Part shown: positions 1 to 64,000 of the stretch, one piece after another | Numbering within the stretch: position 1 is the first letter of the stretch | How the letters are laid out: the number at the start of each line of letters is the position of its first letter | NCBI RefSeq assembly: GCF_000242915.1 | Contig: NZ_AFRZ01000001.1 | Span: 1,054,001 to 1,118,000 of the forward strand | DNA from: Sulfurimonas gotlandica GD1 | GTDB lineage: Bacteria; Campylobacterota; Campylobacteria; Campylobacterales; Sulfurimonadaceae | Direction: 5' to 3' | DNA length: 64,000 nt | Program-made: the position numbers and the translations under genes | The notes under the pieces: generated by a model | The model's input: only the letters and a program-made list of their open reading frames with translations | What the model was told of the DNA's origin: nothing | The model's database searches: none

Positions 1-648
1 ATCATCAACTGTACTGGTCAAATCACAAACCCTATCAACCTCTCTCTTTTATTAAATACAGATGGAATAAGCAATATCGTAAAAGCTGTAAAAAAGCATG
101 ATAAAAGGCTAATACATATCTCTTCTGTAGCAGTTTACGGTGAAGCTGAGTATGTTAATGAAGAAAGCCACATAAACCCACAAACTCCTTATGGAAGCTT
201 CAAATATTTCTCAGAGTATATAGTCAAAAGCAATTTAAAAAACTACTCTATTTTAAGAGTGTCAAATCTATTTGGAAAGCATCAGGAAAAAGGAATCATT
301 AATTATCTAACAAAAAGTTATTTAAATAATACTCCTAATGTACATTTTAATAATGATGGCAGTTTAAAACGCTACTATTTGCATATAAAAGATTTATCGT
401 CAATTATCAATGAAATAATGAAGATAAACCTTAGTGGTACTTATAATATTATTGGCAGTGAATGCTTAAATATAAAAGAGTTGGTTAAAAGATTTGAAGA
501 TATTTTAAACTACAAATATTTTGTAAACTATTCAGAGGATTTGGCTATAGAGAACATAGACAAGATAGATGATTCTAAAATCAAAAGTATTACAGATACT
601 ACGCCTAAAGTCGATATGAATAAGTACATAGAGGAGCTCAAGCGATGA
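1..648 (+). CDS. NAD-dependent epimerase/dehydratase, extended SDR (5' end outside window)
   Basis: The reading frame is open from base 1, so the gene starts upstream; 215 codons are visible. In the visible part the SDR catalytic Ser (SSVAVYG, about residue 42) is followed by the YxxxK pair (YGSFK, residues 64-68), as in NDP-sugar epimerases and dehydratases. The N-terminal Rossmann GxxGxxG is not in the window. Its stop overlaps the start of the next gene by 4 bases, so it belongs to the glycan operon. It probably modifies a nucleotide-activated sugar on the way to a nonulosonic acid. The substrate cannot be read from sequence. An internal ATG at 259 lies inside the fold after the catalytic residues and is not the true start. 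Confidence 0.85.
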   Translation: MINCTGQITNPINLSLLLNTDGISNIVKAVKKHDKRLIHISSVAVYGEAEYVNEESHINPQTPYGSFKYFSEYIVKSNLKNYSILRVSNLFGKHQEKGIINYLTKSYLNNTPNVHFNNDGSLKRYYLHIKDLSSIINEIMKINLSGTYNIIGSECLNIKELVKRFEDILNYKYFVNYSEDLAIENIDKIDDSKIKSITDTTPKVDMNKYIEELKR

Positions 649-1706
649 AATCTTTTGCGAAAGTAATACTTGGTAAAGACTCTAATATTAGAGATGTTTT
701 AGAAATTATTGATAGCGGTGATATGAGGATAGCTCTAATAGTAGAGGCAAATAACAAGCTCATAGGAACCGTCTCAGATGGAGATATACGAAGAGCTTTC
801 CTTAAGGGTGCTACACTAGATGACCCCATAGAAGGAATCATCTTCAAGGACTTCACCTATGCAAAAGCAGGCGATTCAAAAGACAAACTCATAAAACTTG
901 CAAAGTACAATCAAATATATATCATTCCCATAATAGATGAAAATTTTATACTACTCGGGATAGAGGAAGTAAACGATTTAATAGATACTAAAGAGTATGC
1001 AAACAAGGTTGTCTTAATGGTCGGAGGACTTGGAACTAGACTTAGACCACTGACAGATGATATGCCAAAACCATTACTAAAGGTTGGTAATAAACCAATA
1101 CTTGAGACTATTATAGATAACTTCTCAAAATATGGGTTTAAAGACTTTATCCTAAGTGTGAACTATAAGTCTGAAATGATTAAAAAACATTTTGGAAATG
1201 GAAGTCGTTTTGGAGTAAATATAGAGTATGTTCAAGAAGACAAAAGAATGGGTACAGCTGGTGCTCTTTCACTTATGAGAGAGAAGTTAAAAGATGATTT
1301 TTTTGTGATGAACGGGGATCTTCTTACAAATGTAAACTATGAACACCTTCTAAACTATCATCTAAACGACAATGCAGTTGCTACTATGTGTGTAAAAGAG
1401 TATGACTTTCAAATACCCTACGGTGTTGTAAATATTGAGCATAATCATATCACATCGATTAGTGAAAAGCCTATACATAAGTTTTTTGTAAATGCTGGCA
1501 TATATATGTTAAGTCCAAGTACTTTAGAATTTATTCCAAACAATGAATTCTTTGATATGCCAACACTATTTGATAATTTAATCCAACATAAACAAAAAAG
1601 TATCTCATTTCCTATTCGAGAGTATTGGCTCGATATCGGTGAAATAGAAGAATACAAAAAAGCAAATATAGAATATCTAGATATTTTTGAAGGAAAAGAT
1701 GAATGA
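645..1706 (+). CDS. ptmE: CBS-domain sugar-phosphate nucleotidyltransferase (PtmE-like)
   Basis: 353 residues. Two N-terminal CBS motifs (about 1-115) precede a nucleotidyltransferase domain opening with the signature GGLGTRLRPLT...PKPLLKVGNKPI (about 127-150). This CBS plus NTP-transferase layout is that of PtmE, the glucosamine-1-phosphate guanylyltransferase that starts the GDP-linked legionaminic acid route in Campylobacter jejuni. CBS domains commonly bind adenosine nucleotides, so feedback control is possible. It overlaps its neighbours by 4 bases on each side and sits in a run of glycan genes that includes the CMP-nonulosonate synthetase at 5707. The family assignment is firm. The exact sugar and nucleotide (GlcN-1-P, GDP) are inferred from context. 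Confidence 0.75.
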   Translation: MKSFAKVILGKDSNIRDVLEIIDSGDMRIALIVEANNKLIGTVSDGDIRRAFLKGATLDDPIEGIIFKDFTYAKAGDSKDKLIKLAKYNQIYIIPIIDENFILLGIEEVNDLIDTKEYANKVVLMVGGLGTRLRPLTDDMPKPLLKVGNKPILETIIDNFSKYGFKDFILSVNYKSEMIKKHFGNGSRFGVNIEYVQEDKRMGTAGALSLMREKLKDDFFVMNGDLLTNVNYEHLLNYHLNDNAVATMCVKEYDFQIPYGVVNIEHNHITSISEKPIHKFFVNAGIYMLSPSTLEFIPNNEFFDMPTLFDNLIQHKQKSISFPIREYWLDIGEIEEYKKANIEYLDIFEGKDE

Positions 1707-3094
1707 AAGTATTATTAATCTCTTACGATAACGAATCACTTGTACAGTGGTTTCCTCAGTCAAACGCATACTTGGCAGGAACACTTTTAAAGCATGGCCA
1801 TGAGGTTGAGATTTATTCGCAAGATATCCATCACTATCCTGATGAGCATCTGACTCAGTTTCTCAATGAAAACAAGTTTGATATGGTTGGGCTTAGCTTT
1901 ATCGGTGGATATTACGAGTACGCTAAAGCGCTAAAAATATCTGAAGCTATAAACAACTCTTCGCAGAGACCTTTTTATGTAATAGGTGGATTTGGCCCTA
2001 CTCCAGATCCTGATTATTTTTTGAAAAAGACTGGTGCTGAAGTTGTTGTTATGGGAGAGGGTGAAGTAACTCTTATTGACCTAATAGACCATATAGAACA
2101 AGGCAAAACACTAAACACTGTACTTGGTATCTCCTATAGAGGAGAAAACGGTAAAACAAAAAGAAATCCATCAAGACCTCTTATAGAAGATGTTGACTCG
2201 ATTCCTATGCCTGCATATCATCTATTTAACATTGAACATTACAGATTATCTCGTCAAGCAAACATTGGTAAAACTGACTTTGCTATGCCTATTTTAAGTG
2301 GTAGAGGATGTACCTTCACTTGTAACTTCTGCTATAGAATGGACAAAGGTTTTAGAGGTAGAAGTAACGAATCAATCTTAGAAGAAGTTAGATACTTACA
2401 GGAAAACTATAGAATCAACTATATAGCATTCTCAGATGAACTTTTAATGTCGTCAATAGAGAGGACTATGAGTCTTTCTCAAGCTATTATTGACAGTGGA
2501 TTAAAGTTCAAATGGTACTGTAACGGGAGACTCAACTACGCTAAACCAAAAGTACTTAAACTTATGAAAGAGGCTGGCTGTGTCTTTATAAACTACGGTA
2601 TTGAATCTTTTGACAATGAGATTCTAAAAGTTATGCACAAAGTTTTAACCACTAAACAGATTGAAGTTGGAATCCAAAACACTCTAGATATTGGAATAAG
2701 TCCAGGCTTTAATATTATATTTGGAAATATTGGAGAGACAAGAGAGATACTTATGAAAGGAGTTGACTTCTTACTTAAATATGATGACGGCTCTCAGATG
2801 AGAACTATAAGACCTGTAACTCCATACCCAGGCTCACCGCTTTACGATCATGCTATCGAAAAAGGGCTACTAAAAGATATTGCTGATTTTTATGAAAACA
2901 AGCATACAAACTCAGATCTTCTGACTTGTAACTTTACTCCAATGACTGATGATGAATTTTATAGAGCAATTTCAGATGCAAATGAGATACTGCTTGACAA
3001 CTATCAAGCTAGAATAAAAAAACAGATGAAAGAGACTCTTCATGATCTTTATATTGGGCAAAACTCAAACTTCCGTGGTTTTAGACAGACATAA
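1703..3094 (+). CDS. B12-binding-like radical SAM protein
   Basis: 463 residues. The N-terminal 150 residues resemble a cobalamin-binding Rossmann domain (blocks VGLSFIGGYYEYAKA and GGFGPTPDPDYF), though I do not see the classic DxHxxG cobalamin ligand. The radical SAM cluster motif CTFTCNFC is at Cys203, Cys207 and Cys210, followed by a TIM-barrel-like region. Proteins of this type do methylations, rearrangements or C-C bond chemistry. Here it lies inside a sugar operon, 4 bases overlapping the upstream gene and 8 bases before the HisF-like gene, so a modification of the flagellar sugar or its precursor is the natural guess. The substrate is unknown and no close functional relative is recognised. 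Confidence 0.8.
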   Translation: MKVLLISYDNESLVQWFPQSNAYLAGTLLKHGHEVEIYSQDIHHYPDEHLTQFLNENKFDMVGLSFIGGYYEYAKALKISEAINNSSQRPFYVIGGFGPTPDPDYFLKKTGAEVVVMGEGEVTLIDLIDHIEQGKTLNTVLGISYRGENGKTKRNPSRPLIEDVDSIPMPAYHLFNIEHYRLSRQANIGKTDFAMPILSGRGCTFTCNFCYRMDKGFRGRSNESILEEVRYLQENYRINYIAFSDELLMSSIERTMSLSQAIIDSGLKFKWYCNGRLNYAKPKVLKLMKEAGCVFINYGIESFDNEILKVMHKVLTTKQIEVGIQNTLDIGISPGFNIIFGNIGETREILMKGVDFLLKYDDGSQMRTIRPVTPYPGSPLYDHAIEKGLLKDIADFYENKHTNSDLLTCNFTPMTDDEFYRAISDANEILLDNYQARIKKQMKETLHDLYIGQNSNFRGFRQT

Positions 3095-3102
3095 GATAAA
3101 AA

Positions 3103-3867
3103 ATGAAAAAAATAAGAGTTATTGCTAGAATAGATATAAAAAATGAACACACGATTAAAGGTATCCATTTAGAGGGATTACGAAAAGTAGGAAACCCAAA
3201 CGAGATGGCACTCAGATACTACGAAGACGGCATTGATGAGATAGTTCTTATGGATGCAGTTGCCTCACTTTATGATAGAAATTCTCTTAAAGATGTGATA
3301 GTAAAAGCGTGTGAAGATATTTTTATACCCATCACAGTTGGCGGTGGACTTAGAAATCTTCAAGACATACAAGAAGCATTAAATTCAGGAGCGGATAAAG
3401 TAGCTATAAATACTCAAGCTATTAGAGAGCCTAGTTTTATCACCACTGCATCTAAGCAATTTGGATCTCAATGTATAATATCTTCAATCGTTGCAAAAAA
3501 GATTGATGATGGAAAATGGGAAGCTTATATTGAAAACGGTCGAGAGCCGACAGGTGTTGATGTCCTAGCTTGGGCTAAAGAGGTTCAAGAGCTTGGTGCA
3601 GGTGAGATAATGCTTACTTCCATCGATAAAGAAGGAACAAAAAAGGGTTTTGATTTAGAACTAAACAAAGCTGTAGCAGAACTGGTAAATATACCTGTAA
3701 TCTCTAGTGGAGGCGCTGGAAGTACTAAAGATATAGTTCATCTGTGTGAAAGTTCTGACATAGATGCTGTGGCCATAGCATCTATACTTCACTACAAACT
3801 AGAGAGTGTCAGTGAAATTAAAAAGACACTAATAAACAATAAAATAAAAGTAAGAATAGATGCTTAA
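3103..3867 (+). CDS. HisF-like cyclase subunit of a sugar amidotransferase system
   Basis: 254 residues of HisF-type TIM barrel. The first catalytic Asp of HisF is kept at residue 11 (RVIARID), the phosphate-binding VGGGLR is present near residue 80, and a second Asp lies in LTSIDKEGTKKGFD. True HisF makes imidazole glycerol phosphate for histidine. Here the gene is followed by a HisH-like glutaminase (8-base overlap) and an N-acetyl-sugar amidotransferase. That is the arrangement of Cj1314-Cj1315-PseA in C. jejuni and HisF2-HisH2-WbpG in Pseudomonas O-antigen loci. In those systems the pair delivers glutamine-derived ammonia for acetamidino-sugar formation. I therefore call it a paralogue dedicated to glycan amidation, not the histidine enzyme. 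Confidence 0.85.
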   Translation: MKKIRVIARIDIKNEHTIKGIHLEGLRKVGNPNEMALRYYEDGIDEIVLMDAVASLYDRNSLKDVIVKACEDIFIPITVGGGLRNLQDIQEALNSGADKVAINTQAIREPSFITTASKQFGSQCIISSIVAKKIDDGKWEAYIENGREPTGVDVLAWAKEVQELGAGEIMLTSIDKEGTKKGFDLELNKAVAELVNIPVISSGGAGSTKDIVHLCESSDIDAVAIASILHYKLESVSEIKKTLINNKIKVRIDA

Positions 3868-4492
3868 TATAACTATCCTAGACTATGGTCTTGGAAATAT
3901 CAGAAGTCTGAAAAATGCTTTTGAGCATCTCGGAGTTGCATGCACTCTTTCAAAAGATAGAACAACTATACTAAACTCTGATGCACTAATCCTTCCTGGC
4001 GTCGGTGCATTCTCACACGCAATGAATATATTAAATAAAGATAATCTTGTAGATGTTATTAGAGAGTTTGCCGACTCAAATAAACCACTGCTTGGCATCT
4101 GTTTAGGTATGCAGCTACTTTTTAAAGAAAGTGAAGAATTTGGAAAAAGTGATGGATTAGGACTGATTGATGGAAGTGTAGTAAAACTAAGTAATTGTAA
4201 AAAGCTTCCGCATGTTGGTTGGCAGACACTAGAAAATCAGATGGATACTCAAGGTACGATACTCCAAGATATAAACAAAAATTCAGAATTTTACTTCGTA
4301 CACTCTTTTGTAGTAGGTATAAATAATGCTTACACTCTAAGTAGTTCAAGCTATGGAAATGCGCTATTTAGCTCTTGTGTAAAAAAAGAGAATATTTACG
4401 GATGCCAATTTCATCCGGAAAAAAGTGCTAAAGCTGGATTGAAAATATTAAACAACTTTATAGAAATAACAAAAAGGTTCAAGAATGGCTAA
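3860..4492 (+). CDS. HisH-like glutamine amidotransferase subunit for sugar amidation
   Basis: 210-residue class I glutaminase. The nucleophile Cys81 lies in the elbow GICLGM, and the triad His185 and Glu187 lie in QFHPEKS. The oxyanion-strand motif LPGVGAF is near residue 45. It overlaps the HisF-like gene by 8 bases and the amidotransferase gene by 8 bases, which suggests translational coupling and a working complex. The likely role is hydrolysis of glutamine and channelling of ammonia through the HisF-like barrel to the sugar amidotransferase at 4485. A role in histidine synthesis is less likely because no other his genes are nearby. Confidence 0.88.
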   Translation: MLNITILDYGLGNIRSLKNAFEHLGVACTLSKDRTTILNSDALILPGVGAFSHAMNILNKDNLVDVIREFADSNKPLLGICLGMQLLFKESEEFGKSDGLGLIDGSVVKLSNCKKLPHVGWQTLENQMDTQGTILQDINKNSEFYFVHSFVVGINNAYTLSSSSYGNALFSSCVKKENIYGCQFHPEKSAKAGLKILNNFIEITKRFKNG

Positions 4493-5714
4493 TAAGCTAG
4501 AAGCATTTTATGGTCTACCTCAAGAGGTTAAGTTTTGTAAAAAGTGTATTATCTCAAATCAAAGACCTAGCTCTACAGTTGAGTTTAAAAACTCAAAAGA
4601 TCTAAAAAAAGAAGTAATTAACTTTGATGAAAATGATGTTTGTTCAGCTTGTAGCTACCATGAAGAAAAAGAAAAACAAGTAGACTGGAGTGAGAGAGAA
4701 AAAAACTTAGAAGAGTTACTTTCACGTTTTAGAAGAACAGATGGCAGATATGATGTAATCATTCCCGGAAGTGGCGGAAAAGACAGTGCTTTTACAGCAC
4801 ACATTTTGAAATACAAATATGGAATGAATCCACTGACAGTAACATGGTCTCCACACCTCTACACAGATATTGGCTGGAAAAATATGCAAGAGTGGATGCA
4901 TACAGGCGGATTAGACAATATGCTCTATACTCCTAATGGAAAGCTTCATCGTCTTCTAACAAAACTATCTTTTGAAAATATGCTACACCCTTTTCAACCA
5001 TTTATAGTAGGGCAAAAAATAATCGGTCCAATGATGGCTCAAAAATTTGGTGTTAAGCTTGTTATGTATGGAGAAAACCAAGCTGAGTACGGAAATAAAG
5101 TAGATCAAAATACTCACTCTGTTATGAACCCTGAATTTTTCTCAATAACAGACCCACTAGAGATGCAGTTTGGTGGCGTAAGCATGAAAGAGATTATTGA
5201 TAACTATGAATTTACTATCAATGATTTTACTCCATATATTCCGCCAAAACTTGATACTCTTGTAGATGCAGGCGTAGAGATGCATTACCTAGGATATTAC
5301 CTTCAATGGGATCCGCAAGAGTGTTACTACTATGCGGTAGAAAATACAGGATTCACAGCAAATACAGAAAGAACTGAAGGTTCTTACTCAAAATACAGCT
5401 CTCTTGATGATAAAATAGATACTTTTCACTACTTTACTACTCTAATCAAGTTTGGAATAGGTAGAGCTACTTATGACGCTTCTCAAGAGGTTAGAAATGA
5501 TAAGATAACTAGAGAAGAAGCTGCATACTTGGTAAAAAAATATGATACTGAATTTCCAAAAAAATACTTCAAAGAGTTTTTAGACTACGTCAGCATCACA
5601 GAAGAGAAGTTTTGGGAAATTGTAGATAGACATAGATCTCCTCATATTTGGAAAAATGTTGATGGAGAGTGGAAGCTTAGACATACTGCTAACAATGACG
5701 GAACAGATGACTAA
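4485..5714 (+). CDS. N-acetyl sugar amidotransferase (PseA/PtmG/WbuX family)
   Basis: 409 residues. Cysteine pairs CKKC near residue 18 and CSAC near residue 57 look like a zinc site. They are followed by the PP-loop SGGKDS (about 96-101) that binds ATP in N-type pyrophosphatases. The family turns an acetamido group of a sugar into an acetamidino group using ATP and ammonia: C. jejuni PseA acts on pseudaminic acid, PtmG on legionaminic acid, and Pseudomonas WbpG on a mannosaminuronic acid. The two partner subunits for ammonia supply are directly upstream with 8-base overlaps. The 3' end overlaps the CMP-sugar synthetase gene. Which nonulosonic acid is modified is not decided by sequence. Confidence 0.87.
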   Translation: MANKLEAFYGLPQEVKFCKKCIISNQRPSSTVEFKNSKDLKKEVINFDENDVCSACSYHEEKEKQVDWSEREKNLEELLSRFRRTDGRYDVIIPGSGGKDSAFTAHILKYKYGMNPLTVTWSPHLYTDIGWKNMQEWMHTGGLDNMLYTPNGKLHRLLTKLSFENMLHPFQPFIVGQKIIGPMMAQKFGVKLVMYGENQAEYGNKVDQNTHSVMNPEFFSITDPLEMQFGGVSMKEIIDNYEFTINDFTPYIPPKLDTLVDAGVEMHYLGYYLQWDPQECYYYAVENTGFTANTERTEGSYSKYSSLDDKIDTFHYFTTLIKFGIGRATYDASQEVRNDKITREEAAYLVKKYDTEFPKKYFKEFLDYVSITEEKFWEIVDRHRSPHIWKNVDGEWKLRHTANNDGTDD

Positions 5715-6402
5715 TAAAATCTTAGCCATCATTCCAGCTCGTGGTGGCTCAAAAGGTTTACCTAAAAAGAATATTTTAGACTTACTCTCTAAACCACTGA
5801 TCGTATGGAGTATAGATGCTGCTCTAAACTCCAAATACATCACTAAAACACTCGTAAGTTCTGATAACGATGAAATACTCTCCATATCTAAAAAGTATGG
5901 TTCAAGCACTATTAAAAGACCGGATATCTTAGCTACTGATACAGCTTCAAGTGAATCAGCCGTTTTAGATGCATTAAAAAAACTAAAAGAAGATTCAGAA
6001 GAATATGATTATCTTATTCTACTCCAGCCAACTTCACCGCTTAGGGATGCTAAAGATATCGATGAAGCTTTTGAAATATTTTTCAACTCAGATGCAACTG
6101 CTCTGATTAGTGTATGTGAAACCGACAACAAAATATTAAAAGCTTTTAAAAAAAATGACTCTGGATATATTGATGGCATCTCAAATAATGACTATCCTTT
6201 TGCCAGAAGACAAGACCTGCCAAAAACATATATGAGCAATGGGGCTATATATATTATTAAAGTAGATGAATTTTTAAAGAGCGAAAAATTATTCACAGAC
6301 AAAACAATCTCCTATGTAATGAGTGATGAAAAAAGTATAGATGTTGATACAAAAGAAGACTTTGAGTCTATAGAGACTATTTTAAAGGTCAAAAATGCAT
6401 GA
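5707..6402 (+). CDS. ptmB: CMP-nonulosonic acid (legionaminate/sialate-type) synthetase
   Basis: 231 residues from the ATG at 5707. An in-frame ATG at 5656 would add 17 residues lacking the family motif and lie deep inside the previous gene, so 5707 (8-base overlap) is preferred. The N terminus has the cytidylyltransferase signature IPARGGSKGLPKKN, and QPTSPLR follows near residue 118. The enzyme activates a nonulosonic acid with CTP to give the CMP-sugar donor used by Maf proteins. It overlaps the first maf gene by 8 bases. Naming as PtmB/LegF rather than PseF or NeuA rests on the PtmE-like gene in the same operon and is an inference. Confidence 0.85.
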   Translation: MTNKILAIIPARGGSKGLPKKNILDLLSKPLIVWSIDAALNSKYITKTLVSSDNDEILSISKKYGSSTIKRPDILATDTASSESAVLDALKKLKEDSEEYDYLILLQPTSPLRDAKDIDEAFEIFFNSDATALISVCETDNKILKAFKKNDSGYIDGISNNDYPFARRQDLPKTYMSNGAIYIIKVDEFLKSEKLFTDKTISYVMSDEKSIDVDTKEDFESIETILKVKNA

Positions 6403-8395
6403 TATAAATGAGTTCATTACAAAAAACTTTAACGACAATATCTCATATTTACAATCATATCATCCTGAGACCTTTGACAAATTGGCTGCCTTAGACAGTG
6501 CTATAGCAAATGCTCACTATAGAGAAAAGTACGAACTTGTGTACGAAAACAACTATTTCGATGTTTTTGAAAAAGATACAAATAGTTATCTTTACACTCA
6601 AAACAGTGCAAAATATGCCGACATAGCCGCACAGAGTGTAAACTATAACATTGAGGAAAACTTATTTAAATGCTTTCATGAACATGAGTTTAATGAAGAT
6701 AGTTTAAAGATGTATAAAGCGATGAATCCACTAGAACATGAGATGAGTGGATTTGCTCCTATTATGGACTATTATAAAAAGAAATCCATAAAGAACAAGC
6801 TATTAAAAACACTAAATAAATTTGTTTTCTTTGGTGTAGGTCTTGGTTTACACATATCATCTATTCATCAAAAAATCCACAGTGAAGTCTATCTAATAAT
6901 AGAAGATGATTTGGAACTTTTTAGGTTATCTCTTTTTACATTAAACTACGCAGATATTGCTAAAGAGAGTACACTAATTTTTTCAGTATTTGAGCAAAAT
7001 AGTGAATTTGCACTAACATGTACAAAGTTCTTCAATACTAAGTTTTACTATAATCACTATATAAAATACTTTCATATTCTTAGTCATAGTAATGATAAAG
7101 TAGAACAGTTTCACATAGCTGTATCTTCACAGTCTCATCTTCTTTTTTATTATAATACTCTGCTTAATCAATATATAAAGCCTCTTGATTATATGTTTAA
7201 AGACTATAACTTTCTAAATAAGAATTTGAATTTCAATGACACAAAACTAAAAGATACAAAATTCCTTATTCTTGGAGCTGGTCCTTCTCTTCAAAAAAAC
7301 AAAAAATGGCTTCAAGAAAATCAAGAAAATTTCATAATAGTGGCCGTCTCTGCAACCATTCCATTTTTAATCCAAGAGAATATCAAAGCTGATATTATTG
7401 TTCATCTAGATGCTTTTAATGCATCTATAAAGTTTTATGAAGACGCTAAGTACCTAAAACATTTAGAAAACTCTATTTTCTTCTTCTCAGATAGAGTACC
7501 CTCACAAATCATTGAGAAACTTCCTAAAGATAAAATATTCTTTTTCGAAAACGGAACAAAGTATAAAGAAAAAACATTAAAGCCGTCTGCACCATGTGTC
7601 GGCTCAATATCTTACCAGATACTACTTTTTTTAAATGCACAAAATATCTATCTACTAGGGGTTGATCTAGCCATTGACTCAAAAACCGGAAAGACTCATA
7701 TTGATTCTCATTCATATGTTCAAACAATGAATATAGATGAAAACAGAATAAAAAAAGATTTATTCACATATGCTGAAACTCTATTTCCTGTTCAGGGTAA
7801 TATTGGGGATGAAGTATTAACAACAGCTCAACTGCTAACTTCCATTGATAGTATTAACCAATCAACTCAAATATTTAAAAACAGTGAACAAAACGTATTT
7901 AACCTTGGAAATGGTGCAAAATTTGTAGATATAAAAGCCGTATCTATTCAAGAGTTAAAATATGTATCTAAGTACAACAAAGAAGCTGCATCTAGCTACA
8001 TATATGACTTGTGCAGTAAAGAGCCTCTAAATGCATTAAATGCCTCAGAATTAGATAGTTTAAGAAATAAGCTAACTCACTCTATTAATCTCTATTCAAC
8101 TTTAGCAAAATACTCCTCCCATGACAAAACATCATCTTCAAAATATATTAAAGATCTGATAAATTTAACTCATACGTTGACAAATGAAAAAGAAAAATCA
8201 AAGTATGAGTTAAGTCGTGTTATAGATGCATATTTAAAATATATCCTAGGCTTTATCTTTGACTTAGCAAATGCTAAAGAAGAGAACAATCTCATCTCAC
8301 ATCTTAAGCACATGGATGCCTTGCTAATACAAAATCTCACACTTATAACTAAAGTTTACACATATAAAATAGAGAATAAAATCAAGGGCAATTAA
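6395..8395 (+). CDS. maf: Maf flagellin glycosyltransferase 1 (DUF115 / MAF_flag10)
   Basis: 666 residues, a usual length for motility accessory factors. The central Rossmann-like MAF_flag10/DUF115 domain (about 190-460) carries GAGPSL near residue 295 and LLGVDLAID near 427. The C terminus is helical. Maf proteins transfer pseudaminic or legionaminic acid from CMP to Ser/Thr of flagellin in the cytoplasm before export. The fold is shared with 6-hydroxymethylpterin pyrophosphokinase MptE, so automated names may mention pterin. It is translationally coupled to the CMP-sugar synthetase and followed by a paralogue. Confidence 0.88.
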   Translation: MHDINEFITKNFNDNISYLQSYHPETFDKLAALDSAIANAHYREKYELVYENNYFDVFEKDTNSYLYTQNSAKYADIAAQSVNYNIEENLFKCFHEHEFNEDSLKMYKAMNPLEHEMSGFAPIMDYYKKKSIKNKLLKTLNKFVFFGVGLGLHISSIHQKIHSEVYLIIEDDLELFRLSLFTLNYADIAKESTLIFSVFEQNSEFALTCTKFFNTKFYYNHYIKYFHILSHSNDKVEQFHIAVSSQSHLLFYYNTLLNQYIKPLDYMFKDYNFLNKNLNFNDTKLKDTKFLILGAGPSLQKNKKWLQENQENFIIVAVSATIPFLIQENIKADIIVHLDAFNASIKFYEDAKYLKHLENSIFFFSDRVPSQIIEKLPKDKIFFFENGTKYKEKTLKPSAPCVGSISYQILLFLNAQNIYLLGVDLAIDSKTGKTHIDSHSYVQTMNIDENRIKKDLFTYAETLFPVQGNIGDEVLTTAQLLTSIDSINQSTQIFKNSEQNVFNLGNGAKFVDIKAVSIQELKYVSKYNKEAASSYIYDLCSKEPLNALNASELDSLRNKLTHSINLYSTLAKYSSHDKTSSSKYIKDLINLTHTLTNEKEKSKYELSRVIDAYLKYILGFIFDLANAKEENNLISHLKHMDALLIQNLTLITKVYTYKIENKIKGN

Positions 8396-8397
8396 TT

Positions 8398-8407
8398 TTG
8401 CTATAAT
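8398..8407 (+). promoter_or_regulatory. Putative sigma-70 extended -10 promoter for maf2
   Basis: TTTTGCTATAAT just downstream of maf1 carries a perfect -10 box (8402-8407) preceded by a T-rich stretch and TGC, as in Campylobacterota sigma-70 promoters, which often lack a clear -35 box. It would give maf2 a transcript independent of the glycan operon. Confidence 0.5.
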
Positions 8408-8429
8408 CTAAATAAAAAAAGAGACATAT

Positions 8430-10436
8430 ATGGAATCTATAGAGAACCAGGCTATTTCGAACTATGAGAAGAATATGGAGTATTTTTCAAAGGAGAAAAA
8501 AACTCTTTTTAATACTATCAATGTATTTAATCATGCTTTAGAAAACGGTGACTATACAGCACAATATGATCTAGAATATATAAACGGTTACTTTGATGTA
8601 AAACTTATAAAGAGTTCAAATTTTCTATATGCTAGAAACAGTAATGATTTCTCAAAAGAGTTAGCTAAACTTGTAGATTTTAAGAAAAACACATATACTT
8701 TTGAAGGTTTCCCAGTATACAATTTTTCTGAAGAAAAACTCCAAAACCTGGATGATATGAACAGTGGATTAGAAGGCATCTACCCTCTTATGACTTACTA
8801 TCTTGAAAATACAAAAAGAGATGATGAGATGAAGAGAATAGAAAAATTTATCTTTGTCGGTACTGGACTTGGTTTTCATATTCCACTTATAAATGATAAA
8901 ATAGATGCTGATGAATATCTGTTTATCGAGGATGATTTAGAGCTTTTTAGACTCTCATTATTTACAACTCAGTACTACAAACTTGCAGAAACCAGCTTCC
9001 TATTTTTTAGTGTGGCTGATGATGAAAATCTTTTTCTAAATACCATGAAAAGGTTTTTACATGACACTTTCTTTTATAATCGCTTTTTAAAATACTCATA
9101 CTTTAGTGCACATTCAGATGATAAAATAAAACAGATTCAAAATGCACTAATGGCTCAGTCTTTTGCTTCCTTTCCATATAAAACAGAGTTAAAAAAATTC
9201 ACTAAACCATTTGAATTGATTAGTGATGAATACAATATTTTAAACTTGAATAATCATTATGAAGATTCTATCTTTAATAAAAAACCTGTTCTCATTATAA
9301 CCGCTGGTCCATCTTTTAAAAAAAATATAGAATGGCTAAAACAAAATCATACCAAGTTTCTTGTAATAGCAGTATCTGCAACTTTAAAAAGGTTATATGA
9401 GCATAATATAGTTCCTGATATTCTAACTCATATTGATGGGTTTGAAGATTCTATGTCTCACTATGACGGTGTTCCTGTAGAAGAATATTTAAAAAACACT
9501 ACAGTTATACTTGGACCATTTGCTCTAAAAAAACTGCGTAATATGTTTCCAAAAGAAAATGTATTTTCGTATGAAGAAAATACAGAATACTTTGAAAACC
9601 ATGGTTTTTTAATAACACCTTGTGTCGGCTCATTCTCTCTGGTTATATCACTAATATTTAATTCTCAAAATGTATATTTACTTGGTCTTGACTTAGCACT
9701 AGATCAAGAAACTGGGTCATCACATGCAGATAATGACCATGTCTTCTATGAAGAGAGTGACATGGAGAAAAAAGACCTATTAATAGATACTATGTCACTT
9801 TTAAAAAATGTGTTTCCTGTTAAAGGCAACCTTAGAGATGTTGTATATACTACTTCTATCCTTCACCTATCAGTACAGTCTTTATACTTAACGATTAAGA
9901 ATGTAAAAAGAGATGATCAGAATCTATATAACTTAAATGACGGAGCACAAATTAACCAAGCTATACCTACTCCTATTGAAGATGTAGACACAGCTATATT
10001 TGAAAGTATAGATAAATCAGATCTTCACAACGCTATCCAAAATACACTACTTAGTCATTCCAGCAATAAGTTAAGTGAAGATGACATCATATCTCTCAAA
10101 AAACGACTTGAAGAGACTAGAGTTATCAAAAAAGATATTGAGTCATACATAAAAAATGTCCGCCATAATAATTCAAATAGTTTTCAATATGATCTTTTAG
10201 GAATAGTATCTGATATCATAGATAAAAATGGGCGTGAAACACATAACCTTGCTCATGTTTATCAAACTTACTTTAAGTATATAGTACCCATCGTAATGGA
10301 TCTGTTTAACACAAAAGGCATAAAAAATGAAAAAAGACACATTAAAAAATTAGATAAACTGATTCAAAAAGAGTTACTCTTAATTGTAAATACATATGAA
10401 AAGGCTATAGTAGATTTTTTAGAAGAGAAATATTAG
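8430..10436 (+). CDS. maf: Maf flagellin glycosyltransferase 2 (DUF115 / MAF_flag10)
   Basis: 668 residues, colinear with Maf1 at 6395 and clearly paralogous. Both share FDVKLIK/FDVFEKD-type N-terminal blocks, EDDLELFRLSLFT near residue 170, TAGPSF near 290 and LLGLDLALD near 425. It starts 34 bases after maf1 with its own -10 box, and its stop is 30 bases from the convergent flagellin array. The likely role is transfer of a CMP-nonulosonate to flagellin. Two copies side by side may serve different acceptor sites, different flagellins or different sugar variants (plain and amidated). That division of labour is conjecture. Confidence 0.88.
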   Translation: MESIENQAISNYEKNMEYFSKEKKTLFNTINVFNHALENGDYTAQYDLEYINGYFDVKLIKSSNFLYARNSNDFSKELAKLVDFKKNTYTFEGFPVYNFSEEKLQNLDDMNSGLEGIYPLMTYYLENTKRDDEMKRIEKFIFVGTGLGFHIPLINDKIDADEYLFIEDDLELFRLSLFTTQYYKLAETSFLFFSVADDENLFLNTMKRFLHDTFFYNRFLKYSYFSAHSDDKIKQIQNALMAQSFASFPYKTELKKFTKPFELISDEYNILNLNNHYEDSIFNKKPVLIITAGPSFKKNIEWLKQNHTKFLVIAVSATLKRLYEHNIVPDILTHIDGFEDSMSHYDGVPVEEYLKNTTVILGPFALKKLRNMFPKENVFSYEENTEYFENHGFLITPCVGSFSLVISLIFNSQNVYLLGLDLALDQETGSSHADNDHVFYEESDMEKKDLLIDTMSLLKNVFPVKGNLRDVVYTTSILHLSVQSLYLTIKNVKRDDQNLYNLNDGAQINQAIPTPIEDVDTAIFESIDKSDLHNAIQNTLLSHSSNKLSEDDIISLKKRLEETRVIKKDIESYIKNVRHNNSNSFQYDLLGIVSDIIDKNGRETHNLAHVYQTYFKYIVPIVMDLFNTKGIKNEKRHIKKLDKLIQKELLLIVNTYEKAIVDFLEEKY

Positions 10437-10444
10437 AAGAGAAG

Positions 10445-10458
10445 AGAGCTAAAGCTCT
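10445..10458. terminator. Hairpin between convergent maf2 and flagellin 1
   Basis: AGAGC-TAAA-GCTCT, a 5-bp stem in the 30-base gap between convergent stops. T-rich DNA (TTCTCTTC) follows on the minus strand, so it could act as a weak terminator of the flagellin transcript. A very similar stem lies 3' of flagellin 6 at 15402-15415. Confidence 0.4.
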
Positions 10459-10466
10459 TAACTCAT

Positions 10467-11294
10467 CTACTGAAGTAATCTCAATACATTTTGCTGAACA
10501 GCATTAGCTTGACTCATCGCATAAGATCCAGACTGAGCTAAAATATTATGTTTTGCAAATGTTGCTGATTCTGCTGCAAAGTCAACATCTCTGATCTGAG
10601 ACTCCGCTGATTTTACATTCACTTCTGTTACAGAAATATTTCTGATTGTAGACTCTAGTTTATTTTGAGCCGCACCAAGTGTTGCACGCTGTCCATCAAC
10701 TGCTACAATGGCAAGGTCAACATTAGAAATAGTGCCTTCTGCTGCTGTTCTTGTAGTTACAGCTGTACCACCTGTTACTAAGACTGCTGTTTGTGCTGAA
10801 CCAATAGCAACTGTTTGAACCTCAGTTGAATATGCACCTGTATGAAACGTAAAACTACCTGCTGTACCACCTGTCCCATCTAAAAGATTTACACCATTGA
10901 ACTTAGTAGTGGTAGCAATATCATTAGCTTCTCCCAATAATGCAACTACCTCTTGAGATATGTAACCTCTTGATGTAGCATCTTGAGTATCATTCGAAGC
11001 TTGAATTGCAAGGACACGAACTCTTTTTAAGATATTTCCATACTCTTCTAAAGCACCATCTGCTGTTTGAATAAGACCGATACCGTCATTTGAGTTACGA
11101 ATCGCTTGACCAAGGCCTTGTGACTGTGCAGCAAGTTTATTTGCAATTGCTAGACCAGCTGAATCATCGGCCGCTTTGTTAATACGAAGACCTGATGAAA
11201 GAGAGTTAAGACTTTTATCAAGTCCTACATTGTTCATTGTAGCGTTTCTGTGTGCGTTCATTGCACCAATATTTGTGTTGATTCTAAAACCCAT
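10467..11294 (-). CDS. Flagellin 1 (sigma-54-type subgroup, second gene of pair)
   Basis: 275 residues: N-terminal D0/D1 helices (MGFRINTNIGAMNAHRNA), a short variable centre (about 145-200) and C-terminal D1/D0 ending NAVQQNVLRLLQ. There are no D2/D3 domains, as in short environmental flagellins. It polymerises into the filament after type III export. Together with flagellin 2 it has VTEVNVKSAESQ and ESATFAKHN near the C terminus, where the other six have VTQVNIAAAESQ and ESANFAKHN. The 88-base gap to flagellin 2 has no sigma-28 or sigma-54 box and no terminator, so co-transcription with flagellin 2 is likely. Its variable centre closely resembles that of flagellin 7. Start ATG has AAAAGGAT upstream. 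Confidence 0.95.
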   Translation of the reverse strand: MGFRINTNIGAMNAHRNATMNNVGLDKSLNSLSSGLRINKAADDSAGLAIANKLAAQSQGLGQAIRNSNDGIGLIQTADGALEEYGNILKRVRVLAIQASNDTQDATSRGYISQEVVALLGEANDIATTTKFNGVNLLDGTGGTAGSFTFHTGAYSTEVQTVAIGSAQTAVLVTGGTAVTTRTAAEGTISNVDLAIVAVDGQRATLGAAQNKLESTIRNISVTEVNVKSAESQIRDVDFAAESATFAKHNILAQSGSYAMSQANAVQQNVLRLLQ

Positions 11295-11382
11295 GACACA
11301 TCCTTTTTTTTGTTATCAAAATAACTTAAGCTACTGAAACAACTTTAGCACTCTCTGCTATATAACATTAGCTTGGTTTATA

Positions 11383-12219
11383 TTATTGAAGTAACTTCAA
11401 TACATTTTGCTGAACAGCATTAGCTTGACTCATCGCATAAGATCCAGACTGAGCTAAAATATTATGTTTTGCAAATGTTGCTGATTCTGCTGCAAAGTCA
11501 ACATCTCTGATCTGAGACTCCGCTGATTTTACATTCACTTCTGTTACAGAAATATTTCTGATTGTAGACTCTAGTTTATTTTGAGCCGCACCAAGTGTTG
11601 CACGTTTTCCATCTACATTTGTGATTGCAGTTCCTATTGCAGCGATTGTTGTCTCAGCATCTGCTCTTGTAGATACTGTGAAAGTAGCTGCTGTTGTACC
11701 AACCAATGTAGAAACCTGAGCATCTCCAATAGTTACAGTTTGTGTCTCAGTGCTGTAAGCACCTGTATGAAACGTAAATGCACCTGCAGTACCACCTGTA
11801 GCATCTAATAGATTAACGCCATTAAATTTAGTAGTAGTAGCAATATCTTGTGCTTCTTCCATCAATGCTGTAACTTCTTGTTGAATATAACCACGAGATG
11901 TAGTATCTTGAGTATCATTGGCAGCTTGAACAGCAAGTACACTAACTCTTTTTAAGATATTTCCATACTCTTCTAAAGCACCATCTGCAGTTTGGATAAG
12001 ACCGATACCGTCATTTGAGTTACGAATTGCCTGACCAAGACCTTGAGACTGTGCAGAAAGTTTGTTTGCAATTGCTAGACCAGCTGAATCATCAGCCGCT
12101 TTGTTAATACGAAGACCTGAACTTAATGCATTAAGACTTTTATCAAGTCCAACATTGTTCATTGTAGCGTTTCTGTGGGCATTCATTGCGCCTATGTTTG
12201 TGTTTATTCTAAAACCCAT
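11383..12219 (-). CDS. Flagellin 2 (sigma-54-driven)
   Basis: 278 residues with the same D0/D1 layout as its neighbours and a variable centre of about 60 residues (TIGDAQVSTLVGTTAATF region) not clearly shared with another copy. The C-terminal signature VTEVNVKSAESQ/ESATFAKHN places it in a subgroup with flagellin 1. It is the only array member preceded by a good sigma-54 promoter (12254-12270), which recalls flaB of Campylobacter and Helicobacter. Its 5' leader is short, about 24 bases, and lacks the hairpin found in front of flagellins 3-8. The last residues read LKLLQ, not LRLLQ. Confidence 0.95.
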   Translation of the reverse strand: MGFRINTNIGAMNAHRNATMNNVGLDKSLNALSSGLRINKAADDSAGLAIANKLSAQSQGLGQAIRNSNDGIGLIQTADGALEEYGNILKRVSVLAVQAANDTQDTTSRGYIQQEVTALMEEAQDIATTTKFNGVNLLDATGGTAGAFTFHTGAYSTETQTVTIGDAQVSTLVGTTAATFTVSTRADAETTIAAIGTAITNVDGKRATLGAAQNKLESTIRNISVTEVNVKSAESQIRDVDFAAESATFAKHNILAQSGSYAMSQANAVQQNVLKLLQ

Positions 12220-12253
12220 AACAAATCCTTTTTTTCGATATTTAAGAACTCAA

Positions 12254-12270
12254 AGCAAAGAATATACCAA
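12254..12270 (-). promoter_or_regulatory. Sigma-54 (RpoN) promoter of flagellin 2
   Basis: On the minus strand TTGGTATATTCTTTGCT has GG-N10-GC with the -24 TTGG and -12 TTGC blocks exactly spaced. It matches consensus TTGGcacgNNNNTTGCt except in the weaker -22 to -20 bases. The transcript would start about 24 bases before the ATG at 12219. Confidence 0.8.
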
Positions 12271-12311
12271 GTTAAATTTAGTGTGATTAATGTGTGTGTG
12301 GATAGGAGGGT

Positions 12312-12333
12312 GTCGAAGGATTATTCCTTCGAC
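12312..12333. terminator. Hairpin after flagellin 3
   Basis: GTCGAAGGA-TTAT-TCCTTCGAC, a perfect 9-bp stem between flagellin 3 and the flagellin 2 promoter. There is no T-run on the minus strand, so it is a stable 3' end structure or an inefficient terminator. Confidence 0.5.
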
Positions 12334-12356
12334 GTATAGAAGTTAATTAAGATTGA

Positions 12357-13193
12357 TTATTGTAACAATCTTAAAACGTTTTGCTGAACAGCATTAGCTT
12401 GACTCATTGCATAAGATCCAGACTGAGCTAAAATATTATGTTTAGCAAAGTTTGCACTTTCTGCTGCGAAGTCAACATCTCTAATTTGAGACTCTGCTGC
12501 TGCAATATTTACTTGAGTTACAGATATATTTCTAACTGTTGACTCTAGTTTGTTCTGAGCCGCACCTATTGTTGCACGTTTTCCATCAACTTTTGTAATA
12601 GATTCATCCATACTTGCAATAGTAATTTCCGCATTTGCTCTAGTATCAACTGCTGTAGCACCTGTAACAAGTACCGCTGTTGTTGCAGTACCTATAGCAG
12701 CACTTTGAGTCTCAGTAGTATAGGCACCTGTATGGAATACGAATGTACCAAGTGCAGCACCTGATCCTGCTGTACCATCAAGAATTTTTACACCATTGAA
12801 CTTAGTAGTAGTAGCAATATCATTTGCTTCTGCTAACAGAGCTGTAACTTCCTGACCTATATAACCACGTGAAGTTGCATCTTGAGTATCATTGGCTGCT
12901 TGAGTTGCAAGTACTCTAACTCTTTTTAAGATATTTCCATACTCTTCTAAGGCACCATCTGCAGTTTGAAGAAGACCAATACCGTCATTCGAATTTCTAA
13001 TTGACTGACCAAGACCTTGAGACTGTGCTGAAAGTTTGTTTGCAATCGCTAGACCAGCTGAATCATCAGCCGCTTTGTTGATACGAAGACCTGAACTTAA
13101 CGAGTTAAGACTTTTGTCAAGTCCTATGTTGTTCATTGTAGCGTTTCTGTGTGCGTTCATCGCACCTATGTTTGTATTTATTCTAAAGCCCAT
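12357..13193 (-). CDS. Flagellin 3 (sigma-28-type)
   Basis: 278 residues. N-terminal D0/D1 has GLGQSIRNSNDGIGLLQTADG, unlike the QAV/QAI ... GLIQ of most copies; only flagellin 8 shares GIGLLQ. It also shares RATIGAAQNK with flagellin 8 where the others have RATLGAAQNK. The variable centre includes AAIGTATTAVLVTGATAVDTR. The C terminus has the ESANFAKHN signature of the sigma-28 group. It is served by a sigma-28 promoter and leader at 13239-13295. Filament subunit; a specialised role within the array cannot be read from sequence. Confidence 0.95.
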   Translation of the reverse strand: MGFRINTNIGAMNAHRNATMNNIGLDKSLNSLSSGLRINKAADDSAGLAIANKLSAQSQGLGQSIRNSNDGIGLLQTADGALEEYGNILKRVRVLATQAANDTQDATSRGYIGQEVTALLAEANDIATTTKFNGVKILDGTAGSGAALGTFVFHTGAYTTETQSAAIGTATTAVLVTGATAVDTRANAEITIASMDESITKVDGKRATIGAAQNKLESTVRNISVTQVNIAAAESQIRDVDFAAESANFAKHNILAQSGSYAMSQANAVQQNVLRLLQ

Positions 13194-13238
13194 AATAAAT
13201 CCTTTTTAGGGTCGAAAGCCTTTCGCTCTCTATAGTTT

Positions 13239-13295
13239 TTCAGCTTCCTTGCTGAACTTATGTCTAGTATATCGTCACTTAAAAGAATAACTTTA
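13239..13295 (-). promoter_or_regulatory. Sigma-28 (FliA) promoter and leader hairpin of flagellin 3
   Basis: Promoter TAAAGTTA-N11-GACGATAT (13269-13295) matches the FliA consensus TAAAGTTT-N11-GCCGATAA. The leader of about 70 nt folds TTCAGC-AAGGAA-GCTGAA (13239-13256), exposing GGA in the loop, with a second small stem at 13213-13225 and AAGGA before the ATG. GGA-in-loop plus GGA at the ribosome site is the pattern bound by CsrA. Confidence 0.8.
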
Positions 13296-13314
13296 AATAC
13301 TAAACTAAAAAAGC

Positions 13315-13331
13315 CAAAGGAAAAACCTTTG
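13315..13331 (-). terminator. Terminator of flagellin 4
   Basis: On the minus strand CAAAGG-TTTTT-CCTTTG is followed by GCTTTTTTA, a typical intrinsic terminator 26 bases after the flagellin 4 stop. It makes that gene monocistronic. Confidence 0.75.
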
Positions 13332-13356
13332 ACTATATAAATATATTGACTATTTA

Positions 13357-14196
13357 CTACTGTAAAAGTCTTAAAACATTCTGCTGAACAGCATTAGCTT
13401 GACTCATCGCATAAGATCCAGACTGAGCTAAAATATTATGTTTAGCAAAGTTTGCACTTTCTGCTGCGAAGTCAACATCTCTAATTTGAGACTCTGCTGC
13501 TGCAATATTTACTTGAGTTACAGATATATTTCTAACTGTTGACTCTAGTTTGTTCTGAGCCGCACCAAGTGTTGCACGTTTTCCGTCGACTGCTTTAATA
13601 CCATTATCCATAAGAAGGATAGAAGCTTCAGCATCTCCACGAGTTGTTACTAATACGGCAGCAGCACCACCAGCTACTGTAGCTGATACTTCAGCATTAC
13701 CAATAGTTACTGTTTGAACTTCAGTAGTATATGCACCTGTATGGAATGTAAAACTACCTGCTACTGAACCACCAGTATTATCTAAAAGTTTTACACCATT
13801 AAATTTAGTAGTAGTTGCAATATCTTGTGCTTCACCTAAAAGTGCTTGTACTTCTTGAGAAATATAACCACGTGAAGTTGCATCTTGAGTATCATTCGAA
13901 GCTTGAACAGCTAGAACTCTAACTCTTTTTAAGATGTTTCCATACTCTTCTAAGGCACCATCTGCAGTTTGGATAAGACCAATACCGTCATTTGAATTAC
14001 GAACTGCTTGACCAAGACCTTGAGACTGTGCTGAAAGTTTGTTTGCAATCGCTAGACCAGCTGAATCATCAGCCGCTTTGTTGATACGAAGACCTGAACT
14101 TAACGAGTTAAGACTTTTGTCAAGTCCTATGTTGTTCATTGTAGCGTTTCTGTGTGCGTTCATCGCACCTATGTTTGTATTTATTCTAAAGCCCAT
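13357..14196 (-). CDS. Flagellin 4 (sigma-28-type)
   Basis: 279 residues. N terminus has GLGQAVRNSNDGIGLIQ; the variable centre (TIGNAEVSATVAGGAAAVLV) leads into TTRGDAEASILLMDN, a block shared with flagellin 8. LDNTGGSVAGSFTFHTGAY is shared with flagellin 6. C terminus is of the VTQVNIAAAESQ/ESANFAKHN group. Flanked on both sides by the near-identical intergenic repeat, so it is a complete promoter-gene-terminator cassette of about 1,003 bp repeating in phase with its neighbours. Filament subunit. Confidence 0.95.
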   Translation of the reverse strand: MGFRINTNIGAMNAHRNATMNNIGLDKSLNSLSSGLRINKAADDSAGLAIANKLSAQSQGLGQAVRNSNDGIGLIQTADGALEEYGNILKRVRVLAVQASNDTQDATSRGYISQEVQALLGEAQDIATTTKFNGVKLLDNTGGSVAGSFTFHTGAYTTEVQTVTIGNAEVSATVAGGAAAVLVTTRGDAEASILLMDNGIKAVDGKRATLGAAQNKLESTVRNISVTQVNIAAAESQIRDVDFAAESANFAKHNILAQSGSYAMSQANAVQQNVLRLLQ

Positions 14197-14241
14197 AATA
14201 AATCCTTTTTAGGGTCGAAAGCCTTTCGCTCTCTATAGTTT

Positions 14242-14298
14242 TTCAGCTTCCTTGCTGAACTTATGTCTAGTATATCGTCACTTAAAAGAATAACTTTA
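14242..14298 (-). promoter_or_regulatory. Sigma-28 promoter and leader hairpin of flagellin 4
   Basis: TAAAGTTA-N11-GACGATAT at 14272-14298; leader hairpin with loop AAGGAA at 14242-14259. Same sequence as in front of flagellin 3. Confidence 0.8.
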
Positions 14299-14317
14299 AA
14301 TACTAAACTAAAAAAGC

Positions 14318-14334
14318 CAAAGGAAAAACCTTTG
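14318..14334 (-). terminator. Terminator of flagellin 5
   Basis: Minus-strand CAAAGG-TTTTT-CCTTTG followed by GCTTTTTTA, 26 bases after the flagellin 5 stop. Confidence 0.75.
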
Positions 14335-14359
14335 ACTATATAAATATATTGACTATTTA

Positions 14360-15184
14360 CTACTGTAAAAGTCTTAAAACATTCTGCTGAACAGCATTAG
14401 CTTGACTCATTGCATAAGATCCAGACTGAGCTAAAATATTATGTTTAGCAAAGTTTGCACTTTCTGCTGCGAAGTCAACATCTCTAATTTGAGACTCTGC
14501 TGCTGCAATATTTACTTGAGTTACAGATATATTTCTAACTGTTGACTCTAGTTTGTTCTGAGCCGCACCAAGTGTTGCACGTTTTGCATCAATTCTACCA
14601 ATAGATACATCCATACCTGCTACCGCAAGTTCTGCATCTGCTCTTGTACTTACACTTGAAGCACTTACAATCAGCGCAGCTTGAGCTGAACCAATAGTTA
14701 CAGTTTGAACCTCTGTTGTATATGCACCTGTATGGAATGTAAATGCACCAGCAGTTCCACCTGTACCATCAAGAATTTTTGTACCATTAAATTTAGTAGT
14801 AGTAGCAATATCATCAGCTTCTGCCAATAAGGCCGTAACCTCTTGTTGAATATACCCACGAGATGTAGTATCTTGAGTATCATTCGAAGCTTGAACAGCT
14901 AGAACTCTAACTCTTTTTAAGATGTTTCCATACTCTTCTAAGGCACCATCTGCAGTTTGGATAAGACCGATACCGTCATTTGAATTACGAACTGCTTGAC
15001 CAAGACCTTGAGACTGTGCCGAAAGTTTGTTTGCAATTGCTAGACCAGCTGAATCATCAGCCGCTTTGTTGATACGAAGACCTGAACTTAACGAGTTAAG
15101 ACTTTTGTCAAGTCCTATGTTGTTCATTGTAGCGTTTCTGTGCGCGTTCATCGCACCTATGTTTGTATTTATTCTAAAGCCCAT
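14360..15184 (-). CDS. Flagellin 5 (sigma-28-type)
   Basis: 274 residues, the shortest copy. The second half of the variable region, from SASSVSTRADAELAVAG through GRIDAKRATLGAAQ, is the same as in flagellin 6. The preceding part (TIGSAQAALIV) differs, so the similarity is in blocks. N- and C-terminal signatures are those of the sigma-28 group. Promoter at 15264-15290 differs slightly from the common cassette. Filament subunit. Confidence 0.95.
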   Translation of the reverse strand: MGFRINTNIGAMNAHRNATMNNIGLDKSLNSLSSGLRINKAADDSAGLAIANKLSAQSQGLGQAVRNSNDGIGLIQTADGALEEYGNILKRVRVLAVQASNDTQDTTSRGYIQQEVTALLAEADDIATTTKFNGTKILDGTGGTAGAFTFHTGAYTTEVQTVTIGSAQAALIVSASSVSTRADAELAVAGMDVSIGRIDAKRATLGAAQNKLESTVRNISVTQVNIAAAESQIRDVDFAAESANFAKHNILAQSGSYAMSQANAVQQNVLRLLQ

Positions 15185-15230
15185 AATAAATCCTTTTTAG
15201 GGTTGAAAGCCTTTCGCTCTCTATAGTTTT

Positions 15231-15290
15231 TCAGCTTCCTTGCTGAGTGTTTCCACGTATGTAATATCGTCATCATAAAAAAAACATTTA
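15231..15290 (-). promoter_or_regulatory. Sigma-28 promoter and leader hairpin of flagellin 5
   Basis: Promoter TAAATGTT-N11-GACGATAT (15264-15290), with a weaker -35 than the repeat copies. The leader keeps the hairpin TCAGC-AAGGAA-GCTGA (15231-15246). Upstream of the hairpin the sequence departs from the common repeat. Confidence 0.75.
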
Positions 15291-15300
15291 GTCTTTAACG

Positions 15301-15341
15301 AAAAAAGGCCAGTAATATTTTTAATATTACTGGCCTTTTTT
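15301..15341. terminator. Strong intrinsic terminator after flagellin 6
   Basis: A perfect 19-bp inverted repeat (arms 15301-15319 and 15323-15341, loop TTT) with GGCCAGTAATATT core and flanking A6/T6 runs, so it can work in both directions. It insulates flagellin 6 from the flagellin 5 promoter. A further weak stem, AGAGC-TTAC-GCTCT, lies at 15402-15415. Confidence 0.85.
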
Positions 15342-15423
15342 GTTTAATTGTTTAGATATTAGTAGTGAAAAAGTACTAAAACGTCTTCTAAAGAAACGTG
15401 CAGAGCTTACGCTCTTAGTTCAT

Positions 15424-16251
15424 CTACTGAAGTAGACGAAGCACGTTTTGCTGAACAGCATTAGCTTGACTCATTGCATAAGATCCAGACTGAGCTAAAA
15501 TATTATGTTTAGCGAAGTTTGCTGATTCTGCTGCGAAGTCAACATCTCTAATTTGAGACTCTGCTGCTGCAATATTTACTTGAGTTACAGATATATTTCT
15601 AACTGTTGACTCTAGTTTGTTCTGAGCCGCACCAAGTGTTGCACGTTTTGCATCAATTCTACCAATAGATACATCCATACCTGCTACCGCAAGTTCTGCA
15701 TCTGCTCTTGTACTTACACTTGAAGCACTTACCATAACTGCAATCTGTGTATCACCAATTGTTACAGTTTGAACCTCAGTTGTATATGCACCAGTATGGA
15801 ATGTAAAACTACCAGCTACTGAACCACCAGTATTATCTAAAAGGTTAACACCATTAAATTTAGTAGTAGTAGCAATATCATCAGCTTCTGCCAATAAGGC
15901 CGTAACCTCTTGTTGAATATACCCACGAGATGTAGTATCTTGAGTATCATTGGCTGCTTGAACAGCTAGAACTCTAACTCTTTTTAAGATATTTCCATAC
16001 TCTTCTAAGGCACCATCTGCAGTTTGGATAAGACCAATACCGTCATTTGAATTACGAACTGCTTGACCAAGACCTTGAGACTGTGCTGAAAGTTTGTTTG
16101 CAATCGCTAGACCAGCTGAATCATCAGCCGCTTTGTTGATACGAAGACCTGAACTTAACGAGTTAAGACTTTTGTCAAGTCCTATGTTGTTCATTGTAGC
16201 GTTTCTGTGTGCGTTCATCGCACCTATGTTTGTATTTATTCTAAAGCCCAT
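15424..16251 (-). CDS. Flagellin 6 (sigma-28-type)
   Basis: 275 residues. Mosaic centre: LLDNTGGSVAGSFTFHTGAY as in flagellin 4, then VSTRADAELAVAGMD ... RIDAKRATLGAAQ as in flagellin 5. Its 3' end and 3' untranslated DNA (CTCTTAGTTCATCTACTGAAGTA on the plus strand, split here as CTCTTAGTTC and ATCTACTGAAGTA) resemble those of flagellin 1, not its neighbours. N and C termini belong to the sigma-28 group. Filament subunit with its own promoter at 16327-16353 and a strong terminator. Confidence 0.95.
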   Translation of the reverse strand: MGFRINTNIGAMNAHRNATMNNIGLDKSLNSLSSGLRINKAADDSAGLAIANKLSAQSQGLGQAVRNSNDGIGLIQTADGALEEYGNILKRVRVLAVQAANDTQDTTSRGYIQQEVTALLAEADDIATTTKFNGVNLLDNTGGSVAGSFTFHTGAYTTEVQTVTIGDTQIAVMVSASSVSTRADAELAVAGMDVSIGRIDAKRATLGAAQNKLESTVRNISVTQVNIAAAESQIRDVDFAAESANFAKHNILAQSGSYAMSQANAVQQNVLRLLQ

Positions 16252-16296
16252 AATAAATCCTTTTTAGGGTCGAAAGCCTTTCGCTCTCTATAGTCT

Positions 16297-16353
16297 TTCA
16301 GCTTCCTTGCTGAACTTATGTCTAGTATATCGTCACTTAAAAGAATAACTTTA
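16297..16353 (-). promoter_or_regulatory. Sigma-28 promoter and leader hairpin of flagellin 6
   Basis: TAAAGTTA-N11-GACGATAT at 16327-16353; hairpin with loop AAGGAA at 16297-16314. Confidence 0.8.
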
Positions 16354-16372
16354 AATACTAAACTAAAAAAGC

Positions 16373-16389
16373 CAAAGGAAAAACCTTTG
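16373..16389 (-). terminator. Terminator of flagellin 7
   Basis: Minus-strand CAAAGG-TTTTT-CCTTTG followed by GCTTTTTTA, 26 bases after the flagellin 7 stop. Confidence 0.75.
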
Positions 16390-16414
16390 ACTATATAAAT
16401 ATATTGACTATTTA

Positions 16415-17242
16415 CTACTGTAAAAGTCTTAAAACATTCTGCTGAACAGCATTAGCTTGACTCATTGCATAAGATCCAGACTGAGCTAAAATATTATGTT
16501 TAGCAAAGTTTGCACTTTCTGCTGCGAAGTCAACATCTCTAATTTGAGACTCTGCTGCTGCAATATTTACTTGAGTTACAGATATATTTCTAACTGTTGA
16601 CTCTAGTTTGTTCTGAGCCGCACCAAGTGTTGCACGTTTTCCGTCGACTGCTTGAATAGCAGTATCCATATTAGATATTGTAGCTTCTGCTGCTGTTCTT
16701 GTATTAACAGCTGTACCACCTGTTACTAAAACAGCTGTTTGTGCTGAGCCAATTGCAACTGCTTGAACTTCAGTTGTATATGCACCTGTATGGAATGTAA
16801 AAGTACCTGTAGTACCACCTGTACCATCTAAAAGATTTACACCATTGAACTTAGTAGTAGTAGCAATATCATTTGCTTCTGCTAACAGAGCTGTAACTTC
16901 CTGACCTATATAACCACGTGAAGTTGCATCTTGAGTATCATTCGAAGCTTGAACAGCTAGAACTCTAACTCTTTTTAAGATATTTCCATACTCTTCTAAG
17001 GCACCATCTGCAGTTTGGATAAGACCAATACCGTCATTTGAATTACGAACTGCTTGACCAAGACCTTGAGACTGTGCTGAAAGTTTGTTTGCAATCGCTA
17101 GACCAGCTGAATCATCAGCCGCTTTGTTGATACGAAGACCTGAACTTAACGAGTTAAGACTTTTGTCAAGTCCTATGTTGTTCATTGTAGCGTTTCTGTG
17201 TGCGTTCATCGCACCTATGTTTGTATTTATTCTAAAGCCCAT
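16415..17242 (-). CDS. Flagellin 7 (sigma-28-type)
   Basis: 275 residues. Its variable region (AIGSAQTAVLVTGGTAV, then TRTAAEATISN) is nearly the same as that of flagellin 1 at the other end of the array. Yet its C terminus (VTQVNIAAAESQ/ESANFAKHN) is that of the sigma-28 group. The GYIGQEVTALLAEANDIATT stretch is shared with flagellin 3. Flanked by two copies of the intergenic repeat. Filament subunit. Confidence 0.95.
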   Translation of the reverse strand: MGFRINTNIGAMNAHRNATMNNIGLDKSLNSLSSGLRINKAADDSAGLAIANKLSAQSQGLGQAVRNSNDGIGLIQTADGALEEYGNILKRVRVLAVQASNDTQDATSRGYIGQEVTALLAEANDIATTTKFNGVNLLDGTGGTTGTFTFHTGAYTTEVQAVAIGSAQTAVLVTGGTAVNTRTAAEATISNMDTAIQAVDGKRATLGAAQNKLESTVRNISVTQVNIAAAESQIRDVDFAAESANFAKHNILAQSGSYAMSQANAVQQNVLRLLQ

Positions 17243-17287
17243 AATAAATCCTTTTTAGGGTCGAAAGCCTTTCGCTCTCTATAGTCT

Positions 17288-17344
17288 TTCAGCTTCCTTG
17301 CTGAACTTATGTCTAGTATATCGTCACTTAAAAGAATAACTTTA
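17288..17344 (-). promoter_or_regulatory. Sigma-28 promoter and leader hairpin of flagellin 7
   Basis: TAAAGTTA-N11-GACGATAT at 17318-17344; hairpin with loop AAGGAA at 17288-17305. Confidence 0.8.
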
Positions 17345-17363
17345 AATACTAAACTAAAAAAGC

Positions 17364-17380
17364 CAAAGGAAAAACCTTTG
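17364..17380 (-). terminator. Terminator of flagellin 8
   Basis: Minus-strand CAAAGG-TTTTT-CCTTTG followed by GCTTTTTTA shortly after the flagellin 8 stop. Confidence 0.75.
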
Positions 17381-17397
17381 ACTCTGAAATCTATTTA

Positions 17398-18240
17398 CTA
17401 TTGTAATAATCTTAAAACATTCTGCTGAACAGCATTAGCTTGACTCATTGCATAAGATCCAGACTGAGCTAAAATATTATGTTTAGCGAAGTTTGCTGAT
17501 TCTGCTGCAAAGTCAACATCTCTAATTTGAGACTCTGCTGCTGCAATATTTACTTGAGTTACAGATATATTTCTAACTGTTGACTCTAGTTTGTTCTGAG
17601 CCGCACCTATTGTTGCACGTTTTGCATCAATTTTTTGCATTGCATTATCCATTTTAAGGATTGAAGCTTCAGCATCACCACGAGTAGTTACTGCAACTGT
17701 AGTAGCTGCAGCACTAAGAATTTCTGCTACCGTAGCTGATGCAATCACTGTACTTTGCGTCTCAGTAGTATATGCACCAGTATGAAATATGAATGTACCA
17801 TCTGCACCAGCACCACCAGTACCGTTAAGCACACCTACTCCATTAAATTTTGTAGTAGTAGCAATATCATTTGCTTCACCTAAAAGTGCTTGTACCTCTT
17901 GAGAGATATAACCTCTTGATGTAGCATCTTGAGTATCATTCGAAGCTTGAACAGCTAGAACTCTAACTCTTTTTAAAATCTGTCCATACTCTTCTAACGC
18001 ACCGTCTGCAGTTTGAAGAAGGCCAATACCGTCATTTGAGTTACGAACTGCCTGACCAAGACCTTGAGACTGTGCTGAAAGTTTGTTTGCAATTGCTAGA
18101 CCAGCTGAATCATCAGCCGCTTTGTTGATACGAAGACCTGATGAAAGAGAGTTAAGACTTTTATCTAATCCCACATTATTCATTGTTGCGTTTCTGTGTG
18201 CGTTCATCGCACCTATATTTGTATTTATTCTAAAGCCCAT
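17398..18240 (-). CDS. Flagellin 8 (sigma-28-type, array-proximal)
   Basis: 280 residues from the second of two adjacent ATGs. The first, at 18243, is only 3 bases from the AAGGA ribosome site; 18240 gives the MGFRINTN start seen in all copies. It is the most divergent sigma-28 member: EEYGQILKRV in place of EEYGNILKRV, VLNGTGGAGADGTFIFHTG, an Ala/Val-rich centre, and RATIGAAQNK as in flagellin 3. The promoter and leader differ in sequence from the repeat cassettes but keep the same architecture. Filament subunit, divergent from topA. Confidence 0.94.
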   Translation of the reverse strand: MGFRINTNIGAMNAHRNATMNNVGLDKSLNSLSSGLRINKAADDSAGLAIANKLSAQSQGLGQAVRNSNDGIGLLQTADGALEEYGQILKRVRVLAVQASNDTQDATSRGYISQEVQALLGEANDIATTTKFNGVGVLNGTGGAGADGTFIFHTGAYTTETQSTVIASATVAEILSAAATTVAVTTRGDAEASILKMDNAMQKIDAKRATIGAAQNKLESTVRNISVTQVNIAAAESQIRDVDFAAESANFAKHNILAQSGSYAMSQANAVQQNVLRLLQ

Positions 18241-18285
18241 CATAAATCCTTTTGTGGGTAAGAGCCTTTTGCTCTATTCAGTTCT

Positions 18286-18335
18286 CAGCGTCCTTGCCGA
18301 TTAGTACTATATCGGTACTAATAACTTTAACTTTA
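18286..18335 (-). promoter_or_regulatory. Sigma-28 promoter and leader hairpin of flagellin 8
   Basis: TAAAGTTA-N11-ACCGATAT at 18309-18335. The leader stem CGGC-AAGGAC-GCTG (18286-18299) has changed stem bases but keeps GGA in the loop; a second stem AGAGC-AAAAG-GCTCT lies further downstream. Confidence 0.75.
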
Positions 18336-18406
18336 ATTTAATTTTAAATGTACACTAGTTTTCACTATTTAATCTTTTTTCGATACACTTCCAAAATCAA
18401 AACCAC

Positions 18407-18417
18407 TATACTATACT
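18407..18417 (+). promoter_or_regulatory. Putative -10 boxes for topA
   Basis: Two overlapping TATACT boxes (18407-18412 and 18412-18417) 18-28 bases before the topA start, with AGGAAAA as ribosome site. No clear -35 box is seen. Confidence 0.4.
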
Positions 18418-18434
18418 ATATATAGGAAAACTAT

Positions 18435-20660
18435 TTGAACTTAATTATCGTCGAGTCACCAGCTAAAGCAAAGACAATTAAAAACTTTTTAGGTAAAGAA
18501 TATGAAGTTATCGCGTCTAAAGGTCACATTCGTGATTTACCTAAATCTCGTTTTGGAATTACAGTAGATGAGGACAACCAACTTGTTCCAGCATACAGTG
18601 TTGCAAAAGAGAATGCTGCTACAGTTAAAGAGATTAAAGACTTAGCAAAGAAAGCAGATGTTATATATATCGCGACCGATGAGGATCGTGAAGGTGAAGC
18701 TATTGGTTGGCATATTGCTCACGCTATAAAAAGAGATCCTGAGGAACTTCCTCGTATAGTTTTTCACGAGATTACTAAAACTGCCATAAACCATGCACTA
18801 GAATCTGCTCGTAAGATAGATATGAATATGGTTAACGCTCAACAAGCTCGCCGTATGCTAGATCGTGTTGTTGGATATAAACTCTCGCCACTGCTCGCGA
18901 GCAAAATTCAAAAAGGTTTATCTGGAGGTCGTGTTCAATCTTCAACTCTGAAGCTTGTAGTTGATCGCGAAAGAGAAATCAAAGCTTTTATTCCTGTAGA
19001 GTACTGGTCAATTGACACTCTATTTAAAACAGATATAGAAGCAACTCTTATTGCACATAAGGGTGACAAACTATCTAAACTCTCAATTGAAAACAAAAAT
19101 GATGCAGAGGCTATCACTAAAAGTGTTAGTGCTGATACATTTGTTATCTCAAAAATTGAGACTAAACAGAGAAAGACATCTACTCCTCCACCGTTTATGA
19201 CTTCTACTCTTCAGCAGACTGCATCTAGCAAATTAGGCTTCACTCCTAAAAAAACTATGATGGTTGCACAAGCTCTTTATGAAGGTGTTAAAACTCCTGA
19301 TGGTACATCTGGTGTTATTACATATATGAGAACAGATTCACTTAACATGGCTGCAGAAGCTGTTGGTGCAGTTCGTGGGATTATTGAAAGCAGATATGGT
19401 AAAAAATATCTTCCTGAGGAGCCAAAATTTTATGGCAAAAAAGCAAAAGGCGCACAAGAAGCTCACGAGGCTATCCGCCCTACTATGCTTCACTTCTCTC
19501 CAGAAGTTGCACAATCATTTTTAAAAGCGGATGAGATTAAACTTTACCGTCTGATTTATGAAAGATTTATGGCTTGTCAAATGAATGATGCTATGTTTGA
19601 GCAACAAAGCATCATTTTTGAGGGTGAAGAAAACGAGTATAGAGCAAGTGGCAGAAAGCTGATATTTGACGGTTTTTACGCTGTTACCGGAACTGAGGAC
19701 AAAGACAAACTTCTTCCAACTCTAAAAGAGGGTGAAAAAGCTGAGATTCAAACTATAAATCCGGAGCAACACTTTACAGAACCACCTGCTCGTTACTCTG
19801 AAGCATCTCTAATTAAAAAACTGGAGTCTGAGGGAGTTGGTCGTCCATCTACTTACGCTCCAACCATTGCAACTCTCAGTGGTCGTACTTATGTAACGAT
19901 TGAGAAAAAACAAATCATTCCGACAGAGATAGCATTTACTGTAACTGAGATGCTGGAGAAAAACTTTGCAAATATTGTAGATATATCTTTTACTGCAAAT
20001 ATGGAAGAAAAACTTGATGAGATTTCTGAAGGTGAAAATGACTGGCAAAAACTTCTAAGTGATTTCTACTTTCCTTTTATGGATCAAGTTGCTGAAGGTA
20101 AAGAGAAAATAATCTCTCTTAAACTTGCAAAACCATTAGGTCGTACTTGTCCAAAATGTGGAGAGCATGAGTTGCTACTTCGTTCTGGTCGTTTTGGTAA
20201 CTTTGTAGCTTGTAGTGGTTTTCCAAAGTGTAAATACACAGAACAAGTTGATGAAGAAGGTAATAAAATAGAAGTGAAAGTTGAAACAAGCGACGAAGCT
20301 TGTGACAAGTGTGGAAAAGAGATGATCGTTAAAAATGGTAGAAATGGTAAATTTTTAGCATGTAGCGGTTACCCTGATTGTAAAAATACTAAAAGTATGG
20401 ATATTGAGACTAAAGTCAGTGAAGTTCCTTGTCCTGATTGTGGCGGTGAAATAAGTCTTAAAAACTCTAGACGTGGGGCATTTTGGGGATGTGGGAACTA
20501 CCCAGATTGTAAATTTATATCTAAGTTCGAGCCTACAACTATTAAATGTAAAGAAAAGGATTGTAAGGGAGTTCTTGCCCAGAGAGTTTATAGAAACAAA
20601 GATATTTATGAATGTGTTAAGTGTAAAACTAGGACCCCAAGAGGCGAAGAAGCGAAGTAA
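18435..20660 (+). CDS. topA: DNA topoisomerase I
   Basis: 741 residues, type IA topoisomerase that relaxes negative supercoils. The Toprim domain opens with IVESPAKAKTI and has DEDREGEAI near residue 80. The active-site Tyr is in TYMRTDS near residue 297. The C terminus has three C4 zinc ribbons (CPKC, CDKC and CPDC pairs from about residue 570) plus a fourth, partial cysteine pair set. The start is TTG at 18435: it begins the conserved NLIIVESPAKAK and has AGGAAAA 6 bases upstream. It diverges from the flagellin array and leads a tight run with the phosphodiesterase and bioB. Confidence 0.97.
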   Translation: MNLIIVESPAKAKTIKNFLGKEYEVIASKGHIRDLPKSRFGITVDEDNQLVPAYSVAKENAATVKEIKDLAKKADVIYIATDEDREGEAIGWHIAHAIKRDPEELPRIVFHEITKTAINHALESARKIDMNMVNAQQARRMLDRVVGYKLSPLLASKIQKGLSGGRVQSSTLKLVVDREREIKAFIPVEYWSIDTLFKTDIEATLIAHKGDKLSKLSIENKNDAEAITKSVSADTFVISKIETKQRKTSTPPPFMTSTLQQTASSKLGFTPKKTMMVAQALYEGVKTPDGTSGVITYMRTDSLNMAAEAVGAVRGIIESRYGKKYLPEEPKFYGKKAKGAQEAHEAIRPTMLHFSPEVAQSFLKADEIKLYRLIYERFMACQMNDAMFEQQSIIFEGEENEYRASGRKLIFDGFYAVTGTEDKDKLLPTLKEGEKAEIQTINPEQHFTEPPARYSEASLIKKLESEGVGRPSTYAPTIATLSGRTYVTIEKKQIIPTEIAFTVTEMLEKNFANIVDISFTANMEEKLDEISEGENDWQKLLSDFYFPFMDQVAEGKEKIISLKLAKPLGRTCPKCGEHELLLRSGRFGNFVACSGFPKCKYTEQVDEEGNKIEVKVETSDEACDKCGKEMIVKNGRNGKFLACSGYPDCKNTKSMDIETKVSEVPCPDCGGEISLKNSRRGAFWGCGNYPDCKFISKFEPTTIKCKEKDCKGVLAQRVYRNKDIYECVKCKTRTPRGEEAK

Positions 20661-20663
20661 GTT

Positions 20664-21185
20664 ATGAAGATAGGCATTATTTCAGATACTCACACCAAGG
20701 TTCAAATGGCAAAAGATGCACTCAATTTTCTTATAGAAAATGGTGCAGAGTTTATCATTCATGCTGGAGATATTGTAGAAGTTGAGATATTAAACCTCCT
20801 TAAAAATTGCGGAGTCAGGTACATAGCAGTCTATGGAAACAACGATGCTCACCTTGCCCAATATCATGGCAAATATAATTTAGTTCAAGAGCCTCACTAC
20901 TTTAAACTTGCAAACTCAAAATTTAAACTTATGCACATGCCTTACTATATGGCACCAGATGCTGATATTGTAGTATTTGGTCATACACATGAGTTTGAAA
21001 GTGATTATAAAAACGGTACTCTATTTTTAAATCCTGGTGAGTCTTGTGCAAGAAATAAATCTATTTCCGAATGTGCTATGCTCGAAGTAACTGAACCGAC
21101 ACTATTAGTGACTTACTACACTAAAGAGAGAAAAGAGGACACTTTTAAACATCAAATATTTTCATATGAGAGAATAAAATCATGA
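20664..21185 (+). CDS. YfcE/MJ0936-type metallophosphodiesterase
   Basis: 173 residues of calcineurin-like phosphoesterase. All metal-ligand blocks are visible: ISDTHT at the N terminus, HAGDI near 37, GNND near 63, and GHTHEF plus LNPGES toward the C terminus. Relatives hydrolyse phosphodiesters with two divalent metals, and the natural substrate is usually unknown. It starts 3 bases after the topA stop and overlaps bioB by 4 bases, so it is co-transcribed. No membrane or signal segment. Confidence 0.88.
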   Translation: MKIGIISDTHTKVQMAKDALNFLIENGAEFIIHAGDIVEVEILNLLKNCGVRYIAVYGNNDAHLAQYHGKYNLVQEPHYFKLANSKFKLMHMPYYMAPDADIVVFGHTHEFESDYKNGTLFLNPGESCARNKSISECAMLEVTEPTLLVTYYTKERKEDTFKHQIFSYERIKS

Positions 21186-22027
21186 ACAAAGAAATTTTTT
21201 TATGTTCAATCTGTAACATAAACAGCGGAACATGCAACGAAGACTGTAAGTTTTGTTCACAAAGTGTAAGATACAAAGCAGATATACAACGCTATAAACA
21301 AAAAGACATAGATATTATTTTAAAAGAAGCAGTCACTGCCAGAGATAATGGTGCTTTGGGTTTTTGTCTTGTAACAGCAGACAAAGGTCTCAATGATAAA
21401 ACTCTTGACTTCGTATGTTCTATTGCAAAAGTTTTAACTTTACAAGTGCCACAACTAAGACTTATAGCATGTAATGGAACAGCGACTCTGGAGCAATTAC
21501 TAGTCTTAAAAGAAGCTGGAATCAAAGCATATAACCACAACTTAGAGACTTCGAGAGAATTTTATCCCCGTATTTGTACAACACACCCTTGGGATGAACG
21601 CTATGAGACTTGCTTAAATGTAAATAAAGCTGGTTTAGTTCTTATAAGTGGTGGTATATTTGGGCTTGGAGAGACAGATGCAGATAGAGTGTCTATGCTG
21701 GAGTCTCTAAACTCTCTAAATCCAAGTTCTGTACCAATAAACTTTTATCACCATAATGAAGCTCTAGAATTAGAGCCAAACTCATTAGATATAGAAGAAG
21801 CATTTTCACTTATAAAACTAACAAGAGATACAATCCCTAAAGCAGATAGAATCATGATTGCCGGCGGAAGAGAACTAATGTTTGGTGATAGACAAAATGA
21901 GATTTTCAAATATGGTGCTAACTCAATTGTAATAGGAAACTATCTTACAACAAGCGGTCGAGTTATGAGTAAAGATTTAGATATGCTACAATCTCTAAAT
22001 CTAAAAGTAGCAAAAACTGTAACATGA
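21182..22027 (+). CDS. bioB: Biotin synthase
   Basis: 281 residues. The radical SAM cluster motif is CNEDCKFC (Cys18, Cys22, Cys25), placed early as in the short BioB of Campylobacterota. YNHNLETSREFYPRICTTHPW near residue 118 (split as YNHNLETSREFYP and RICTTHPW) is a BioB signature, and GGIFGLGETDADR follows. The enzyme inserts sulfur into dethiobiotin. No other bio gene is in the window. It overlaps the phosphodiesterase gene by 4 bases. Confidence 0.93.
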   Translation: MNKEIFLCSICNINSGTCNEDCKFCSQSVRYKADIQRYKQKDIDIILKEAVTARDNGALGFCLVTADKGLNDKTLDFVCSIAKVLTLQVPQLRLIACNGTATLEQLLVLKEAGIKAYNHNLETSREFYPRICTTHPWDERYETCLNVNKAGLVLISGGIFGLGETDADRVSMLESLNSLNPSSVPINFYHHNEALELEPNSLDIEEAFSLIKLTRDTIPKADRIMIAGGRELMFGDRQNEIFKYGANSIVIGNYLTTSGRVMSKDLDMLQSLNLKVAKTVT

Positions 22028-22037
22028 AGGAAAGTCT

Positions 22038-23192
22038 ATGAGTGATAACGTTGTTTTAATTATTACAATTTCACTTATTATTATCTTTTCCCCATTTTTT
22101 GCAAGACTTCTAAAACTTCCTACTACACCTATTGAAATAATTCTGGGTTCCCTTTTAGGATATATTGGTTTTTTACATAATGAACACCTCTTTGATATAG
22201 TCGCAGAGCTTGGATTTTTATATTTGATGTTTATTGCAGGTACAGAGATTAACCTCAAAAAAGTTATAAAAACACCTGTAAACCTTATGAAAAAGGTTAT
22301 CTTTTATCTTATTATCCTATATACTTTTTCCATACTTATTTCTGTGTATCTAAACCTTGGAAAGATATTTATGGTGCTTCTTCCTCTAATCTCGGTTGGA
22401 CTTGTTGCTACTCTTTCTAAAGAGTATGGTAAAACATCTTGGCTCGGTTTATCTATGACTGCAGGTGGTATAGGTGAAGTTGTCAGTATCGGCTTTCTAA
22501 CTCTAACCTCTGCAGCCCTAACCTCTGGTTTTGGTATTGGACTCATTAAAACAATCTTTGCCCTTATGCTATTTTTATTATTTATGTTTTTGTTATTTCG
22601 TGCAATGGAACTACTGTTTTGGTGGTTTCCGGGAGTATCAACTGCGCTGATGCCAGTAGAAGACAACAAAGAACAAGATATCCGTCTCTCCATGGGAATC
22701 TTCTTCCTGCTTGTTGGTGCAATGCTATACCTTAACCTAGAACTTGCCTTTGGAGCATTCTTAGCCGGTATATTTATACCAACATTTTTTGAGCATAAAC
22801 ACGAACTTCCCGAAAAACTTGCATCCTATGGATTTGGATTTTTGATTCCTATATTTTTCATACATATTGGAAGTTCATTTAACCTAGATGCACTTACAAT
22901 GGATGGTTTGATTTCTAAAGCTCTTATTATCGCTTCTGTAATGATTGTTATGAGAGTGATAGCATCTATAGTTTTTATAAAAGAGCTAGGTCTTATAAAC
23001 TCTATTCTTATGGGACTATCTCATTCTATGCCTCTAACACTTCTTATAGCTATGGCAACACTGGCATATAACGCTTCAAGTATAGACACTCTGCACTATT
23101 ACGCATTCATTTTAGCTGCTCTGTTTCAGGTTATAAGTGTTATGATTATTATCAAACTTATCAATAACTATAAACTTAAAAGGGGGATTTGA
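22038..23192 (+). CDS. CPA2-family cation:proton antiporter (Kef-type membrane domain)
   Basis: 384 residues, almost all hydrophobic with about 12 membrane helices. ELGFLYLMFIAGTEINLKK near residue 55 is the family motif, and FGAFLAGIFIP lies near 235. There is no C-terminal RCK/TrkA-N domain, so nucleotide gating as in KefB/KefC is absent from this chain. It probably exchanges K+ or Na+ for protons across the inner membrane. It starts 10 bases after bioB with GGAAAG upstream and overlaps the next gene by 4 bases. Confidence 0.88.
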   Translation: MSDNVVLIITISLIIIFSPFFARLLKLPTTPIEIILGSLLGYIGFLHNEHLFDIVAELGFLYLMFIAGTEINLKKVIKTPVNLMKKVIFYLIILYTFSILISVYLNLGKIFMVLLPLISVGLVATLSKEYGKTSWLGLSMTAGGIGEVVSIGFLTLTSAALTSGFGIGLIKTIFALMLFLLFMFLLFRAMELLFWWFPGVSTALMPVEDNKEQDIRLSMGIFFLLVGAMLYLNLELAFGAFLAGIFIPTFFEHKHELPEKLASYGFGFLIPIFFIHIGSSFNLDALTMDGLISKALIIASVMIVMRVIASIVFIKELGLINSILMGLSHSMPLTLLIAMATLAYNASSIDTLHYYAFILAALFQVISVMIIIKLINNYKLKRGI

Positions 23193-23545
23193 TGTCTCGT
23201 TCGGTCTTGCTGCAACTTGCTCGCGATTCAATACAAGAAGTTTTAGAAATGAAAAGAACTATAGACAAATCTGCACTCTTAAATGAGCATCCTTTACTCA
23301 ACGAAAAGATTGCTACAACTGTAAACATTTACATCAGCGATGAGTTGAGAGGTTCATTCACATCTAAAGAAGCTACAAAGAGCCTTCTCGAAGATATAGT
23401 ATATAATGCTAAAAAATCTGCTTTTGAAGATAAAAGTTTCACTCCGCTAACAACTTCTGAATATCTAAGTTGTGAGATAGAGCTACTACTCAATACACCA
23501 GATGGTGTTATGAGTGAAAAAGACCCTGCAATTTTAAAAGACTAA
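23189..23545 (+). CDS. Short AMMECR1-like protein
   Basis: 118 residues. The last 60 (ELRGSF ... LLEDIVYNAKKSAFEDKSFTPLT, then EIELLLNTP) follow the AMMECR1 pattern of an RGCIG strand, a helix with NA..AA..D.RF.PL and a final IEVSVL strand. AMMECR1 proteins are normally about 180 residues or longer. Here the invariant RGCIG is RGSFT and the C-terminal part is missing, so any activity may be altered. The family function is unresolved. It overlaps the antiporter gene by 4 bases. Its stop overlaps the stop of the convergent reductase gene. Confidence 0.6.
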   Translation: MMSRSVLLQLARDSIQEVLEMKRTIDKSALLNEHPLLNEKIATTVNIYISDELRGSFTSKEATKSLLEDIVYNAKKSAFEDKSFTPLTTSEYLSCEIELLLNTPDGVMSEKDPAILKD

Positions 23546-24507
23546 TCTGATGGTATTTGGTCTCCACCTTGAATATAGCAAGCTATTGCGTAGCCATGGT
23601 TAAGTCCTAAAGCGATACTTCCACCTGACTCTTGAGTTATATCTCCAGCTACAAACATCCCTTTGATATTTGTTTCATAGTTATCATCATGGACAGGTTT
23701 TCCATCTGCTTCTTCGATGCCTGAACTTGCCAAAAATGCGCTTGGAGTCGTTCCGCCGATTGCATAAATAACTCTGTCAAAAATCTCATTTTCCATGTCG
23801 TTAAAAATAACTTTAACTTTACCATCGACATCTTCAAGTCCATCAATATCTATGCCTAAAATAGGTCTGACTTCTTTATGCATAATTGCATTGGCTATAT
23901 TTGTTTGGTTAGTAGGATTGGCACGTCTAAAAGTTTCTCTTCTGTAACAAATAGCTACATCATTTTTCTCACTCAAATCAACAGCGTACTCAACAGCACT
24001 ATCTCCGCCACCAACTACAAGAATTTTTTCACCCTCTGAACAATCATCTAAAGTGTAACCTACCTTCTTTTTTATACCTGATGGAATCTTATAACTTGGT
24101 TTGTTTGGTTTACCCATTCTGCCTATAGTCACAACAACATTCTTAGCTCTGACGCTTTTACCAGCCATAAAAACTTCAAAAAAGTTTTCCTTTTTCTCTA
24201 TGGACTGAACCTCTACATGAGTCTGTAGTTCCACTGAGTGATGGTCTAAAATCTCATCAAAAAAGTCTAAAGTTGTCTCTTTCGTGCCGTCTACAAAGTA
24301 GATTCTACCATCTAGTTCAACCTTTTGACCCTTCCAATCCTTATCTACTCTCTTATTGTCTTTGTAATATTTGCGTATAGTCGAATTATGATTTTGATCT
24401 TTTTCTAGAAGTACAATATCCCTTATCCCTTGTAAATAGCCTTCAACAGCCGTTGCAATACCGGCTGGACCTGCCCCAATAATTGCCAAGTTATATAGAT
24501 GACTCAT
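23542..24507 (-). CDS. FAD-dependent NAD(P)-disulfide oxidoreductase family protein (YpdA/TrxB-like)
   Basis: 321 residues with two dinucleotide-binding motifs: GAGPAGIATA at the N terminus for FAD and VVGGGDSAVEYA near residue 165 for NAD(P)H. The FAD-closing ATG-type motif is FVAGDIT near 285. The redox CxxC of thioredoxin reductase is absent from the central domain, so it resembles YpdA/ferredoxin-NADP reductase relatives that pass electrons straight to a partner. The partner is unknown. It is convergent with the AMMECR1-like gene (stops overlap), and the upstream region is divergent toward 24573. Confidence 0.85.
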   Translation of the reverse strand: MSHLYNLAIIGAGPAGIATAVEGYLQGIRDIVLLEKDQNHNSTIRKYYKDNKRVDKDWKGQKVELDGRIYFVDGTKETTLDFFDEILDHHSVELQTHVEVQSIEKKENFFEVFMAGKSVRAKNVVVTIGRMGKPNKPSYKIPSGIKKKVGYTLDDCSEGEKILVVGGGDSAVEYAVDLSEKNDVAICYRRETFRRANPTNQTNIANAIMHKEVRPILGIDIDGLEDVDGKVKVIFNDMENEIFDRVIYAIGGTTPSAFLASSGIEEADGKPVHDDNYETNIKGMFVAGDITQESGGSIALGLNHGYAIACYIQGGDQIPSD

Positions 24508-24572
24508 TAAAACTCCTTATGTTATTGGAATTATTTTAACATAATTTAGCAATATTGTTATATACTTGCTGA

Positions 24573-24941
24573 ATGTATTATGTAATTAAAAAACAACACA
24601 CTTCGCCACTCACTACTTTTATTAGTTTTCCTGTGCCTAAGTATATTGCTTCAAAGAATAATGAAAGTGTAATATTTGAGTTTCAAAAAGATGGAAAACC
24701 TATAAGAAAATGGGTAAAAAAAGAAGATATTATCCTGCTTACTGATAATAAAGATTATTTTCTAGAGACTGTAAAACATTTCAAAGATATAGAAGCGACT
24801 CAGCAAAAACTAGTTGATGAAGCACACGAACAACTCAACAAGTCCATCGAAGCATTCACAGAAACAATGAATTCGGAAATAGATGAATATAGTGAAATAC
24901 GAGACTCTTCTGATGTACCTTGTATTCTCAAAGACTTATAA
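24573..24941 (+). CDS. Conserved-looking hypothetical protein, 122 aa
   Basis: No family recognised. It has a basic N-terminal half with beta-like segments (KPIRKWVKKEDIILLTD) and an acidic, helical C-terminal half (about 70-110, possible coiled coil). No signal peptide or membrane segment. TATACT at 24561-24566 lies only 6 bases before the ATG and no ribosome site is visible, which would fit a leaderless message. It lies between the reductase and ompA-like genes. Confidence 0.6.
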   Translation: MYYVIKKQHTSPLTTFISFPVPKYIASKNNESVIFEFQKDGKPIRKWVKKEDIILLTDNKDYFLETVKHFKDIEATQQKLVDEAHEQLNKSIEAFTETMNSEIDEYSEIRDSSDVPCILKDL

Positions 24942-24953
24942 GAAATTTTATAT

Positions 24954-24959
24954 TATAAT
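24954..24959 (+). promoter_or_regulatory. -10 box for the OmpA-family gene
   Basis: Perfect TATAAT preceded by the AT-rich TTTTATAT, 26 bases before the ATG at 24986. Confidence 0.5.
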
Positions 24960-24985
24960 CGACACACTTAAATTTTGGGATTAAA

Positions 24986-25741
24986 ATGAAATACCTTTTA
25001 CCACTATTAGCTCTAGTTTTTTATGCTTATGCATCCGAAGTTACACCAAAAACAGATAGCGAATTTGCCTACATTCAGCCAATAGCAGTTGAAGAAGCAC
25101 CAGTAGTAAAAGCTGTTGAAGAAGCACAGCTTGATGGTGATTCTGACGGTGTACTAGATCGTGATGACAAATGTCCAAACACTCAAGCAGGTGAAAAAGT
25201 AGATGCAAGTGGTTGTATGATTAAACTTGACTCAGATAAAGATGGTGTTCCAGATACAGATGATAAATGTCCTAACACTCCTGCAGGAACTAAAGTTGAC
25301 TACAGGGGCTGTGAGCTAGACAGTGATGATGATGGGATTGTAGATTCAAAAGACAAATGTCCTGATACGAGTAAAGACTTTGTTGTTGATGGTTATGGTT
25401 GTCCACAGACTGCGACACTCAAAGTAAACTTTGCACCAAGCAAGTACAATGTTTCAGAAGAACTTGTTAACGATCTTCAAAACTTTGCACTATTCTTAAA
25501 AGAAAATCCTGGATATCAAATACTCATCTATGGATACACAGATAGCATCGGTAGTGCAGCAGCAAACAAAACACTTTCACAAAACCGTGCAAATGCTGTA
25601 AAAGAAGCTCTATCTCGTTATGGAATTAAAACTACGAGAATGACTGCTATAGGAAAAGGTGAAGCTAACCCGATCGCTGATAACACGACTAAAGCAGGAC
25701 GTGCAGAAAACCGTCGTATTGAAGTAGAACTACTTCAGTAA
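24986..25741 (+). CDS. OmpA-family outer membrane protein with thrombospondin type-3 repeats
   Basis: 251 residues. A signal peptide (about 1-17) precedes three Ca-binding TSP3 repeats (DSDGVLDRDDKCPNT, DKDGVPDTDDKCPNT, DDDGIVDSKDKCPDT, about 50-130). The C terminus is an OmpA peptidoglycan-binding domain with YGYTDSIGS near 175 and NRRIEVELLQ at the end. No beta-barrel is present, so it is probably a periplasmic anchor or surface-associated protein. The repeats likely bind calcium. Its last 12 bases overlap the convergent PanE-like gene. Confidence 0.9.
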   Translation: MKYLLPLLALVFYAYASEVTPKTDSEFAYIQPIAVEEAPVVKAVEEAQLDGDSDGVLDRDDKCPNTQAGEKVDASGCMIKLDSDKDGVPDTDDKCPNTPAGTKVDYRGCELDSDDDGIVDSKDKCPDTSKDFVVDGYGCPQTATLKVNFAPSKYNVSEELVNDLQNFALFLKENPGYQILIYGYTDSIGSAAANKTLSQNRANAVKEALSRYGIKTTRMTAIGKGEANPIADNTTKAGRAENRRIEVELLQ

Positions 25742-26605
25742 CTCACCATACATCTTACTCATAAGTGGAGTTTTTACTCCGCTTATCTTTGCTTCTTTTA
25801 CAATGTAACCACAAAGACTCTCTAGCTCTACTCTTTTGTCATTTTTAAAATCTAGATGCATCGATGTGTATGAATCTTTTGGAACTTTACTAGCCGTATA
25901 TAGAGCTTTTTCTATTTCAGATTTTATATCTATACCCTTTGCAGATGCAACATCAGAAATCTCTTTTAAAACAGATTTTACCTCATCATAATGCTTATCA
26001 TGCAAGTAACCGATGCTTCTGTCATAGTAACTAGTCAGTGTTGCAAATGCTGAGATAAATATATATTTCTTCCAAATATCTATTTTTATATCCTCTGATA
26101 TTTTGGCACGTAGTGAGGAATCATCAAAGATTGATTTTAAAATGGCACTCTCATATTCAAGTCCACCAAAAACTGCTAAAAATATATTTCCCTTTTTACG
26201 TATGACTCCATGAGACTCTATATGTGAGAGTATATAGACACAGCCATCAAGAACTTTGGATTTACTAAGTTTTCTTAAGAGATTACCATTGGATACACCG
26301 TTTGAGAAACTTACTATAATCGTATTGGCATCTACATATTTACTTATAGCCTCGTATGACTTTTGAAGATCATAACTCTTTACACAAAACAAAACTACGT
26401 CAAAGTAACCATTAGCCTCGTTTAACTCTCTTGCATCTAGTTTTACACTCCAAGAGCTGTTATCTTCAACTATTTTGATTCCATCTTTTTTAATCTTTAA
26501 GAGATGCTCATCTCTGGCAAAACCGACTATCTTATGGGTGCTTTTTGTTAGATTCGCAGCGATATATCCGCCTACTCCTCCAAGACCTATAACGGCTACT
26601 CTCAT
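25730..26605 (-). CDS. panE: 2-dehydropantoate 2-reductase-like protein
   Basis: 291 residues. The N-terminal NADP Rossmann motif is GLGGVGGYIA. The catalytic Lys/Asn region of ketopantoate reductase shows SFSNGVSN near residue 103 and WKKYIFISAFATLTSYYDR near 180. PanE reduces ketopantoate in pantothenate synthesis. Some members act on other keto acids, so the substrate is probable, not proven. It overlaps the upstream histidine kinase gene by 4 bases and its 3' end overlaps the convergent ompA-like gene. Confidence 0.8.
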   Translation of the reverse strand: MRVAVIGLGGVGGYIAANLTKSTHKIVGFARDEHLLKIKKDGIKIVEDNSSWSVKLDARELNEANGYFDVVLFCVKSYDLQKSYEAISKYVDANTIIVSFSNGVSNGNLLRKLSKSKVLDGCVYILSHIESHGVIRKKGNIFLAVFGGLEYESAILKSIFDDSSLRAKISEDIKIDIWKKYIFISAFATLTSYYDRSIGYLHDKHYDEVKSVLKEISDVASAKGIDIKSEIEKALYTASKVPKDSYTSMHLDFKNDKRVELESLCGYIVKEAKISGVKTPLMSKMYGELLK

Positions 26606-28494
26606 TCTTCACCTTTTGTTGTACCAGTTAGTTCTATTTTAAAACATGCTCCACGATTTGTGTTTTCTACACTTATCAAACCATCACAGTGCTCGGTTAT
26701 AATTATCTGAGCTATATATAAACCTAAGCCTGTTCCATTTTTTTCTTTAGTCGAGAAATACGGGTCAAATATTTTAGAGATTATATCCTCAGGTATTCCT
26801 CCAGCGTTGTCTTCTATTAAGATTACTTGATTTCCTGATTCATTCGTATCTATACTAATATAGATGCATGGTTGCTTAATTTCATTGCTAACCAAGGCAT
26901 CAGCTCCGTTATGAATAACGCTTAAAACAACTTGCATGATTTCATTTTCAAAACTACTTATTTCAGGTAAGTCTTTGCCGTAATTTTTTACAATTTCTAT
27001 GCCTTTTGTATCTAGCAAGTGTCCGCCGATAGTTAATGTTTTATCTACTAAGGATACAAGATTAAAAGAAGTTCGAACCTTGTCAGGCTTAAAAAAGTTT
27101 CTAAAATCATCAATCGTTTTAGAGAGATGTTTGACAAACTCATTTATCTTATTTAGACTTTTAAGGCTATATTCTTCCATATCGGCACGACCCTGTACTG
27201 TAGACAGATCATAAACACGACGTTCAAAAAGTCTGATTTGCATATCAATAGAAATGGCTGAGATTACGCCAAGAGGCTGTCTCCATTGATGAGCAATCAT
27301 AGATATCATCTCACCCATCTGAGCCAAACGGGACTGCTGTAACATCTGCTCATCTTTAGCTTTCATTTGAGAGAGTTTGTTTTGCATAACCTCTTCTATC
27401 TTTACAATATTTTCATTTACTACATTTGCCATAACGGCTATCTCATCTTTACTCTCTATCTTAATCTGATTAGCACTGTTTTTCTGAAGATCCAAGTAGC
27501 TGAAGAAATCAAGAAGCCCTGTTTGAAAATTTGATATAACTCTAGAGATAGAGCGAGAGATAAGTGCACCAAACAATATGCCTATAAATATTGTAAACAG
27601 AGTTACACAGATAAGTGTAGCAACTACGAATTCACGCTTTTCATATATGTCATCTAAGGAGTTATTTCCAATATTTAGTGATTCTCCAATAACAATAGAT
27701 CCTAACTTTTTTGTATTTGGAACTACAGCAGAGACATGCTCATTATTATACTTAACCCATCTGTACATAGACTCTTCATATTTTTTAGCAGAGTCATAAA
27801 ACATAACGATTTTTTCGTGCTCAAAAGCTTCATTTGACATAGCTTTTAATCTATCTAGTTCACTCATCATAAAAGCAAAATCTTTTTTAAACATTTCAAA
27901 AAGATTCTCATCAGGAGAGAGAAGATAACGTTTTTCATCTGCACGTGTCATATATGTGTATTGCCAAATATTTGATCCGGCATTGATTTTCTCTATAGTC
28001 TTTTGGGATAATTTTCTCTTGACATCTACACGTTTTGCTTCCACATACTGCTGAATCTGCGAGGTAATACTTTCACCATTTTTCTGAAGAACATTACTCT
28101 CTTTCTCAAGTTCTTCAAGCAAGTAAATACCTCTTTTGTAATTTACATCGTACTCTTTCATAGCTTGCTTAATCGCTCTGGTTGACTCTCCGCTCATCCC
28201 ATCAAGAGTTTCATATATATGCTTAATTGCTCTCTCTGACTTGATAAAAGCCTGTTTAGCATTGGCATGATTCATAACAGAACCATTAGCATTTAAAAGG
28301 TAGTTTTTCTCTTCTAAAATCGCACGATACGCATTTCTTTCAATACTATTGGCACGAATTAATTCATCAACCTGAGCTTGAATAATATTTAGACCGTTAT
28401 TTGAAACAAATGAGAGGCTAAGCGCAGCAAGTACACTTAAACCTACAAGTATATAGGTCTTGCATCTAATAGAAAAATTATTTAAGAAATTCAT
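26602..28494 (-). CDS. Membrane sensor histidine kinase
   Basis: 630 residues. TM1 is near 12-34, with a long helical periplasmic domain to about 285 and TM2 near 288-312. A HAMP-like linker and coiled coil follow, then a kinase core with H-box MIAHQWRQPLGV near residue 400, N-box near 525, DNAGGI and GTGLGLYIA. The AHQWRQPL form is common in Campylobacterota kinases. No receiver domain or regulator gene is adjacent, so the partner is unknown. The gene overlaps panE-like by 4 bases. TATAAT on the minus strand (28527-28532) and AGGAAG lie upstream. Confidence 0.9.
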   Translation of the reverse strand: MNFLNNFSIRCKTYILVGLSVLAALSLSFVSNNGLNIIQAQVDELIRANSIERNAYRAILEEKNYLLNANGSVMNHANAKQAFIKSERAIKHIYETLDGMSGESTRAIKQAMKEYDVNYKRGIYLLEELEKESNVLQKNGESITSQIQQYVEAKRVDVKRKLSQKTIEKINAGSNIWQYTYMTRADEKRYLLSPDENLFEMFKKDFAFMMSELDRLKAMSNEAFEHEKIVMFYDSAKKYEESMYRWVKYNNEHVSAVVPNTKKLGSIVIGESLNIGNNSLDDIYEKREFVVATLICVTLFTIFIGILFGALISRSISRVISNFQTGLLDFFSYLDLQKNSANQIKIESKDEIAVMANVVNENIVKIEEVMQNKLSQMKAKDEQMLQQSRLAQMGEMISMIAHQWRQPLGVISAISIDMQIRLFERRVYDLSTVQGRADMEEYSLKSLNKINEFVKHLSKTIDDFRNFFKPDKVRTSFNLVSLVDKTLTIGGHLLDTKGIEIVKNYGKDLPEISSFENEIMQVVLSVIHNGADALVSNEIKQPCIYISIDTNESGNQVILIEDNAGGIPEDIISKIFDPYFSTKEKNGTGLGLYIAQIIITEHCDGLISVENTNRGACFKIELTGTTKGEE

Positions 28495-28568
28495 GCTCTT
28501 CCTAATATAAGATAATTTGATACTTCATTATATTACATTGATTATTTGTCTTTACTTATAAAATGAAT

Positions 28569-28574
28569 TATAAT
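28569..28574 (+). promoter_or_regulatory. -10 box for the methyltransferase-asnB pair
   Basis: TATAAT 23 bases before the ATG at 28597, with AAAGGAAG as ribosome site. Confidence 0.45.
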
Positions 28575-28596
28575 ACGCTTATACAAAGGAAGCCAG

Positions 28597-29178
28597 ATGC
28601 CACGCATAGACAGTCAAAAATTTTATAGCTCAGCGATAGAAGTTCATGGTGTTACTGCTAAAGGTGTGAACTGGCACTCAAAAGAGTCTCAACGCACTAG
28701 ATTTGATATTATTTTCAATATACTACCGAAGGATTTAACACAATTCACTATTGCAGATGCAGGTTGTGGGTTTGGTGACTTGTATCTGTATGCTCAAAAA
28801 AAGAAAAGATTACCAAAAGAGTATATCGGAATAGACTCTCTACCTGACATGTACTCTATAGCATCTGAGCAAACAGGCTGTGAAATCATCATCGCCGATA
28901 TTTGTAAAGACCCTCTTCCAAGTGCTTCTTACTACATCTGTAGTGGTGCGATGAATGTGCTAAATAATTTTGAGACACATCTTTTTATTCGTAAGTGTTA
29001 TGAAGCATCTGAGATAGGATTTATCTTCAACATCTTACACGGAGATAAAGAGAGCGAAACTTATAACTATCTCACTACCGCTCAAATACAAAAGATTGCA
29101 TCTGAGATTGGAGTTACAAAGATAACGCTAAAAGATGATTATATGGAAGATGATATAACGGTAGGCTTTTATAAATAA
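28597..29178 (+). CDS. Class I SAM-dependent methyltransferase
   Basis: 193 residues. Motif I is ADAGCGFGDLYLYA near residue 50, the acidic ribose ligand is in YIGIDSLPDM near 78, and IIADICKDPLP marks the adenine site. Substrate is not recognisable. It shares one base with the start of asnB (TAATG), so the two are translationally coupled. Whether it methylates a product related to AsnB chemistry is unknown. Confidence 0.8.
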   Translation: MPRIDSQKFYSSAIEVHGVTAKGVNWHSKESQRTRFDIIFNILPKDLTQFTIADAGCGFGDLYLYAQKKKRLPKEYIGIDSLPDMYSIASEQTGCEIIIADICKDPLPSASYYICSGAMNVLNNFETHLFIRKCYEASEIGFIFNILHGDKESETYNYLTTAQIQKIASEIGVTKITLKDDYMEDDITVGFYK

Positions 29179-30983
29179 TGTGCGCAATATTTGGAATAGT
29201 TGGAGAGTATGATGAGGCAAAAGCAAAAAGAGCTTTAGCACTACTTTCTCACAGAGGCCCTGACTACTGCGGCATTACTCAAAAAACAAACTTATTTTTT
29301 GCACACCAGAGACTTAGCATCTTAGATGAGAACGCTCGTTCACATCAACCAATAAAGCATGAAAATATCCTTCTTTCTTTCAATGGAGAGATATATAACT
29401 TCAAAGAGTTAAAGCAAGAACTCTCATCCGAATTTAACTTCAAAACTCAGGGTGACAGCGAGGTAATCATCGCTGCATATCTAAAGTGGGGAGCAGACTT
29501 TGCACTGCATCTGCGAGGTATGTTTGCCATTGCTTTGATGGACGCTGATACACTATACCTCTTTCGTGACAGACTTGGTAAAAAGCCTCTCTTTTTTATG
29601 CACCAAGATAGTTTCATCTTTGCATCTGAGATAAAAGCGCTTACTCCTTTTTTAAACAAAACTCAGATGAACGAAGATGCTCTTATGAGTTACCTCTCTT
29701 TTTTAGCACCTACTGCTCCAAACACTTTTTTTAAAGGCATCAACAAACTTGCATCTGGAGAATATCTGGTTTTAAAAAACGGGCAGTATGAAGTAAAGAG
29801 ATACTTCGACCTGCTAGACACTAACCCGAGTATCATAACAGATAGAGATGAAGCTCTGTATACCTTAGAGTCACTTTTAAAAGAGTCTATTACTATGCGT
29901 CTAGATGCTGACCAGCCTATGGCATCTCTACTCTCAGGAGGGATAGACAGTGCTACTATAAACTACTACGCAAAACACAGCGGAGTAAACCTTCAAACAT
30001 ATACACTTGGTTATGAAAATTTTGCAAAATATGATGAACGCCAAAATGCAAAAGAGACAGCTGACTTTTTGAGTCTTAGCAATATTGATGTAGAAATAAC
30101 CCAAGATGATTTTATAGATGCAAGTGATAAAGTTTTAGACTCTTTGGATGAACCTCTGAACGATCCTGCATCTGTGCCTCTGTATTTGCTGTTTGATAGA
30201 ATTAAAAGAGATGGATATAAAGTAGTTCTAAGCGGTGAAGGAAGTGATGAGCTTTTTCTTGGTTATAGACAATACTTTGAATTTTTAGATATAGAGCAGA
30301 TGTCAAAACTCTCAAACAAGAACTGGCTAAAAAAATACTTCCGTTCAAACTACTCTCAAAATAGAGAGTGGGAATACTACAAAAGAATCTTCGATGATAC
30401 ACTTCTCTTTAGAACATCAGGTGAGACTTTTACAGACCTGCAAAAAAATGCTCTTATGAAAAGAAATGTAAAAGACAACCAAGCTCTAAAATACCTAAAA
30501 ACTTATAGAGATAGATTTGAAGCATCCCCACATACAGATGAGAGCATCTGGTACAGCTACATAGACTTAAATCATTTTCAAGCTGAACAATTTCTTACAA
30601 AACTAGACCGTGTTAGTATGGCTCATAGTATTGAGTCTCGCACACCATTTTTAGACCATAAACTTGCATCTGCTGTTTTTAGTTTAGACCCGAAACTCCG
30701 CTACGAAGATGGAGTAACAAAGTCACTACTAAAACAAATAATGAAACCGCATCTAAATGAAAAAATCTTAAACAGAAAGAAAAAAGGTTTCTCAAATCCT
30801 TATATGGAGTACCTAGTTGACTCTAAAAAACTAGAACTTATCAAAGAGGTAAATCAACAGACTGGGATGTTTAAACCTAAAGAGTTAGATGAACTACTAA
30901 ACTCTGCATCTACAGGTGGATTTAAACAGCACATTTGGGGGCTTTATGTGCTTAGTGTTTGGCTTAAGAAGTGGATAGTTTAA
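29178..30983 (+). CDS. asnB: Asparagine synthetase (glutamine-hydrolysing)
   Basis: 601 residues. The N-terminal class II glutaminase begins MCAIFGIVG with the catalytic Cys2, and the synthetase domain has the PP-loop SGGIDS near residue 253. Length fits AsnB. It makes asparagine from aspartate, ATP and glutamine. AsnB-like enzymes also amidate cell-surface compounds, and the coupling to a methyltransferase leaves that open. It starts at the overlap TAATG with the previous gene. Confidence 0.9.
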   Translation: MCAIFGIVGEYDEAKAKRALALLSHRGPDYCGITQKTNLFFAHQRLSILDENARSHQPIKHENILLSFNGEIYNFKELKQELSSEFNFKTQGDSEVIIAAYLKWGADFALHLRGMFAIALMDADTLYLFRDRLGKKPLFFMHQDSFIFASEIKALTPFLNKTQMNEDALMSYLSFLAPTAPNTFFKGINKLASGEYLVLKNGQYEVKRYFDLLDTNPSIITDRDEALYTLESLLKESITMRLDADQPMASLLSGGIDSATINYYAKHSGVNLQTYTLGYENFAKYDERQNAKETADFLSLSNIDVEITQDDFIDASDKVLDSLDEPLNDPASVPLYLLFDRIKRDGYKVVLSGEGSDELFLGYRQYFEFLDIEQMSKLSNKNWLKKYFRSNYSQNREWEYYKRIFDDTLLFRTSGETFTDLQKNALMKRNVKDNQALKYLKTYRDRFEASPHTDESIWYSYIDLNHFQAEQFLTKLDRVSMAHSIESRTPFLDHKLASAVFSLDPKLRYEDGVTKSLLKQIMKPHLNEKILNRKKKGFSNPYMEYLVDSKKLELIKEVNQQTGMFKPKELDELLNSASTGGFKQHIWGLYVLSVWLKKWIV

Positions 30984-30989
30984 TTAAGA

Positions 30990-30995
30990 TATAAT
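30990..30995 (+). promoter_or_regulatory. -10 box for the Cache-GGDEF gene
   Basis: TATAAT in the 39-base gap after asnB, 28 bases before the ATG at 31023, with AGGAATC as ribosome site. Confidence 0.45.
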
Positions 30996-31022
30996 TCTTT
31001 TTAATATATTTAGGAATCTTTT

Positions 31023-32483
31023 ATGAAATCAAACTACAAAATTATTATCGTTATTACTATCTTACTTCTTATCCTTTCTGTTACTATCTCTGTAGCCAAT
31101 TACATGGTTTCACTAAAATCTACGCAGACGCATCTAAAAACTCAGTCGCTGCCTCTTTCTATTGACAATATCTATACTGAGATTCAAAAGCACTTAATAG
31201 AGCCTTATCTTGTTAGTTCTATGATGGCTAACGATACTTTTTTAAAAGACTGGATAGTTCATGAAGAGGAAAATGTAGGAAAAATAGCAAAATATCTTGA
31301 CAGCATAAAAAACAAGTATGAGATGCTAACAGCATTCTTGGTCTCAGAGAAGAGTCATAAATACTACACTCATAATGGCTATTTAGAGGAAGTAAAAAAA
31401 GATAACCCAACTAATCAATGGTACTTCAAGTTCAAAAATACTCCAAAGAGCCATGAGATAAATCTAGACTTTAATGAGAACTTTACGAACACTCTTATTA
31501 TGTTTATCAACTTTAAAATATACGATGACAACTATAATTTCATTGGTGCAACTGGGATTGGAATAGAGATTTCATATATTGATGAGATGCTTCGTATGTT
31601 CAAGAAAAACTACCATCTAAATGTTTACTTTTTAAATGAAGACGGAAAAGTTGTACTAACTAGACAAAACAAAGAAGCATATTCACATCTAAACGAGATG
31701 AAAGAGCTTAAAAAGTACAGAGATCAGATAATCTCAAAAGACACAAGTATGATTGAGTATGAAAAAAATGGTGAAGAGTACCTGCTCAAGACGAAGTATA
31801 TTCCTGAACTAGATATCTATCTGGTAGTAGAAGCAAAATTAAATGACTTTGATAAAGAAGCTACACAAGTATTTTACTTTAACCTCATTATATCTTTGAT
31901 TTTCACACTTTTATTTGCGATTATTATTATGTTTGTATTAAGAAATTACCACAGAAAACTAGAGATACTAGCTGACTTTGATTCACTTACAGAGATACCA
32001 AATAGACGAAACTTCAACACAAAATTTGAACAATTTTTATCTCTGCATAAAAGAGATGAGAGGCCTATTTGTCTTGTGTTTATGGATATAGATGATTTTA
32101 AGTCAATAAACGATGAGCTTGGTCACAATATCGGAGATGAAGTTTTAATACAAGTTGCTAAAATTTTAAAAAATAGAGTAAGAAAAACTGACCTTCTTTC
32201 ACGATGGGGCGGAGAAGAGTTTACTATTGCATTTATAGACACAAATATAAATGATGCTCACACTATCACCCAAAAAATCAGAGAAGCAATAGAGAAAAAT
32301 GAAACTCTTAAGAAAACTGTCGGATATAACCTTACAGCTAGTTTTGGTCTTACTGCCTGTAACGAGTACGATACTATTGATACAGTAATATCCAGAGCTG
32401 ATAAAGCTATGTATGAAGCAAAACAACACGGTAAAAATAGAGTTGTTTTAGCACGATCGGCTGTTAGTGAAGAATCTTCCTAG
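31023..32483 (+). CDS. Membrane diguanylate cyclase with Cache-type sensor
   Basis: 486 residues. TM1 is near 7-28, with a periplasmic dCache-like sensor to about 275 and TM2 near 282-305. The GGDEF domain has active-site RWGGEEF near residue 393. It would make cyclic di-GMP in response to a periplasmic small molecule or ion. The signature GGEEF is catalytically competent. No EAL domain. Its last 20 bases overlap the convergent methyltransferase gene. Confidence 0.9.
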   Translation: MKSNYKIIIVITILLLILSVTISVANYMVSLKSTQTHLKTQSLPLSIDNIYTEIQKHLIEPYLVSSMMANDTFLKDWIVHEEENVGKIAKYLDSIKNKYEMLTAFLVSEKSHKYYTHNGYLEEVKKDNPTNQWYFKFKNTPKSHEINLDFNENFTNTLIMFINFKIYDDNYNFIGATGIGIEISYIDEMLRMFKKNYHLNVYFLNEDGKVVLTRQNKEAYSHLNEMKELKKYRDQIISKDTSMIEYEKNGEEYLLKTKYIPELDIYLVVEAKLNDFDKEATQVFYFNLIISLIFTLLFAIIIMFVLRNYHRKLEILADFDSLTEIPNRRNFNTKFEQFLSLHKRDERPICLVFMDIDDFKSINDELGHNIGDEVLIQVAKILKNRVRKTDLLSRWGGEEFTIAFIDTNINDAHTITQKIREAIEKNETLKKTVGYNLTASFGLTACNEYDTIDTVISRADKAMYEAKQHGKNRVVLARSAVSEESS

Positions 32484-33348
32484 CCGTTAAGAAAAGATAG
32501 TCTTTTCCGGTTACAGTCACTCTGTATTTCTTTTGTTGAAGATATTTTTTACAAAAGTGTATATCTTTTAAAACTAGACTCAACTCAGAAAATGCATAGT
32601 TTGGTGCTTTTGCACCATAAATCATCTCCCCGTCAATCCATCTACAGTTTGGAAATCCAAGAATTATAGCCCCACCTTTTTCTAAATGGTTTTGATAGAG
32701 AGACATAAAAGTAGTGTTAAAGTTTATATTTGTGCTTTGCAGAGTTCCTATAGAGATGATAAGATCAAACTCTCCAAGTCCTAACTCATCTAGTGCATTT
32801 ATATCGTGGCATCTAAAGTCTACATTTGCACTTGGGAAATCTTTTTTTGCATACTCTATTGCAGATGCTGAGTAGTCAATCCCTACAAATTCTTTTTCTT
32901 TAAACTCATCAGCACTTAGTAACTCCTCTATAACTCTAAACTCATCACCTCTGTTTACACCAAGGTTTAAAACTCTTTTTTTGTCCTTGATATTTATGAA
33001 CTTCAGAGCCTCTCTATAGTGGTAAAGAAAACTAAACTGGGCTGTTTTATCTATAGTAAAAAACTCACTATCTACACCGTACTTTTCACTGCTTTTATCT
33101 GCTTTGTGAAAAGAACTTTCAAGATTTAACTTCTGAAATCTCAGGGTTAAACTCTTTGCATCTGAGCTTGTAGGAGTCAGCATCTTCATAAAAAAGACCT
33201 GCGCTAAATCAACAAATGCTTTATAGCCTATGCGTTCTATATCACTCTCTAAAACTTCCAACTCAACAATCTCGCCAGCTTCTATTTCACAAGTCTCAAA
33301 CCACTCAAGTATTTCTTTTGAACTTTTTTCTTTAAAATTTATATTCAT
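32464..33348 (-). CDS. SAM-dependent methyltransferase with N-terminal extension
   Basis: 294 residues. The first 130 or so have no motif I recognise. The methyltransferase core starts with RVLNLGVNRGDEF near residue 143 (motif I with GxNxG), followed by FVGIDYSASAIEYA and FDLIISIGTLQ. Substrate unknown. It abuts upp, overlapping by a single base, and the two are probably co-transcribed with slipin and NfeD genes upstream. Confidence 0.78.
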   Translation of the reverse strand: MNINFKEKSSKEILEWFETCEIEAGEIVELEVLESDIERIGYKAFVDLAQVFFMKMLTPTSSDAKSLTLRFQKLNLESSFHKADKSSEKYGVDSEFFTIDKTAQFSFLYHYREALKFINIKDKKRVLNLGVNRGDEFRVIEELLSADEFKEKEFVGIDYSASAIEYAKKDFPSANVDFRCHDINALDELGLGEFDLIISIGTLQSTNINFNTTFMSLYQNHLEKGGAIILGFPNCRWIDGEMIYGAKAPNYAFSELSLVLKDIHFCKKYLQQKKYRVTVTGKDYLFLTARKILH

Positions 33349-33971
33349 TACCCTACCGTATTATATGACCTGTCACCAGCATCTCCAAGACCTGGTATTA
33401 TGTACTTATCCTCGTTGAGTTTCTCATCTATTTGTGCGATATAGATATCAATCTCAGGATAAGCAGATTTTACCACGTCCAGACCCTCTGGTGAGCCTAT
33501 TATGTTTAGTGTTATTATTCTTGATGGTTTTCTTGATTTTATAAGCTCCAATGCATCTATCATCGAACCGCCAGTTGCTACCATCGGATCAACTAAAAGT
33601 ATAGTTTTCCCCTTACAATCCGGAAGTCTATCATAATAGAGAACACTTTCATGTGTTGTCTCATCTCTTTTCATAGCTAAAAATCCGGCATGAGCATCAG
33701 GCAGAAGCTCCATTACACTGTCTAGCATCGGCATCCCAGCTCTTAAAACCGTAACTACGACAATACTCTCTTCATCTATAGTTTTACAACTTAATTCTCC
33801 CGTCCATGTAATTACAGTCCTATCTAGAAGAGGAAAGTCGTGAAACGCTTCATAGACAAGCTGTTTTGTGAGCTCGGCTATAGTATGTCTAAAACGAACT
33901 GCATCTCGTCTTTGATCTCTTAGATGTGTCACCAAGGTTTTTGTTAGAGGGTTTGTCAATTCATGAATCAT
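33348..33971 (-). CDS. upp: Uracil phosphoribosyltransferase
   Basis: 207 residues, the usual length. The PRPP loop is [11 protein letters not shown] near residue 127, and the uracil-binding C-terminal PGLGDAGDR is present. It salvages uracil to UMP. It overlaps the slipin gene by 4 bases and the methyltransferase by one base. Confidence 0.95.
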
Positions 33972-34723
33972 TCTTTACCTTTAAAAAGTTTACTCAATTC
34001 TGTTGAAAATGGAAATATGATTGTATTAGTCTTGTCATTGGAAATATCACTCATTGTTTGAAGATAACGAAGCTGTATCCCTAAACTATTTTCAGAGAGT
34101 TTTTTTGCTGCTGCTAGCAGATTTTCACTGGCTTCCAACTCACCTTTTGCATTGATTACTTTAGCACGACGTTCACGCTCTGCTTCTGCCTGTTTTGCAA
34201 TAGCACGAACCATACTCTCATCAAGGTCAATATGCTTAATCTCAACATTTGAGATTTTTATCCCCCAGGCATCTGTCTGCTTATCAAGAATCTCTTGAAT
34301 ATCATGGTTAAGTCTTTCACGCTCTGCTAGCATCTCATCAAGTTCATGTCCACCAAGAACTGAGCGCAGAGTAGTCTGTGCGAGCTGACTCGTAGCTGTA
34401 TTATAATCCTCTACTTGTATGATTGCTTTCTCTGGATCTAATACACGAAAATATACTACGGCATTTACATGGACAGATACATTATCGTGAGAGATTACAT
34501 CTTGCGTCGGGACATCTAAAACTATGGTTCTTAAATCCACTCTGACCATCTGTTGAATAAATGGGATAAGGATGATTAAACCTGGGCCTTTGACACCAGT
34601 AAATCTTCCAAGAGTAAATACAACACCGCGTTCATACTCTCGTAAAATTCGAATGGCCATCGCCAAAAACACTATTACTAAAACTACTACATATATTCCA
34701 AAAACTGGTCCGTCAAAATACAT
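33968..34723 (-). CDS. Slipin / SPFH-domain (stomatin-like) membrane protein
   Basis: 251 residues. One N-terminal membrane segment (about 5-24) is followed by the stomatin signature [16 protein letters not shown] and the SPFH domain through about 190. A helical C terminus contains [16 protein letters not shown]. These proteins form large membrane rings. It lies 3 bases after the NfeD gene, the classical NfeD-slipin pairing, in which the NfeD protease cleaves its slipin partner. Confidence 0.93.
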
Positions 34724-34726
34724 CTT

Positions 34727-36019
34727 TTACTCCTTAATTGGTTTAACTTCGAGTGTAAGACCTGAGAGTCTTATGACTTCTACTCTTTGACCTGCACTCA
34801 ACTTTGACTTACTCTTTGCACTCCACGCTTCACCGTGACAATATACATGATAAGAGTTTTCATTTACTTCAATCACTTCACCGAGAGCGCCGACTAGCTC
34901 CTCTGCTCCTGAGACTATTTTTGCACTACGCGAACTTATAAAGAGCCTAATAACTAGCACGAAAAATCCAAGGCTCACAATAGTCAATGCCAAGATTAAT
35001 GGAATTGAAACACTACTACCCAAAGTATCTGCATCAAATAGAAGTATAGAACCAAAGGCAAAGGATATTACCCCACCGATGCCAAGCACACCAAATCCTG
35101 TTATAAAAACTTCTGCGACCATAAAGGCAATGCCTAAAATAATCAGTGCCAGACCTGCATAGTTAAAAGGAATAATATTTAATGCATATAGTGCAATAAC
35201 TCCTGCTATTCCGCCAAGGACTCCTGGAAAAATAGCACCAGGATTCATTAACTCAAAAAATATACCATATATGGCAATAAGCAGAAATATATAAGCCATA
35301 TTAGGGTTTGTAATTATGGATAAAAAACGCGTTTTAAAATTTGCTTCGTAGTTGATTATATTGGCATCTTTAGTATTCAGAATGTGGTTTTGATTAGCTA
35401 CTTTAACAACTCTGCCATGGAGTTTAGCAAGTAACTCTTCTGTGTTGTTAGCCATCAAATCAATAACTCCAGACTTTAAAGCATCCTCAGCAGAGAGACT
35501 CTCAGCTTCTTTTACAGCTTCGATTGCCCATGAGATATTGCGATCATTTAATTGAGCCAGACTTTTTATGTAAGCCGTAGCATCATTGATTGCTTTTTTC
35601 TCTAGTGTAGAGATGCTGCTGTTTGCATCTGCTGTTTTTTGTCCTGGCATAATGCTAACGGGAGTAGCAGCTCCAAGATTTGTTCCTGGTGCCATCGCTG
35701 CTACATGAGAAGCGTAAAGAAGATATGTTCCTGCACTAGCAGCTCTTGCACCTTTTGGGTAGACATAGGTAGCTACAGAGATAGGAGAGTTTAGAATATC
35801 TTGAATCATCTCTCTCATGGAGGTTGAGAGTCCTCCTGGAGTATCAAGTTCAATTAGTATCATCTGAACATCATGAGAGATAGCAGATGCAATTCCTTCT
35901 TTTAAGTAGCTGCTAGTAGCTGGCCCAATAGCACCACTTATCTCTAATTTCACAACTGTAGGAGAGGCACTAAAAAGTGGTAAAATAATTAGAAATAGTA
36001 AAAAAAGTAATCGCTTCAT
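34727..36019 (-). CDS. NfeD-type membrane serine protease
   Basis: 430 residues from the ATG at 36019. An upstream in-frame ATG at 36055 would put 12 non-signal residues before the signal peptide; AAGGTG precedes 36019. After a signal peptide (about 1-18) comes a ClpP-like domain with DTPGGLSTSMR near 60 and the catalytic Ser in ARAASAGTYLLYAS near 100. A multi-helix membrane domain (about 240-370) and a C-terminal OB-fold NfeD domain follow. It is the partner of the slipin gene downstream and probably takes part in membrane quality control. Confidence 0.92.
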   Translation of the reverse strand: MKRLLFLLFLIILPLFSASPTVVKLEISGAIGPATSSYLKEGIASAISHDVQMILIELDTPGGLSTSMREMIQDILNSPISVATYVYPKGARAASAGTYLLYASHVAAMAPGTNLGAATPVSIMPGQKTADANSSISTLEKKAINDATAYIKSLAQLNDRNISWAIEAVKEAESLSAEDALKSGVIDLMANNTEELLAKLHGRVVKVANQNHILNTKDANIINYEANFKTRFLSIITNPNMAYIFLLIAIYGIFFELMNPGAIFPGVLGGIAGVIALYALNIIPFNYAGLALIILGIAFMVAEVFITGFGVLGIGGVISFAFGSILLFDADTLGSSVSIPLILALTIVSLGFFVLVIRLFISSRSAKIVSGAEELVGALGEVIEVNENSYHVYCHGEAWSAKSKSKLSAGQRVEVIRLSGLTLEVKPIKE

Positions 36020-36103
36020 ATCATACACCTTAGATCTAAAGAGTACACATAACAATAACTAATAGTACCCAAGAAATAACAATAAAGTCAATATGATATT
36101 TTT

Positions 36104-36697
36104 TTACGCTTGTGTTTCTTCTTTTTTACTTTTAGATCTTTTATAGAAGATATATCCTGCCCCAACTAAAAGCAAGAAAGCTAAAAGAATCTCAAGTGTG
36201 TAGTCTGCTTGCTCTTCTATCTGTGTGTTTATAGGAGCAATTTTTTTGTGAATTTTAACTTCAACAGAATCATCACTCTTTGGTCTCTCTTTAACTTTTT
36301 CTATTTCTATTTCTTTTTCAATTTTTTGAGTTTTTACTTCAAGTGCTGCTACTTTTTCTTCTATGACTTCTTTAGCTATTTTTTTGTTTGTTGCATTATC
36401 TAGCACATACGCATCGTTATAGTAACTTTCTAATGCTCTTAGTGTTCTCAGCAGTTGTACATAACTTGTAAAAGGTGACAAAGATATAGCGTGATACTCA
36501 CCTATCTTTTTTAACTCCACTTCTATGGAATTTTTATTTATAAGAGTTGAAAGCTTATCATCATTAAGGATGTTATTATTTAGTTTTACTAAACTATTTA
36601 AAGCATTTTTCTCATGTAAAAAGCTTCCTACTATAATCTGTTTTTCACTTGAAAAAAGAGTTATTGCCAGCATTATAATTAAAAATATTGATTTCAT
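36104..36697 (-). CDS. Membrane-anchored protein with SPOR-like periplasmic domain
   Basis: 197 residues. A signal peptide (about 1-16) is followed by a 90-residue domain whose pattern (QIIVGSFLHEKNALNSL, then YHAISLSPFTSYVQLLR and DAYVL) resembles SPOR peptidoglycan-binding repeats. A charged, Lys/Glu-rich helical stretch, one C-terminal TM helix (about 166-184) and a basic tail complete it. SPOR domains bind glycan strands lacking stem peptides. The assignment is by pattern only. The gene stands alone between NfeD and the GAF genes. Confidence 0.55.
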   Translation of the reverse strand: MKSIFLIIMLAITLFSSEKQIIVGSFLHEKNALNSLVKLNNNILNDDKLSTLINKNSIEVELKKIGEYHAISLSPFTSYVQLLRTLRALESYYNDAYVLDNATNKKIAKEVIEEKVAALEVKTQKIEKEIEIEKVKERPKSDDSVEVKIHKKIAPINTQIEEQADYTLEILLAFLLLVGAGYIFYKRSKSKKEETQA

Positions 36698-36717
36698 TTG
36701 TCAATCCTTAGGAGTTA

Positions 36718-37203
36718 TTATTTTTCATTCATTAATACAAGTTCTAAACTACCGCTAACGTAGTTTGCAAAAAATGTAAGTGTCTCAAGGTCTTTATCAT
36801 CATAATCCCCTCTTGATTTGTTAAGCAGTTGGATAACCCCTATAACTTCTCTTTTAGAGTCAAATATAGGAACAGTGATGATATTTCTAGTCACATAACC
36901 ACTTTTTTTATCAATACTAGGCAAAAATCTCGAATCATCATACGGAGAATTAACTACTTGAGGTTTTGTAGTTTTGTATGTATCTCCGACAATCCCAGAA
37001 TCTAGAGCAATAACTATTCGCCCTATTCCATCACTTAGTTTAGTCCAGAGCATCTTATCCTCAGCATCTACTATAAAGATAGAGCATCTGTCTGCGTTTA
37101 AAAGCATCTTTGCCTCATCCGCTATAAGCTCCAGTGAGTTTTCAATCTTTCCCAAAGCCATAAGCTTTTTTCCAAACTCTGCTATCTGCTTGTACTTCTG
37201 CAT
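36718..37203 (-). CDS. GAF-domain protein (second of a tandem pair)
   Basis: 161 residues, a single GAF domain with no output domain. Blocks DRCSIFIVDAEDKMLWT and SGYVTRNIITVPIFDSKREVIGVIQLLNK (split as SGYVTRNIITVPIFDS and KREVIGVIQLLNK) match the paralogue upstream. Its start overlaps the stop of that gene by one base. GAF domains bind cyclic nucleotides or other small ligands. Here the pair may act as a stand-alone sensor or adaptor. Ligand unknown. Confidence 0.85.
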   Translation of the reverse strand: MQKYKQIAEFGKKLMALGKIENSLELIADEAKMLLNADRCSIFIVDAEDKMLWTKLSDGIGRIVIALDSGIVGDTYKTTKPQVVNSPYDDSRFLPSIDKKSGYVTRNIITVPIFDSKREVIGVIQLLNKSRGDYDDKDLETLTFFANYVSGSLELVLMNEK

Positions 37204-37721
37204 TAAGCTTTACTCTCGTCGTTCGAGCCTTCCATCAGACAAAGGTCAATCAACTCTAAGTATCCGCTGACATAGTGAGCGAAAAAGATCATAAACTTAA
37301 TATCTTCAGTATCAAAACCCTCTTCTTTATTTAGCAGTTGAAGGACCCCGATTATCTCTCTTTTTGAGTTGAAGATTGGAGCAGTCACTATATTTTTAGT
37401 TGTATAGCCACTCTCTTTATCTATATCTGGAAGAAAGTGAGGGTTTGAGTATGGATTATTTTCGATAAGTGGCTTTCTTTCTCTAATAGTATGACCTACC
37501 AAGCCTTTATTTGATGGGATAATAATCCTTTGGATATCATCTGCAAGAGTAGTCCAGAGTTCTTTCTTTTCTAAATCGTTTATAAAAATAGAGCATCTAT
37601 GTGCACCGATAACCTCTTTAGCATACTTTGCTATCCGAGGTAAGCCACTTGCATAAGAGGTGTCATTTAACAAATCTCTTCCAAAATCAGCAAGTTTTTT
37701 ATAAATATTTGCATATCTCAT
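37203..37721 (-). CDS. GAF-domain protein (first of a tandem pair)
   Basis: 172 residues, clearly paralogous to the 161-residue protein at 36718 (shared HRCSIFINDLEKKELWT and SGYTTKNIVTAPIFNSKRE blocks). A short N-terminal helix precedes the GAF fold, and there is no kinase, cyclase or DNA-binding domain. The two genes overlap by one base and arose by tandem duplication. They are divergent from arsC. Confidence 0.85.
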   Translation of the reverse strand: MRYANIYKKLADFGRDLLNDTSYASGLPRIAKYAKEVIGAHRCSIFINDLEKKELWTTLADDIQRIIIPSNKGLVGHTIRERKPLIENNPYSNPHFLPDIDKESGYTTKNIVTAPIFNSKREIIGVLQLLNKEEGFDTEDIKFMIFFAHYVSGYLELIDLCLMEGSNDESKA

Positions 37722-37758
37722 AATAGGTCCCCGTTATTTAATTAGAATAATTATAGTG

Positions 37759-37764
37759 TAAAAT
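37759..37764 (+). promoter_or_regulatory. -10 box for the ArsC-family gene
   Basis: TAAAAT preceded by GTG, 20 bases before the ATG at 37785, with AAAGGAA as ribosome site. Confidence 0.35.
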
Positions 37765-37784
37765 ACGAAAAAAAAGGAATCTAT

Positions 37785-38138
37785 ATGAATCAAGTTACTA
37801 TCTGGCATAACCCAAGTTGCTCAAAATCACGCGCGGCACTAAATATTTTAGAAGAAAGTGGTTGTGAAATAGAGGTAGTTAAATACTTAAAAATCACTCC
37901 GACTAAAGATGAAATAACAACAGCACTTACTATGCTTGGAATGAACCCTAAAGAGCTAATGAGAACTAAAGAAGATATCTACACTGAGTTAAATCTAAAA
38001 GTTGAAGATGATTATGATAAATTAGTAGATGCTATGGTTGAAAATCCAAAGCTAATTGAGAGACCTGTTATTTTTAAAGATGGACAAGCAATCATAGGAA
38101 GACCTACTTCTATAATTGCTAAGTTTTTAACTAGCTAA
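37785..38138 (+). CDS. arsC: ArsC-family (glutaredoxin-coupled arsenate reductase-like) protein
   Basis: 117 residues, the usual length. The catalytic Cys12 is in WHNPSCSKSRAAL, as in R773-type ArsC. ERPVIFKDGQAIIGRP near residue 95 contains the arginines that bind arsenate. It reduces arsenate to arsenite with glutathione or glutaredoxin. The family also includes Spx/YffB-like proteins of other function. No ars operon genes are adjacent, so the role is likely but unproven. Confidence 0.85.
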   Translation: MNQVTIWHNPSCSKSRAALNILEESGCEIEVVKYLKITPTKDEITTALTMLGMNPKELMRTKEDIYTELNLKVEDDYDKLVDAMVENPKLIERPVIFKDGQAIIGRPTSIIAKFLTS

Positions 38139-38144
38139 AGAGAA

Positions 38145-38696
38145 TTACTTTTTCTCTTTAGTTTTTTCTACAAAACTACAATCACCGCTTGAGTATGGAC
38201 AAGTTTTTACTATACTCATCTCAAACTGTTCCTCTTCTATGCCTTCTTGCTTACGGTCGTAGTGGCGCATAGCTGCTCTAAAAGAAGTAAGTACCATATT
38301 TGCACTATCCTGATGATCTGTTGAGATATGCTCTACCTGCTCACCTTCTGGTTTGGATGTATCTATTTTAGGCGGTTGGATATTTGCATAAGCTTCTTGA
38401 AGGTCTTGCTCTAATCCTAAAACTGTTACAAGAGAATCCACTATAGGTTCACCTTTTATCATCTCTGTAAGAAGAGAGCCAAGAGTTGCCGCATCTTGAG
38501 TTGCCGAATTTGTACCAAACTTCACATCAAGAATATGACTACTGTCTCTTTTCATATACATGATTACATAACTCTTTGTCGCATTATCAATACCTACACC
38601 GACACAGTCAGCGTCTTCAAGTTTGCCATAATTTTCAGGCTGCATCATGTGTTTAGCTATCTCAATACTTAGTTCTTCTTGATTTTCTTCTTGCAT
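38145..38696 (-). CDS. Degenerate IscU/NifU-N-like scaffold protein
   Basis: 183 residues. HMMQPENYGKLEDADCVGVG and KFGTNSATQDAATLGSLLTEMIKGEP follow the IscU/NifU N-domain fold pattern. The cluster-binding cysteines are not in place: the usual PxCGD is replaced by NATKS, FGCGAA by FGTNSAT, and the third Cys region by DHQDSANM. The only other cysteines are in the tail (TCPYSSGDC). It may therefore have lost scaffold function and gained a structural or regulatory one. It lies between arsC (convergent) and the dCMP deaminase gene. Confidence 0.65.
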   Translation of the reverse strand: MQEENQEELSIEIAKHMMQPENYGKLEDADCVGVGIDNATKSYVIMYMKRDSSHILDVKFGTNSATQDAATLGSLLTEMIKGEPIVDSLVTVLGLEQDLQEAYANIQPPKIDTSKPEGEQVEHISTDHQDSANMVLTSFRAAMRHYDRKQEGIEEEQFEMSIVKTCPYSSGDCSFVEKTKEKK

Positions 38697-38705
38697 ATCT
38701 TACCT

Positions 38706-39149
38706 CTATACTTTTGGAGCAAGCTGTTCTATACTCACACCATTGTCTTTAATAAATTTTGAAATCGTATCTGAGTGAGTATGCTCATACTCTTTTGCAT
38801 AAACGATTCTTTTGATACCACTTGCTATTAGGTTTTTACTACATTCGCTACAAGGTTCAAGTGTTACAAATATCGAAGCACCTTCTATAGAGATGCCTTT
38901 TCTTGCTGCCCAGATGATAGCATTCATCTCTGCATGAATCTCATAAGTCTTTGACCACTCATGATGATCTGGAGTATACTCACCGTTCCAGTGATCGCAA
39001 CAGTTTGTAAATCCTGCCGGTGTACCGTTGTAACCAGTACTTAAGATACGACCATCTTTTACAATAACTGCACCGACCTGTTTAGATACACACTTTGAAG
39101 CTGTAGCAAGCTCTTGTGCAATATTTATGAAGTTTTGATCACTTAACAT
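38706..39149 (-). CDS. Deoxycytidylate (dCMP) deaminase family protein
   Basis: 147 residues. Zinc-site residues are visible: His72 and Glu74 in HAEMNA, and Cys99 and Cys102 in LEPCSEC. Length and the TGYNGTPAG block fit ComEB/dCMP deaminase, which makes dUMP for thymidylate synthesis. It overlaps the SurA-like gene by 11 bases and precedes the IscU-like gene by 9 bases. Confidence 0.88.
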   Translation of the reverse strand: MLSDQNFINIAQELATASKCVSKQVGAVIVKDGRILSTGYNGTPAGFTNCCDHWNGEYTPDHHEWSKTYEIHAEMNAIIWAARKGISIEGASIFVTLEPCSECSKNLIASGIKRIVYAKEYEHTHSDTISKFIKDNGVSIEQLAPKV

Positions 39150-39975
39150 TTCTAATCATCTTTAATTCTGCATTATGACGAAGCCTTGCGAAGTAATCAC
39201 CAAGAACCTGTTCTCTCTGCTCAGCAGTTATCATGTTTACTATTTGGTTTCTAACACTATCCAAACCTGTCTCTTTAGCTGATTCTATCTCTTTGATGTA
39301 AAAGCTCATATATCCGCCTTTACCGTCTGGAACAGCTGCCGTAAAACTGTTTAATGATGTTCTTTCTAAAAGAGATGCTAATTCTGGAGAGATTCTGTCG
39401 TATGGAAGACTCTGCTCATTGCTAGAGATATCTGGTGAATAGAACATTGGATTGTCAATTTTTTCTTGAAGCTTTTGCTTGTTAGTTGACTGATATATCA
39501 AAACTTTAAATCCGCTTGGATGAGCAAACGAGTCTTTATGTGATTTAAAATATGCTTCTATCTCATCTTCTGTTGGCTCCGAAACACCGCTGTAGGCGAT
39601 TGCAGAGTAAAGCTTTTGAGAAAGTAGTTTTTCTTTTATCTTCTCTTTTAACTCTTCTGATGTTAAACCGCTTGAGTTTCTAACAGCTTCGTAAAACTCA
39701 CTTACACTAAGTTTATTTCTCTCAGCAGTTTTTTTGATGTCATCATAAACTTCACCGCTGCTAACAGATATTTTTCTCTCATCTATCTCTTGATTTTCAA
39801 GAGCTTTTCTTATTAAAGCATCTGTAGCAGATTTAGCATCTATTTTTGAAAGTTGCATCTCTTTTTTTATGTCATAAAGAGTTATAGCACTTCCTTTGAC
39901 AATAACAGCGATTCCATCAACAATTTCAGCACTTAGTGTTAGAGCAAGCATAATAGTTAAAAATATTTTGTACAT
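39139..39975 (-). CDS. SurA-like periplasmic chaperone / peptidyl-prolyl isomerase
   Basis: 278 residues. A signal peptide (about 1-17) precedes IVDGIAVIVKGSAITLYDI, the typical opening of SurA N-domains. Helical segments and a parvulin-like region (about 130-230) with SHKDSFAHPSGFKV follow. It likely helps outer membrane proteins fold. The parvulin part looks divergent, so isomerase activity is uncertain. It overlaps the dCMP deaminase gene by 11 bases. Confidence 0.75.
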   Translation of the reverse strand: MYKIFLTIMLALTLSAEIVDGIAVIVKGSAITLYDIKKEMQLSKIDAKSATDALIRKALENQEIDERKISVSSGEVYDDIKKTAERNKLSVSEFYEAVRNSSGLTSEELKEKIKEKLLSQKLYSAIAYSGVSEPTEDEIEAYFKSHKDSFAHPSGFKVLIYQSTNKQKLQEKIDNPMFYSPDISSNEQSLPYDRISPELASLLERTSLNSFTAAVPDGKGGYMSFYIKEIESAKETGLDSVRNQIVNMITAEQREQVLGDYFARLRHNAELKMIRNVK

Positions 39976-40041
39976 TAATTATCCTGTAGAATTAAAAAAA
40001 GTATTTTACCCCTTTTTAGCCAATAGTTGCCTAAAATAATC

Positions 40042-41328
40042 CTACAGCTCTGTTACGACCATATTTCTTCCTGATTCTTTTGCTTTATAAAGAGCGTTAT
40101 CTGCTCTTTTAAAAGTAAGATTCGTATCTTCTCCAACATAATACTTAGTTAAACCGATTGATGTTGTAATATCTATGACATTTTGTATTTTTGTTTTCTC
40201 TATATTAGCTCTTAACTTCTCTGCTATCATTTGAGCTTCGTCAAGTTCAGTGTTTTTCAGCATTATAACAAACTCTTCTCCACCCCATCTGGCAACAACA
40301 TCATTTTCTCTCAAAGAGTCTTTAATTACTCTGGCAACATCTTTTAGTGCTTCATCTCCGACTTGATGACCATAGGTGTCATTTATAGATTTAAAATGAT
40401 CAATATCTGTAATCAGTATAATAAAATTAGTATCAGCTTTTCTTTGGTGAAGGGCTATAGAAGTCATTAACTCATCAAAATATGTACGATTATATATTTG
40501 TGTAAGAGGGTCAGTAACATAAAGTACTTCAAGGAGTTTTTTATTTGTAATATCCTGATAAACAGCATTGAACTCCATTAAAACTCCGTCATCATCCAGA
40601 ATAGGAGTTATTCTTGACTGCACCCATCTGCTTTCACCTGATGAAGTTACATTTTCAACTTCACCGGTCCAAGATTTATTATTTGTAATAGTATTCCAAA
40701 GTTCTTTGTAGATTAAATCTGGTAGTTTTCCACTTTTTAAAACAGAAGGGTTTTTGCCGATAAGTTCATTCTTCTCGTATCCAAAAAATTCACAAAACAG
40801 AGTACTAACATCTATTATATTTCCATTTACTGAAGTTTTCATCACCATAATATTTTTGTCTATTATATCTCTGTCATTTTCTAAAATCTTATTTAACTCA
40901 TTTACTTTATTTATCTCTTTTTGAAGTGAAAGTTTTGTTTCATGAAGTTCACTGATATTGTAAATAGAAACCATTACTTTATTCTCATTCACTATGTATG
41001 GAGAAATCGTTACTTGTTGTTGCATTAACTTTAGAGCTGTTCTAGTAACTTTATTTCGAGTGATTGGTATGAAAACAGTATTGGAGTTTGAGTCATAAAA
41101 AGTAGGAGTCTTTAATCTAAGTGCTGTTCTTATTTTACGAAGTAGGATTTTATAGTTAATATCCGGATAAAATTCTTGAAGATTCTTGCCAATAATATCT
41201 TCACTGCTTATTTGAGTATTGACACTTAACCATCTGTTCCAGTAAGTTACTACAAAGTTTTCATCTATTACAAAATGACCGTTTTCTAAGGAGTTTAACA
41301 AAACATCAGGACATTTTAAACTTTCCAT
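40042..41328 (-). CDS. PAS-PAS diguanylate cyclase
   Basis: 428 residues, cytosolic. One PAS-like domain is near 10-130 and a second near 150-265 (GYEKNELIGKNPSVLKSGK). A GGDEF domain follows with RWGGEEF near residue 345 and an intact active site. It makes cyclic di-GMP. Its ATG touches the stop of the CheC-like gene by one base, in an operon CheY-CheC-GGDEF, so it may be the output of that phosphorelay. Confidence 0.9.
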   Translation of the reverse strand: MESLKCPDVLLNSLENGHFVIDENFVVTYWNRWLSVNTQISSEDIIGKNLQEFYPDINYKILLRKIRTALRLKTPTFYDSNSNTVFIPITRNKVTRTALKLMQQQVTISPYIVNENKVMVSIYNISELHETKLSLQKEINKVNELNKILENDRDIIDKNIMVMKTSVNGNIIDVSTLFCEFFGYEKNELIGKNPSVLKSGKLPDLIYKELWNTITNNKSWTGEVENVTSSGESRWVQSRITPILDDDGVLMEFNAVYQDITNKKLLEVLYVTDPLTQIYNRTYFDELMTSIALHQRKADTNFIILITDIDHFKSINDTYGHQVGDEALKDVARVIKDSLRENDVVARWGGEEFVIMLKNTELDEAQMIAEKLRANIEKTKIQNVIDITTSIGLTKYYVGEDTNLTFKRADNALYKAKESGRNMVVTEL

Positions 41329-41945
41329 TACGAATACAACTCTTCTATTTTTTTGTCTATTAAATCTCTTAGGCTAATAATGGCTTCATCTTTTGTAAGT
41401 ATAAAAATATTTGCACATATATTATAATCTTTAAACTCTAACTCAGTACTTACTACTATGATTTTTGAATAGCTAGTCACTTCGTCATCATCTATGATAT
41501 TTGATGCATTAACAAAATTAGATGTCGGTGCAAAAAACTGAACCTGAACATTCAACTCTTCCGTTAAACGGCTTACAATCGAAGATGTAACAATATTTGT
41601 AAGTTCCATAACAGCATCAGTAATGTCATCTTTTAAAGGCTCTTCTATGTCGTATAGGTGTGCTCCTAGATTACTTGCAGAATCTTCGCTTATGATAAAG
41701 ACACACTCTCCACCAAATTTTCCTGCGAAAAGCTGTTTCATCACATAGTAGTTTGAATCTTTATCTATATTATCAATAACAACTTGATTCAACTCACTCA
41801 TATCTTGAATAGAAATCTTTGGTATATGCATAGTACCAAAAGCATCTAGAAGTTCAGCTACATGAGAAGTTGCCTGACCAATTGCAATATTCATAAACTC
41901 TTTTAAAGCGTCTGTTTGATCTTCGTTGAAAATTATATTATTCAA
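41328..41945 (-). CDS. CheC-type chemotaxis phosphatase
   Basis: 205 residues. Two copies of the CheC active-site pattern [DS]xxxExxN are seen: DALKEFMN at residues 12-19 and DAVMELTN near residue 106. The IGQATSHVAELL helix and the FGGECVFIISED strand also fit CheC/CheX/FliY-type phosphatases that dephosphorylate CheY. It lies 14 bases after a CheY-like gene and overlaps the diguanylate cyclase gene by one base, which points to a dedicated module. Confidence 0.8.
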   Translation of the reverse strand: MNNIIFNEDQTDALKEFMNIAIGQATSHVAELLDAFGTMHIPKISIQDMSELNQVVIDNIDKDSNYYVMKQLFAGKFGGECVFIISEDSASNLGAHLYDIEEPLKDDITDAVMELTNIVTSSIVSRLTEELNVQVQFFAPTSNFVNASNIIDDDEVTSYSKIIVVSTELEFKDYNICANIFILTKDEAIISLRDLIDKKIEELYS

Positions 41946-41959
41946 AAATTAGCTACCTT

Positions 41960-42337
41960 TTATATTATTAAATCGTTTATAAAGATGTTTTGCATCTTCT
42001 CATCATTGATTGGTTTAGCACACATGTTCTTAGCACCAAGGGATAAGACTCTCTCTCTTGCTTGGGCTTGTATATCGGCACTAACAACTATAACTTGTGA
42101 ATCTGGATCTATCTTCATGATCTCTATCAAAGCTTCATAACCATCCATTACAGGCATAGTTAAATCTAAAAACACCACTCTTGGCATCTCTTTTTTAAAG
42201 ATTTCTACAGCAATTGCACCATTTTCTGCTTCAAAAAATTCCGTAGAAGGCTCTACATTTTTCACAGCTTTTATCAATGATAATCTCGCTAGTTTTGAGT
42301 CATCTACAACTAAAATTTTCAAATCTGTAAACTCCAT
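41960..42337 (-). CDS. CheY-like single-domain response regulator
   Basis: 125 residues. Acidic pair Asp12-Asp13, phosphoacceptor Asp58 in VFLDLTMPVMDG, a Ser in VVVSADIQ and the Lys in CAKPI are all present, so it should be phosphorylated. No output domain. It is first in an operon with a CheC-type phosphatase and a PAS-GGDEF protein. TAAAAT on the minus strand upstream could be the -10 box. The kinase is not in the neighbourhood. Confidence 0.88.
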   Translation of the reverse strand: MEFTDLKILVVDDSKLARLSLIKAVKNVEPSTEFFEAENGAIAVEIFKKEMPRVVFLDLTMPVMDGYEALIEIMKIDPDSQVIVVSADIQAQARERVLSLGAKNMCAKPINDEKMQNIFINDLII

Positions 42338-42514
42338 TCTTGGTCATGTGATATAACTTTAATTAATTCATTACATTTTACCATAATAAAATAAATACTT
42401 TAGATTTTTCAGAGACAACTATTAAAAAGCTTAATATGTTTAAATTGAAAAAGTTTTACCCATCTTTAACAAACATTTGTCTAAAATTCAACTACTAAAA
42501 TAAAAGGCTCTCTC

Positions 42515-43903
42515 ATGGTTGTTACTCGTTTTGCTCCTAGCCCTACCGGCTATCTTCATATTGGTGGTTTAAGAACCGCTCTTTTTTCGTACCTTTGGGC
42601 TAAAAAAAATGGTGGAGAATTTGTTCTTCGCATCGAAGATACTGATAAAGCAAGAAACTCTCAAGAGGCTACAGATGCTATTTTAAAAGCGTTTGAGTGG
42701 TTAGGTTTAGATCATGACGGCGAGATAACTTACCAATCACAAAGAGATGAGATATATGCTAAATATATTAAGCAACTTTTAGATGAAGGCAAAGCTTATA
42801 AATGTTACATGTCAAAAGAAGAACTTACAGAGCTTCGTGAGACTCAAATGGCAAATAAAGAGCGTACAAAGTACAATGGCAAGTATCGTGACTTTGATGG
42901 AACTCCGCCAGAGGGTGTTGAGCCTGTTATCCGTATCAAAGCACCTCTAACTGGAGAAATCTTAGTTAAAGACGGAGTGAAAGGCAATGTTAGTTTTCAA
43001 GCCCAAGATATCTTAGATGATTTTGTAATCGCAAGAGCTGACGGTGCACCTACATACAACTTTGTTGTTGCGATTGATGACCATTTAATGGGAATCACTG
43101 AAGTTATCCGTGGAGATGATCACCTCTCAAACACTCCAAAACAGATAGTAGTTTATGAAGCTCTTGGCTTTGATGTGCCGGCATTTAATCATGTTCCTAT
43201 GATTCACAATTCTGAAGGCAAAAAACTTAGTAAACGTGACGGTGCAACCGATGTTATGGCATATAAAGAGATGGGGTACACTCCTCAGGCACTGCTAAAC
43301 TTTTTAGTTCGTCTTGGCTGGAGTCACGGCGATCAGGAAATCTTTAGTATGCAAGAGATGATTGAGCTTTTTGATCCTAAGGATATCAACAAATCAGCGT
43401 CTATATACAACACTGAAAAGCTTGATTGGTTAAATGCTCACTACATCAAAAATACATCTAACACAGAGTTGGCTCAACTTCTAACTGAGTATGATTTGGT
43501 TCTAACTTCACATGATAAAAAAGAGATTCTTCTAGATGCCGTTAAAGAGCGTGCAAAAACTCTAAAAGATATGGCAGAACTTGCAAAAGAAATGCTTACA
43601 ACACCGACTTCTTATGATGAAAAAGCTGTTAAAAAAGCTTTTAAAGATGATTCTATTGCTATCATAAATGCCTTTGGAGCGAAAGTTAGTGCTTCAAAGG
43701 AGCTTCATCTTCCAAGTGATTATCACCACCTTATGGAGAGTGTTGTAAAGGAGATGGAGATAGGTTTTGGAAAGATCGGTCAACCTCTCCGTATTGCACT
43801 TCTAGGAAAGATGAGTGGTCCAGGACTGGACGTTGTTATGGCAGTAATCGGAAGAGATGAGACTATGCTGAGAATCGCAAACGCGATAACTGCAAACTCT
43901 TAA
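42515..43903 (+). CDS. gltX: Glutamyl-tRNA synthetase
   Basis: 462 residues. Class I motifs: HIGH as PSPTGYLHIGGLRTALF at the N terminus and KMSKS as KLSKR near residues 237-241. Length fits. It charges tRNA-Glu; Campylobacterota often have two GltX-type enzymes, one specialised for tRNA-Gln, so this could be either. A strong hairpin at 43924-43950 follows. The Ser in KLSKR is the residue phosphorylated by E. coli HipA, and a HipA-like protein is encoded at 59021. Confidence 0.93.
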   Translation: MVVTRFAPSPTGYLHIGGLRTALFSYLWAKKNGGEFVLRIEDTDKARNSQEATDAILKAFEWLGLDHDGEITYQSQRDEIYAKYIKQLLDEGKAYKCYMSKEELTELRETQMANKERTKYNGKYRDFDGTPPEGVEPVIRIKAPLTGEILVKDGVKGNVSFQAQDILDDFVIARADGAPTYNFVVAIDDHLMGITEVIRGDDHLSNTPKQIVVYEALGFDVPAFNHVPMIHNSEGKKLSKRDGATDVMAYKEMGYTPQALLNFLVRLGWSHGDQEIFSMQEMIELFDPKDINKSASIYNTEKLDWLNAHYIKNTSNTELAQLLTEYDLVLTSHDKKEILLDAVKERAKTLKDMAELAKEMLTTPTSYDEKAVKKAFKDDSIAIINAFGAKVSASKELHLPSDYHHLMESVVKEMEIGFGKIGQPLRIALLGKMSGPGLDVVMAVIGRDETMLRIANAITANS

Positions 43904-43923
43904 AAACTTAAACATATATTTAC

Positions 43924-43950
43924 ATGTGGAAATAGATATTATTTCCACAT
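43924..43950. terminator. Hairpin after gltX
   Basis: ATGTGGAAATA-GATAT-TATTTCCACAT, a perfect 11-bp stem 20 bases after the gltX stop. It lacks a clean T-run but is the likely 3' end of the gltX message. Confidence 0.55.
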
Positions 43951-43983
43951 ATCACTCAAGCTACAAAAAAGTACAATGACCTC

Positions 43984-45030
43984 ATGGAACTACTAATAGA
44001 ATTTTTCACAGCCCTGTATGATCTTAGCAATGCAATGGCTCTTTTTATCATCTTCGGTCTTGCCTTTGCGGGAGTTATGCACGAACTTGTACCTGAGACA
44101 CTTGTCACTAAACACTTAGGTAAAGAAAGTATTGGCTCAGTTATAAAGTCCACTATCTTTGGCATCCCTCTTCCGGTGTGTTCATGTGGTGTTATCCCTT
44201 TAGCATCTAGCATTAAAAAAAGTGGCGCTTCAAAAGGTGCAACTCTCTCATTTTTAATCTCTACTCCCATTACTGGCATCGACTCTATTCTAGCTACTTA
44301 TGGAATGTTTGGCTGGATTTTTACCATATACAGAGTTATAACTTCTATGGCTATCGCTATGGTTGCAGGAATACTTACAAATATTTATGACAAAGAGATA
44401 ATCCCTGAGGAAGTAGAAGAGAAAAGTGATAGTTGTTGTTGCTCTAGTTCTTGTTCATCTGAGAGTGAAGCGAAACAGAAGTTCTCTTTTAAAAAAGCTA
44501 TGGAGTATGCGTTTGTCACTCTTCTTGGTGATATAGCAAAACCTCTTTTGTGGGGTCTTATCATCGGAGCACTTATTACTATAGCTATTCCTCAAAACCT
44601 TAGTGAGATTCTTACAGAGTACTCATGGCTCTCTTACATAATAGCTATTGCTATCGCCGTACCAATGTATGTTTGTGCCACTGCATCTCTGCCTATCGCT
44701 GCTGGGCTTATGCTAAGTGGAGTTAGTGCGGGAGCTGCTTTTGTGTTTTTAAGTGCGGGTCCTGCTACAAACACTGTAACTATCGGTGTAGTTAAAAAGA
44801 TGTTAGGGACAAAGTCGCTTTACATCTATCTTGGAACTATCATCTTGGGAAGTGTTATCTTCGGTCTTGGGCTTGATTTTGTGTTTGACATTAACTCTAT
44901 AGATGCCAAGTCACTCATTCACATGGAAGAAGAAGCAGGTCTTTTAGAGATACTTAGCAGTGTGGTTTTATGGAGCTTCATGTTATACTTTCTCTTCAAA
45001 CCATATTTTAAAAAAGCATCAAATGAATAA
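43984..45030 (+). CDS. SO_0444-type permease (putative Cu/Zn efflux, DUF318 family)
   Basis: 348 residues with about 8-10 membrane helices. Duplicated permease motifs are VCSCGVIPLASSIKKSGAS near residue 60 and CATASLPIAAGLMLSG near 245, both with Cys. A cytosolic loop near residues 147-165 carries DSCCCSSSCSSES, five cysteines that look like a soft-metal site. The family has been linked to copper, zinc and arsenic export. Its stop overlaps the ABC exporter start by 8 bases, so the two are co-expressed. Confidence 0.8.
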   Translation: MELLIEFFTALYDLSNAMALFIIFGLAFAGVMHELVPETLVTKHLGKESIGSVIKSTIFGIPLPVCSCGVIPLASSIKKSGASKGATLSFLISTPITGIDSILATYGMFGWIFTIYRVITSMAIAMVAGILTNIYDKEIIPEEVEEKSDSCCCSSSCSSESEAKQKFSFKKAMEYAFVTLLGDIAKPLLWGLIIGALITIAIPQNLSEILTEYSWLSYIIAIAIAVPMYVCATASLPIAAGLMLSGVSAGAAFVFLSAGPATNTVTIGVVKKMLGTKSLYIYLGTIILGSVIFGLGLDFVFDINSIDAKSLIHMEEEAGLLEILSSVVLWSFMLYFLFKPYFKKASNE

Positions 45031-46792
45031 CAAACCAATCACCCTAAAAACTATTTATAGGCTCATCCTAGAGAAAAAACCTGCACTTATTTACGGTCAG
45101 ATAATCACGCTAATCGCCATTCTTGTTAGTGTACCGATTCCTCTAATGCTGCCAATCATGGTAGATGAGATTCTTTTAGACAAACCTGCTAATTTTGTAG
45201 ATGCTATTAACTTCTTTGTTGGTGGCACAACTGCATTTTACTACATAGCCATCGTAACTGTCGTGGTTATTTTACTGCGTTTTATCTACTATTTTCTTGG
45301 TGTAATCATCACTAAAGTCTTTACAAAAATATCTAAGCACGTTACCTTTATGATAAGAAAACGTCTTATCGAGCATCTTCGTATTGCATCTATGAATGAG
45401 TATGAAACATTAGGCTCAGGTGCGATAACTGCAAACTTAGTAACTGATGTAAACACACTGGATGCTTTCATCATCACAAGTGTCAGCAAGTTTGTTTCGT
45501 CCATCTTAACTCTGGTTGCTGTTGGTATTGTAATGATTGTAATCGACCCTGTTTTAGGAATTTTGATTTTGATTATTCAGCCTATGATTATGCTTATGAG
45601 CAAGAAAATGGCAAAAATTGTTGGTAATCTGAAAAAAGATGAAAACAATGCAATAGAGAAGTTTCAAGACAATATTGGAGAAACATTAGATCTTTATGGA
45701 CAGATAAAAGCATCTAACAAAGAGGACTACTTTTTTAGTGAGGCAATCTCTCATGCTAAAAAAGTTCAAACAACATCAAATGCGTATGGCTATAAAAGTG
45801 TCGCATATGAAAAACTCTCTTACACTATCTTTTTAACAATGTTTGAAATCATTCGTGCGTCTGGACTTATCCTTGTAGCTTACAGCGACTTAAGCATCGG
45901 TATGATGTTTGCGATGTTTGGTTATATCTGGTTTATCATGACTCCTGTTCAAGACATTTTATCTATGCAGTATAGTTACGCATCTGCCATGAGTGCAATA
46001 AAGAGAATAAACAAAATCCTTACTCTACAAACTGAGAAGAGCGGAGACAAAAAGATAGAGTCTAAAAAACTGGAAATCTCTTTAAAAGATTTGGACTTCT
46101 CATATTCAAATGAAAAGCCCATCCTTAAAAACATCTCTTTAGACATCGAAGCCGGATGCAAGATAGCACTTATCGGTGCAAGTGGAAGCGGTAAAACAAC
46201 TCTTGCTCAAGTCATTTCAGGCTTTTACGCAAAAAATGGCGGTTCATTAAAATATAATGGAATGGATATAGAAGAGATAGACAAAAGCTCACTAAGGCAG
46301 AGAATCTTTTTAGTTCTTCAAATGCCAATCCTTTTTAACTCTACTCTTAGGTTTAATATAACTATGGGTGATGAGAGTATAAGCGATGATGATATTTATA
46401 AAGCGCTGGAGATAGCTCAACTTACAGATATGATAGAGCAGATGCAAGAAGGTTTAGACACAATAGTAGGTCGTCACGGTATCAGACTCTCAGGTGGTCA
46501 GAGACAAAGACTTAGCATCGCAAGGATGATTATCGCTGATCCAAGCGTAGTTATATTTGATGAGTCTACATCGGCACTCGATGTTCACACTGAGGCAAAA
46601 CTACAAACGACCATAGCACCGCTTCTAAAAGACAAAACAGTCATCACCATTGCACACAGACTAAGCACAGTTAAAAATGCAGATGTCATCTACGTTCTAG
46701 AAAGTGGAAAGATTGTCCAACACGGAACTCATGAAGAGTTAGAAGCCGAAGAAGGTCACTATATGGAATTTGTAAAGAAGCAGTTACTTTAA
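45023..46792 (+). CDS. ABC exporter, fused membrane and ATPase domains
   Basis: 589 residues from the ATG at 45023. An upstream in-frame ATG at 44960 lies inside the permease gene and adds a non-family leader. Six membrane helices (about 20-310) precede the ATPase with Walker A GASGSGKTT near 384, signature LSGGQRQR and Walker B VVIFDEST. MsbA/multidrug-like half-transporter that works as a dimer; the substrate is unknown. It overlaps the permease gene by 8 bases and shares one base with the HAD gene, forming a three-gene operon. Confidence 0.9.
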   Translation: MNNKPITLKTIYRLILEKKPALIYGQIITLIAILVSVPIPLMLPIMVDEILLDKPANFVDAINFFVGGTTAFYYIAIVTVVVILLRFIYYFLGVIITKVFTKISKHVTFMIRKRLIEHLRIASMNEYETLGSGAITANLVTDVNTLDAFIITSVSKFVSSILTLVAVGIVMIVIDPVLGILILIIQPMIMLMSKKMAKIVGNLKKDENNAIEKFQDNIGETLDLYGQIKASNKEDYFFSEAISHAKKVQTTSNAYGYKSVAYEKLSYTIFLTMFEIIRASGLILVAYSDLSIGMMFAMFGYIWFIMTPVQDILSMQYSYASAMSAIKRINKILTLQTEKSGDKKIESKKLEISLKDLDFSYSNEKPILKNISLDIEAGCKIALIGASGSGKTTLAQVISGFYAKNGGSLKYNGMDIEEIDKSSLRQRIFLVLQMPILFNSTLRFNITMGDESISDDDIYKALEIAQLTDMIEQMQEGLDTIVGRHGIRLSGGQRQRLSIARMIIADPSVVIFDESTSALDVHTEAKLQTTIAPLLKDKTVITIAHRLSTVKNADVIYVLESGKIVQHGTHEELEAEEGHYMEFVKKQLL

Positions 46793-47439
46793 TGAGTCGT
46801 AAAAAATTTCTTCTCTTTGATAACGACGGCGTTTTAGTCGAGACTGAAAACTGGTACTACGAGGCAAATGTAAAAGCTTTAGCAGAGATAGATATAGAAC
46901 TTACTTTTGATGTCTACATGGAGATAATGGCAAGAGGTGGAACAGCTTGGGAAGTTGCCCGTGCACAAAATATTTCTGAAGAAATCATAACTAAGAAAAG
47001 AGAGCAAAGAGATGTCTACTATAGAGAGTTTATAAGAACTGAACATATCGAGATATACGGTGTTGTAGAGACTCTTGAAGAACTAAAAAAAGAGTATAGC
47101 ATGGGAATAATAACTACTGCAAGACGAGTAGACTTTGACCTTATTCATAATGATAGAGACATCATAAAGTTTATGGACTTCTCTCTATGTGTAGAAGAGT
47201 ACCCACGCTCAAAACCACACCCAGACCCATACTTAGCAGGTATGAAAAAGTTTAATGCATCTAAAGATGAATGTCTAGTTATAGAAGACTCACAAAGAGG
47301 TCTAAGCTCCGCCGTAAATGCTGAGATAGAGTGTGCTATAGTTGAAAATGAGTTTACAAAAACACATGACTTTTCAAAAGCTACATATAATATAAAGAAG
47401 TTTTCAGACTTACCAGAGCTGCTAAGAATTGTCTCCTAA
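46792..47439 (+). CDS. HAD-superfamily phosphatase (beta-phosphoglucomutase/phosphatase type)
   Basis: 215 residues. Motif I FDNDGVLVETE has both Asp, motif II Thr is in GIITTARR near 103, and motif IV is VIEDSQRGL near 165; the cap lies between motifs I and II. Such enzymes remove phosphate from sugars or nucleotides. It starts on the last base of the ABC exporter stop. Substrate not inferable. Confidence 0.85.
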   Translation: MSRKKFLLFDNDGVLVETENWYYEANVKALAEIDIELTFDVYMEIMARGGTAWEVARAQNISEEIITKKREQRDVYYREFIRTEHIEIYGVVETLEELKKEYSMGIITTARRVDFDLIHNDRDIIKFMDFSLCVEEYPRSKPHPDPYLAGMKKFNASKDECLVIEDSQRGLSSAVNAEIECAIVENEFTKTHDFSKATYNIKKFSDLPELLRIVS

Positions 47440-47475
47440 AAGTACATTGTTACCTTTCTAGAGTATACTCCTTGC

Positions 47476-47781
47476 ATGAGACTAAGAAGCCTAACTACAT
47501 TAGCGCTACTGTTTGTAATAAGTTTTTCTATCATACATGAGTATGTTTATGCAGCTTATGATGATGACCACTGCAGTGCCATAGAGTATGTTAGTGAGTT
47601 TGATTCGCCACAATCTCATGAAGATCTTTGTGATATTCACTTTGAGTATCATCAGTCAATCTTACTGTCTCAAAACCTAGTCCTACCGGATGTCGACTTC
47701 AAAGCAACTACAAATAAAATCCATAAAGAAACATACAACTTCAAAATCCATACAAATTTATATAAACCCCCTACCTCTTAA
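47476..47781 (+). CDS. Small secreted protein at the head of the metal-efflux operon
   Basis: 101 residues. A signal peptide (about 1-26) is followed by a short His/Asp/Cys-containing mature part (DDDHCSAIE, SHEDLCDIHFEYHQ). No named family recognised. It lies 48 bases before the OMF gene of the RND system, and a small His-rich periplasmic protein in this place suggests metal binding or sensing. That is inference from composition and position. Confidence 0.6.
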   Translation: MRLRSLTTLALLFVISFSIIHEYVYAAYDDDHCSAIEYVSEFDSPQSHEDLCDIHFEYHQSILLSQNLVLPDVDFKATTNKIHKETYNFKIHTNLYKPPTS

Positions 47782-47829
47782 CCTGTAACACAACTAAATA
47801 CAAACTATATAATTATTACAGGAACAATA

Positions 47830-48999
47830 ATGATAAAAATATTATCAGCAGTTGTTCTAATCTCAGCATCACTATTTGCACAAGATTTTGATGCGTTTTT
47901 AGACAACGCACTAAAAAACAGTCCTTACTTAAAGTCGTCAAACTTGAGTTTATCCCAAGCGCGCGAACAGGGTTCTGTTATGACTAGATACAAAAACCCT
48001 TCTCTAGATTTAGAGTACTCATCTTTTAAACCAGATAACTTTAGCGATGACAACGGTTACAGAGCTGCGTTTACTCAGCCCGTAAGATTATGGGGAGTAG
48101 GTAGTGATACAGAAGCTTATGCAGATGCAACTCTAAAAAAAGCTGCATCTAACTACTCACTATCGTACGCAGAGTTTACTCGTGACATCTCACTTTTGTA
48201 TACAGAGTATGCGAACCAGAGAAAAAAGCTTGAACTAGCTGGTGAAGAGTTGGAGATTGCAAAGCATATATATGATATCTCTAAAGAAAGAAGCAGTGCC
48301 GGAACTATCTCAAGAGGCGAAATGCTTCAAGCTCAAGTTGATTATGAGATGGTAGAGATAAAAGCACAGACTCTTAACCTTGATATCCAAGATACATACT
48401 TCAAGCTTCTAAAGTTTGCAGGCATAAGAAATGAAGTAGAATTGGACTTCAAATATGAATTCAAACTAGCCGCAGATGCTAGCTCTCTTAAGAACCCAAG
48501 CATAAACTATCTCAAAAGTTATAAAGAAGAAGCAAAAGCTTCCTCGCAGATAAACTCAAACAGAGTTAAGTGGGTAGACATAACAGCTGAGTTTGAAAAT
48601 GAGCCAGATCAAAATATCATGAGAGTTGGAGCTTCTATCCCTCTTGCTATTTTTAATACTTCATCAGAAGAGATGCAAATAGCAAAACTCGAAGCAGATA
48701 AAACAGAACTTCTCATAGAAAACGAAAATGCAAAGATATCTATAGAAAATATCAAACTAAAAAAGCAGAGAGAGCTATTACTGCTTTTAAAATCTAAAAA
48801 TGAAGAAACTCTAAAGACTCAAATAAAACTTCTAAAAATGTTTGAAGATGGATACAAGATAGCAAGTATAAATCTGCTTGAGCTTCAAAACATCAAAAAC
48901 AGAGTTATCAAGACAAAAGAGTCTCTTATCAAAATAGACACTGCACTGAATCAAAATGCAATCACTACTAACTATATTGCAGGAGCATATAATGAATAA
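47830..48999 (+). CDS. TolC-family outer membrane factor (CusC/CzcC-like)
   Basis: 389 residues. Signal peptide 1-15, then long helical repeats typical of outer membrane efflux proteins, about half the usual amphipathic helix content per repeat as in CzcC. It forms the outer membrane duct for the MFP-RND pair that follows. Its last 8 bases overlap the MFP gene. Confidence 0.88.
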   Translation: MIKILSAVVLISASLFAQDFDAFLDNALKNSPYLKSSNLSLSQAREQGSVMTRYKNPSLDLEYSSFKPDNFSDDNGYRAAFTQPVRLWGVGSDTEAYADATLKKAASNYSLSYAEFTRDISLLYTEYANQRKKLELAGEELEIAKHIYDISKERSSAGTISRGEMLQAQVDYEMVEIKAQTLNLDIQDTYFKLLKFAGIRNEVELDFKYEFKLAADASSLKNPSINYLKSYKEEAKASSQINSNRVKWVDITAEFENEPDQNIMRVGASIPLAIFNTSSEEMQIAKLEADKTELLIENENAKISIENIKLKKQRELLLLLKSKNEETLKTQIKLLKMFEDGYKIASINLLELQNIKNRVIKTKESLIKIDTALNQNAITTNYIAGAYNE

Positions 49000-50089
49000 A
49001 ATGTTTTTACTAACAATCACTTTAACACTTACACTTTTTGCAGTTGAGATACCGACTAAACACTCCGTACAAAGAGCATTTGGAAAGTCAGTAGAACTAA
49101 ACGCACAGATAGTCCAACTTTCAAATGCTTCACAGTCTGTCATGTCGCTTGTCGGCGGTCATATAGAAGAGTATTACGTAAGAGTCGGACAAAGTGTTAT
49201 AGAGGGACAAAAAATCGTTCTTATAGAGTCTATCATGCTCTCAAATATGACAGCAAACTTTATCTCTCAAAAGAAACAACTCCAAGCGCAGGAGAAAAAC
49301 TACCAAGCTTCAAAAAGTCTATATGAAAAAGGTATGACTTCGATGCAAGAACTTAATTCTCAAAGTATCAAAAGAGATGAAGCAGAAGCAAAACTAACAT
49401 CACTGAAGTCTCAACTAGACACTTTGGGAATCAACACAGAGACGTTGAAAAAAGCTTCTTCAAACTTTATACTTTATGCTCATAGTGAGGGTGTTGTATC
49501 AGAGATACTTCAGCCTCTACACTCTAGTATCAAAGAAGACACTCATATCATCTCGGTTATAAAAAGCCAAGCATTTTACTTAAAGTCTTTCTTGCCCTTA
49601 GAATATGCATCTAAGGTTAAAATAGGACAGAAGATAGTTATAAAGACAAATGCTAAAAACATCGTCTCAAACGTAACACAGATACTTCCAAATGTAGATG
49701 AGAAGACTCAAAGAATAGTTTTACTATCAAGCATAGATGAGATTACAGACAACCTATATATAAATGCTTACACATCATCAACACTCTACTTTAACTCTAC
49801 AAAAAAATATGTAGCAGTAGAAAAATCTGCTCTCTCTTTTTTCAATAACAAATGGGTTGTATTTGTTCCAAAAGAAGAAGAGAAGCACAAAGAACATGAA
49901 GGTCACGATGAACATGGTGAAGAAAAGCATGAAGCGGAATATGAAGCTCGTGTTATTAACATAGTGACTCAAGATGAAGAGTTTGCTGCAGTTGAAGGTT
50001 TAGAGTTGGATGAGGAATACGTTAGTGACAAGAGTTACTATGTAAAATCTCAACTACTTAAATCATCTCTTGGCGGACATGGTCACTAG
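48992..50089 (+). CDS. RND efflux periplasmic adaptor (CusB/CzcB-like)
   Basis: 365 residues from the ATG at 48992 (the in-frame start at 48956 lies inside the OMF gene and precedes the signal peptide). Signal peptide 1-17, lipoyl/barrel-sandwich halves flanking a helical hairpin (about 75-140) and a beta-barrel. Near residues 295-315 a His/Glu-rich stretch (KHKEHEGHDEHGEEKH) is inserted, and the protein ends GGHGH, which suggests divalent metal binding. It links the RND pump to the outer membrane duct. Confidence 0.88.
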   Translation: MNKMFLLTITLTLTLFAVEIPTKHSVQRAFGKSVELNAQIVQLSNASQSVMSLVGGHIEEYYVRVGQSVIEGQKIVLIESIMLSNMTANFISQKKQLQAQEKNYQASKSLYEKGMTSMQELNSQSIKRDEAEAKLTSLKSQLDTLGINTETLKKASSNFILYAHSEGVVSEILQPLHSSIKEDTHIISVIKSQAFYLKSFLPLEYASKVKIGQKIVIKTNAKNIVSNVTQILPNVDEKTQRIVLLSSIDEITDNLYINAYTSSTLYFNSTKKYVAVEKSALSFFNNKWVVFVPKEEEKHKEHEGHDEHGEEKHEAEYEARVINIVTQDEEFAAVEGLELDEEYVSDKSYYVKSQLLKSSLGGHGH

Positions 50090-50098
50090 GGAGATAGT

Positions 50099-53000
50099 AT
50101 GTTAAATCAAATCATTGATACTTCTCTAAAGTACAAACTTTTAGTCATAACGCTCTTCATTGCCATAAGTGCCTTTGGTTTTAGAGCCTATCAAGACATA
50201 CCCATAGATGCTTTCCCGGACATCACTCCTAAACAAGTTGTCGTCTATACCGAGAGCAAGGGTAACTCTGCTGAAGATATTGAAAAACTTATTACCTATC
50301 CTATAGAGTCAGCACTATCTGGTATGGCTGGAGTTAAGATGATAATGTCAAACTCATTTTTTGGCTTATCGTATGTATCTGTCTTTTTTGAAGACGATAT
50401 GGACATATACTTTCTGCGCCAACTTGTAAGCGAGAGACTTGGAAGTGTTGATATTCCAAATGGCTGGGGTAAACCAGAGCTTGGTCCAAACACTACAGGT
50501 CTGGGACAAGTCTTTTGGTATAAACTCCAAGACTCAACAGAAAAACTCTCTTTAAAAGAACTGCGAGAGATGCAAGACTACATCGTCACACCTCTACTAA
50601 AAAGTGTTACGGGAGTTGAAGAAGTTATCGGTTGGGGTGGAGATGAAAAGCAGTACAATGTACTCATCGACACTAAAAAACTTCAAAACATCGGCATCAC
50701 TTATGAAGACATAATCACTGCACTTCAAAAAAGCAACCAAGCCGCAGGTGGACAATACTTAGAGTTTAATCGTGAACAGTACCTCATCCGTGGAGCAGGT
50801 CTTTACAAGTCACTTGATGACATAAGAAACTCAGTTATAAAGTCAGGTGAAGGTCAAGCCGTAACTATCGGTGATGTAGCAACAGTTGAGACTGGCTCGA
50901 TGCCACGTTTTGGAGCTGTAAGCATAGATGGAAGCGAAGCCGTGATGGGAATGGTTCTCCAACGTACTGCGACTAATGCGGCAAAAGTTGTTCAACACAT
51001 AAAAGAAAAACTTCCTACTGTAAACTCTGCACTTCCAAAAGGGGTAAGTGTAGAAGCTATTTATGACAGGACTGAGATAACTCACAAAGCAGTAAACACT
51101 ATGACAACTGCTCTTTTAAGTGGTGTAGTTTTAGTCGCTTTTGTTTTATTTCTATTTTTGTTTGAATTTAGAAGTGCATTTATAGTTATCATATCTCTAC
51201 CACTCTCTCTACTCATAGCTTTTTCACTTATGGATTATTACAACTTATCGGCAAATCTGATGAGTCTGAGTGGACTTGCCATTGCCGTTGGTATGATAGT
51301 TGATGGTACGATTGTTGTGGTTGAGAATACCTTTAGAAAACTACACGGTGAAGAGGGTGACTCTAAACTAAAGATTATTGCAGATTCTGCAAAAGAAGTT
51401 GCTAAACCCGTAACTTTTGCAGTTTTAATCATCGTTGCTGTATTTATCCCATTACTCTCACTTGATGGACTTGCAGGAAAACTATATTCTCCGATGGCAC
51501 TGAATATTGTATTTGTAATGCTTGGCTCCCTTTTTGTAGCTCTAGTTTTAGTTCCTGTTTTAGCCTTTCTTCTACTAAAACCGACGAAGAATGCTGACAA
51601 TGCACTGATGGGTGGACTCAAAAAGATTTACGCACCACTGCTGATATTTTCACTCTCAAATGCTAAAAAGCTTTTAGCATCTGTAACAGTTGTTTTTTTA
51701 GCTCTAGTGATTGTTCTCTCACAACAAGGTCGTGAGTTTATGCCTGAGTTAAATGAAGAGTCGATTATGTATAGAGTCATCTCAATCCCCGGAACTGCTC
51801 TTTCACAATCAGTAAAGAGTGCATCTGAGATTGAAAAATATATACTCAAAAACTATCCAAATGAAGTTAGCTCAGTTTTATCTATGATAGGTAGAAGTGA
51901 AAAGGGTGAGACTGCTCAAGCCAACTATATGGAAGTTCTGCTTACTCTTAAAGATGGCATCGATGATTTGCCTGCTCTAACTCACAAGATGAATGAAGAT
52001 TTAGAACATACCTTTGAGCAAGTTGCATTTGTTCCTACACAACCAATCGCTATGAGAATAGAAGAGTTACTTGAAGGTGTAAAAGCCCAACTTGCTATCA
52101 AAATATATGGACATGACCAAAAAGAGTTAGACGGCATCTCTAAAGCTATTCAAGAAACTATTGCTAATGTTGATGGACTTGAAAGAATGGAAGTCGAGAC
52201 TCAACTAGGACAAGCTCAAATAAAGATAGAGCCAAATTACCTATCTCTTTCTCGTTATGGAATCAGTGTAGATGAAGTGATGCAGGTTATTCGAAATGGC
52301 ATCGGAGAAGAAGAAGTCACTCAAATGATAGAGGGCATCAGAAGATTTCCGATAGTTGCAAAGATAAAAGATGCAAAAAAAGATATCCAAGCACTTCGAG
52401 ATGTAACTCTTCGCTCACATAACGGCTCACTAGTTACACTGGATCAGATTTGTGATATCAGCATTAGTCACGGTGCTTCATTTATAAAGCGTGAAAATCT
52501 AAGCCGTTATATGGTTCTTTCCATGGAAGTAGAAGGGCGTGATGTTGCTTCGTTTGTAGAAGAAGCAAATAGACTCATACAAGAGAAAGTCGAGATGCCG
52601 ACTGGTTACTACATCGGTTGGGCGGGTGACTTTAAAAACATGCAAGAAGCTACAGAGAAGCTGATGATTATTATCCCTATAACCATGTTGTTAGTTATTC
52701 TTCTTTTATATACTGCTTTTAACTCTATCTCAAAAGCGATGTTGATTCTTATTAATGTGCCTTTTGGTTTTATAGGTGGGATTATTGCTCTCGTTATTAG
52801 TGGCATCTACCTCTCAGTATCTGCGATTATTGGCTTTTTAGCCATTTTTGCCATAGCTATTTTAAACGGAATTGTTTTAGTCAGCTTTATTGATCAGTTA
52901 CGTGTCAAGTTTCCAGATGTTGAACTAAAAACACTTCTAAAAGATGCTGCCCTGCTTCGTCTTAGACCTGTTCTTATGACAGCATTTACAACTCTGTTTG

Positions 53001-53152
53001 GGATACTTCCACTTCTATATGCCAGTGGTGTAGGAAGTGAGATTCAGTACCCACTCTCAGTTGTCATAACGGGTGGAATCATTAGCTCGACTATACTTAC
53101 ACTTCTTGTTTTACCTGCGGGTTATTACTTGATGTATAGAAAAAAAGCTTAA
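50099..53152 (+). CDS. Heavy-metal efflux RND transporter (CusA/CzcA-like)
   Basis: 1017 residues, 12 membrane helices with two large periplasmic loops. The TM4 motif GMIVDGTIVVVEN near residue 400 is that of the heavy-metal (HME) branch of RND pumps. The proton-driven pump exports metal cations from the periplasm or cytoplasm. Whether Cu/Ag or Zn/Co/Cd cannot be settled here. It starts 9 bases after the adaptor gene and ends at a strong terminator. Confidence 0.93.
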   Translation: MLNQIIDTSLKYKLLVITLFIAISAFGFRAYQDIPIDAFPDITPKQVVVYTESKGNSAEDIEKLITYPIESALSGMAGVKMIMSNSFFGLSYVSVFFEDDMDIYFLRQLVSERLGSVDIPNGWGKPELGPNTTGLGQVFWYKLQDSTEKLSLKELREMQDYIVTPLLKSVTGVEEVIGWGGDEKQYNVLIDTKKLQNIGITYEDIITALQKSNQAAGGQYLEFNREQYLIRGAGLYKSLDDIRNSVIKSGEGQAVTIGDVATVETGSMPRFGAVSIDGSEAVMGMVLQRTATNAAKVVQHIKEKLPTVNSALPKGVSVEAIYDRTEITHKAVNTMTTALLSGVVLVAFVLFLFLFEFRSAFIVIISLPLSLLIAFSLMDYYNLSANLMSLSGLAIAVGMIVDGTIVVVENTFRKLHGEEGDSKLKIIADSAKEVAKPVTFAVLIIVAVFIPLLSLDGLAGKLYSPMALNIVFVMLGSLFVALVLVPVLAFLLLKPTKNADNALMGGLKKIYAPLLIFSLSNAKKLLASVTVVFLALVIVLSQQGREFMPELNEESIMYRVISIPGTALSQSVKSASEIEKYILKNYPNEVSSVLSMIGRSEKGETAQANYMEVLLTLKDGIDDLPALTHKMNEDLEHTFEQVAFVPTQPIAMRIEELLEGVKAQLAIKIYGHDQKELDGISKAIQETIANVDGLERMEVETQLGQAQIKIEPNYLSLSRYGISVDEVMQVIRNGIGEEEVTQMIEGIRRFPIVAKIKDAKKDIQALRDVTLRSHNGSLVTLDQICDISISHGASFIKRENLSRYMVLSMEVEGRDVASFVEEANRLIQEKVEMPTGYYIGWAGDFKNMQEATEKLMIIIPITMLLVILLLYTAFNSISKAMLILINVPFGFIGGIIALVISGIYLSVSAIIGFLAIFAIAILNGIVLVSFIDQLRVKFPDVELKTLLKDAALLRLRPVLMTAFTTLFGILPLLYASGVGSEIQYPLSVVITGGIISSTILTLLVLPAGYYLMYRKKA

Positions 53153-53160
53153 CCACTTTT

Positions 53161-53200
53161 TAGCATCCATATTCTAAGTATGGATGCTATATACTTTTTT
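53161..53200 (+). terminator. Intrinsic terminator of the RND operon
   Basis: TAGCATCCATA-TTCTAAG-TATGGATGCTA (11-bp stem, 53161-53189) followed by TATACTTTTTT. Confidence 0.88.
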
Positions 53201-53221
53201 AAAAATATATATGGAGTAAAT

Positions 53222-53524
53222 ATGAAATTTCTTTTACAAGTAGACTTTCCACACCAAGGACCTTTTGGTGATGAACTGACAAATGCAATGAGTGATTTAG
53301 CAAAAGATATCGCAAATGAAAAAGGTCTAATCTATAAACTATGGATAGAAAATGAAGAGACTAAAGAAGCTGGCGGCACTTATGTTTTTGACAACAAAGA
53401 AGATGCTTCGAGATACTTAGAGATGCACACTAAAAGATTGGAATCTTTTGGATATTCAGATATAAAAGCTAAAATCTTTACTATCAACGAAGATCTTAGC
53501 AGACTCTCAAAAGCAGAAATCTAA
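53222..53524 (+). CDS. YdhR-type putative monooxygenase
   Basis: 100 residues from ATG 53222 with GGAG 8 bases upstream. An earlier ATG at 53180 lies inside the terminator hairpin and is unlikely. MKFLLQVDFPHQGPFGDE and the KGLIYKLWIENEETKEAGGTYVF pattern (split as KGLIYKLWIENEE and AGGTYVF) match the small ferredoxin-like alpha/beta YdhR family, which resembles ABM monooxygenases. Substrate unknown; no membrane or signal segment. Confidence 0.8.
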   Translation: MKFLLQVDFPHQGPFGDELTNAMSDLAKDIANEKGLIYKLWIENEETKEAGGTYVFDNKEDASRYLEMHTKRLESFGYSDIKAKIFTINEDLSRLSKAEI

Positions 53525-53579
53525 TTCAACTTTTTAAACTTTTTTTTATTTTTTTTGATTTAAAATTACATATGTAGAA

Positions 53580-53600
53580 CTTGATAGCAGGACTGTCAAG
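53580..53600 (+). promoter_or_regulatory. HAIR-like operator (putative HspR site) before the hsp20 remnant
   Basis: CTTGATA-N7-TGTCAAG has the size and outer halves of HAIR (CTTGAGT-N7-ACTCAAG), the HspR operator. A further CTATCAAG at 53617-53624 adds a half-site. TTGATTTAAAAT upstream could supply the -10 box. Confidence 0.55.
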
Positions 53601-53654
53601 GTTGTGTTCATTAAGACTATCAAGTACTACTAATCTTATGTTTAGGAGTTTATT

Positions 53655-53910
53655 ATGTTAATCACTAAATTTGATCCATTTAAAGACTTAAGAGATCTAA
53701 ATAGATATAGAGGATAATACTCTAAAGATATCTGGTGAGAGAAATTTTAAAAATGAAGTAAAAGAAGAAGACTACTACAAAGTAGAAACATCGTTTGGAA
53801 AGTTTCAAAGAAGTCTCACGCTTCCAATAGATGCTGACAGCTCAAAAATGAAAACTGACTATAGAGATGGAGTTTTAACTATTACTATACCAAAGAAGAT
53901 AAATCTATAA
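53655..53910 (+). pseudogene. hsp20 (alpha-crystallin small heat shock protein) remnant
   Basis: The start MLITKFDPFKDLRDLNRY is a normal Hsp20 N terminus with AGGAG 9 bases upstream, but it hits TAA at 53715. From 53713 another frame reads NTLKISGERNFKNEVKEED, then YYKVETSFGKFQRSLTLP and DGVLTITIPKK to a stop at 53910, the C-terminal half of the alpha-crystallin domain. About 60 central residues (the domain start) are missing and the frames do not match. The chaperone is therefore broken by an internal deletion. Its end overlaps the convergent 223-residue gene. Confidence 0.85.
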
Positions 53911-54576
53911 AAGCTCTGCATGACTAAACTCTAATGAGTTAATTACTCTTTCAAAAATCTCGTTGCATTCATTGTTAATATCTTCAGGTACTACAAGATG
54001 AATCACGAAAAAACCTTTTTTAAAAGGCATTATCATAAATTTCTCATTCATTATTACAGGCTTATCTATCATTTGTATCTCTTTATTTGGAGCCATTTTA
54101 TACATGATTCCGGGTCTCATCGGCGCATCATTAAAATTTGGACTTATAACATATGTAGATGATTTCATATCAAATATAAGAACTTTATTTTCACCCAATT
54201 TGCTTTTTAAAAAAATATCTTTTTTATTTGTATCCTTACGTCTAGGAGCACTAAGCTGTAGTTTAACATAACGGTCATATCCTGTATAAAAACTATTATA
54301 TTTATAATATATCAATGATATTTTAACTTCTGCACCAACTTCATTCTTTGGTCCTTTAAGGATGACACCTGTTACATTGTTATCATCAAAAACATAAGGA
54401 AAATTTGATTCATCTTTACTCCAATACTTAGGAACTTCTGCTTGGAAAAGTTCATATTTAGAAGTATAAGAGATTAATTCATCTGCCTTGCCTGATGGTG
54501 TACTATATGATGGAATCCCACATATCGCAAAAGCTGTAAAGGAAAAGGAAAATATTAAAAAAAGAAATCGTTTCAT
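53905..54576 (-). CDS. Secreted hypothetical protein, 223 aa
   Basis: Signal peptide (about 1-17) with a Cys right after it (AICGIPSYS). The mature part has alternating strands (FQAEVPKYWSKDE, FPYVFDDNNVTGVILKGP, EVGAEVKISLIYYKY) that recall PsbP/DcrB-like periplasmic folds, but I do not recognise a family. It is divergent from the FecR-domain gene and convergent with the hsp20 remnant. Function unknown. Confidence 0.6.
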   Translation of the reverse strand: MKRFLFLIFSFSFTAFAICGIPSYSTPSGKADELISYTSKYELFQAEVPKYWSKDESNFPYVFDDNNVTGVILKGPKNEVGAEVKISLIYYKYNSFYTGYDRYVKLQLSAPRRKDTNKKDIFLKSKLGENKVLIFDMKSSTYVISPNFNDAPMRPGIMYKMAPNKEIQMIDKPVIMNEKFMIMPFKKGFFVIHLVVPEDINNECNEIFERVINSLEFSHAELL

Positions 54577-54649
54577 AATTTATTGTATCGTATTGAAGAT
54601 TAAATATTTTTGCACTACAATATAAATAAACATGATGATGGAGGTTGCA

Positions 54650-55594
54650 ATGAAGCTTTTAATGTCACTAATTATTATTTTGTTTTTTTTACATCTTAAC
54701 TTGCAAGCGCAGGAAAAAGATTCTTCCTGGTCTAGCGTGCAACTTGGTATGATTTTTAAGTTTGAACACCAGCAAGAAGAAGCGATTGAAGGTATAAAAA
54801 AAGCCCAAGCCACTATGATAAAAGCCCAAAATCTTATCTCAGTATCTAAAAAGAAAAACAAACCTGATGTTGAAGCAATTGCTTACCGTGCTTTTACTAC
54901 CGCACAAAATAACAAACAACGCTACGAACGCATAAAAATGCAAATACAAAAAAATATCTCTTATATAAAAAACAAAGACGGTTTCAAAATGAAACTAGAC
55001 AACAAAATCACGGGAATCATAACAAACTATACGGGGAGAGTAGAATTTACATCAGACAAACCCCCTTATGATGTCACATACATAAATGACGAAAGTGCCA
55101 AATATATTCGAGAAGGAGATGTTATTTCAACATATGCAAACAGCAGTGTCGAAATTGAGTGTTTAGATGGCAGAGGAAGCGTTAAAATCGGCGAATACAG
55201 TAGTTTAAAAATCAAGAAAAAAGATGATACGGCTGAAATACTTTCTCTCATAAAAGGCAACTTAGATGTAGCTGTAGAAAAAGCTGAAAAATTTGCTCTC
55301 ATCATTGATGAAAATGTCAAAAAACTTCTCAATCATCCTATGGATTTTACAAATAAAGAAATAAACATGTTAAAAGCGAAGATGCAAAGAAAATTTGAAG
55401 TACGCACTCCGACAGCTGTATTAGCAGTGAGAGGCACTAAATTTAGAACAAATATTGATAAGGCAGGAAGAACTATTTTAGATATGAAAGAAGGTGTTGT
55501 CGATGTGACGAACTTAAAAGATTTATCTCATACTTTGGTATATGCTGGGGAAAGATTGATAATAAATATAGACGGCTCAACAACTAAAGAATAA
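54650..55594 (+). CDS. FecR-domain periplasmic protein
   Basis: 314 residues from ATG 54650, chosen because GGAGG ends 5 bases upstream; in-frame ATGs at 54632 and 54635 lack this. Signal peptide about 1-19, a helical N-terminal part, then a FecR-type beta domain (about 115-310) with the closing motif RTPTAVLAVRGTKFRTNI. FecR domains sense or scaffold at the inner membrane surface. No sigma factor or TonB receptor is adjacent, so it is not a classical FecIR system. First gene of a three-gene operon. Confidence 0.78.
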   Translation: MKLLMSLIIILFFLHLNLQAQEKDSSWSSVQLGMIFKFEHQQEEAIEGIKKAQATMIKAQNLISVSKKKNKPDVEAIAYRAFTTAQNNKQRYERIKMQIQKNISYIKNKDGFKMKLDNKITGIITNYTGRVEFTSDKPPYDVTYINDESAKYIREGDVISTYANSSVEIECLDGRGSVKIGEYSSLKIKKKDDTAEILSLIKGNLDVAVEKAEKFALIIDENVKKLLNHPMDFTNKEINMLKAKMQRKFEVRTPTAVLAVRGTKFRTNIDKAGRTILDMKEGVVDVTNLKDLSHTLVYAGERLIINIDGSTTKE

Positions 55595-55610
55595 AACAAG
55601 GATTTTGTGT

Positions 55611-56795
55611 ATGAAAATAACATTGCGGTTAATCAGTATCCTTTTAATTTTTTCTACAACATCGGTATATGCGGTATGGAAAATAGAATATTCAAATTCC
55701 ATCATTAAATTTACCGGTGGTCCAAAAAAAAGAGGAAACTTCTCAACGCGAAGCCAATGTGAACAAGCAAGAAGTTCTTCATCACGCGCCAGTGGAGATT
55801 ATTCAAATTTAATGAGAAACTCAAAATGTGTCGGTTCTAACTCAGGAGGCAGTGGAGGTTCAGGCGGCTACAGCAGTAAATATGCAGTCCAACACATGAT
55901 GATGCAGACTTTGCTCGAAGGTTTTATGAAAGGGCTTGAACAAGAACAAAAGCAAGAAGCCATACGCCAGCAAAAACAAAGAGAACAGCAGGCATTGCAA
56001 AGAGCTATGGAAGAAAAACGCAAACAAGAAGGCAGAAAAGCATGGCAGGATCTTAAAGAACAAGAGACAAAAAACAGAGAACTGGATAAAGGGAAAAAAT
56101 ACAAAGAAATAGACTCTTTGCTCTCAACCATGGGACTCTCAGGTAAAACTGATGAACTTGAACTACAACCTATGAGTATAAAACAATCATCTACTAAGGC
56201 GATAGACACATCCATAATGTCCTCGTTGGAGAGATTGTCATGCAGTGCTTATTTTTCAAATCAAGCATTGATAGCAACTAAAAACAATCAGGAAGAAAAA
56301 GCAATATATTTCAATCAACAATCAGATAATGTAATTACAGGCGGTATGATAGAAGAAAGCTGTAAATCTACTAAAATGTCCGAAATTCCTGAAGTACCGG
56401 AGCCAACACCAGTCCAACAAGATAATAACGATATCATAGTAAAGCATCAACAAATAGTAATGCAGAGTATAATAAACAATCTAAAAGAACTCGAGAATCT
56501 TGAACAGAAAATATTTACAACAAAAGTGTCAAAAGAGGTTGTAATTGCAAAAAAAGAAGAAGCAATCAAAAAAATTGAAGCTATAAAAGAGCAATCCTTA
56601 AAACCACAAAAAGAAGATGATTTAGATAACTCAATGGCTGAAGCGCAAAAACTGCTTTTAGATTCTCAAGATGAACTAAAAAAATTAGATGACATGGAAA
56701 AAGAGTTGATGGAAACTAAAACTAAAACAGAAGATGCCTTGAAAAAAATATATGAATCAACAAAAGATGGAGAAAAAACAGATGAACAAAAGTAA
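55611..56795 (+). CDS. Secreted Gly-rich / coiled-coil protein of unknown function
   Basis: 394 residues from ATG 55611 with AAGGA 9 bases upstream. Signal peptide about 1-22, then a small domain with two Cys (RSQCEQARSSS, NSKCVGSNS) and a SGGSGGSGG linker. A long charged coiled coil follows (about 100-155, EQEQKQEAIRQQKQREQQ), then a middle part with two more Cys and a Pro-rich EIPEVPEPTP spacer. A second coiled coil (about 280-390) completes it. No family recognised. It overlaps the next gene by 14 bases and follows the FecR gene by 16 bases. Confidence 0.65.
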   Translation: MKITLRLISILLIFSTTSVYAVWKIEYSNSIIKFTGGPKKRGNFSTRSQCEQARSSSSRASGDYSNLMRNSKCVGSNSGGSGGSGGYSSKYAVQHMMMQTLLEGFMKGLEQEQKQEAIRQQKQREQQALQRAMEEKRKQEGRKAWQDLKEQETKNRELDKGKKYKEIDSLLSTMGLSGKTDELELQPMSIKQSSTKAIDTSIMSSLERLSCSAYFSNQALIATKNNQEEKAIYFNQQSDNVITGGMIEESCKSTKMSEIPEVPEPTPVQQDNNDIIVKHQQIVMQSIINNLKELENLEQKIFTTKVSKEVVIAKKEEAIKKIEAIKEQSLKPQKEDDLDNSMAEAQKLLLDSQDELKKLDDMEKELMETKTKTEDALKKIYESTKDGEKTDEQK

Positions 56796-58638
56796 TATTC
56801 TAACACTGATATTAGTCATTTTATTTACTGGATGTGCAAGTACGCAAAGAAGTGTCAGTCCGCAGCAGCAAGCATTTAACAATGGAACTTTACTATATTC
56901 CCAAGAGAAATATAAAGAAGCCGCTGCTGAATTTAAAACTGCTTTACAATTAAATGCAAACAACTACAATGCAAAAGCATGGCTCGCATTTTCATATTGT
57001 AGAAGTGGACAAAACGGTGAAGGAATTGATATCTTCAATAAACTTATCTACAACAATCCAACTCATTATAATAATTTTAATGGTCTGGCATATTGCTACA
57101 ATGAAAATCAGCAATATGATGAATCAATAAGCGCTTCAAAACGGGCTCTTGAGCTTAAACCAAACTACTCAAATGCATATTTCAATATGGGTGTATCATA
57201 TGAAAAAAAACATGAATATTCAAAAGCAATCGAGATGTATCAAAAAGCCATTTCAATAACTCCAAACTATTCAGATGCTTCACTCTCTTTAGCCAAACTC
57301 TTTTTACACAATAAAAATATAGATGAAGCAATTAACGTGCTTCAAAGAGCTTCTAAATTTAATCCTAAAAATGTGAAAATTTTAGAACTATTGGCAAATA
57401 TTTATTATGGTTCATCAAACTTTGCAAAAGCAAAAGAAACTATTTCTAAAGCAATCGAATTTCAAACTCACATAGGAGTTGGCATTAGGATTAAAAGCAT
57501 AAATGGATTTACGGTTGTTGATAGTTTGATACCAAGCGATTCTTCAAGCAACAAGGAGATAATTAAAGGCGATATAATTCTTGAAATTGATGGTAATGAT
57601 ATAGAAGGAATGCACTTAAAAGTTGTTGCAAATAAATTATCAGGACCTGAGGGCACATCTGTTAAACTGACTATACAACGTAAAGACAAAGAATTTGAGA
57701 AGGTAATATCAAGAGCTAAATTTGTAGAAGCAAAAGCAGCCTCAAAATTAGAACTACGCAGCTTAATAGAGAGAAAATTAGGCTCAAAAGATGCAGCTCT
57801 AAGAGATGCACAAAAAGCAAATGAGCTAGATGACTCTTTTGGACTTATATCGTTGGCAGCTATTAATATAGACGATAAAAATTATGAACAAGCTTCTAGC
57901 CTTCTTTTGAAGGCAAATAATAATATTCAGGCATCTATTTTTGAAGCAATAATGTATGCTAAAAATGGAAATATGCAAAAAGCAAAAGAAAAATATCTGA
58001 ACCTTACACAAGACTATGCTCTATTTGAAAATATAGCTTTAACTACTGATATAGCCGAATTATTGAGTCATCTTAAACCTGTTATTGATGAACTTGAACA
58101 AAGTGCAAAAAATTATAATGAGCAGGGAAAATACAATCAAAGCATTGAAGTTTATACACAGATGCTGAGTTTTGCACAAAATAAAGCAGAAGTAGAAAAG
58201 ATTAACGAAAATATGATTAACACCATACATAAAATGAATGAATTACCCGCTATCGGCGATAAAGCCAATAAACATATTGTAAGAGCTGAAATGTTTATAA
58301 AAAGCGGAAATTATCCAATTGCCATAGAAGAGTTTAATAAAGCACTAAAATTAGCTCCATTTTCGGCATTATTATATTTTAACATTGCTATTTTAGAAGG
58401 AAAAATTGCAAATTATCCGCTTGCGATAGATTCTATGAATATGTATATTAAAATGGCTCCGCAAGCACCAAATGTTACATCAGCTAAAAATCAGGTCACG
58501 AAATGGGAAGTTATCATGGAACAAAACAAAGAACAAAGAATTTCCCAGGAAAAGAAAATTGATGCAAAACCATTAGATACTGATGAAGATATAAGGAAAA
58601 AATCACTCAGAAGAATTCGTAAAATACCAAGCAAATAA
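56782..58638 (+). CDS. TPR-PDZ lipoprotein
   Basis: 618 residues from ATG 56782; the in-frame 56752 start adds ten charged residues before the signal peptide. A probable lipobox LFTGC puts a lipidated Cys near residue 18. About six TPR units (35-225) are followed by a PDZ domain (about 228-315: IGVGIRIKSING, IKGDIILEIDGNDI, LTIQRKDKEFEKVI), then more TPR-like helices (320-590). PDZ between TPR blocks is unusual. It likely scaffolds an envelope complex with the two proteins upstream. Function unknown. Confidence 0.72.
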   Translation: MNKSNILTLILVILFTGCASTQRSVSPQQQAFNNGTLLYSQEKYKEAAAEFKTALQLNANNYNAKAWLAFSYCRSGQNGEGIDIFNKLIYNNPTHYNNFNGLAYCYNENQQYDESISASKRALELKPNYSNAYFNMGVSYEKKHEYSKAIEMYQKAISITPNYSDASLSLAKLFLHNKNIDEAINVLQRASKFNPKNVKILELLANIYYGSSNFAKAKETISKAIEFQTHIGVGIRIKSINGFTVVDSLIPSDSSSNKEIIKGDIILEIDGNDIEGMHLKVVANKLSGPEGTSVKLTIQRKDKEFEKVISRAKFVEAKAASKLELRSLIERKLGSKDAALRDAQKANELDDSFGLISLAAINIDDKNYEQASSLLLKANNNIQASIFEAIMYAKNGNMQKAKEKYLNLTQDYALFENIALTTDIAELLSHLKPVIDELEQSAKNYNEQGKYNQSIEVYTQMLSFAQNKAEVEKINENMINTIHKMNELPAIGDKANKHIVRAEMFIKSGNYPIAIEEFNKALKLAPFSALLYFNIAILEGKIANYPLAIDSMNMYIKMAPQAPNVTSAKNQVTKWEVIMEQNKEQRISQEKKIDAKPLDTDEDIRKKSLRRIRKIPSK

Positions 58639-58664
58639 TTTAGAAGGTATTATTTCTAACACTA

Positions 58665-58688
58665 TTCATGCGGATTTTTCCGCATGAA
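58665..58688. terminator. Hairpin between the TPR-PDZ gene and the duplicated kinase end
   Basis: TTCATGCGGA-TTTT-TCCGCATGAA, a perfect 10-bp stem ending 2 bases before the 240-bp repeat. It was probably the shared terminator of the TPR-PDZ gene and the histidine kinase gene before the insertion at 58930. Confidence 0.65.
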
Positions 58689-58689
58689 A

Positions 58690-58929
58690 TCTACCACCTC
58701 AGTTCAAACTTACTTCCCACTTCATACTCTGAGCTTACAAGTATCTCTATCTTAAACTCATCACATATCTGTTTTACTATATTCAGTCCTACTCCAAAAC
58801 CACCTGCCAAAGTAGAGCCGCGTTTGTAAAGCTCAAATATCTCATTTAGTTTCTCTTTCTCTATCCCGACACCTTCATCTTCGATGCTAAAGTAGCCCTC
58901 TTTTAAGACAATGCTTATAGTAGTATCTG
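58690..58929 (-). pseudogene. Duplicated 3' fragment of the histidine kinase gene
   Basis: 240 bp identical, by eye base for base, to 60699-60938. On the minus strand it encodes the last 78 or so residues of the kinase at 60700, including the G1 (DEGVGI) and G2 (GFGVGL) ATP-binding blocks and the stop, plus one base. It has no start and no upstream part, so it is not functional. It marks one side of the HipA/HTH insertion. Confidence 0.95.
58690..58929. repeat. 240-bp direct repeat, left copy
   Basis: Perfect match to 60699-60938 in the same orientation. The flanks diverge at once on both sides (A/T on the left, C/G on the right). The 1,769 bp between the copies carry only the toxin-antitoxin pair. 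Confidence 0.95.
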
Positions 58930-58937
58930 CAATATAG

Positions 58938-59004
58938 TTACAAATATATAAATCATATATATTTGTAATAACTTCAAAAATTAAGCTATAATTACAAATA
59001 TATA
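58938..59004 (+). promoter_or_regulatory. Promoter and palindromic operator of the HipA/HTH module
   Basis: TTACAAATATATA occurs at 58938-58950, inverted at 58956-58968 (together a 31-bp palindrome), and again directly at 58992-59004. A promoter reads TTGTAA (58963-58968), 18 bp, TATAAT (58987-58992), so the palindrome covers the -35 box and the third half-site the -10 box. This is the layout expected for autorepression by the HTH partner. Confidence 0.75.
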
Positions 59005-59020
59005 TGGATTAGGACACACT

Positions 59021-60283
59021 ATGGCTCAAAAAGCTAGCTTGTATTTATTTGATAAACATATTGGTGATATTATTCAGTCTGGAGACAGAGTCTACCTTAA
59101 GCAAATTGATGATGGTGCACATAGGGCTAGTCCGATTTCTATTCCATCAGGTATTAATGAGATTGAAACAACTGCTCTTTCATACTTAGAAAGAGTTCCA
59201 GGTTTTGTTAGTGATTCACTTCCAGGAAGTTTTGGTACATCAATATTAAATAAGTTTTTTGAGGATAATAATAGTGGAAGTTTTCCTACAGTTGTTGATA
59301 AGCTATTATTTATTGGAAATAGAGGGCTTGGTGCATTAGAGTTTAGACCACAAAAAGATATAGCAGAATCGAAAGATTTAACTTACGAGCTAATAGACAT
59401 GTTTAATGAAGCAAAGAAGTTAAAAAAAGGAGATGGTTTTCACTCCATTCATAGTGCTTTTTTAGTGTCAGCTCACTCTTTTGTTGGTGGAGCAAGATCT
59501 AAAGCTGTTGTCTCTATTGATATGAAACAAGGCTTAGTATATCTTGGAGACAGGACTAAAAAACCTCCAGTAAATTTTATCCCTGCAATTATTAAATACG
59601 ATGATACAGCAGGTGGTGATGAAAATAAATCAACCTACTCAAAATTAGAATATATTTACCATCTTTTAGCCAAAGAGTCTGGCATAAAAATGATGGATTG
59701 TTTTCTTATAGAGTCAAATGATAAACATCACTTTGTTACAAAGAGGTTTGATATTGAAAATGGAGAAAAACTACATGTCCACTCTCTTGCAGGAATCCTG
59801 CAAACAGACTACAACATTACTATGCAAACTAGCTATGAAGAACTACTAAGAGTAGCAGTAAAGTTAAATGCACAAGGAAGTATCAAGCAGTTATTTTTAC
59901 AGATGCTCTTTAACTATATGTTTGTAAACCAAGATGATCACTCCAGAAACTTCTCATTTATGTGTGATAAAAGTTTTAACTGGGAAGCAACACCTGCCTA
60001 TGATATTACCTTTGCAAAAGGAGAGAAGCAAACAGTTGAGCATCAACTATCTCTTTATGGCAAAGCATTGTCAAAAATAAACTTATCCGATGTTGTCTTA
60101 CTTGCAAATGAGTTTTCAATCAGTGTTGAATTTGTTTCAGAATCAATAGAGAAGATGCAAGAGCTAAGAAAGAGTAAATTACCAAAATTGATGCAAGAGT
60201 ATAAAGTATCAAATAAGAAATACAGTAGTGTTATGAAAGCTGTTATGAGTAGAGATTTTCAAGGGGAGTTGAGTGATGATTGA
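59021..60283 (+). CDS. hipA: HipA-family serine/threonine kinase toxin
   Basis: 420 residues, close to the usual HipA length. The N-terminal HipA domain has DSLPGSFG and IGNRGLGALEF (about 65-110), and the glycine loop is VGGARSKAVVSI near 153. The C-terminal kinase has FVTKRFD, the catalytic loop NQDDHSRNFSF (Asp305, His307, Asn310) and the metal ligand Asp328 in PAYDIT. All kinase residues look intact. E. coli HipA phosphorylates GltX and halts translation; related HipT hits TrpS, so the target here is open. It lies before its antitoxin gene, overlapping by a few bases. Confidence 0.9.
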   Translation: MAQKASLYLFDKHIGDIIQSGDRVYLKQIDDGAHRASPISIPSGINEIETTALSYLERVPGFVSDSLPGSFGTSILNKFFEDNNSGSFPTVVDKLLFIGNRGLGALEFRPQKDIAESKDLTYELIDMFNEAKKLKKGDGFHSIHSAFLVSAHSFVGGARSKAVVSIDMKQGLVYLGDRTKKPPVNFIPAIIKYDDTAGGDENKSTYSKLEYIYHLLAKESGIKMMDCFLIESNDKHHFVTKRFDIENGEKLHVHSLAGILQTDYNITMQTSYEELLRVAVKLNAQGSIKQLFLQMLFNYMFVNQDDHSRNFSFMCDKSFNWEATPAYDITFAKGEKQTVEHQLSLYGKALSKINLSDVVLLANEFSISVEFVSESIEKMQELRKSKLPKLMQEYKVSNKKYSSVMKAVMSRDFQGELSDD

Positions 60284-60662
60284 TAAAAAAAATTCACTGT
60301 TAAACAAGCTTAAGGCTTATGAGAAAGAAGCAAAAAAGGTAAAGAAGCAAAAAATTAATTTAAATGCCTCATTTGATCTTTTAACTGACGAAGAGATATT
60401 AATAGTTCTTGCTCACAGATCTAAAAAGTTAAGATTGAGTGAAAATATAAAGCAAAAAGATTTTTCTCAAAAAGCCCAACTCTCTTCTTCTACAACATAC
60501 TCAAACTTTGAACAAACAGGAAAAGCATCTTTGCTGAATTTTGTTAAGATTATTAGGGTTTTTGGAAGGCTTAGTGAACTAGAAAAACTCTTAAAACTAG
60601 ACCTCTCTCAAGAGATTGATATTATTGAAAAAAATAAAGATGAAAGACATAGAGCTGGATAA
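60276..60662 (+). CDS. hipB: HTH (XRE-type) antitoxin partner of HipA
   Basis: 128 residues from ATG 60276, 7 bases after AAGGGGAG; a GTG at 60273 is in frame just before it. A basic N-terminal helix is followed by an XRE-like helix-turn-helix (about 45-110: LAHRSKKLRLSENIKQKDFSQKAQLSSSTTYSNFE, with the KQKDFSQKAQLS turn). It overlaps the hipA stop by 8 bases, so the two are coupled. It should bind HipA and the palindrome at 58938. Its place after the toxin and its length (HipB is about 88 residues) are unusual for the classical pair. Confidence 0.75.
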   Translation: MIDKKNSLLNKLKAYEKEAKKVKKQKINLNASFDLLTDEEILIVLAHRSKKLRLSENIKQKDFSQKAQLSSSTTYSNFEQTGKASLLNFVKIIRVFGRLSELEKLLKLDLSQEIDIIEKNKDERHRAG

Positions 60663-60698
60663 ATAGTGGTCATAAGTTTAAAACCTTATCAAAAGGCT

Positions 60699-60938
60699 TC
60701 TACCACCTCAGTTCAAACTTACTTCCCACTTCATACTCTGAGCTTACAAGTATCTCTATCTTAAACTCATCACATATCTGTTTTACTATATTCAGTCCTA
60801 CTCCAAAACCACCTGCCAAAGTAGAGCCGCGTTTGTAAAGCTCAAATATCTCATTTAGTTTCTCTTTCTCTATCCCGACACCTTCATCTTCGATGCTAAA
60901 GTAGCCCTCTTTTAAGACAATGCTTATAGTAGTATCTG
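60699..60938. repeat. 240-bp direct repeat, right copy
   Basis: This copy lies inside the intact kinase gene and runs from one base after the stop codon to about codon 293. It is identical to 58690-58929. Confidence 0.95.
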
Positions 60939-61815
60939 GCATAGAGTATTTTATGGCATTTGAGATTAGGTTTGAGAAAAGTAGTTCTACTCTTGCATCT
61001 ATGGCATTTAGACTTGAGTCTTGCATATCTGCTTTTATTTTTATATTTTTAGCATGGCTAAGTTCTGAGTAGTACTCTATGCTTTGGACTAGCAGAAGTT
61101 TTAAGTTTAACATCTGAGACTCTTGATTGACTCCGCTAAAGTTTAGGTAGGCAAGTGACTGATAGATGCTGTAAAGTTGTTTTGTAGAGATGGAGATATT
61201 TCTCAGTATCTTCTCATCATAGACTTTTTTCTGCATCGCTCTTGAAGTACTCATACCAAGTGCAGTTATGGGAGTGTTTAGCTCATGAGAGATATCTTGG
61301 ATAAAAGACTCTATCTCTTTTACTTTTTGATGAATCGGGCGCATAAATAGACGTGAAAGTATCCAAGAGATGACTACTATAGTTATAAATATCAGCGTTA
61401 TCGCAACAAGTACATTTATTTGCAGAGCTTTTAGCTCTTTATGATACTCATCAGTTCTTACAAGCACGTACTCTATATTTAAGTGTTCTTGAGGTGCAGT
61501 CGATACAAGGATTTTAAATCCATTATCTTCAAAGTACTTTTTCTCAAAGATTCTATTCTCTTTTGCAGGTATAAGCAGATACTCATAATCCTTTTCCACC
61601 TTTGGAAGAATAAGAGGAGATGAAGTCATATGAGCGTTTATAACAAGACCAGAGATTCTATCAGCCAAGTGTTGAAGTTTATAGTAAGTAGTACTCTCAA
61701 GTGAATTCTTTTGTGCGCTAAAGTACCAGTAACCAGAAAGCAGTGTAAAGAGTAGAGATGAACCCAGATATAGAGCTAAAAATGAGTAAAATGATTTTTT
61801 CTCAAGCCTATTCAA
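60700..61815 (-). CDS. Sensor histidine kinase of an OmpR-type two-component system
   Basis: 371 residues. TM1 near 10-31, a periplasmic sensor of about 100 residues, TM2 near 132-152. H-box DISHELNTPI is near residue 175, N-box NLISNAIKYS near 285, G1 DEGVGI and G2 GFGVGL in the last 80. It overlaps the regulator gene by 8 bases. The downstream genes (SHOCT protein, CopA-like ATPase) suggest a copper or envelope signal, but the sensor shows no clear Met/His/Cys metal site. The 3' 240 bp are duplicated at 58690. Confidence 0.92.
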   Translation of the reverse strand: MNRLEKKSFYSFLALYLGSSLLFTLLSGYWYFSAQKNSLESTTYYKLQHLADRISGLVINAHMTSSPLILPKVEKDYEYLLIPAKENRIFEKKYFEDNGFKILVSTAPQEHLNIEYVLVRTDEYHKELKALQINVLVAITLIFITIVVISWILSRLFMRPIHQKVKEIESFIQDISHELNTPITALGMSTSRAMQKKVYDEKILRNISISTKQLYSIYQSLAYLNFSGVNQESQMLNLKLLLVQSIEYYSELSHAKNIKIKADMQDSSLNAIDARVELLFSNLISNAIKYSMPDTTISIVLKEGYFSIEDEGVGIEKEKLNEIFELYKRGSTLAGGFGVGLNIVKQICDEFKIEILVSSEYEVGSKFELRW

Positions 61816-62455
61816 ACCTATACCCCTCGCCTCTTATATTTAAGATATGCTCTTTACCAAGATGCTTTCTAAGCTCTTTTATGAGTGTACGAACTGCATC
61901 TCCTGAAGGCATCTCATCATACTCCCAAAGGTTTTGAAGCAGTTCATCAACACTTACAACACGATGACGGTTTTTGTAGAGGTAGTGAAGGCACATGCTC
62001 TCTTTATTGCTTAGATGCTGCGAGCTGTTTTCACTTTTTAGTATATGGTTTTGCGTGTCAAACTCTAAATCCTTAGCTATCTGAACTAAAAAGCTGAGCC
62101 CAAAATGCCTTTTGATATTTTCTATACGCTGAGTCAACTCTTCTAAATCAAAAGGCTTTTTTATAAAGTCATTTGCACCCGATTCAAAGGCTTTTTTTAG
62201 ATGCTGTGTATCGTGAAAAGCAGTTATAAAAATAGTAGGAGTCTCATCATTAAAACTTCTTAGCTCTTTGAGTAGAGAGATGCCATCACCATCTGGGACA
62301 TTGATGTCAAATATATACAAGTCGTAGTTTATCTCCTCACTAAGCACAAGTGCTTTTTTCATACTATATGTATGAGTCACAGTGTATTCTTCTTGTAAAA
62401 AATCGACCAAGATATCTGCTAAGACCGTATCATCTTCTAGGAGTAAAATTTTCAT
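61808..62455 (-). CDS. OmpR/PhoB-family response regulator
   Basis: 215 residues. The receiver has phosphoacceptor Asp in YIFDINVPDGDG near residue 52 and Lys in FIKKPFDLEEL near 100. A winged-helix DNA-binding domain (about 125-215) ends NIRGEGYRFE. It forms a pair with the kinase gene it overlaps. It diverges from the SHOCT gene over a 97-base region carrying an 11-bp-spaced direct repeat that suits this regulator family. Confidence 0.93.
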   Translation of the reverse strand: MKILLLEDDTVLADILVDFLQEEYTVTHTYSMKKALVLSEEINYDLYIFDINVPDGDGISLLKELRSFNDETPTIFITAFHDTQHLKKAFESGANDFIKKPFDLEELTQRIENIKRHFGLSFLVQIAKDLEFDTQNHILKSENSSQHLSNKESMCLHYLYKNRHRVVSVDELLQNLWEYDEMPSGDAVRTLIKELRKHLGKEHILNIRGEGYRFE

Positions 62456-62493
62456 GAAGTATTATATCACACCAAATGAAGCTATTAAAAAAC

Positions 62494-62536
62494 CTCACAT
62501 TCTACTCACACTAGCTAACTATACTTACACTATATA
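62494..62536 (+). promoter_or_regulatory. Putative regulator box and promoter before the SHOCT gene
   Basis: CTCACA-N5-CTCACA at 62494-62510 (repeat period 11 bp), then 20 bp to TATATA at 62531-62536. The box sits where a -35 element would be, as for activators of the OmpR family. The same unit recurs at 62754-62796. It also lies 39 bases upstream of the divergent regulator gene. Confidence 0.6.
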
Positions 62537-62552
62537 AAGTAAGGAGTCTGTC

Positions 62553-62744
62553 ATGCATAGTTTTGGAATAGTCGGAATGGGATTGATTTGGCTTGTTTTG
62601 CTACTTGTAATCGTAGCATTGATATATGTGATGGACTCAGATTCAGATCAGAGCTCTGCTAAAGACATACTTGATAAAAGGTTTGCAAATGGCGAGATCG
62701 ACGAGGAAGAGTATAAAATTATTAAAGATAGTCTCAGACTATAA
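62553..62744 (+). CDS. Small membrane protein with SHOCT domain
   Basis: 63 residues. One N-terminal TM helix (about 5-27) and a C-terminal SHOCT motif (SAKDILDKRFANGEIDEEEY) starting near residue 34. AAGGAG lies 6 bases before the ATG. SHOCT domains are short oligomerisation modules often found in small membrane proteins, and such genes are frequent beside copper ATPases. It sits 87 bases before the ATPase gene, with a regulator box in front of each. Confidence 0.82.
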   Translation: MHSFGIVGMGLIWLVLLLVIVALIYVMDSDSDQSSAKDILDKRFANGEIDEEEYKIIKDSLRL

Positions 62745-62753
62745 TCTTTAATC

Positions 62754-62796
62754 CTCACAATCTCCTCACAATATCTAAGTAAACTTAAACCATAGA
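62754..62796 (+). promoter_or_regulatory. Putative regulator box and promoter before the P-type ATPase gene
   Basis: CTCACA-N5-CTCACA at 62754-62770. After 4 bp a 22-bp stretch matches the promoter at 62515-62536 in 16 positions, with the same spacing. The -10 (CATAGA) is poor, which fits dependence on an activator. Confidence 0.6.
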
Positions 62797-62831
62797 AGAA
62801 CTAGATGCCCCAAGCTAAATGGAGGTGCGTC

Positions 62832-64000
62832 ATGAGTGTTAAAGAAACAAATATCTATACCTGTCCTATGCATCTTGAAATAAAACAAGATCATCCAGGG
62901 TCTTGCCCTAAATGTGGTATGGCACTTGAACCAATCAAAGTCCAAGCCGATGAAGAGAACGACGAACTAACATATATGAGCAGACGATTTTGGATAAGTC
63001 TGTTCATATCCCTCCCTCTCTTTATTGTAGCTATGACAAATGATTTAGCACCGGAGCTTTTACCCGAGAGTCTTTCTATGCTAAGTGTTCAATGGTTTCT
63101 TTTTATACTCGCAACTCCAGTAGTGCTTTGGGGCGGATGGCCATTTTTTGTTCGTGGATACCTTTCAGTAAAAACATGGAACTTAAATATGTTCACACTT
63201 ATAGCCATAGGTGTAGGTTCTTCTTATATATACAGTGTTTTTGCACTTTTAGTGCCCCACACTTTTCCTCCGCTTATGCAGACAGAAGATGGTTTAGTCC
63301 ATGTCTACTTTGAAGCATCTGCAGTTATTACAACCTTGGTACTACTAGGTCAGATGCTAGAACTAAAAGCCAGAAGCAAAACAACTTCTGCAATCAAAAC
63401 ACTTTTAAACCTTTCTCCTGCACAAGCGCATAAAATTGATAACAATGGTAATGAAGAAATTGTATCCCTTGAGAGTGTACTTGTAGATGATATTTTAAGA
63501 ATAAAACCTGGCGAGAAGATTCCGGTCGATGGAGTGGTCATTGGCGGACACAGTAATGTCGATGAGTCGATGATTACAGGAGAAGCTATACCTGTCCCAA
63601 AATCAGTCGATGATTTTCTAATCGGAGCAACACTAAACAAAAATGGAACACTACTCATGCGTGCAGTTCGTGTTGGAAGTGACACGATGCTCTCAGAGAT
63701 CATAGATATGGTAGCGCAGGCTCAACGCTCACGCGCTCCTATCCAACACATAGCGGACAAAGTCGCAGGTTACTTTGTACCAGCCGTAATATTCTCCGCA
63801 ATTTTCACATTCTTTGGCTGGTATATGTGGGGTCCTGAACCACGTCTCGCTTATGCGGTCGTATCTGCAGTAGCAGTTTTAATTATTGCCTGTCCTTGTG
63901 CCTTAGGATTAGCAACTCCTATTTCTATTATGGTAGGGACTGGACGAGCAGCTCTAATGGGTATTTTGATAAAAGACGCACAAAGTTTAGAGACTATGGA
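62832..64000 (+). CDS. copA: Copper-type P1B ATPase (3' end outside window)
   Basis: 389 codons visible, open to the window edge. GGAGGTG precedes ATG 62832. The N terminus has a YHS-like heavy-metal-binding motif (YTCPMHLEIKQDHPGSCPKCGM, Cys pairs at about 11 and 25-28) in place of the usual HMA domain. Next come membrane helices, the actuator TGE in MITGEAIPVPKS near residue 254 and the CPC ion site in IACPCALGLATP near 358. The phosphorylation site DKTGT lies past the window. It exports copper (or silver) and is probably controlled by the two-component pair at 60700-62455. Confidence 0.93.
   Translation, partial: MSVKETNIYTCPMHLEIKQDHPGSCPKCGMALEPIKVQADEENDELTYMSRRFWISLFISLPLFIVAMTNDLAPELLPESLSMLSVQWFLFILATPVVLWGGWPFFVRGYLSVKTWNLNMFTLIAIGVGSSYIYSVFALLVPHTFPPLMQTEDGLVHVYFEASAVITTLVLLGQMLELKARSKTTSAIKTLLNLSPAQAHKIDNNGNEEIVSLESVLVDDILRIKPGEKIPVDGVVIGGHSNVDESMITGEAIPVPKSVDDFLIGATLNKNGTLLMRAVRVGSDTMLSEIIDMVAQAQRSRAPIQHIADKVAGYFVPAVIFSAIFTFFGWYMWGPEPRLAYAVVSAVAVLIIACPCALGLATPISIMVGTGRAALMGILIKDAQSLETM

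Follow-up and report, generated by a model that had tools for sequence, protein, structure and literature searches.

An eight-gene flagellin array in Sulfurimonas gotlandica GD1 as an enlarged form of its relatives' locus

Eight intact flagellin genes form a head-to-tail row on the minus strand of a 64-kb stretch of the Sulfurimonas gotlandica GD1 genome (hereafter the window), at 10467-18240. Judged from its sequence and surroundings, this array is an enlarged version of the locus found in relatives and not a new kind of locus. The usual Sulfurimonas flagellin locus has probably grown by tandem copying, giving a filament that mixes FlaA-type subunits after a FlaB-type base. Flagellin copy number is tied here to one conserved locus, whose size differs between species, which makes the question why many bacteria have several flagellins testable within one genus.

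The array and its neighbours

The ORF listing gives products of 274-280 aa, all encoded on the minus strand: c1 (10467..11294, 275 aa), c2 (11383..12219, 278 aa), c3 (12357..13193, 278 aa), c4 (13357..14196, 279 aa), c5 (14360..15184, 274 aa), c6 (15424..16251, 275 aa), c7 (16415..17242, 275 aa) and c8 (17398..18240, 280 aa), the array's first gene, for which the listed start falls one codon earlier. A preliminary description had claimed eight complete tandem minus-strand flagellin genes with intact ends, and the ORFs, the Flagellin_N matches and the common termini agree with it. In a profile search of the own genome, Flagellin_N is matched in every copy (E 2e-41 to 1e-44) with no internal stops; likewise, all eight begin with MGFRINTNIG and end with QNVL[RK]LLQ, the c2 version being KLLQ. 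For the two copies scanned, c1 and c5, Flagellin_N and Flagellin_C are both matched over their full length, and a fold search with c5 returned flagellin filaments as matches. Intergenic gaps within the array measure 88-239 bp, and the proteins are 79-96% identical copy to copy.

On one side the array is flanked by a divergent gene (18435..20660, plus strand) that we take from its sequence to be topA; it is a conserved flank of the locus. On the other side stand two Maf-like flagellin glycosyltransferase genes, both on the plus strand. The nearer (8430..10436) is convergent with the array, with 30 bp between their ends, and its product has an MptE-like domain above the cut-off and a Maf N-terminal domain that, at 22.1 bits, falls short of its cut-off (23.5); in the second (6395..8395) both domains exceed their cut-offs. 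Beyond these, nonulosonate-type glycan genes occupy 645..6402 (plus strand): a nucleotidyltransferase, a radical SAM protein, a HisF/HisH-like pair, a WbuX-like amidotransferase and a PseF-like cytidylyltransferase, the HisF and PseF models scoring below their NCBIfam cut-offs.

Promoter classes and leaders

On promoter motifs the array consists of six flaA-type genes (c3-c8) and two flaB-type genes (c1 and c2), because c3-c8 each have a sigma28-like sequence and a leader, c2 has a sigma54-like sequence, and c1, with a flaB-type C end and no recognisable promoter or leader of its own, probably follows c2 by read-through. The sigma28-like motif matches, all on the minus strand, precede c3 (13269..13295), c4 (14272..14298), c5 (15264..15290), c6 (16327..16353), c7 (17318..17344) and c8 (18309..18335); they are the only six matches to the pattern in the window, where 0.7 were expected. 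The sigma54-like motif match of c2 (TTGG-N10-GCT, 12254..12270, minus strand) does not by itself exceed chance when the whole window is scanned with three mismatches allowed. Across 19 loci, however, sigma54-like sequences precede 14 of 53 flagellin genes (0.07 expected) and sigma28-like sequences 33 (4.1 expected), and the two never occur together before one gene. Exceptions to the usual promoter arrangement are L012, in which the fourth of the five genes is the sigma54-like one and fits a looser pattern only, and L017, L024 and L028, which have no sigma54-like match.

Terminator-like structures follow five of the six flaA-type genes. Hairpins after c4 (13312..13334), c5 (14315..14337), c7 (16370..16392) and c8 (17359..17385), on the minus strand, are consensus matches of a kind found 26 times against 4.5 expected, many of them within genes. 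The long terminator-like inverted repeat after c6 (15301..15341) was called by the finder on the plus strand only, its minus-strand T-run being read from the sequence.

Leaders of two hairpins, with GGA in the first loop, immediately precede the same six genes on the minus strand: c3 (13194..13261), c4 (14197..14264), c5 (15185..15252), c6 (16252..16319), c7 (17243..17310) and c8 (18241..18306), the last of which folds more poorly (z -1.1, only slightly better than shuffles). In the own genome, with 150 of 2434 first-look candidates scored, the covariance model gave six leader matches with E < 1e-10, all before c3-c8, and two weak ones; a weak match before fliD was not accepted as a leader. 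The model was used instead of a crude finder of first-stem hairpins, which marked 30 of 53 genes against 6.9 expected, three of them with sigma54. Among 27 aligned leaders, picked for carrying the leader, GGA is invariant in the hairpin loop and at the ribosome site, and six of nine stem pairs show both-sided changes. Covariation in these 27 exceeds that in 500 of 500 shuffles and is threefold the value for the best slid structure, the shuffles keeping no relatedness, so that leaders of kin can beat them without structure. Rfam returned nothing above threshold for window positions 9000-20000. Of its three sub-threshold matches, two were to Thr_leader, one on each strand of the long inverted repeat at 15.3 kb, and the third, to IS009, fell within c2; all were set down to chance.

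The leaders of c3-c8 resemble the flaA leader that CsrA regulates in Campylobacter jejuni, from which we infer CsrA binding; on sequence and covariation, this kind of flagellin leader, familiar from Campylobacter, thereby extends to Sulfurimonas. In the accessible portion of the C. jejuni work, the flaA leader carries ANGGA in two CsrA-bound loops and flaB belongs to sigma54 (PMC4894983). Shared with that species, as far as the available text of two reports goes (PMC4894983, PMC12445086), are a sigma28 flaA class and a sigma54 flaB class, GGA in a leader hairpin loop, and the presence of csrA and fliW, of which the GD1 genome has one and two copies. In contrast to the one plus one of C. jejuni, the Sulfurimonas array is six plus two, with short flagellins of about 275 aa. 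The second CsrA hairpin of C. jejuni covers the ribosome site, whereas the conserved second hairpin here lies upstream of it; only c3, c5 and c7, folded as single sequences, show a weak three-pair stem over the ribosome site, and the consensus lacks it.

Each flaA-type unit appears to be a self-contained cassette of sigma28-like promoter, two-hairpin leader and ORF, closed in five of six cases by a terminator-like hairpin. Expression of c2, and probably of c1 by read-through, would come early and supply the filament base. The six flaA-type genes would be expressed late, their leaders held by CsrA until freed by FliW, and so many leaders may also increase CsrA titration.

The locus in relatives and other lineages

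In 17 loci from 16 genus genomes, relatives carry 2-5 flagellin genes per genome at the same locus, against eight in GD1. Flanks are topA and a Maf-like gene in 13 of these loci, a contig end on one side in three and topA only in one; the Maf-like flank of L028 is only 23% like. Promoter and leader classes are also the same as in GD1, and the genes likewise have alike ends and diverse cores. The ordinary order in Sulfurimonas is topA, one or more flaA-type genes, a flaB-type gene and Maf; repeated tandem copying, apparently starting from its two-gene form, would have produced the six flaA-type and two flaB-type units.

The preliminary description had allowed that eight might be ordinary for the group, and had implied that it is rare. 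Array size is not constant among relatives, and rarity holds within the genus: in 129 of 135 genus genomes the total of Flagellin_N matches does not exceed four, and no other genome among the 135 reaches the flagellin-match count of GD1. It fails for the order, in which sets as large as this or larger are found elsewhere and in which another family, f8, has for example one genome with 12 tandem flagellins (G426) and one with seven (G319), so that eight as an exceptional number for the whole order is ruled out. The f8 arrays are alike in having tandem flagellins (282-293 aa) that end beside a Maf-like gene and in their near-identical leaders; they differ in that the leader is another, longer one and topA is absent from the stretches read. 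The identity of their flagellins to c5 or the orphan query is 45-49%.

Several flagellins are likewise described, in the accessible parts of the respective papers, for Magnetococcus (fifteen; PMC8306008), Rhizobium leguminosarum (seven; PMC2936354), Bdellovibrio (six; PMC2791853) and Caulobacter (six; PMC7591256); these are other lineages with other control, and no common origin is claimed. The fliC1-3 genes of Stenotrophomonas maltophilia are similar as tandem flagellins that cluster by species but, in the available text (PMC8998449), form a three-gene operon without the per-gene promoter-leader cassette of Sulfurimonas. Titles and abstract openings of the open-licence papers listed yielded no Sulfurimonas or Arcobacter flagellin array, which is weak evidence; in the accessible text, a paper on flagellin diversity (PMC7018530) lacks the words Sulfurimonas, Arcobacter and tandem, and the main text of one on Arcobacter genome structured RNAs (PMC6429828) has no word beginning "flagell".

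Recombination and the meaning of many copies

Near-identity extends across the array over gene ends, the DNA between genes and leaders, whereas cores average 57% identity: recombination is homogenising the array while its cores stay diverse. Three junctions of 553 bp differ by one or two bases. Among c3-c8, pS in the core is 0.47, compared with 0.14 at one end and 0.12 at the other, and a runs test gives a global P of 0.001 for several pairs, silent sites alone behaving likewise. In c1 the C end is as in c2 and the core as in c7. Unequal crossing-over and gene conversion at near-identical junctions would change copy number and homogenise ends, leaving core differences in place. Promoter class and leader persist through this homogenisation of the coding ends.

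Cores were compared among 85 distinct sequences kept from 104 short flagellins; excluded were long, unknown-letter and identical sequences and loci L001-L011, L093-L104, L107-L115 and L121-L132. The tree does not unite the eight window genes in a single supported clade, so some cores may come from outside. Promoter classes are unclustered, with 16 changes against 15.6 in shuffles; two cross-genome flaB-type groupings excepted (L013 with L015, 100/99; L025 with L026, 98/67), the tree does not support reading these classes as old protein lineages.

Since every one of the eight genes is complete and seven carry promoter-like sequences of their own, the filament of mixed composition suggested in the preliminary description is the likeliest outcome. 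It would combine six FlaA-type subunits whose D0/D1 ends are near-identical and whose outer tips differ; in a c5 model of moderate confidence, the diverse cores sit between two long helices.

Copies might instead be kept for dosage only, as a source of more flagellin mRNA, with core differences reflecting drift under relaxed constraint. The core dN/dS of 0.45, below 1, is compatible with this, as are the free variation in copy number and the diverse cores and alike ends of other genus arrays. Recent duplication and drift predict equal silent divergence in ends and core, however, and the observed difference is about four-fold, which makes this reading rather unlikely. A bolder proposal is that copy number is a selected trait: recombination would keep ends and CsrA leader uniform while the tip varies, so that one filament of this free-living chemolithotroph shows at least six surfaces, aimed at flagellum-binding phages or grazers and not at host immunity. 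This proposal is unlikely. No core dN/dS above 1 was found among c3-c8, so diversifying selection is unsupported.

The preliminary description had also raised a store of variants. In such a store one main flagellin would be expressed and the rest would serve as gene-conversion donors for surface variation against phages or grazers. Sequence exchange between copies stands, given the mosaic relations and the hybrid c1, and the placement of diverse cores between helices would also suit a store. Silent-cassette antigenic variation of the pilS or vls type relies on partial, promoterless donors and one expression site. None of the eight ORFs is partial or lacks a start, so a silent donor store is unsupported, and promoter-like sequences before seven of them leave no silent class. 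Recent copying, moreover, is mainly in the ends and junctions, the opposite of what cassette transfer of cores predicts, and the donor reading is improbable.

Multiplication of the leaders for their own sake, six of them buffering CsrA and releasing its other targets during filament making, is more improbable still. It draws on the titration of CsrA by flaA mRNA in the accessible portion of the C. jejuni report (PMC4894983) and on six near-identical leaders with no strong copy elsewhere among the genomic candidates scored. A single flaA gene is enough in C. jejuni, however, the leader travels with its gene, so that a separate reason for its copying is unneeded, and the f8 arrays carry a different leader. 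Finally, despite exact repeats of up to 437 bp, a simple collapse or expansion artefact of assembly is unlikely because each copy has its own core and the genome is a single contig of 2.95 Mb, and false expansion is scarcely credible beside arrays of three to five genes in other genomes and twelve in another family.

Array anatomy and promoter classes

As the preliminary description stated, the minus strand carries an array of eight head-to-tail flagellin genes at 10467-18240, every one complete and encoding 274-280 aa; they run from c8 (first) to c1 (last). Their best named matches are mostly on Sulfurimonas contigs, with a top identity of 81% (records of the same genome are possibly absent from that search). 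A divergent topA borders the array on its 5' side; on the 3' side a pair of Maf-like glycosyltransferase genes, the nearer one 30 bp off and convergent, is followed by a glycan cluster of nonulosonate type. Directly left of the window, where this glycan cluster begins, two further loci (L131/L132, ~1048.8-1053 kb of the genome) hold a NeuB-like gene and a gene resembling fliD that carries a sigma54-like site, both named by eye.

Beyond the array, Flagellin_N matches three further places in the genome (one contig, 2.95 Mb). At 333.6 kb (L009:3603-4436) lies an orphan flagellin of 277 aa that ends differently, in NLFK, is not preceded by a leader according to the covariance model described below, and is possibly FlaC-like. 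A broken ninth flagellin at 2543.5 kb (L010) has an in-frame TGA stop and a longer middle region, and retains a sigma28-like site (by eye). The long protein at 2.68 Mb was taken by eye to be FlgL.

In the window the sigma28-like pattern TAAA-N15-18-CGATAT has six occurrences, one ahead of each of c3-c8 (0.7 expected from shuffles), and a sigma54-like site, TTGG-N10-GCT, lies upstream of c2. Because the sigma54-like pattern with three mismatches is not above chance window-wide (2 found, 1.26 expected), the weight of the c2 assignment is placed on comparison across 19 loci (the window, 17 loci of relatives and L116). Among their 53 flagellin genes, 14 carry the sigma54-like pattern (0.07 expected), 33 the sigma28-like pattern (4.1 expected), and none both. 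The sigma54-type gene is usually final in its array, adjoining Maf, with some variation: it is second-last in the window and fourth of five in L012 (on a looser pattern), and the pattern was not seen in L017, L024 and L028. Neither pattern lies upstream of c1, which sits 88 bp downstream of c2; a terminator-like hairpin was looked for in that gap and not found, and c1 is probably transcribed from c2's transcript. At their C ends c1 and c2 share 99% DNA identity, versus 83-86% with the other six genes. This anatomy fits six flaA-type genes (c3-c8) and two flaB-type genes (c1, c2), named after the Campylobacter jejuni pair.

A shared leader and its possible role

A leader of ~68 nt is common to c3-c8. 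In an alignment of 27 leaders chosen for carrying it, from the window (four of its six) and relatives, GGA is invariant in the first hairpin loop, followed by a second hairpin and by AAAAGGAT ahead of the start. Two-sided changes occur at six of nine pairs, and covariation (0.358 versus 0.197 in shuffles, with 0 of 500 as high) drops to 0.12 or less in slid structures. Folded singly, the leaders of c3, c5 and c7 give z of -2.8 to -3.7, that of c8 only -1.1. When 150 of 2434 first-look candidates in the genome were scored with a covariance model, six leaders reached at least 66 bits, all ahead of c3-c8, and a degraded copy upstream of the broken flagellin reached 29.7 bits; a match before fliD (27.8 bits) was too weak to be counted. 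Over 33 sources the model gives 44 matches at E <1e-5, plus a weak pair (E 0.06) in a locus of f8, another family of Campylobacterales; an Rfam scan of the leader found no family match above cut-off.

According to PMC4894983, the C. jejuni flaA leader presents ANGGA in two hairpin loops, where CsrA binds and represses; FliW lifts this repression, flaA mRNA itself titrates CsrA, and the flaB promoter is sigma54. The c3-c8 leader likewise carries GGA in a hairpin loop, csrA (one copy) and fliW (two) are present in the genome, and the leader fits a putative CsrA-type leader of the C. jejuni flaA kind.

A proposed working builds on the anatomy, motifs with controls, covariation, mosaic and locus conservation observed here, and adds to them supposed expression, CsrA binding, subunit mixing and benefit. 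The six late flaA-type genes would be gated by CsrA and FliW, and the filament would most likely have a short FlaB-type base followed by a mixed FlaA-type body. Between the two roles first suggested for the array, a filament of mixed composition is favored over a store of variants, which as a silent store is not favored.

Uniform junctions and diverse cores

Silent divergence among c3-c8 is 0.14 over codons 1-95, 0.12 at the C end, and 0.46-0.47 in the middle. Three junctions span 553 bases each: the last 210 bp of one gene, a 163-bp intergenic stretch that holds terminator, promoter and leader, and the first 180 bp of the next gene. They differ mutually at only 1-2 bases, and runs of identical polymorphic sites beat 1000 permutations in several gene pairs, likewise at silent sites alone. 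Together, these patterns argue that the junction blocks were copied recently and that the cores, the diverse middles, are old. One gene, c1, is a chimera, with a c2-like C end and a core 87% like that of c7. Recombination within the uniform junctions would change copy number and keep the assembly ends alike.

Mean identity among the eight flagellins is 57% in cores and 94.8% in constant parts, and 34.9% and 82.3% against other loci (85 distinct short flagellins in the core comparison); relatives' arrays show the same contrast (63.2% and 94.1%). A moderately confident structure model (mean pLDDT 73), whose fold search returned flagellin filaments, places the core at residues ~134-200, between helices 5-129 and 181-273. 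Read by eye, the gap behind c6 (15184-15424) begins like the sequence behind c1, the array end, which suggests a possible fossil array end inside the array.

Promoter classes are unclustered in a tree built from 61 flagellins (16 changes versus 15.6 in shuffles). Flagellins of G001, G066, G014 and G004 cluster by genome, and flaB-type genes form two cross-genome groupings (L013 with L015; L025 with L026). No single clade unites the window's eight genes, which group only as the pairs c5/c6, c1/c7 and c4/c8 (85/95); this speaks against a simple story.

Array size in relatives

Among 135 Sulfurimonas genomes, Flagellin_N matches (FlgL-like ones counted in) are most numerous in this one, with 11; five genomes follow with 5-8, and none of the other 129 exceeds four. 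At 17 loci read from 16 genomes of the genus, picked for many matches or few contigs and hence over-representing large arrays, there are 2-5 flagellin genes per genome, and both flanks (topA and Maf-like) are present at 13 of 17; draft genomes tend to break at repeats, and their counts are perhaps too low. Across Campylobacterales, at least 9 of 398 genomes (completeness at least 95, this one included, up to nine candidates scored in each) have eight or more matches, and full counts in 20 chosen genomes reach 15. Two f8 genomes carry twelve (G426, one contig) and seven (G319) tandem flagellins; in G173 and G185 (one or two contigs) the copies are scattered, not tandem. Given such larger sets, the window array is a large representative of a kind already known. 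The initial comparison with the two genes of Campylobacter and Helicobacter agrees with PMC8306008 and PMC12445086 but conceals these larger sets.

By TopA identity the near genomes are G105 (92%), G044 and G133 (91% each), G107 (90%) and G027 (89%). The flagellins of G044, G133 and G107, two or three per genome, are long (392-600 aa) versus the short ones here; G027 also carries a short flagellin, and G105 gives no reading. Flagellin type may have been exchanged.

The f8 arrays have a different conserved leader of ~90 nt with covarying hairpins, a candidate new structured RNA, for which four loci scanned gave no Rfam match above cut-off. With 150 candidates scored per genome, leaders are one fewer than genes in five genomes: 11 of 12 in G426 (L107), 6 of 7 in G319 (L109), 4 of 5 in G242 (L110), 3 of 4 in G271 (L114) and 2 of 3 in G264 (L115), the first gene lacking one wherever it was within view. 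The same scoring gave five in G283, four weaker ones in G309, two in G234, and none in G215 or S. gotlandica GD1. In the G319 array a three-gene block recurs at 3327 bp spacing, which suggests growth by multi-gene duplication.
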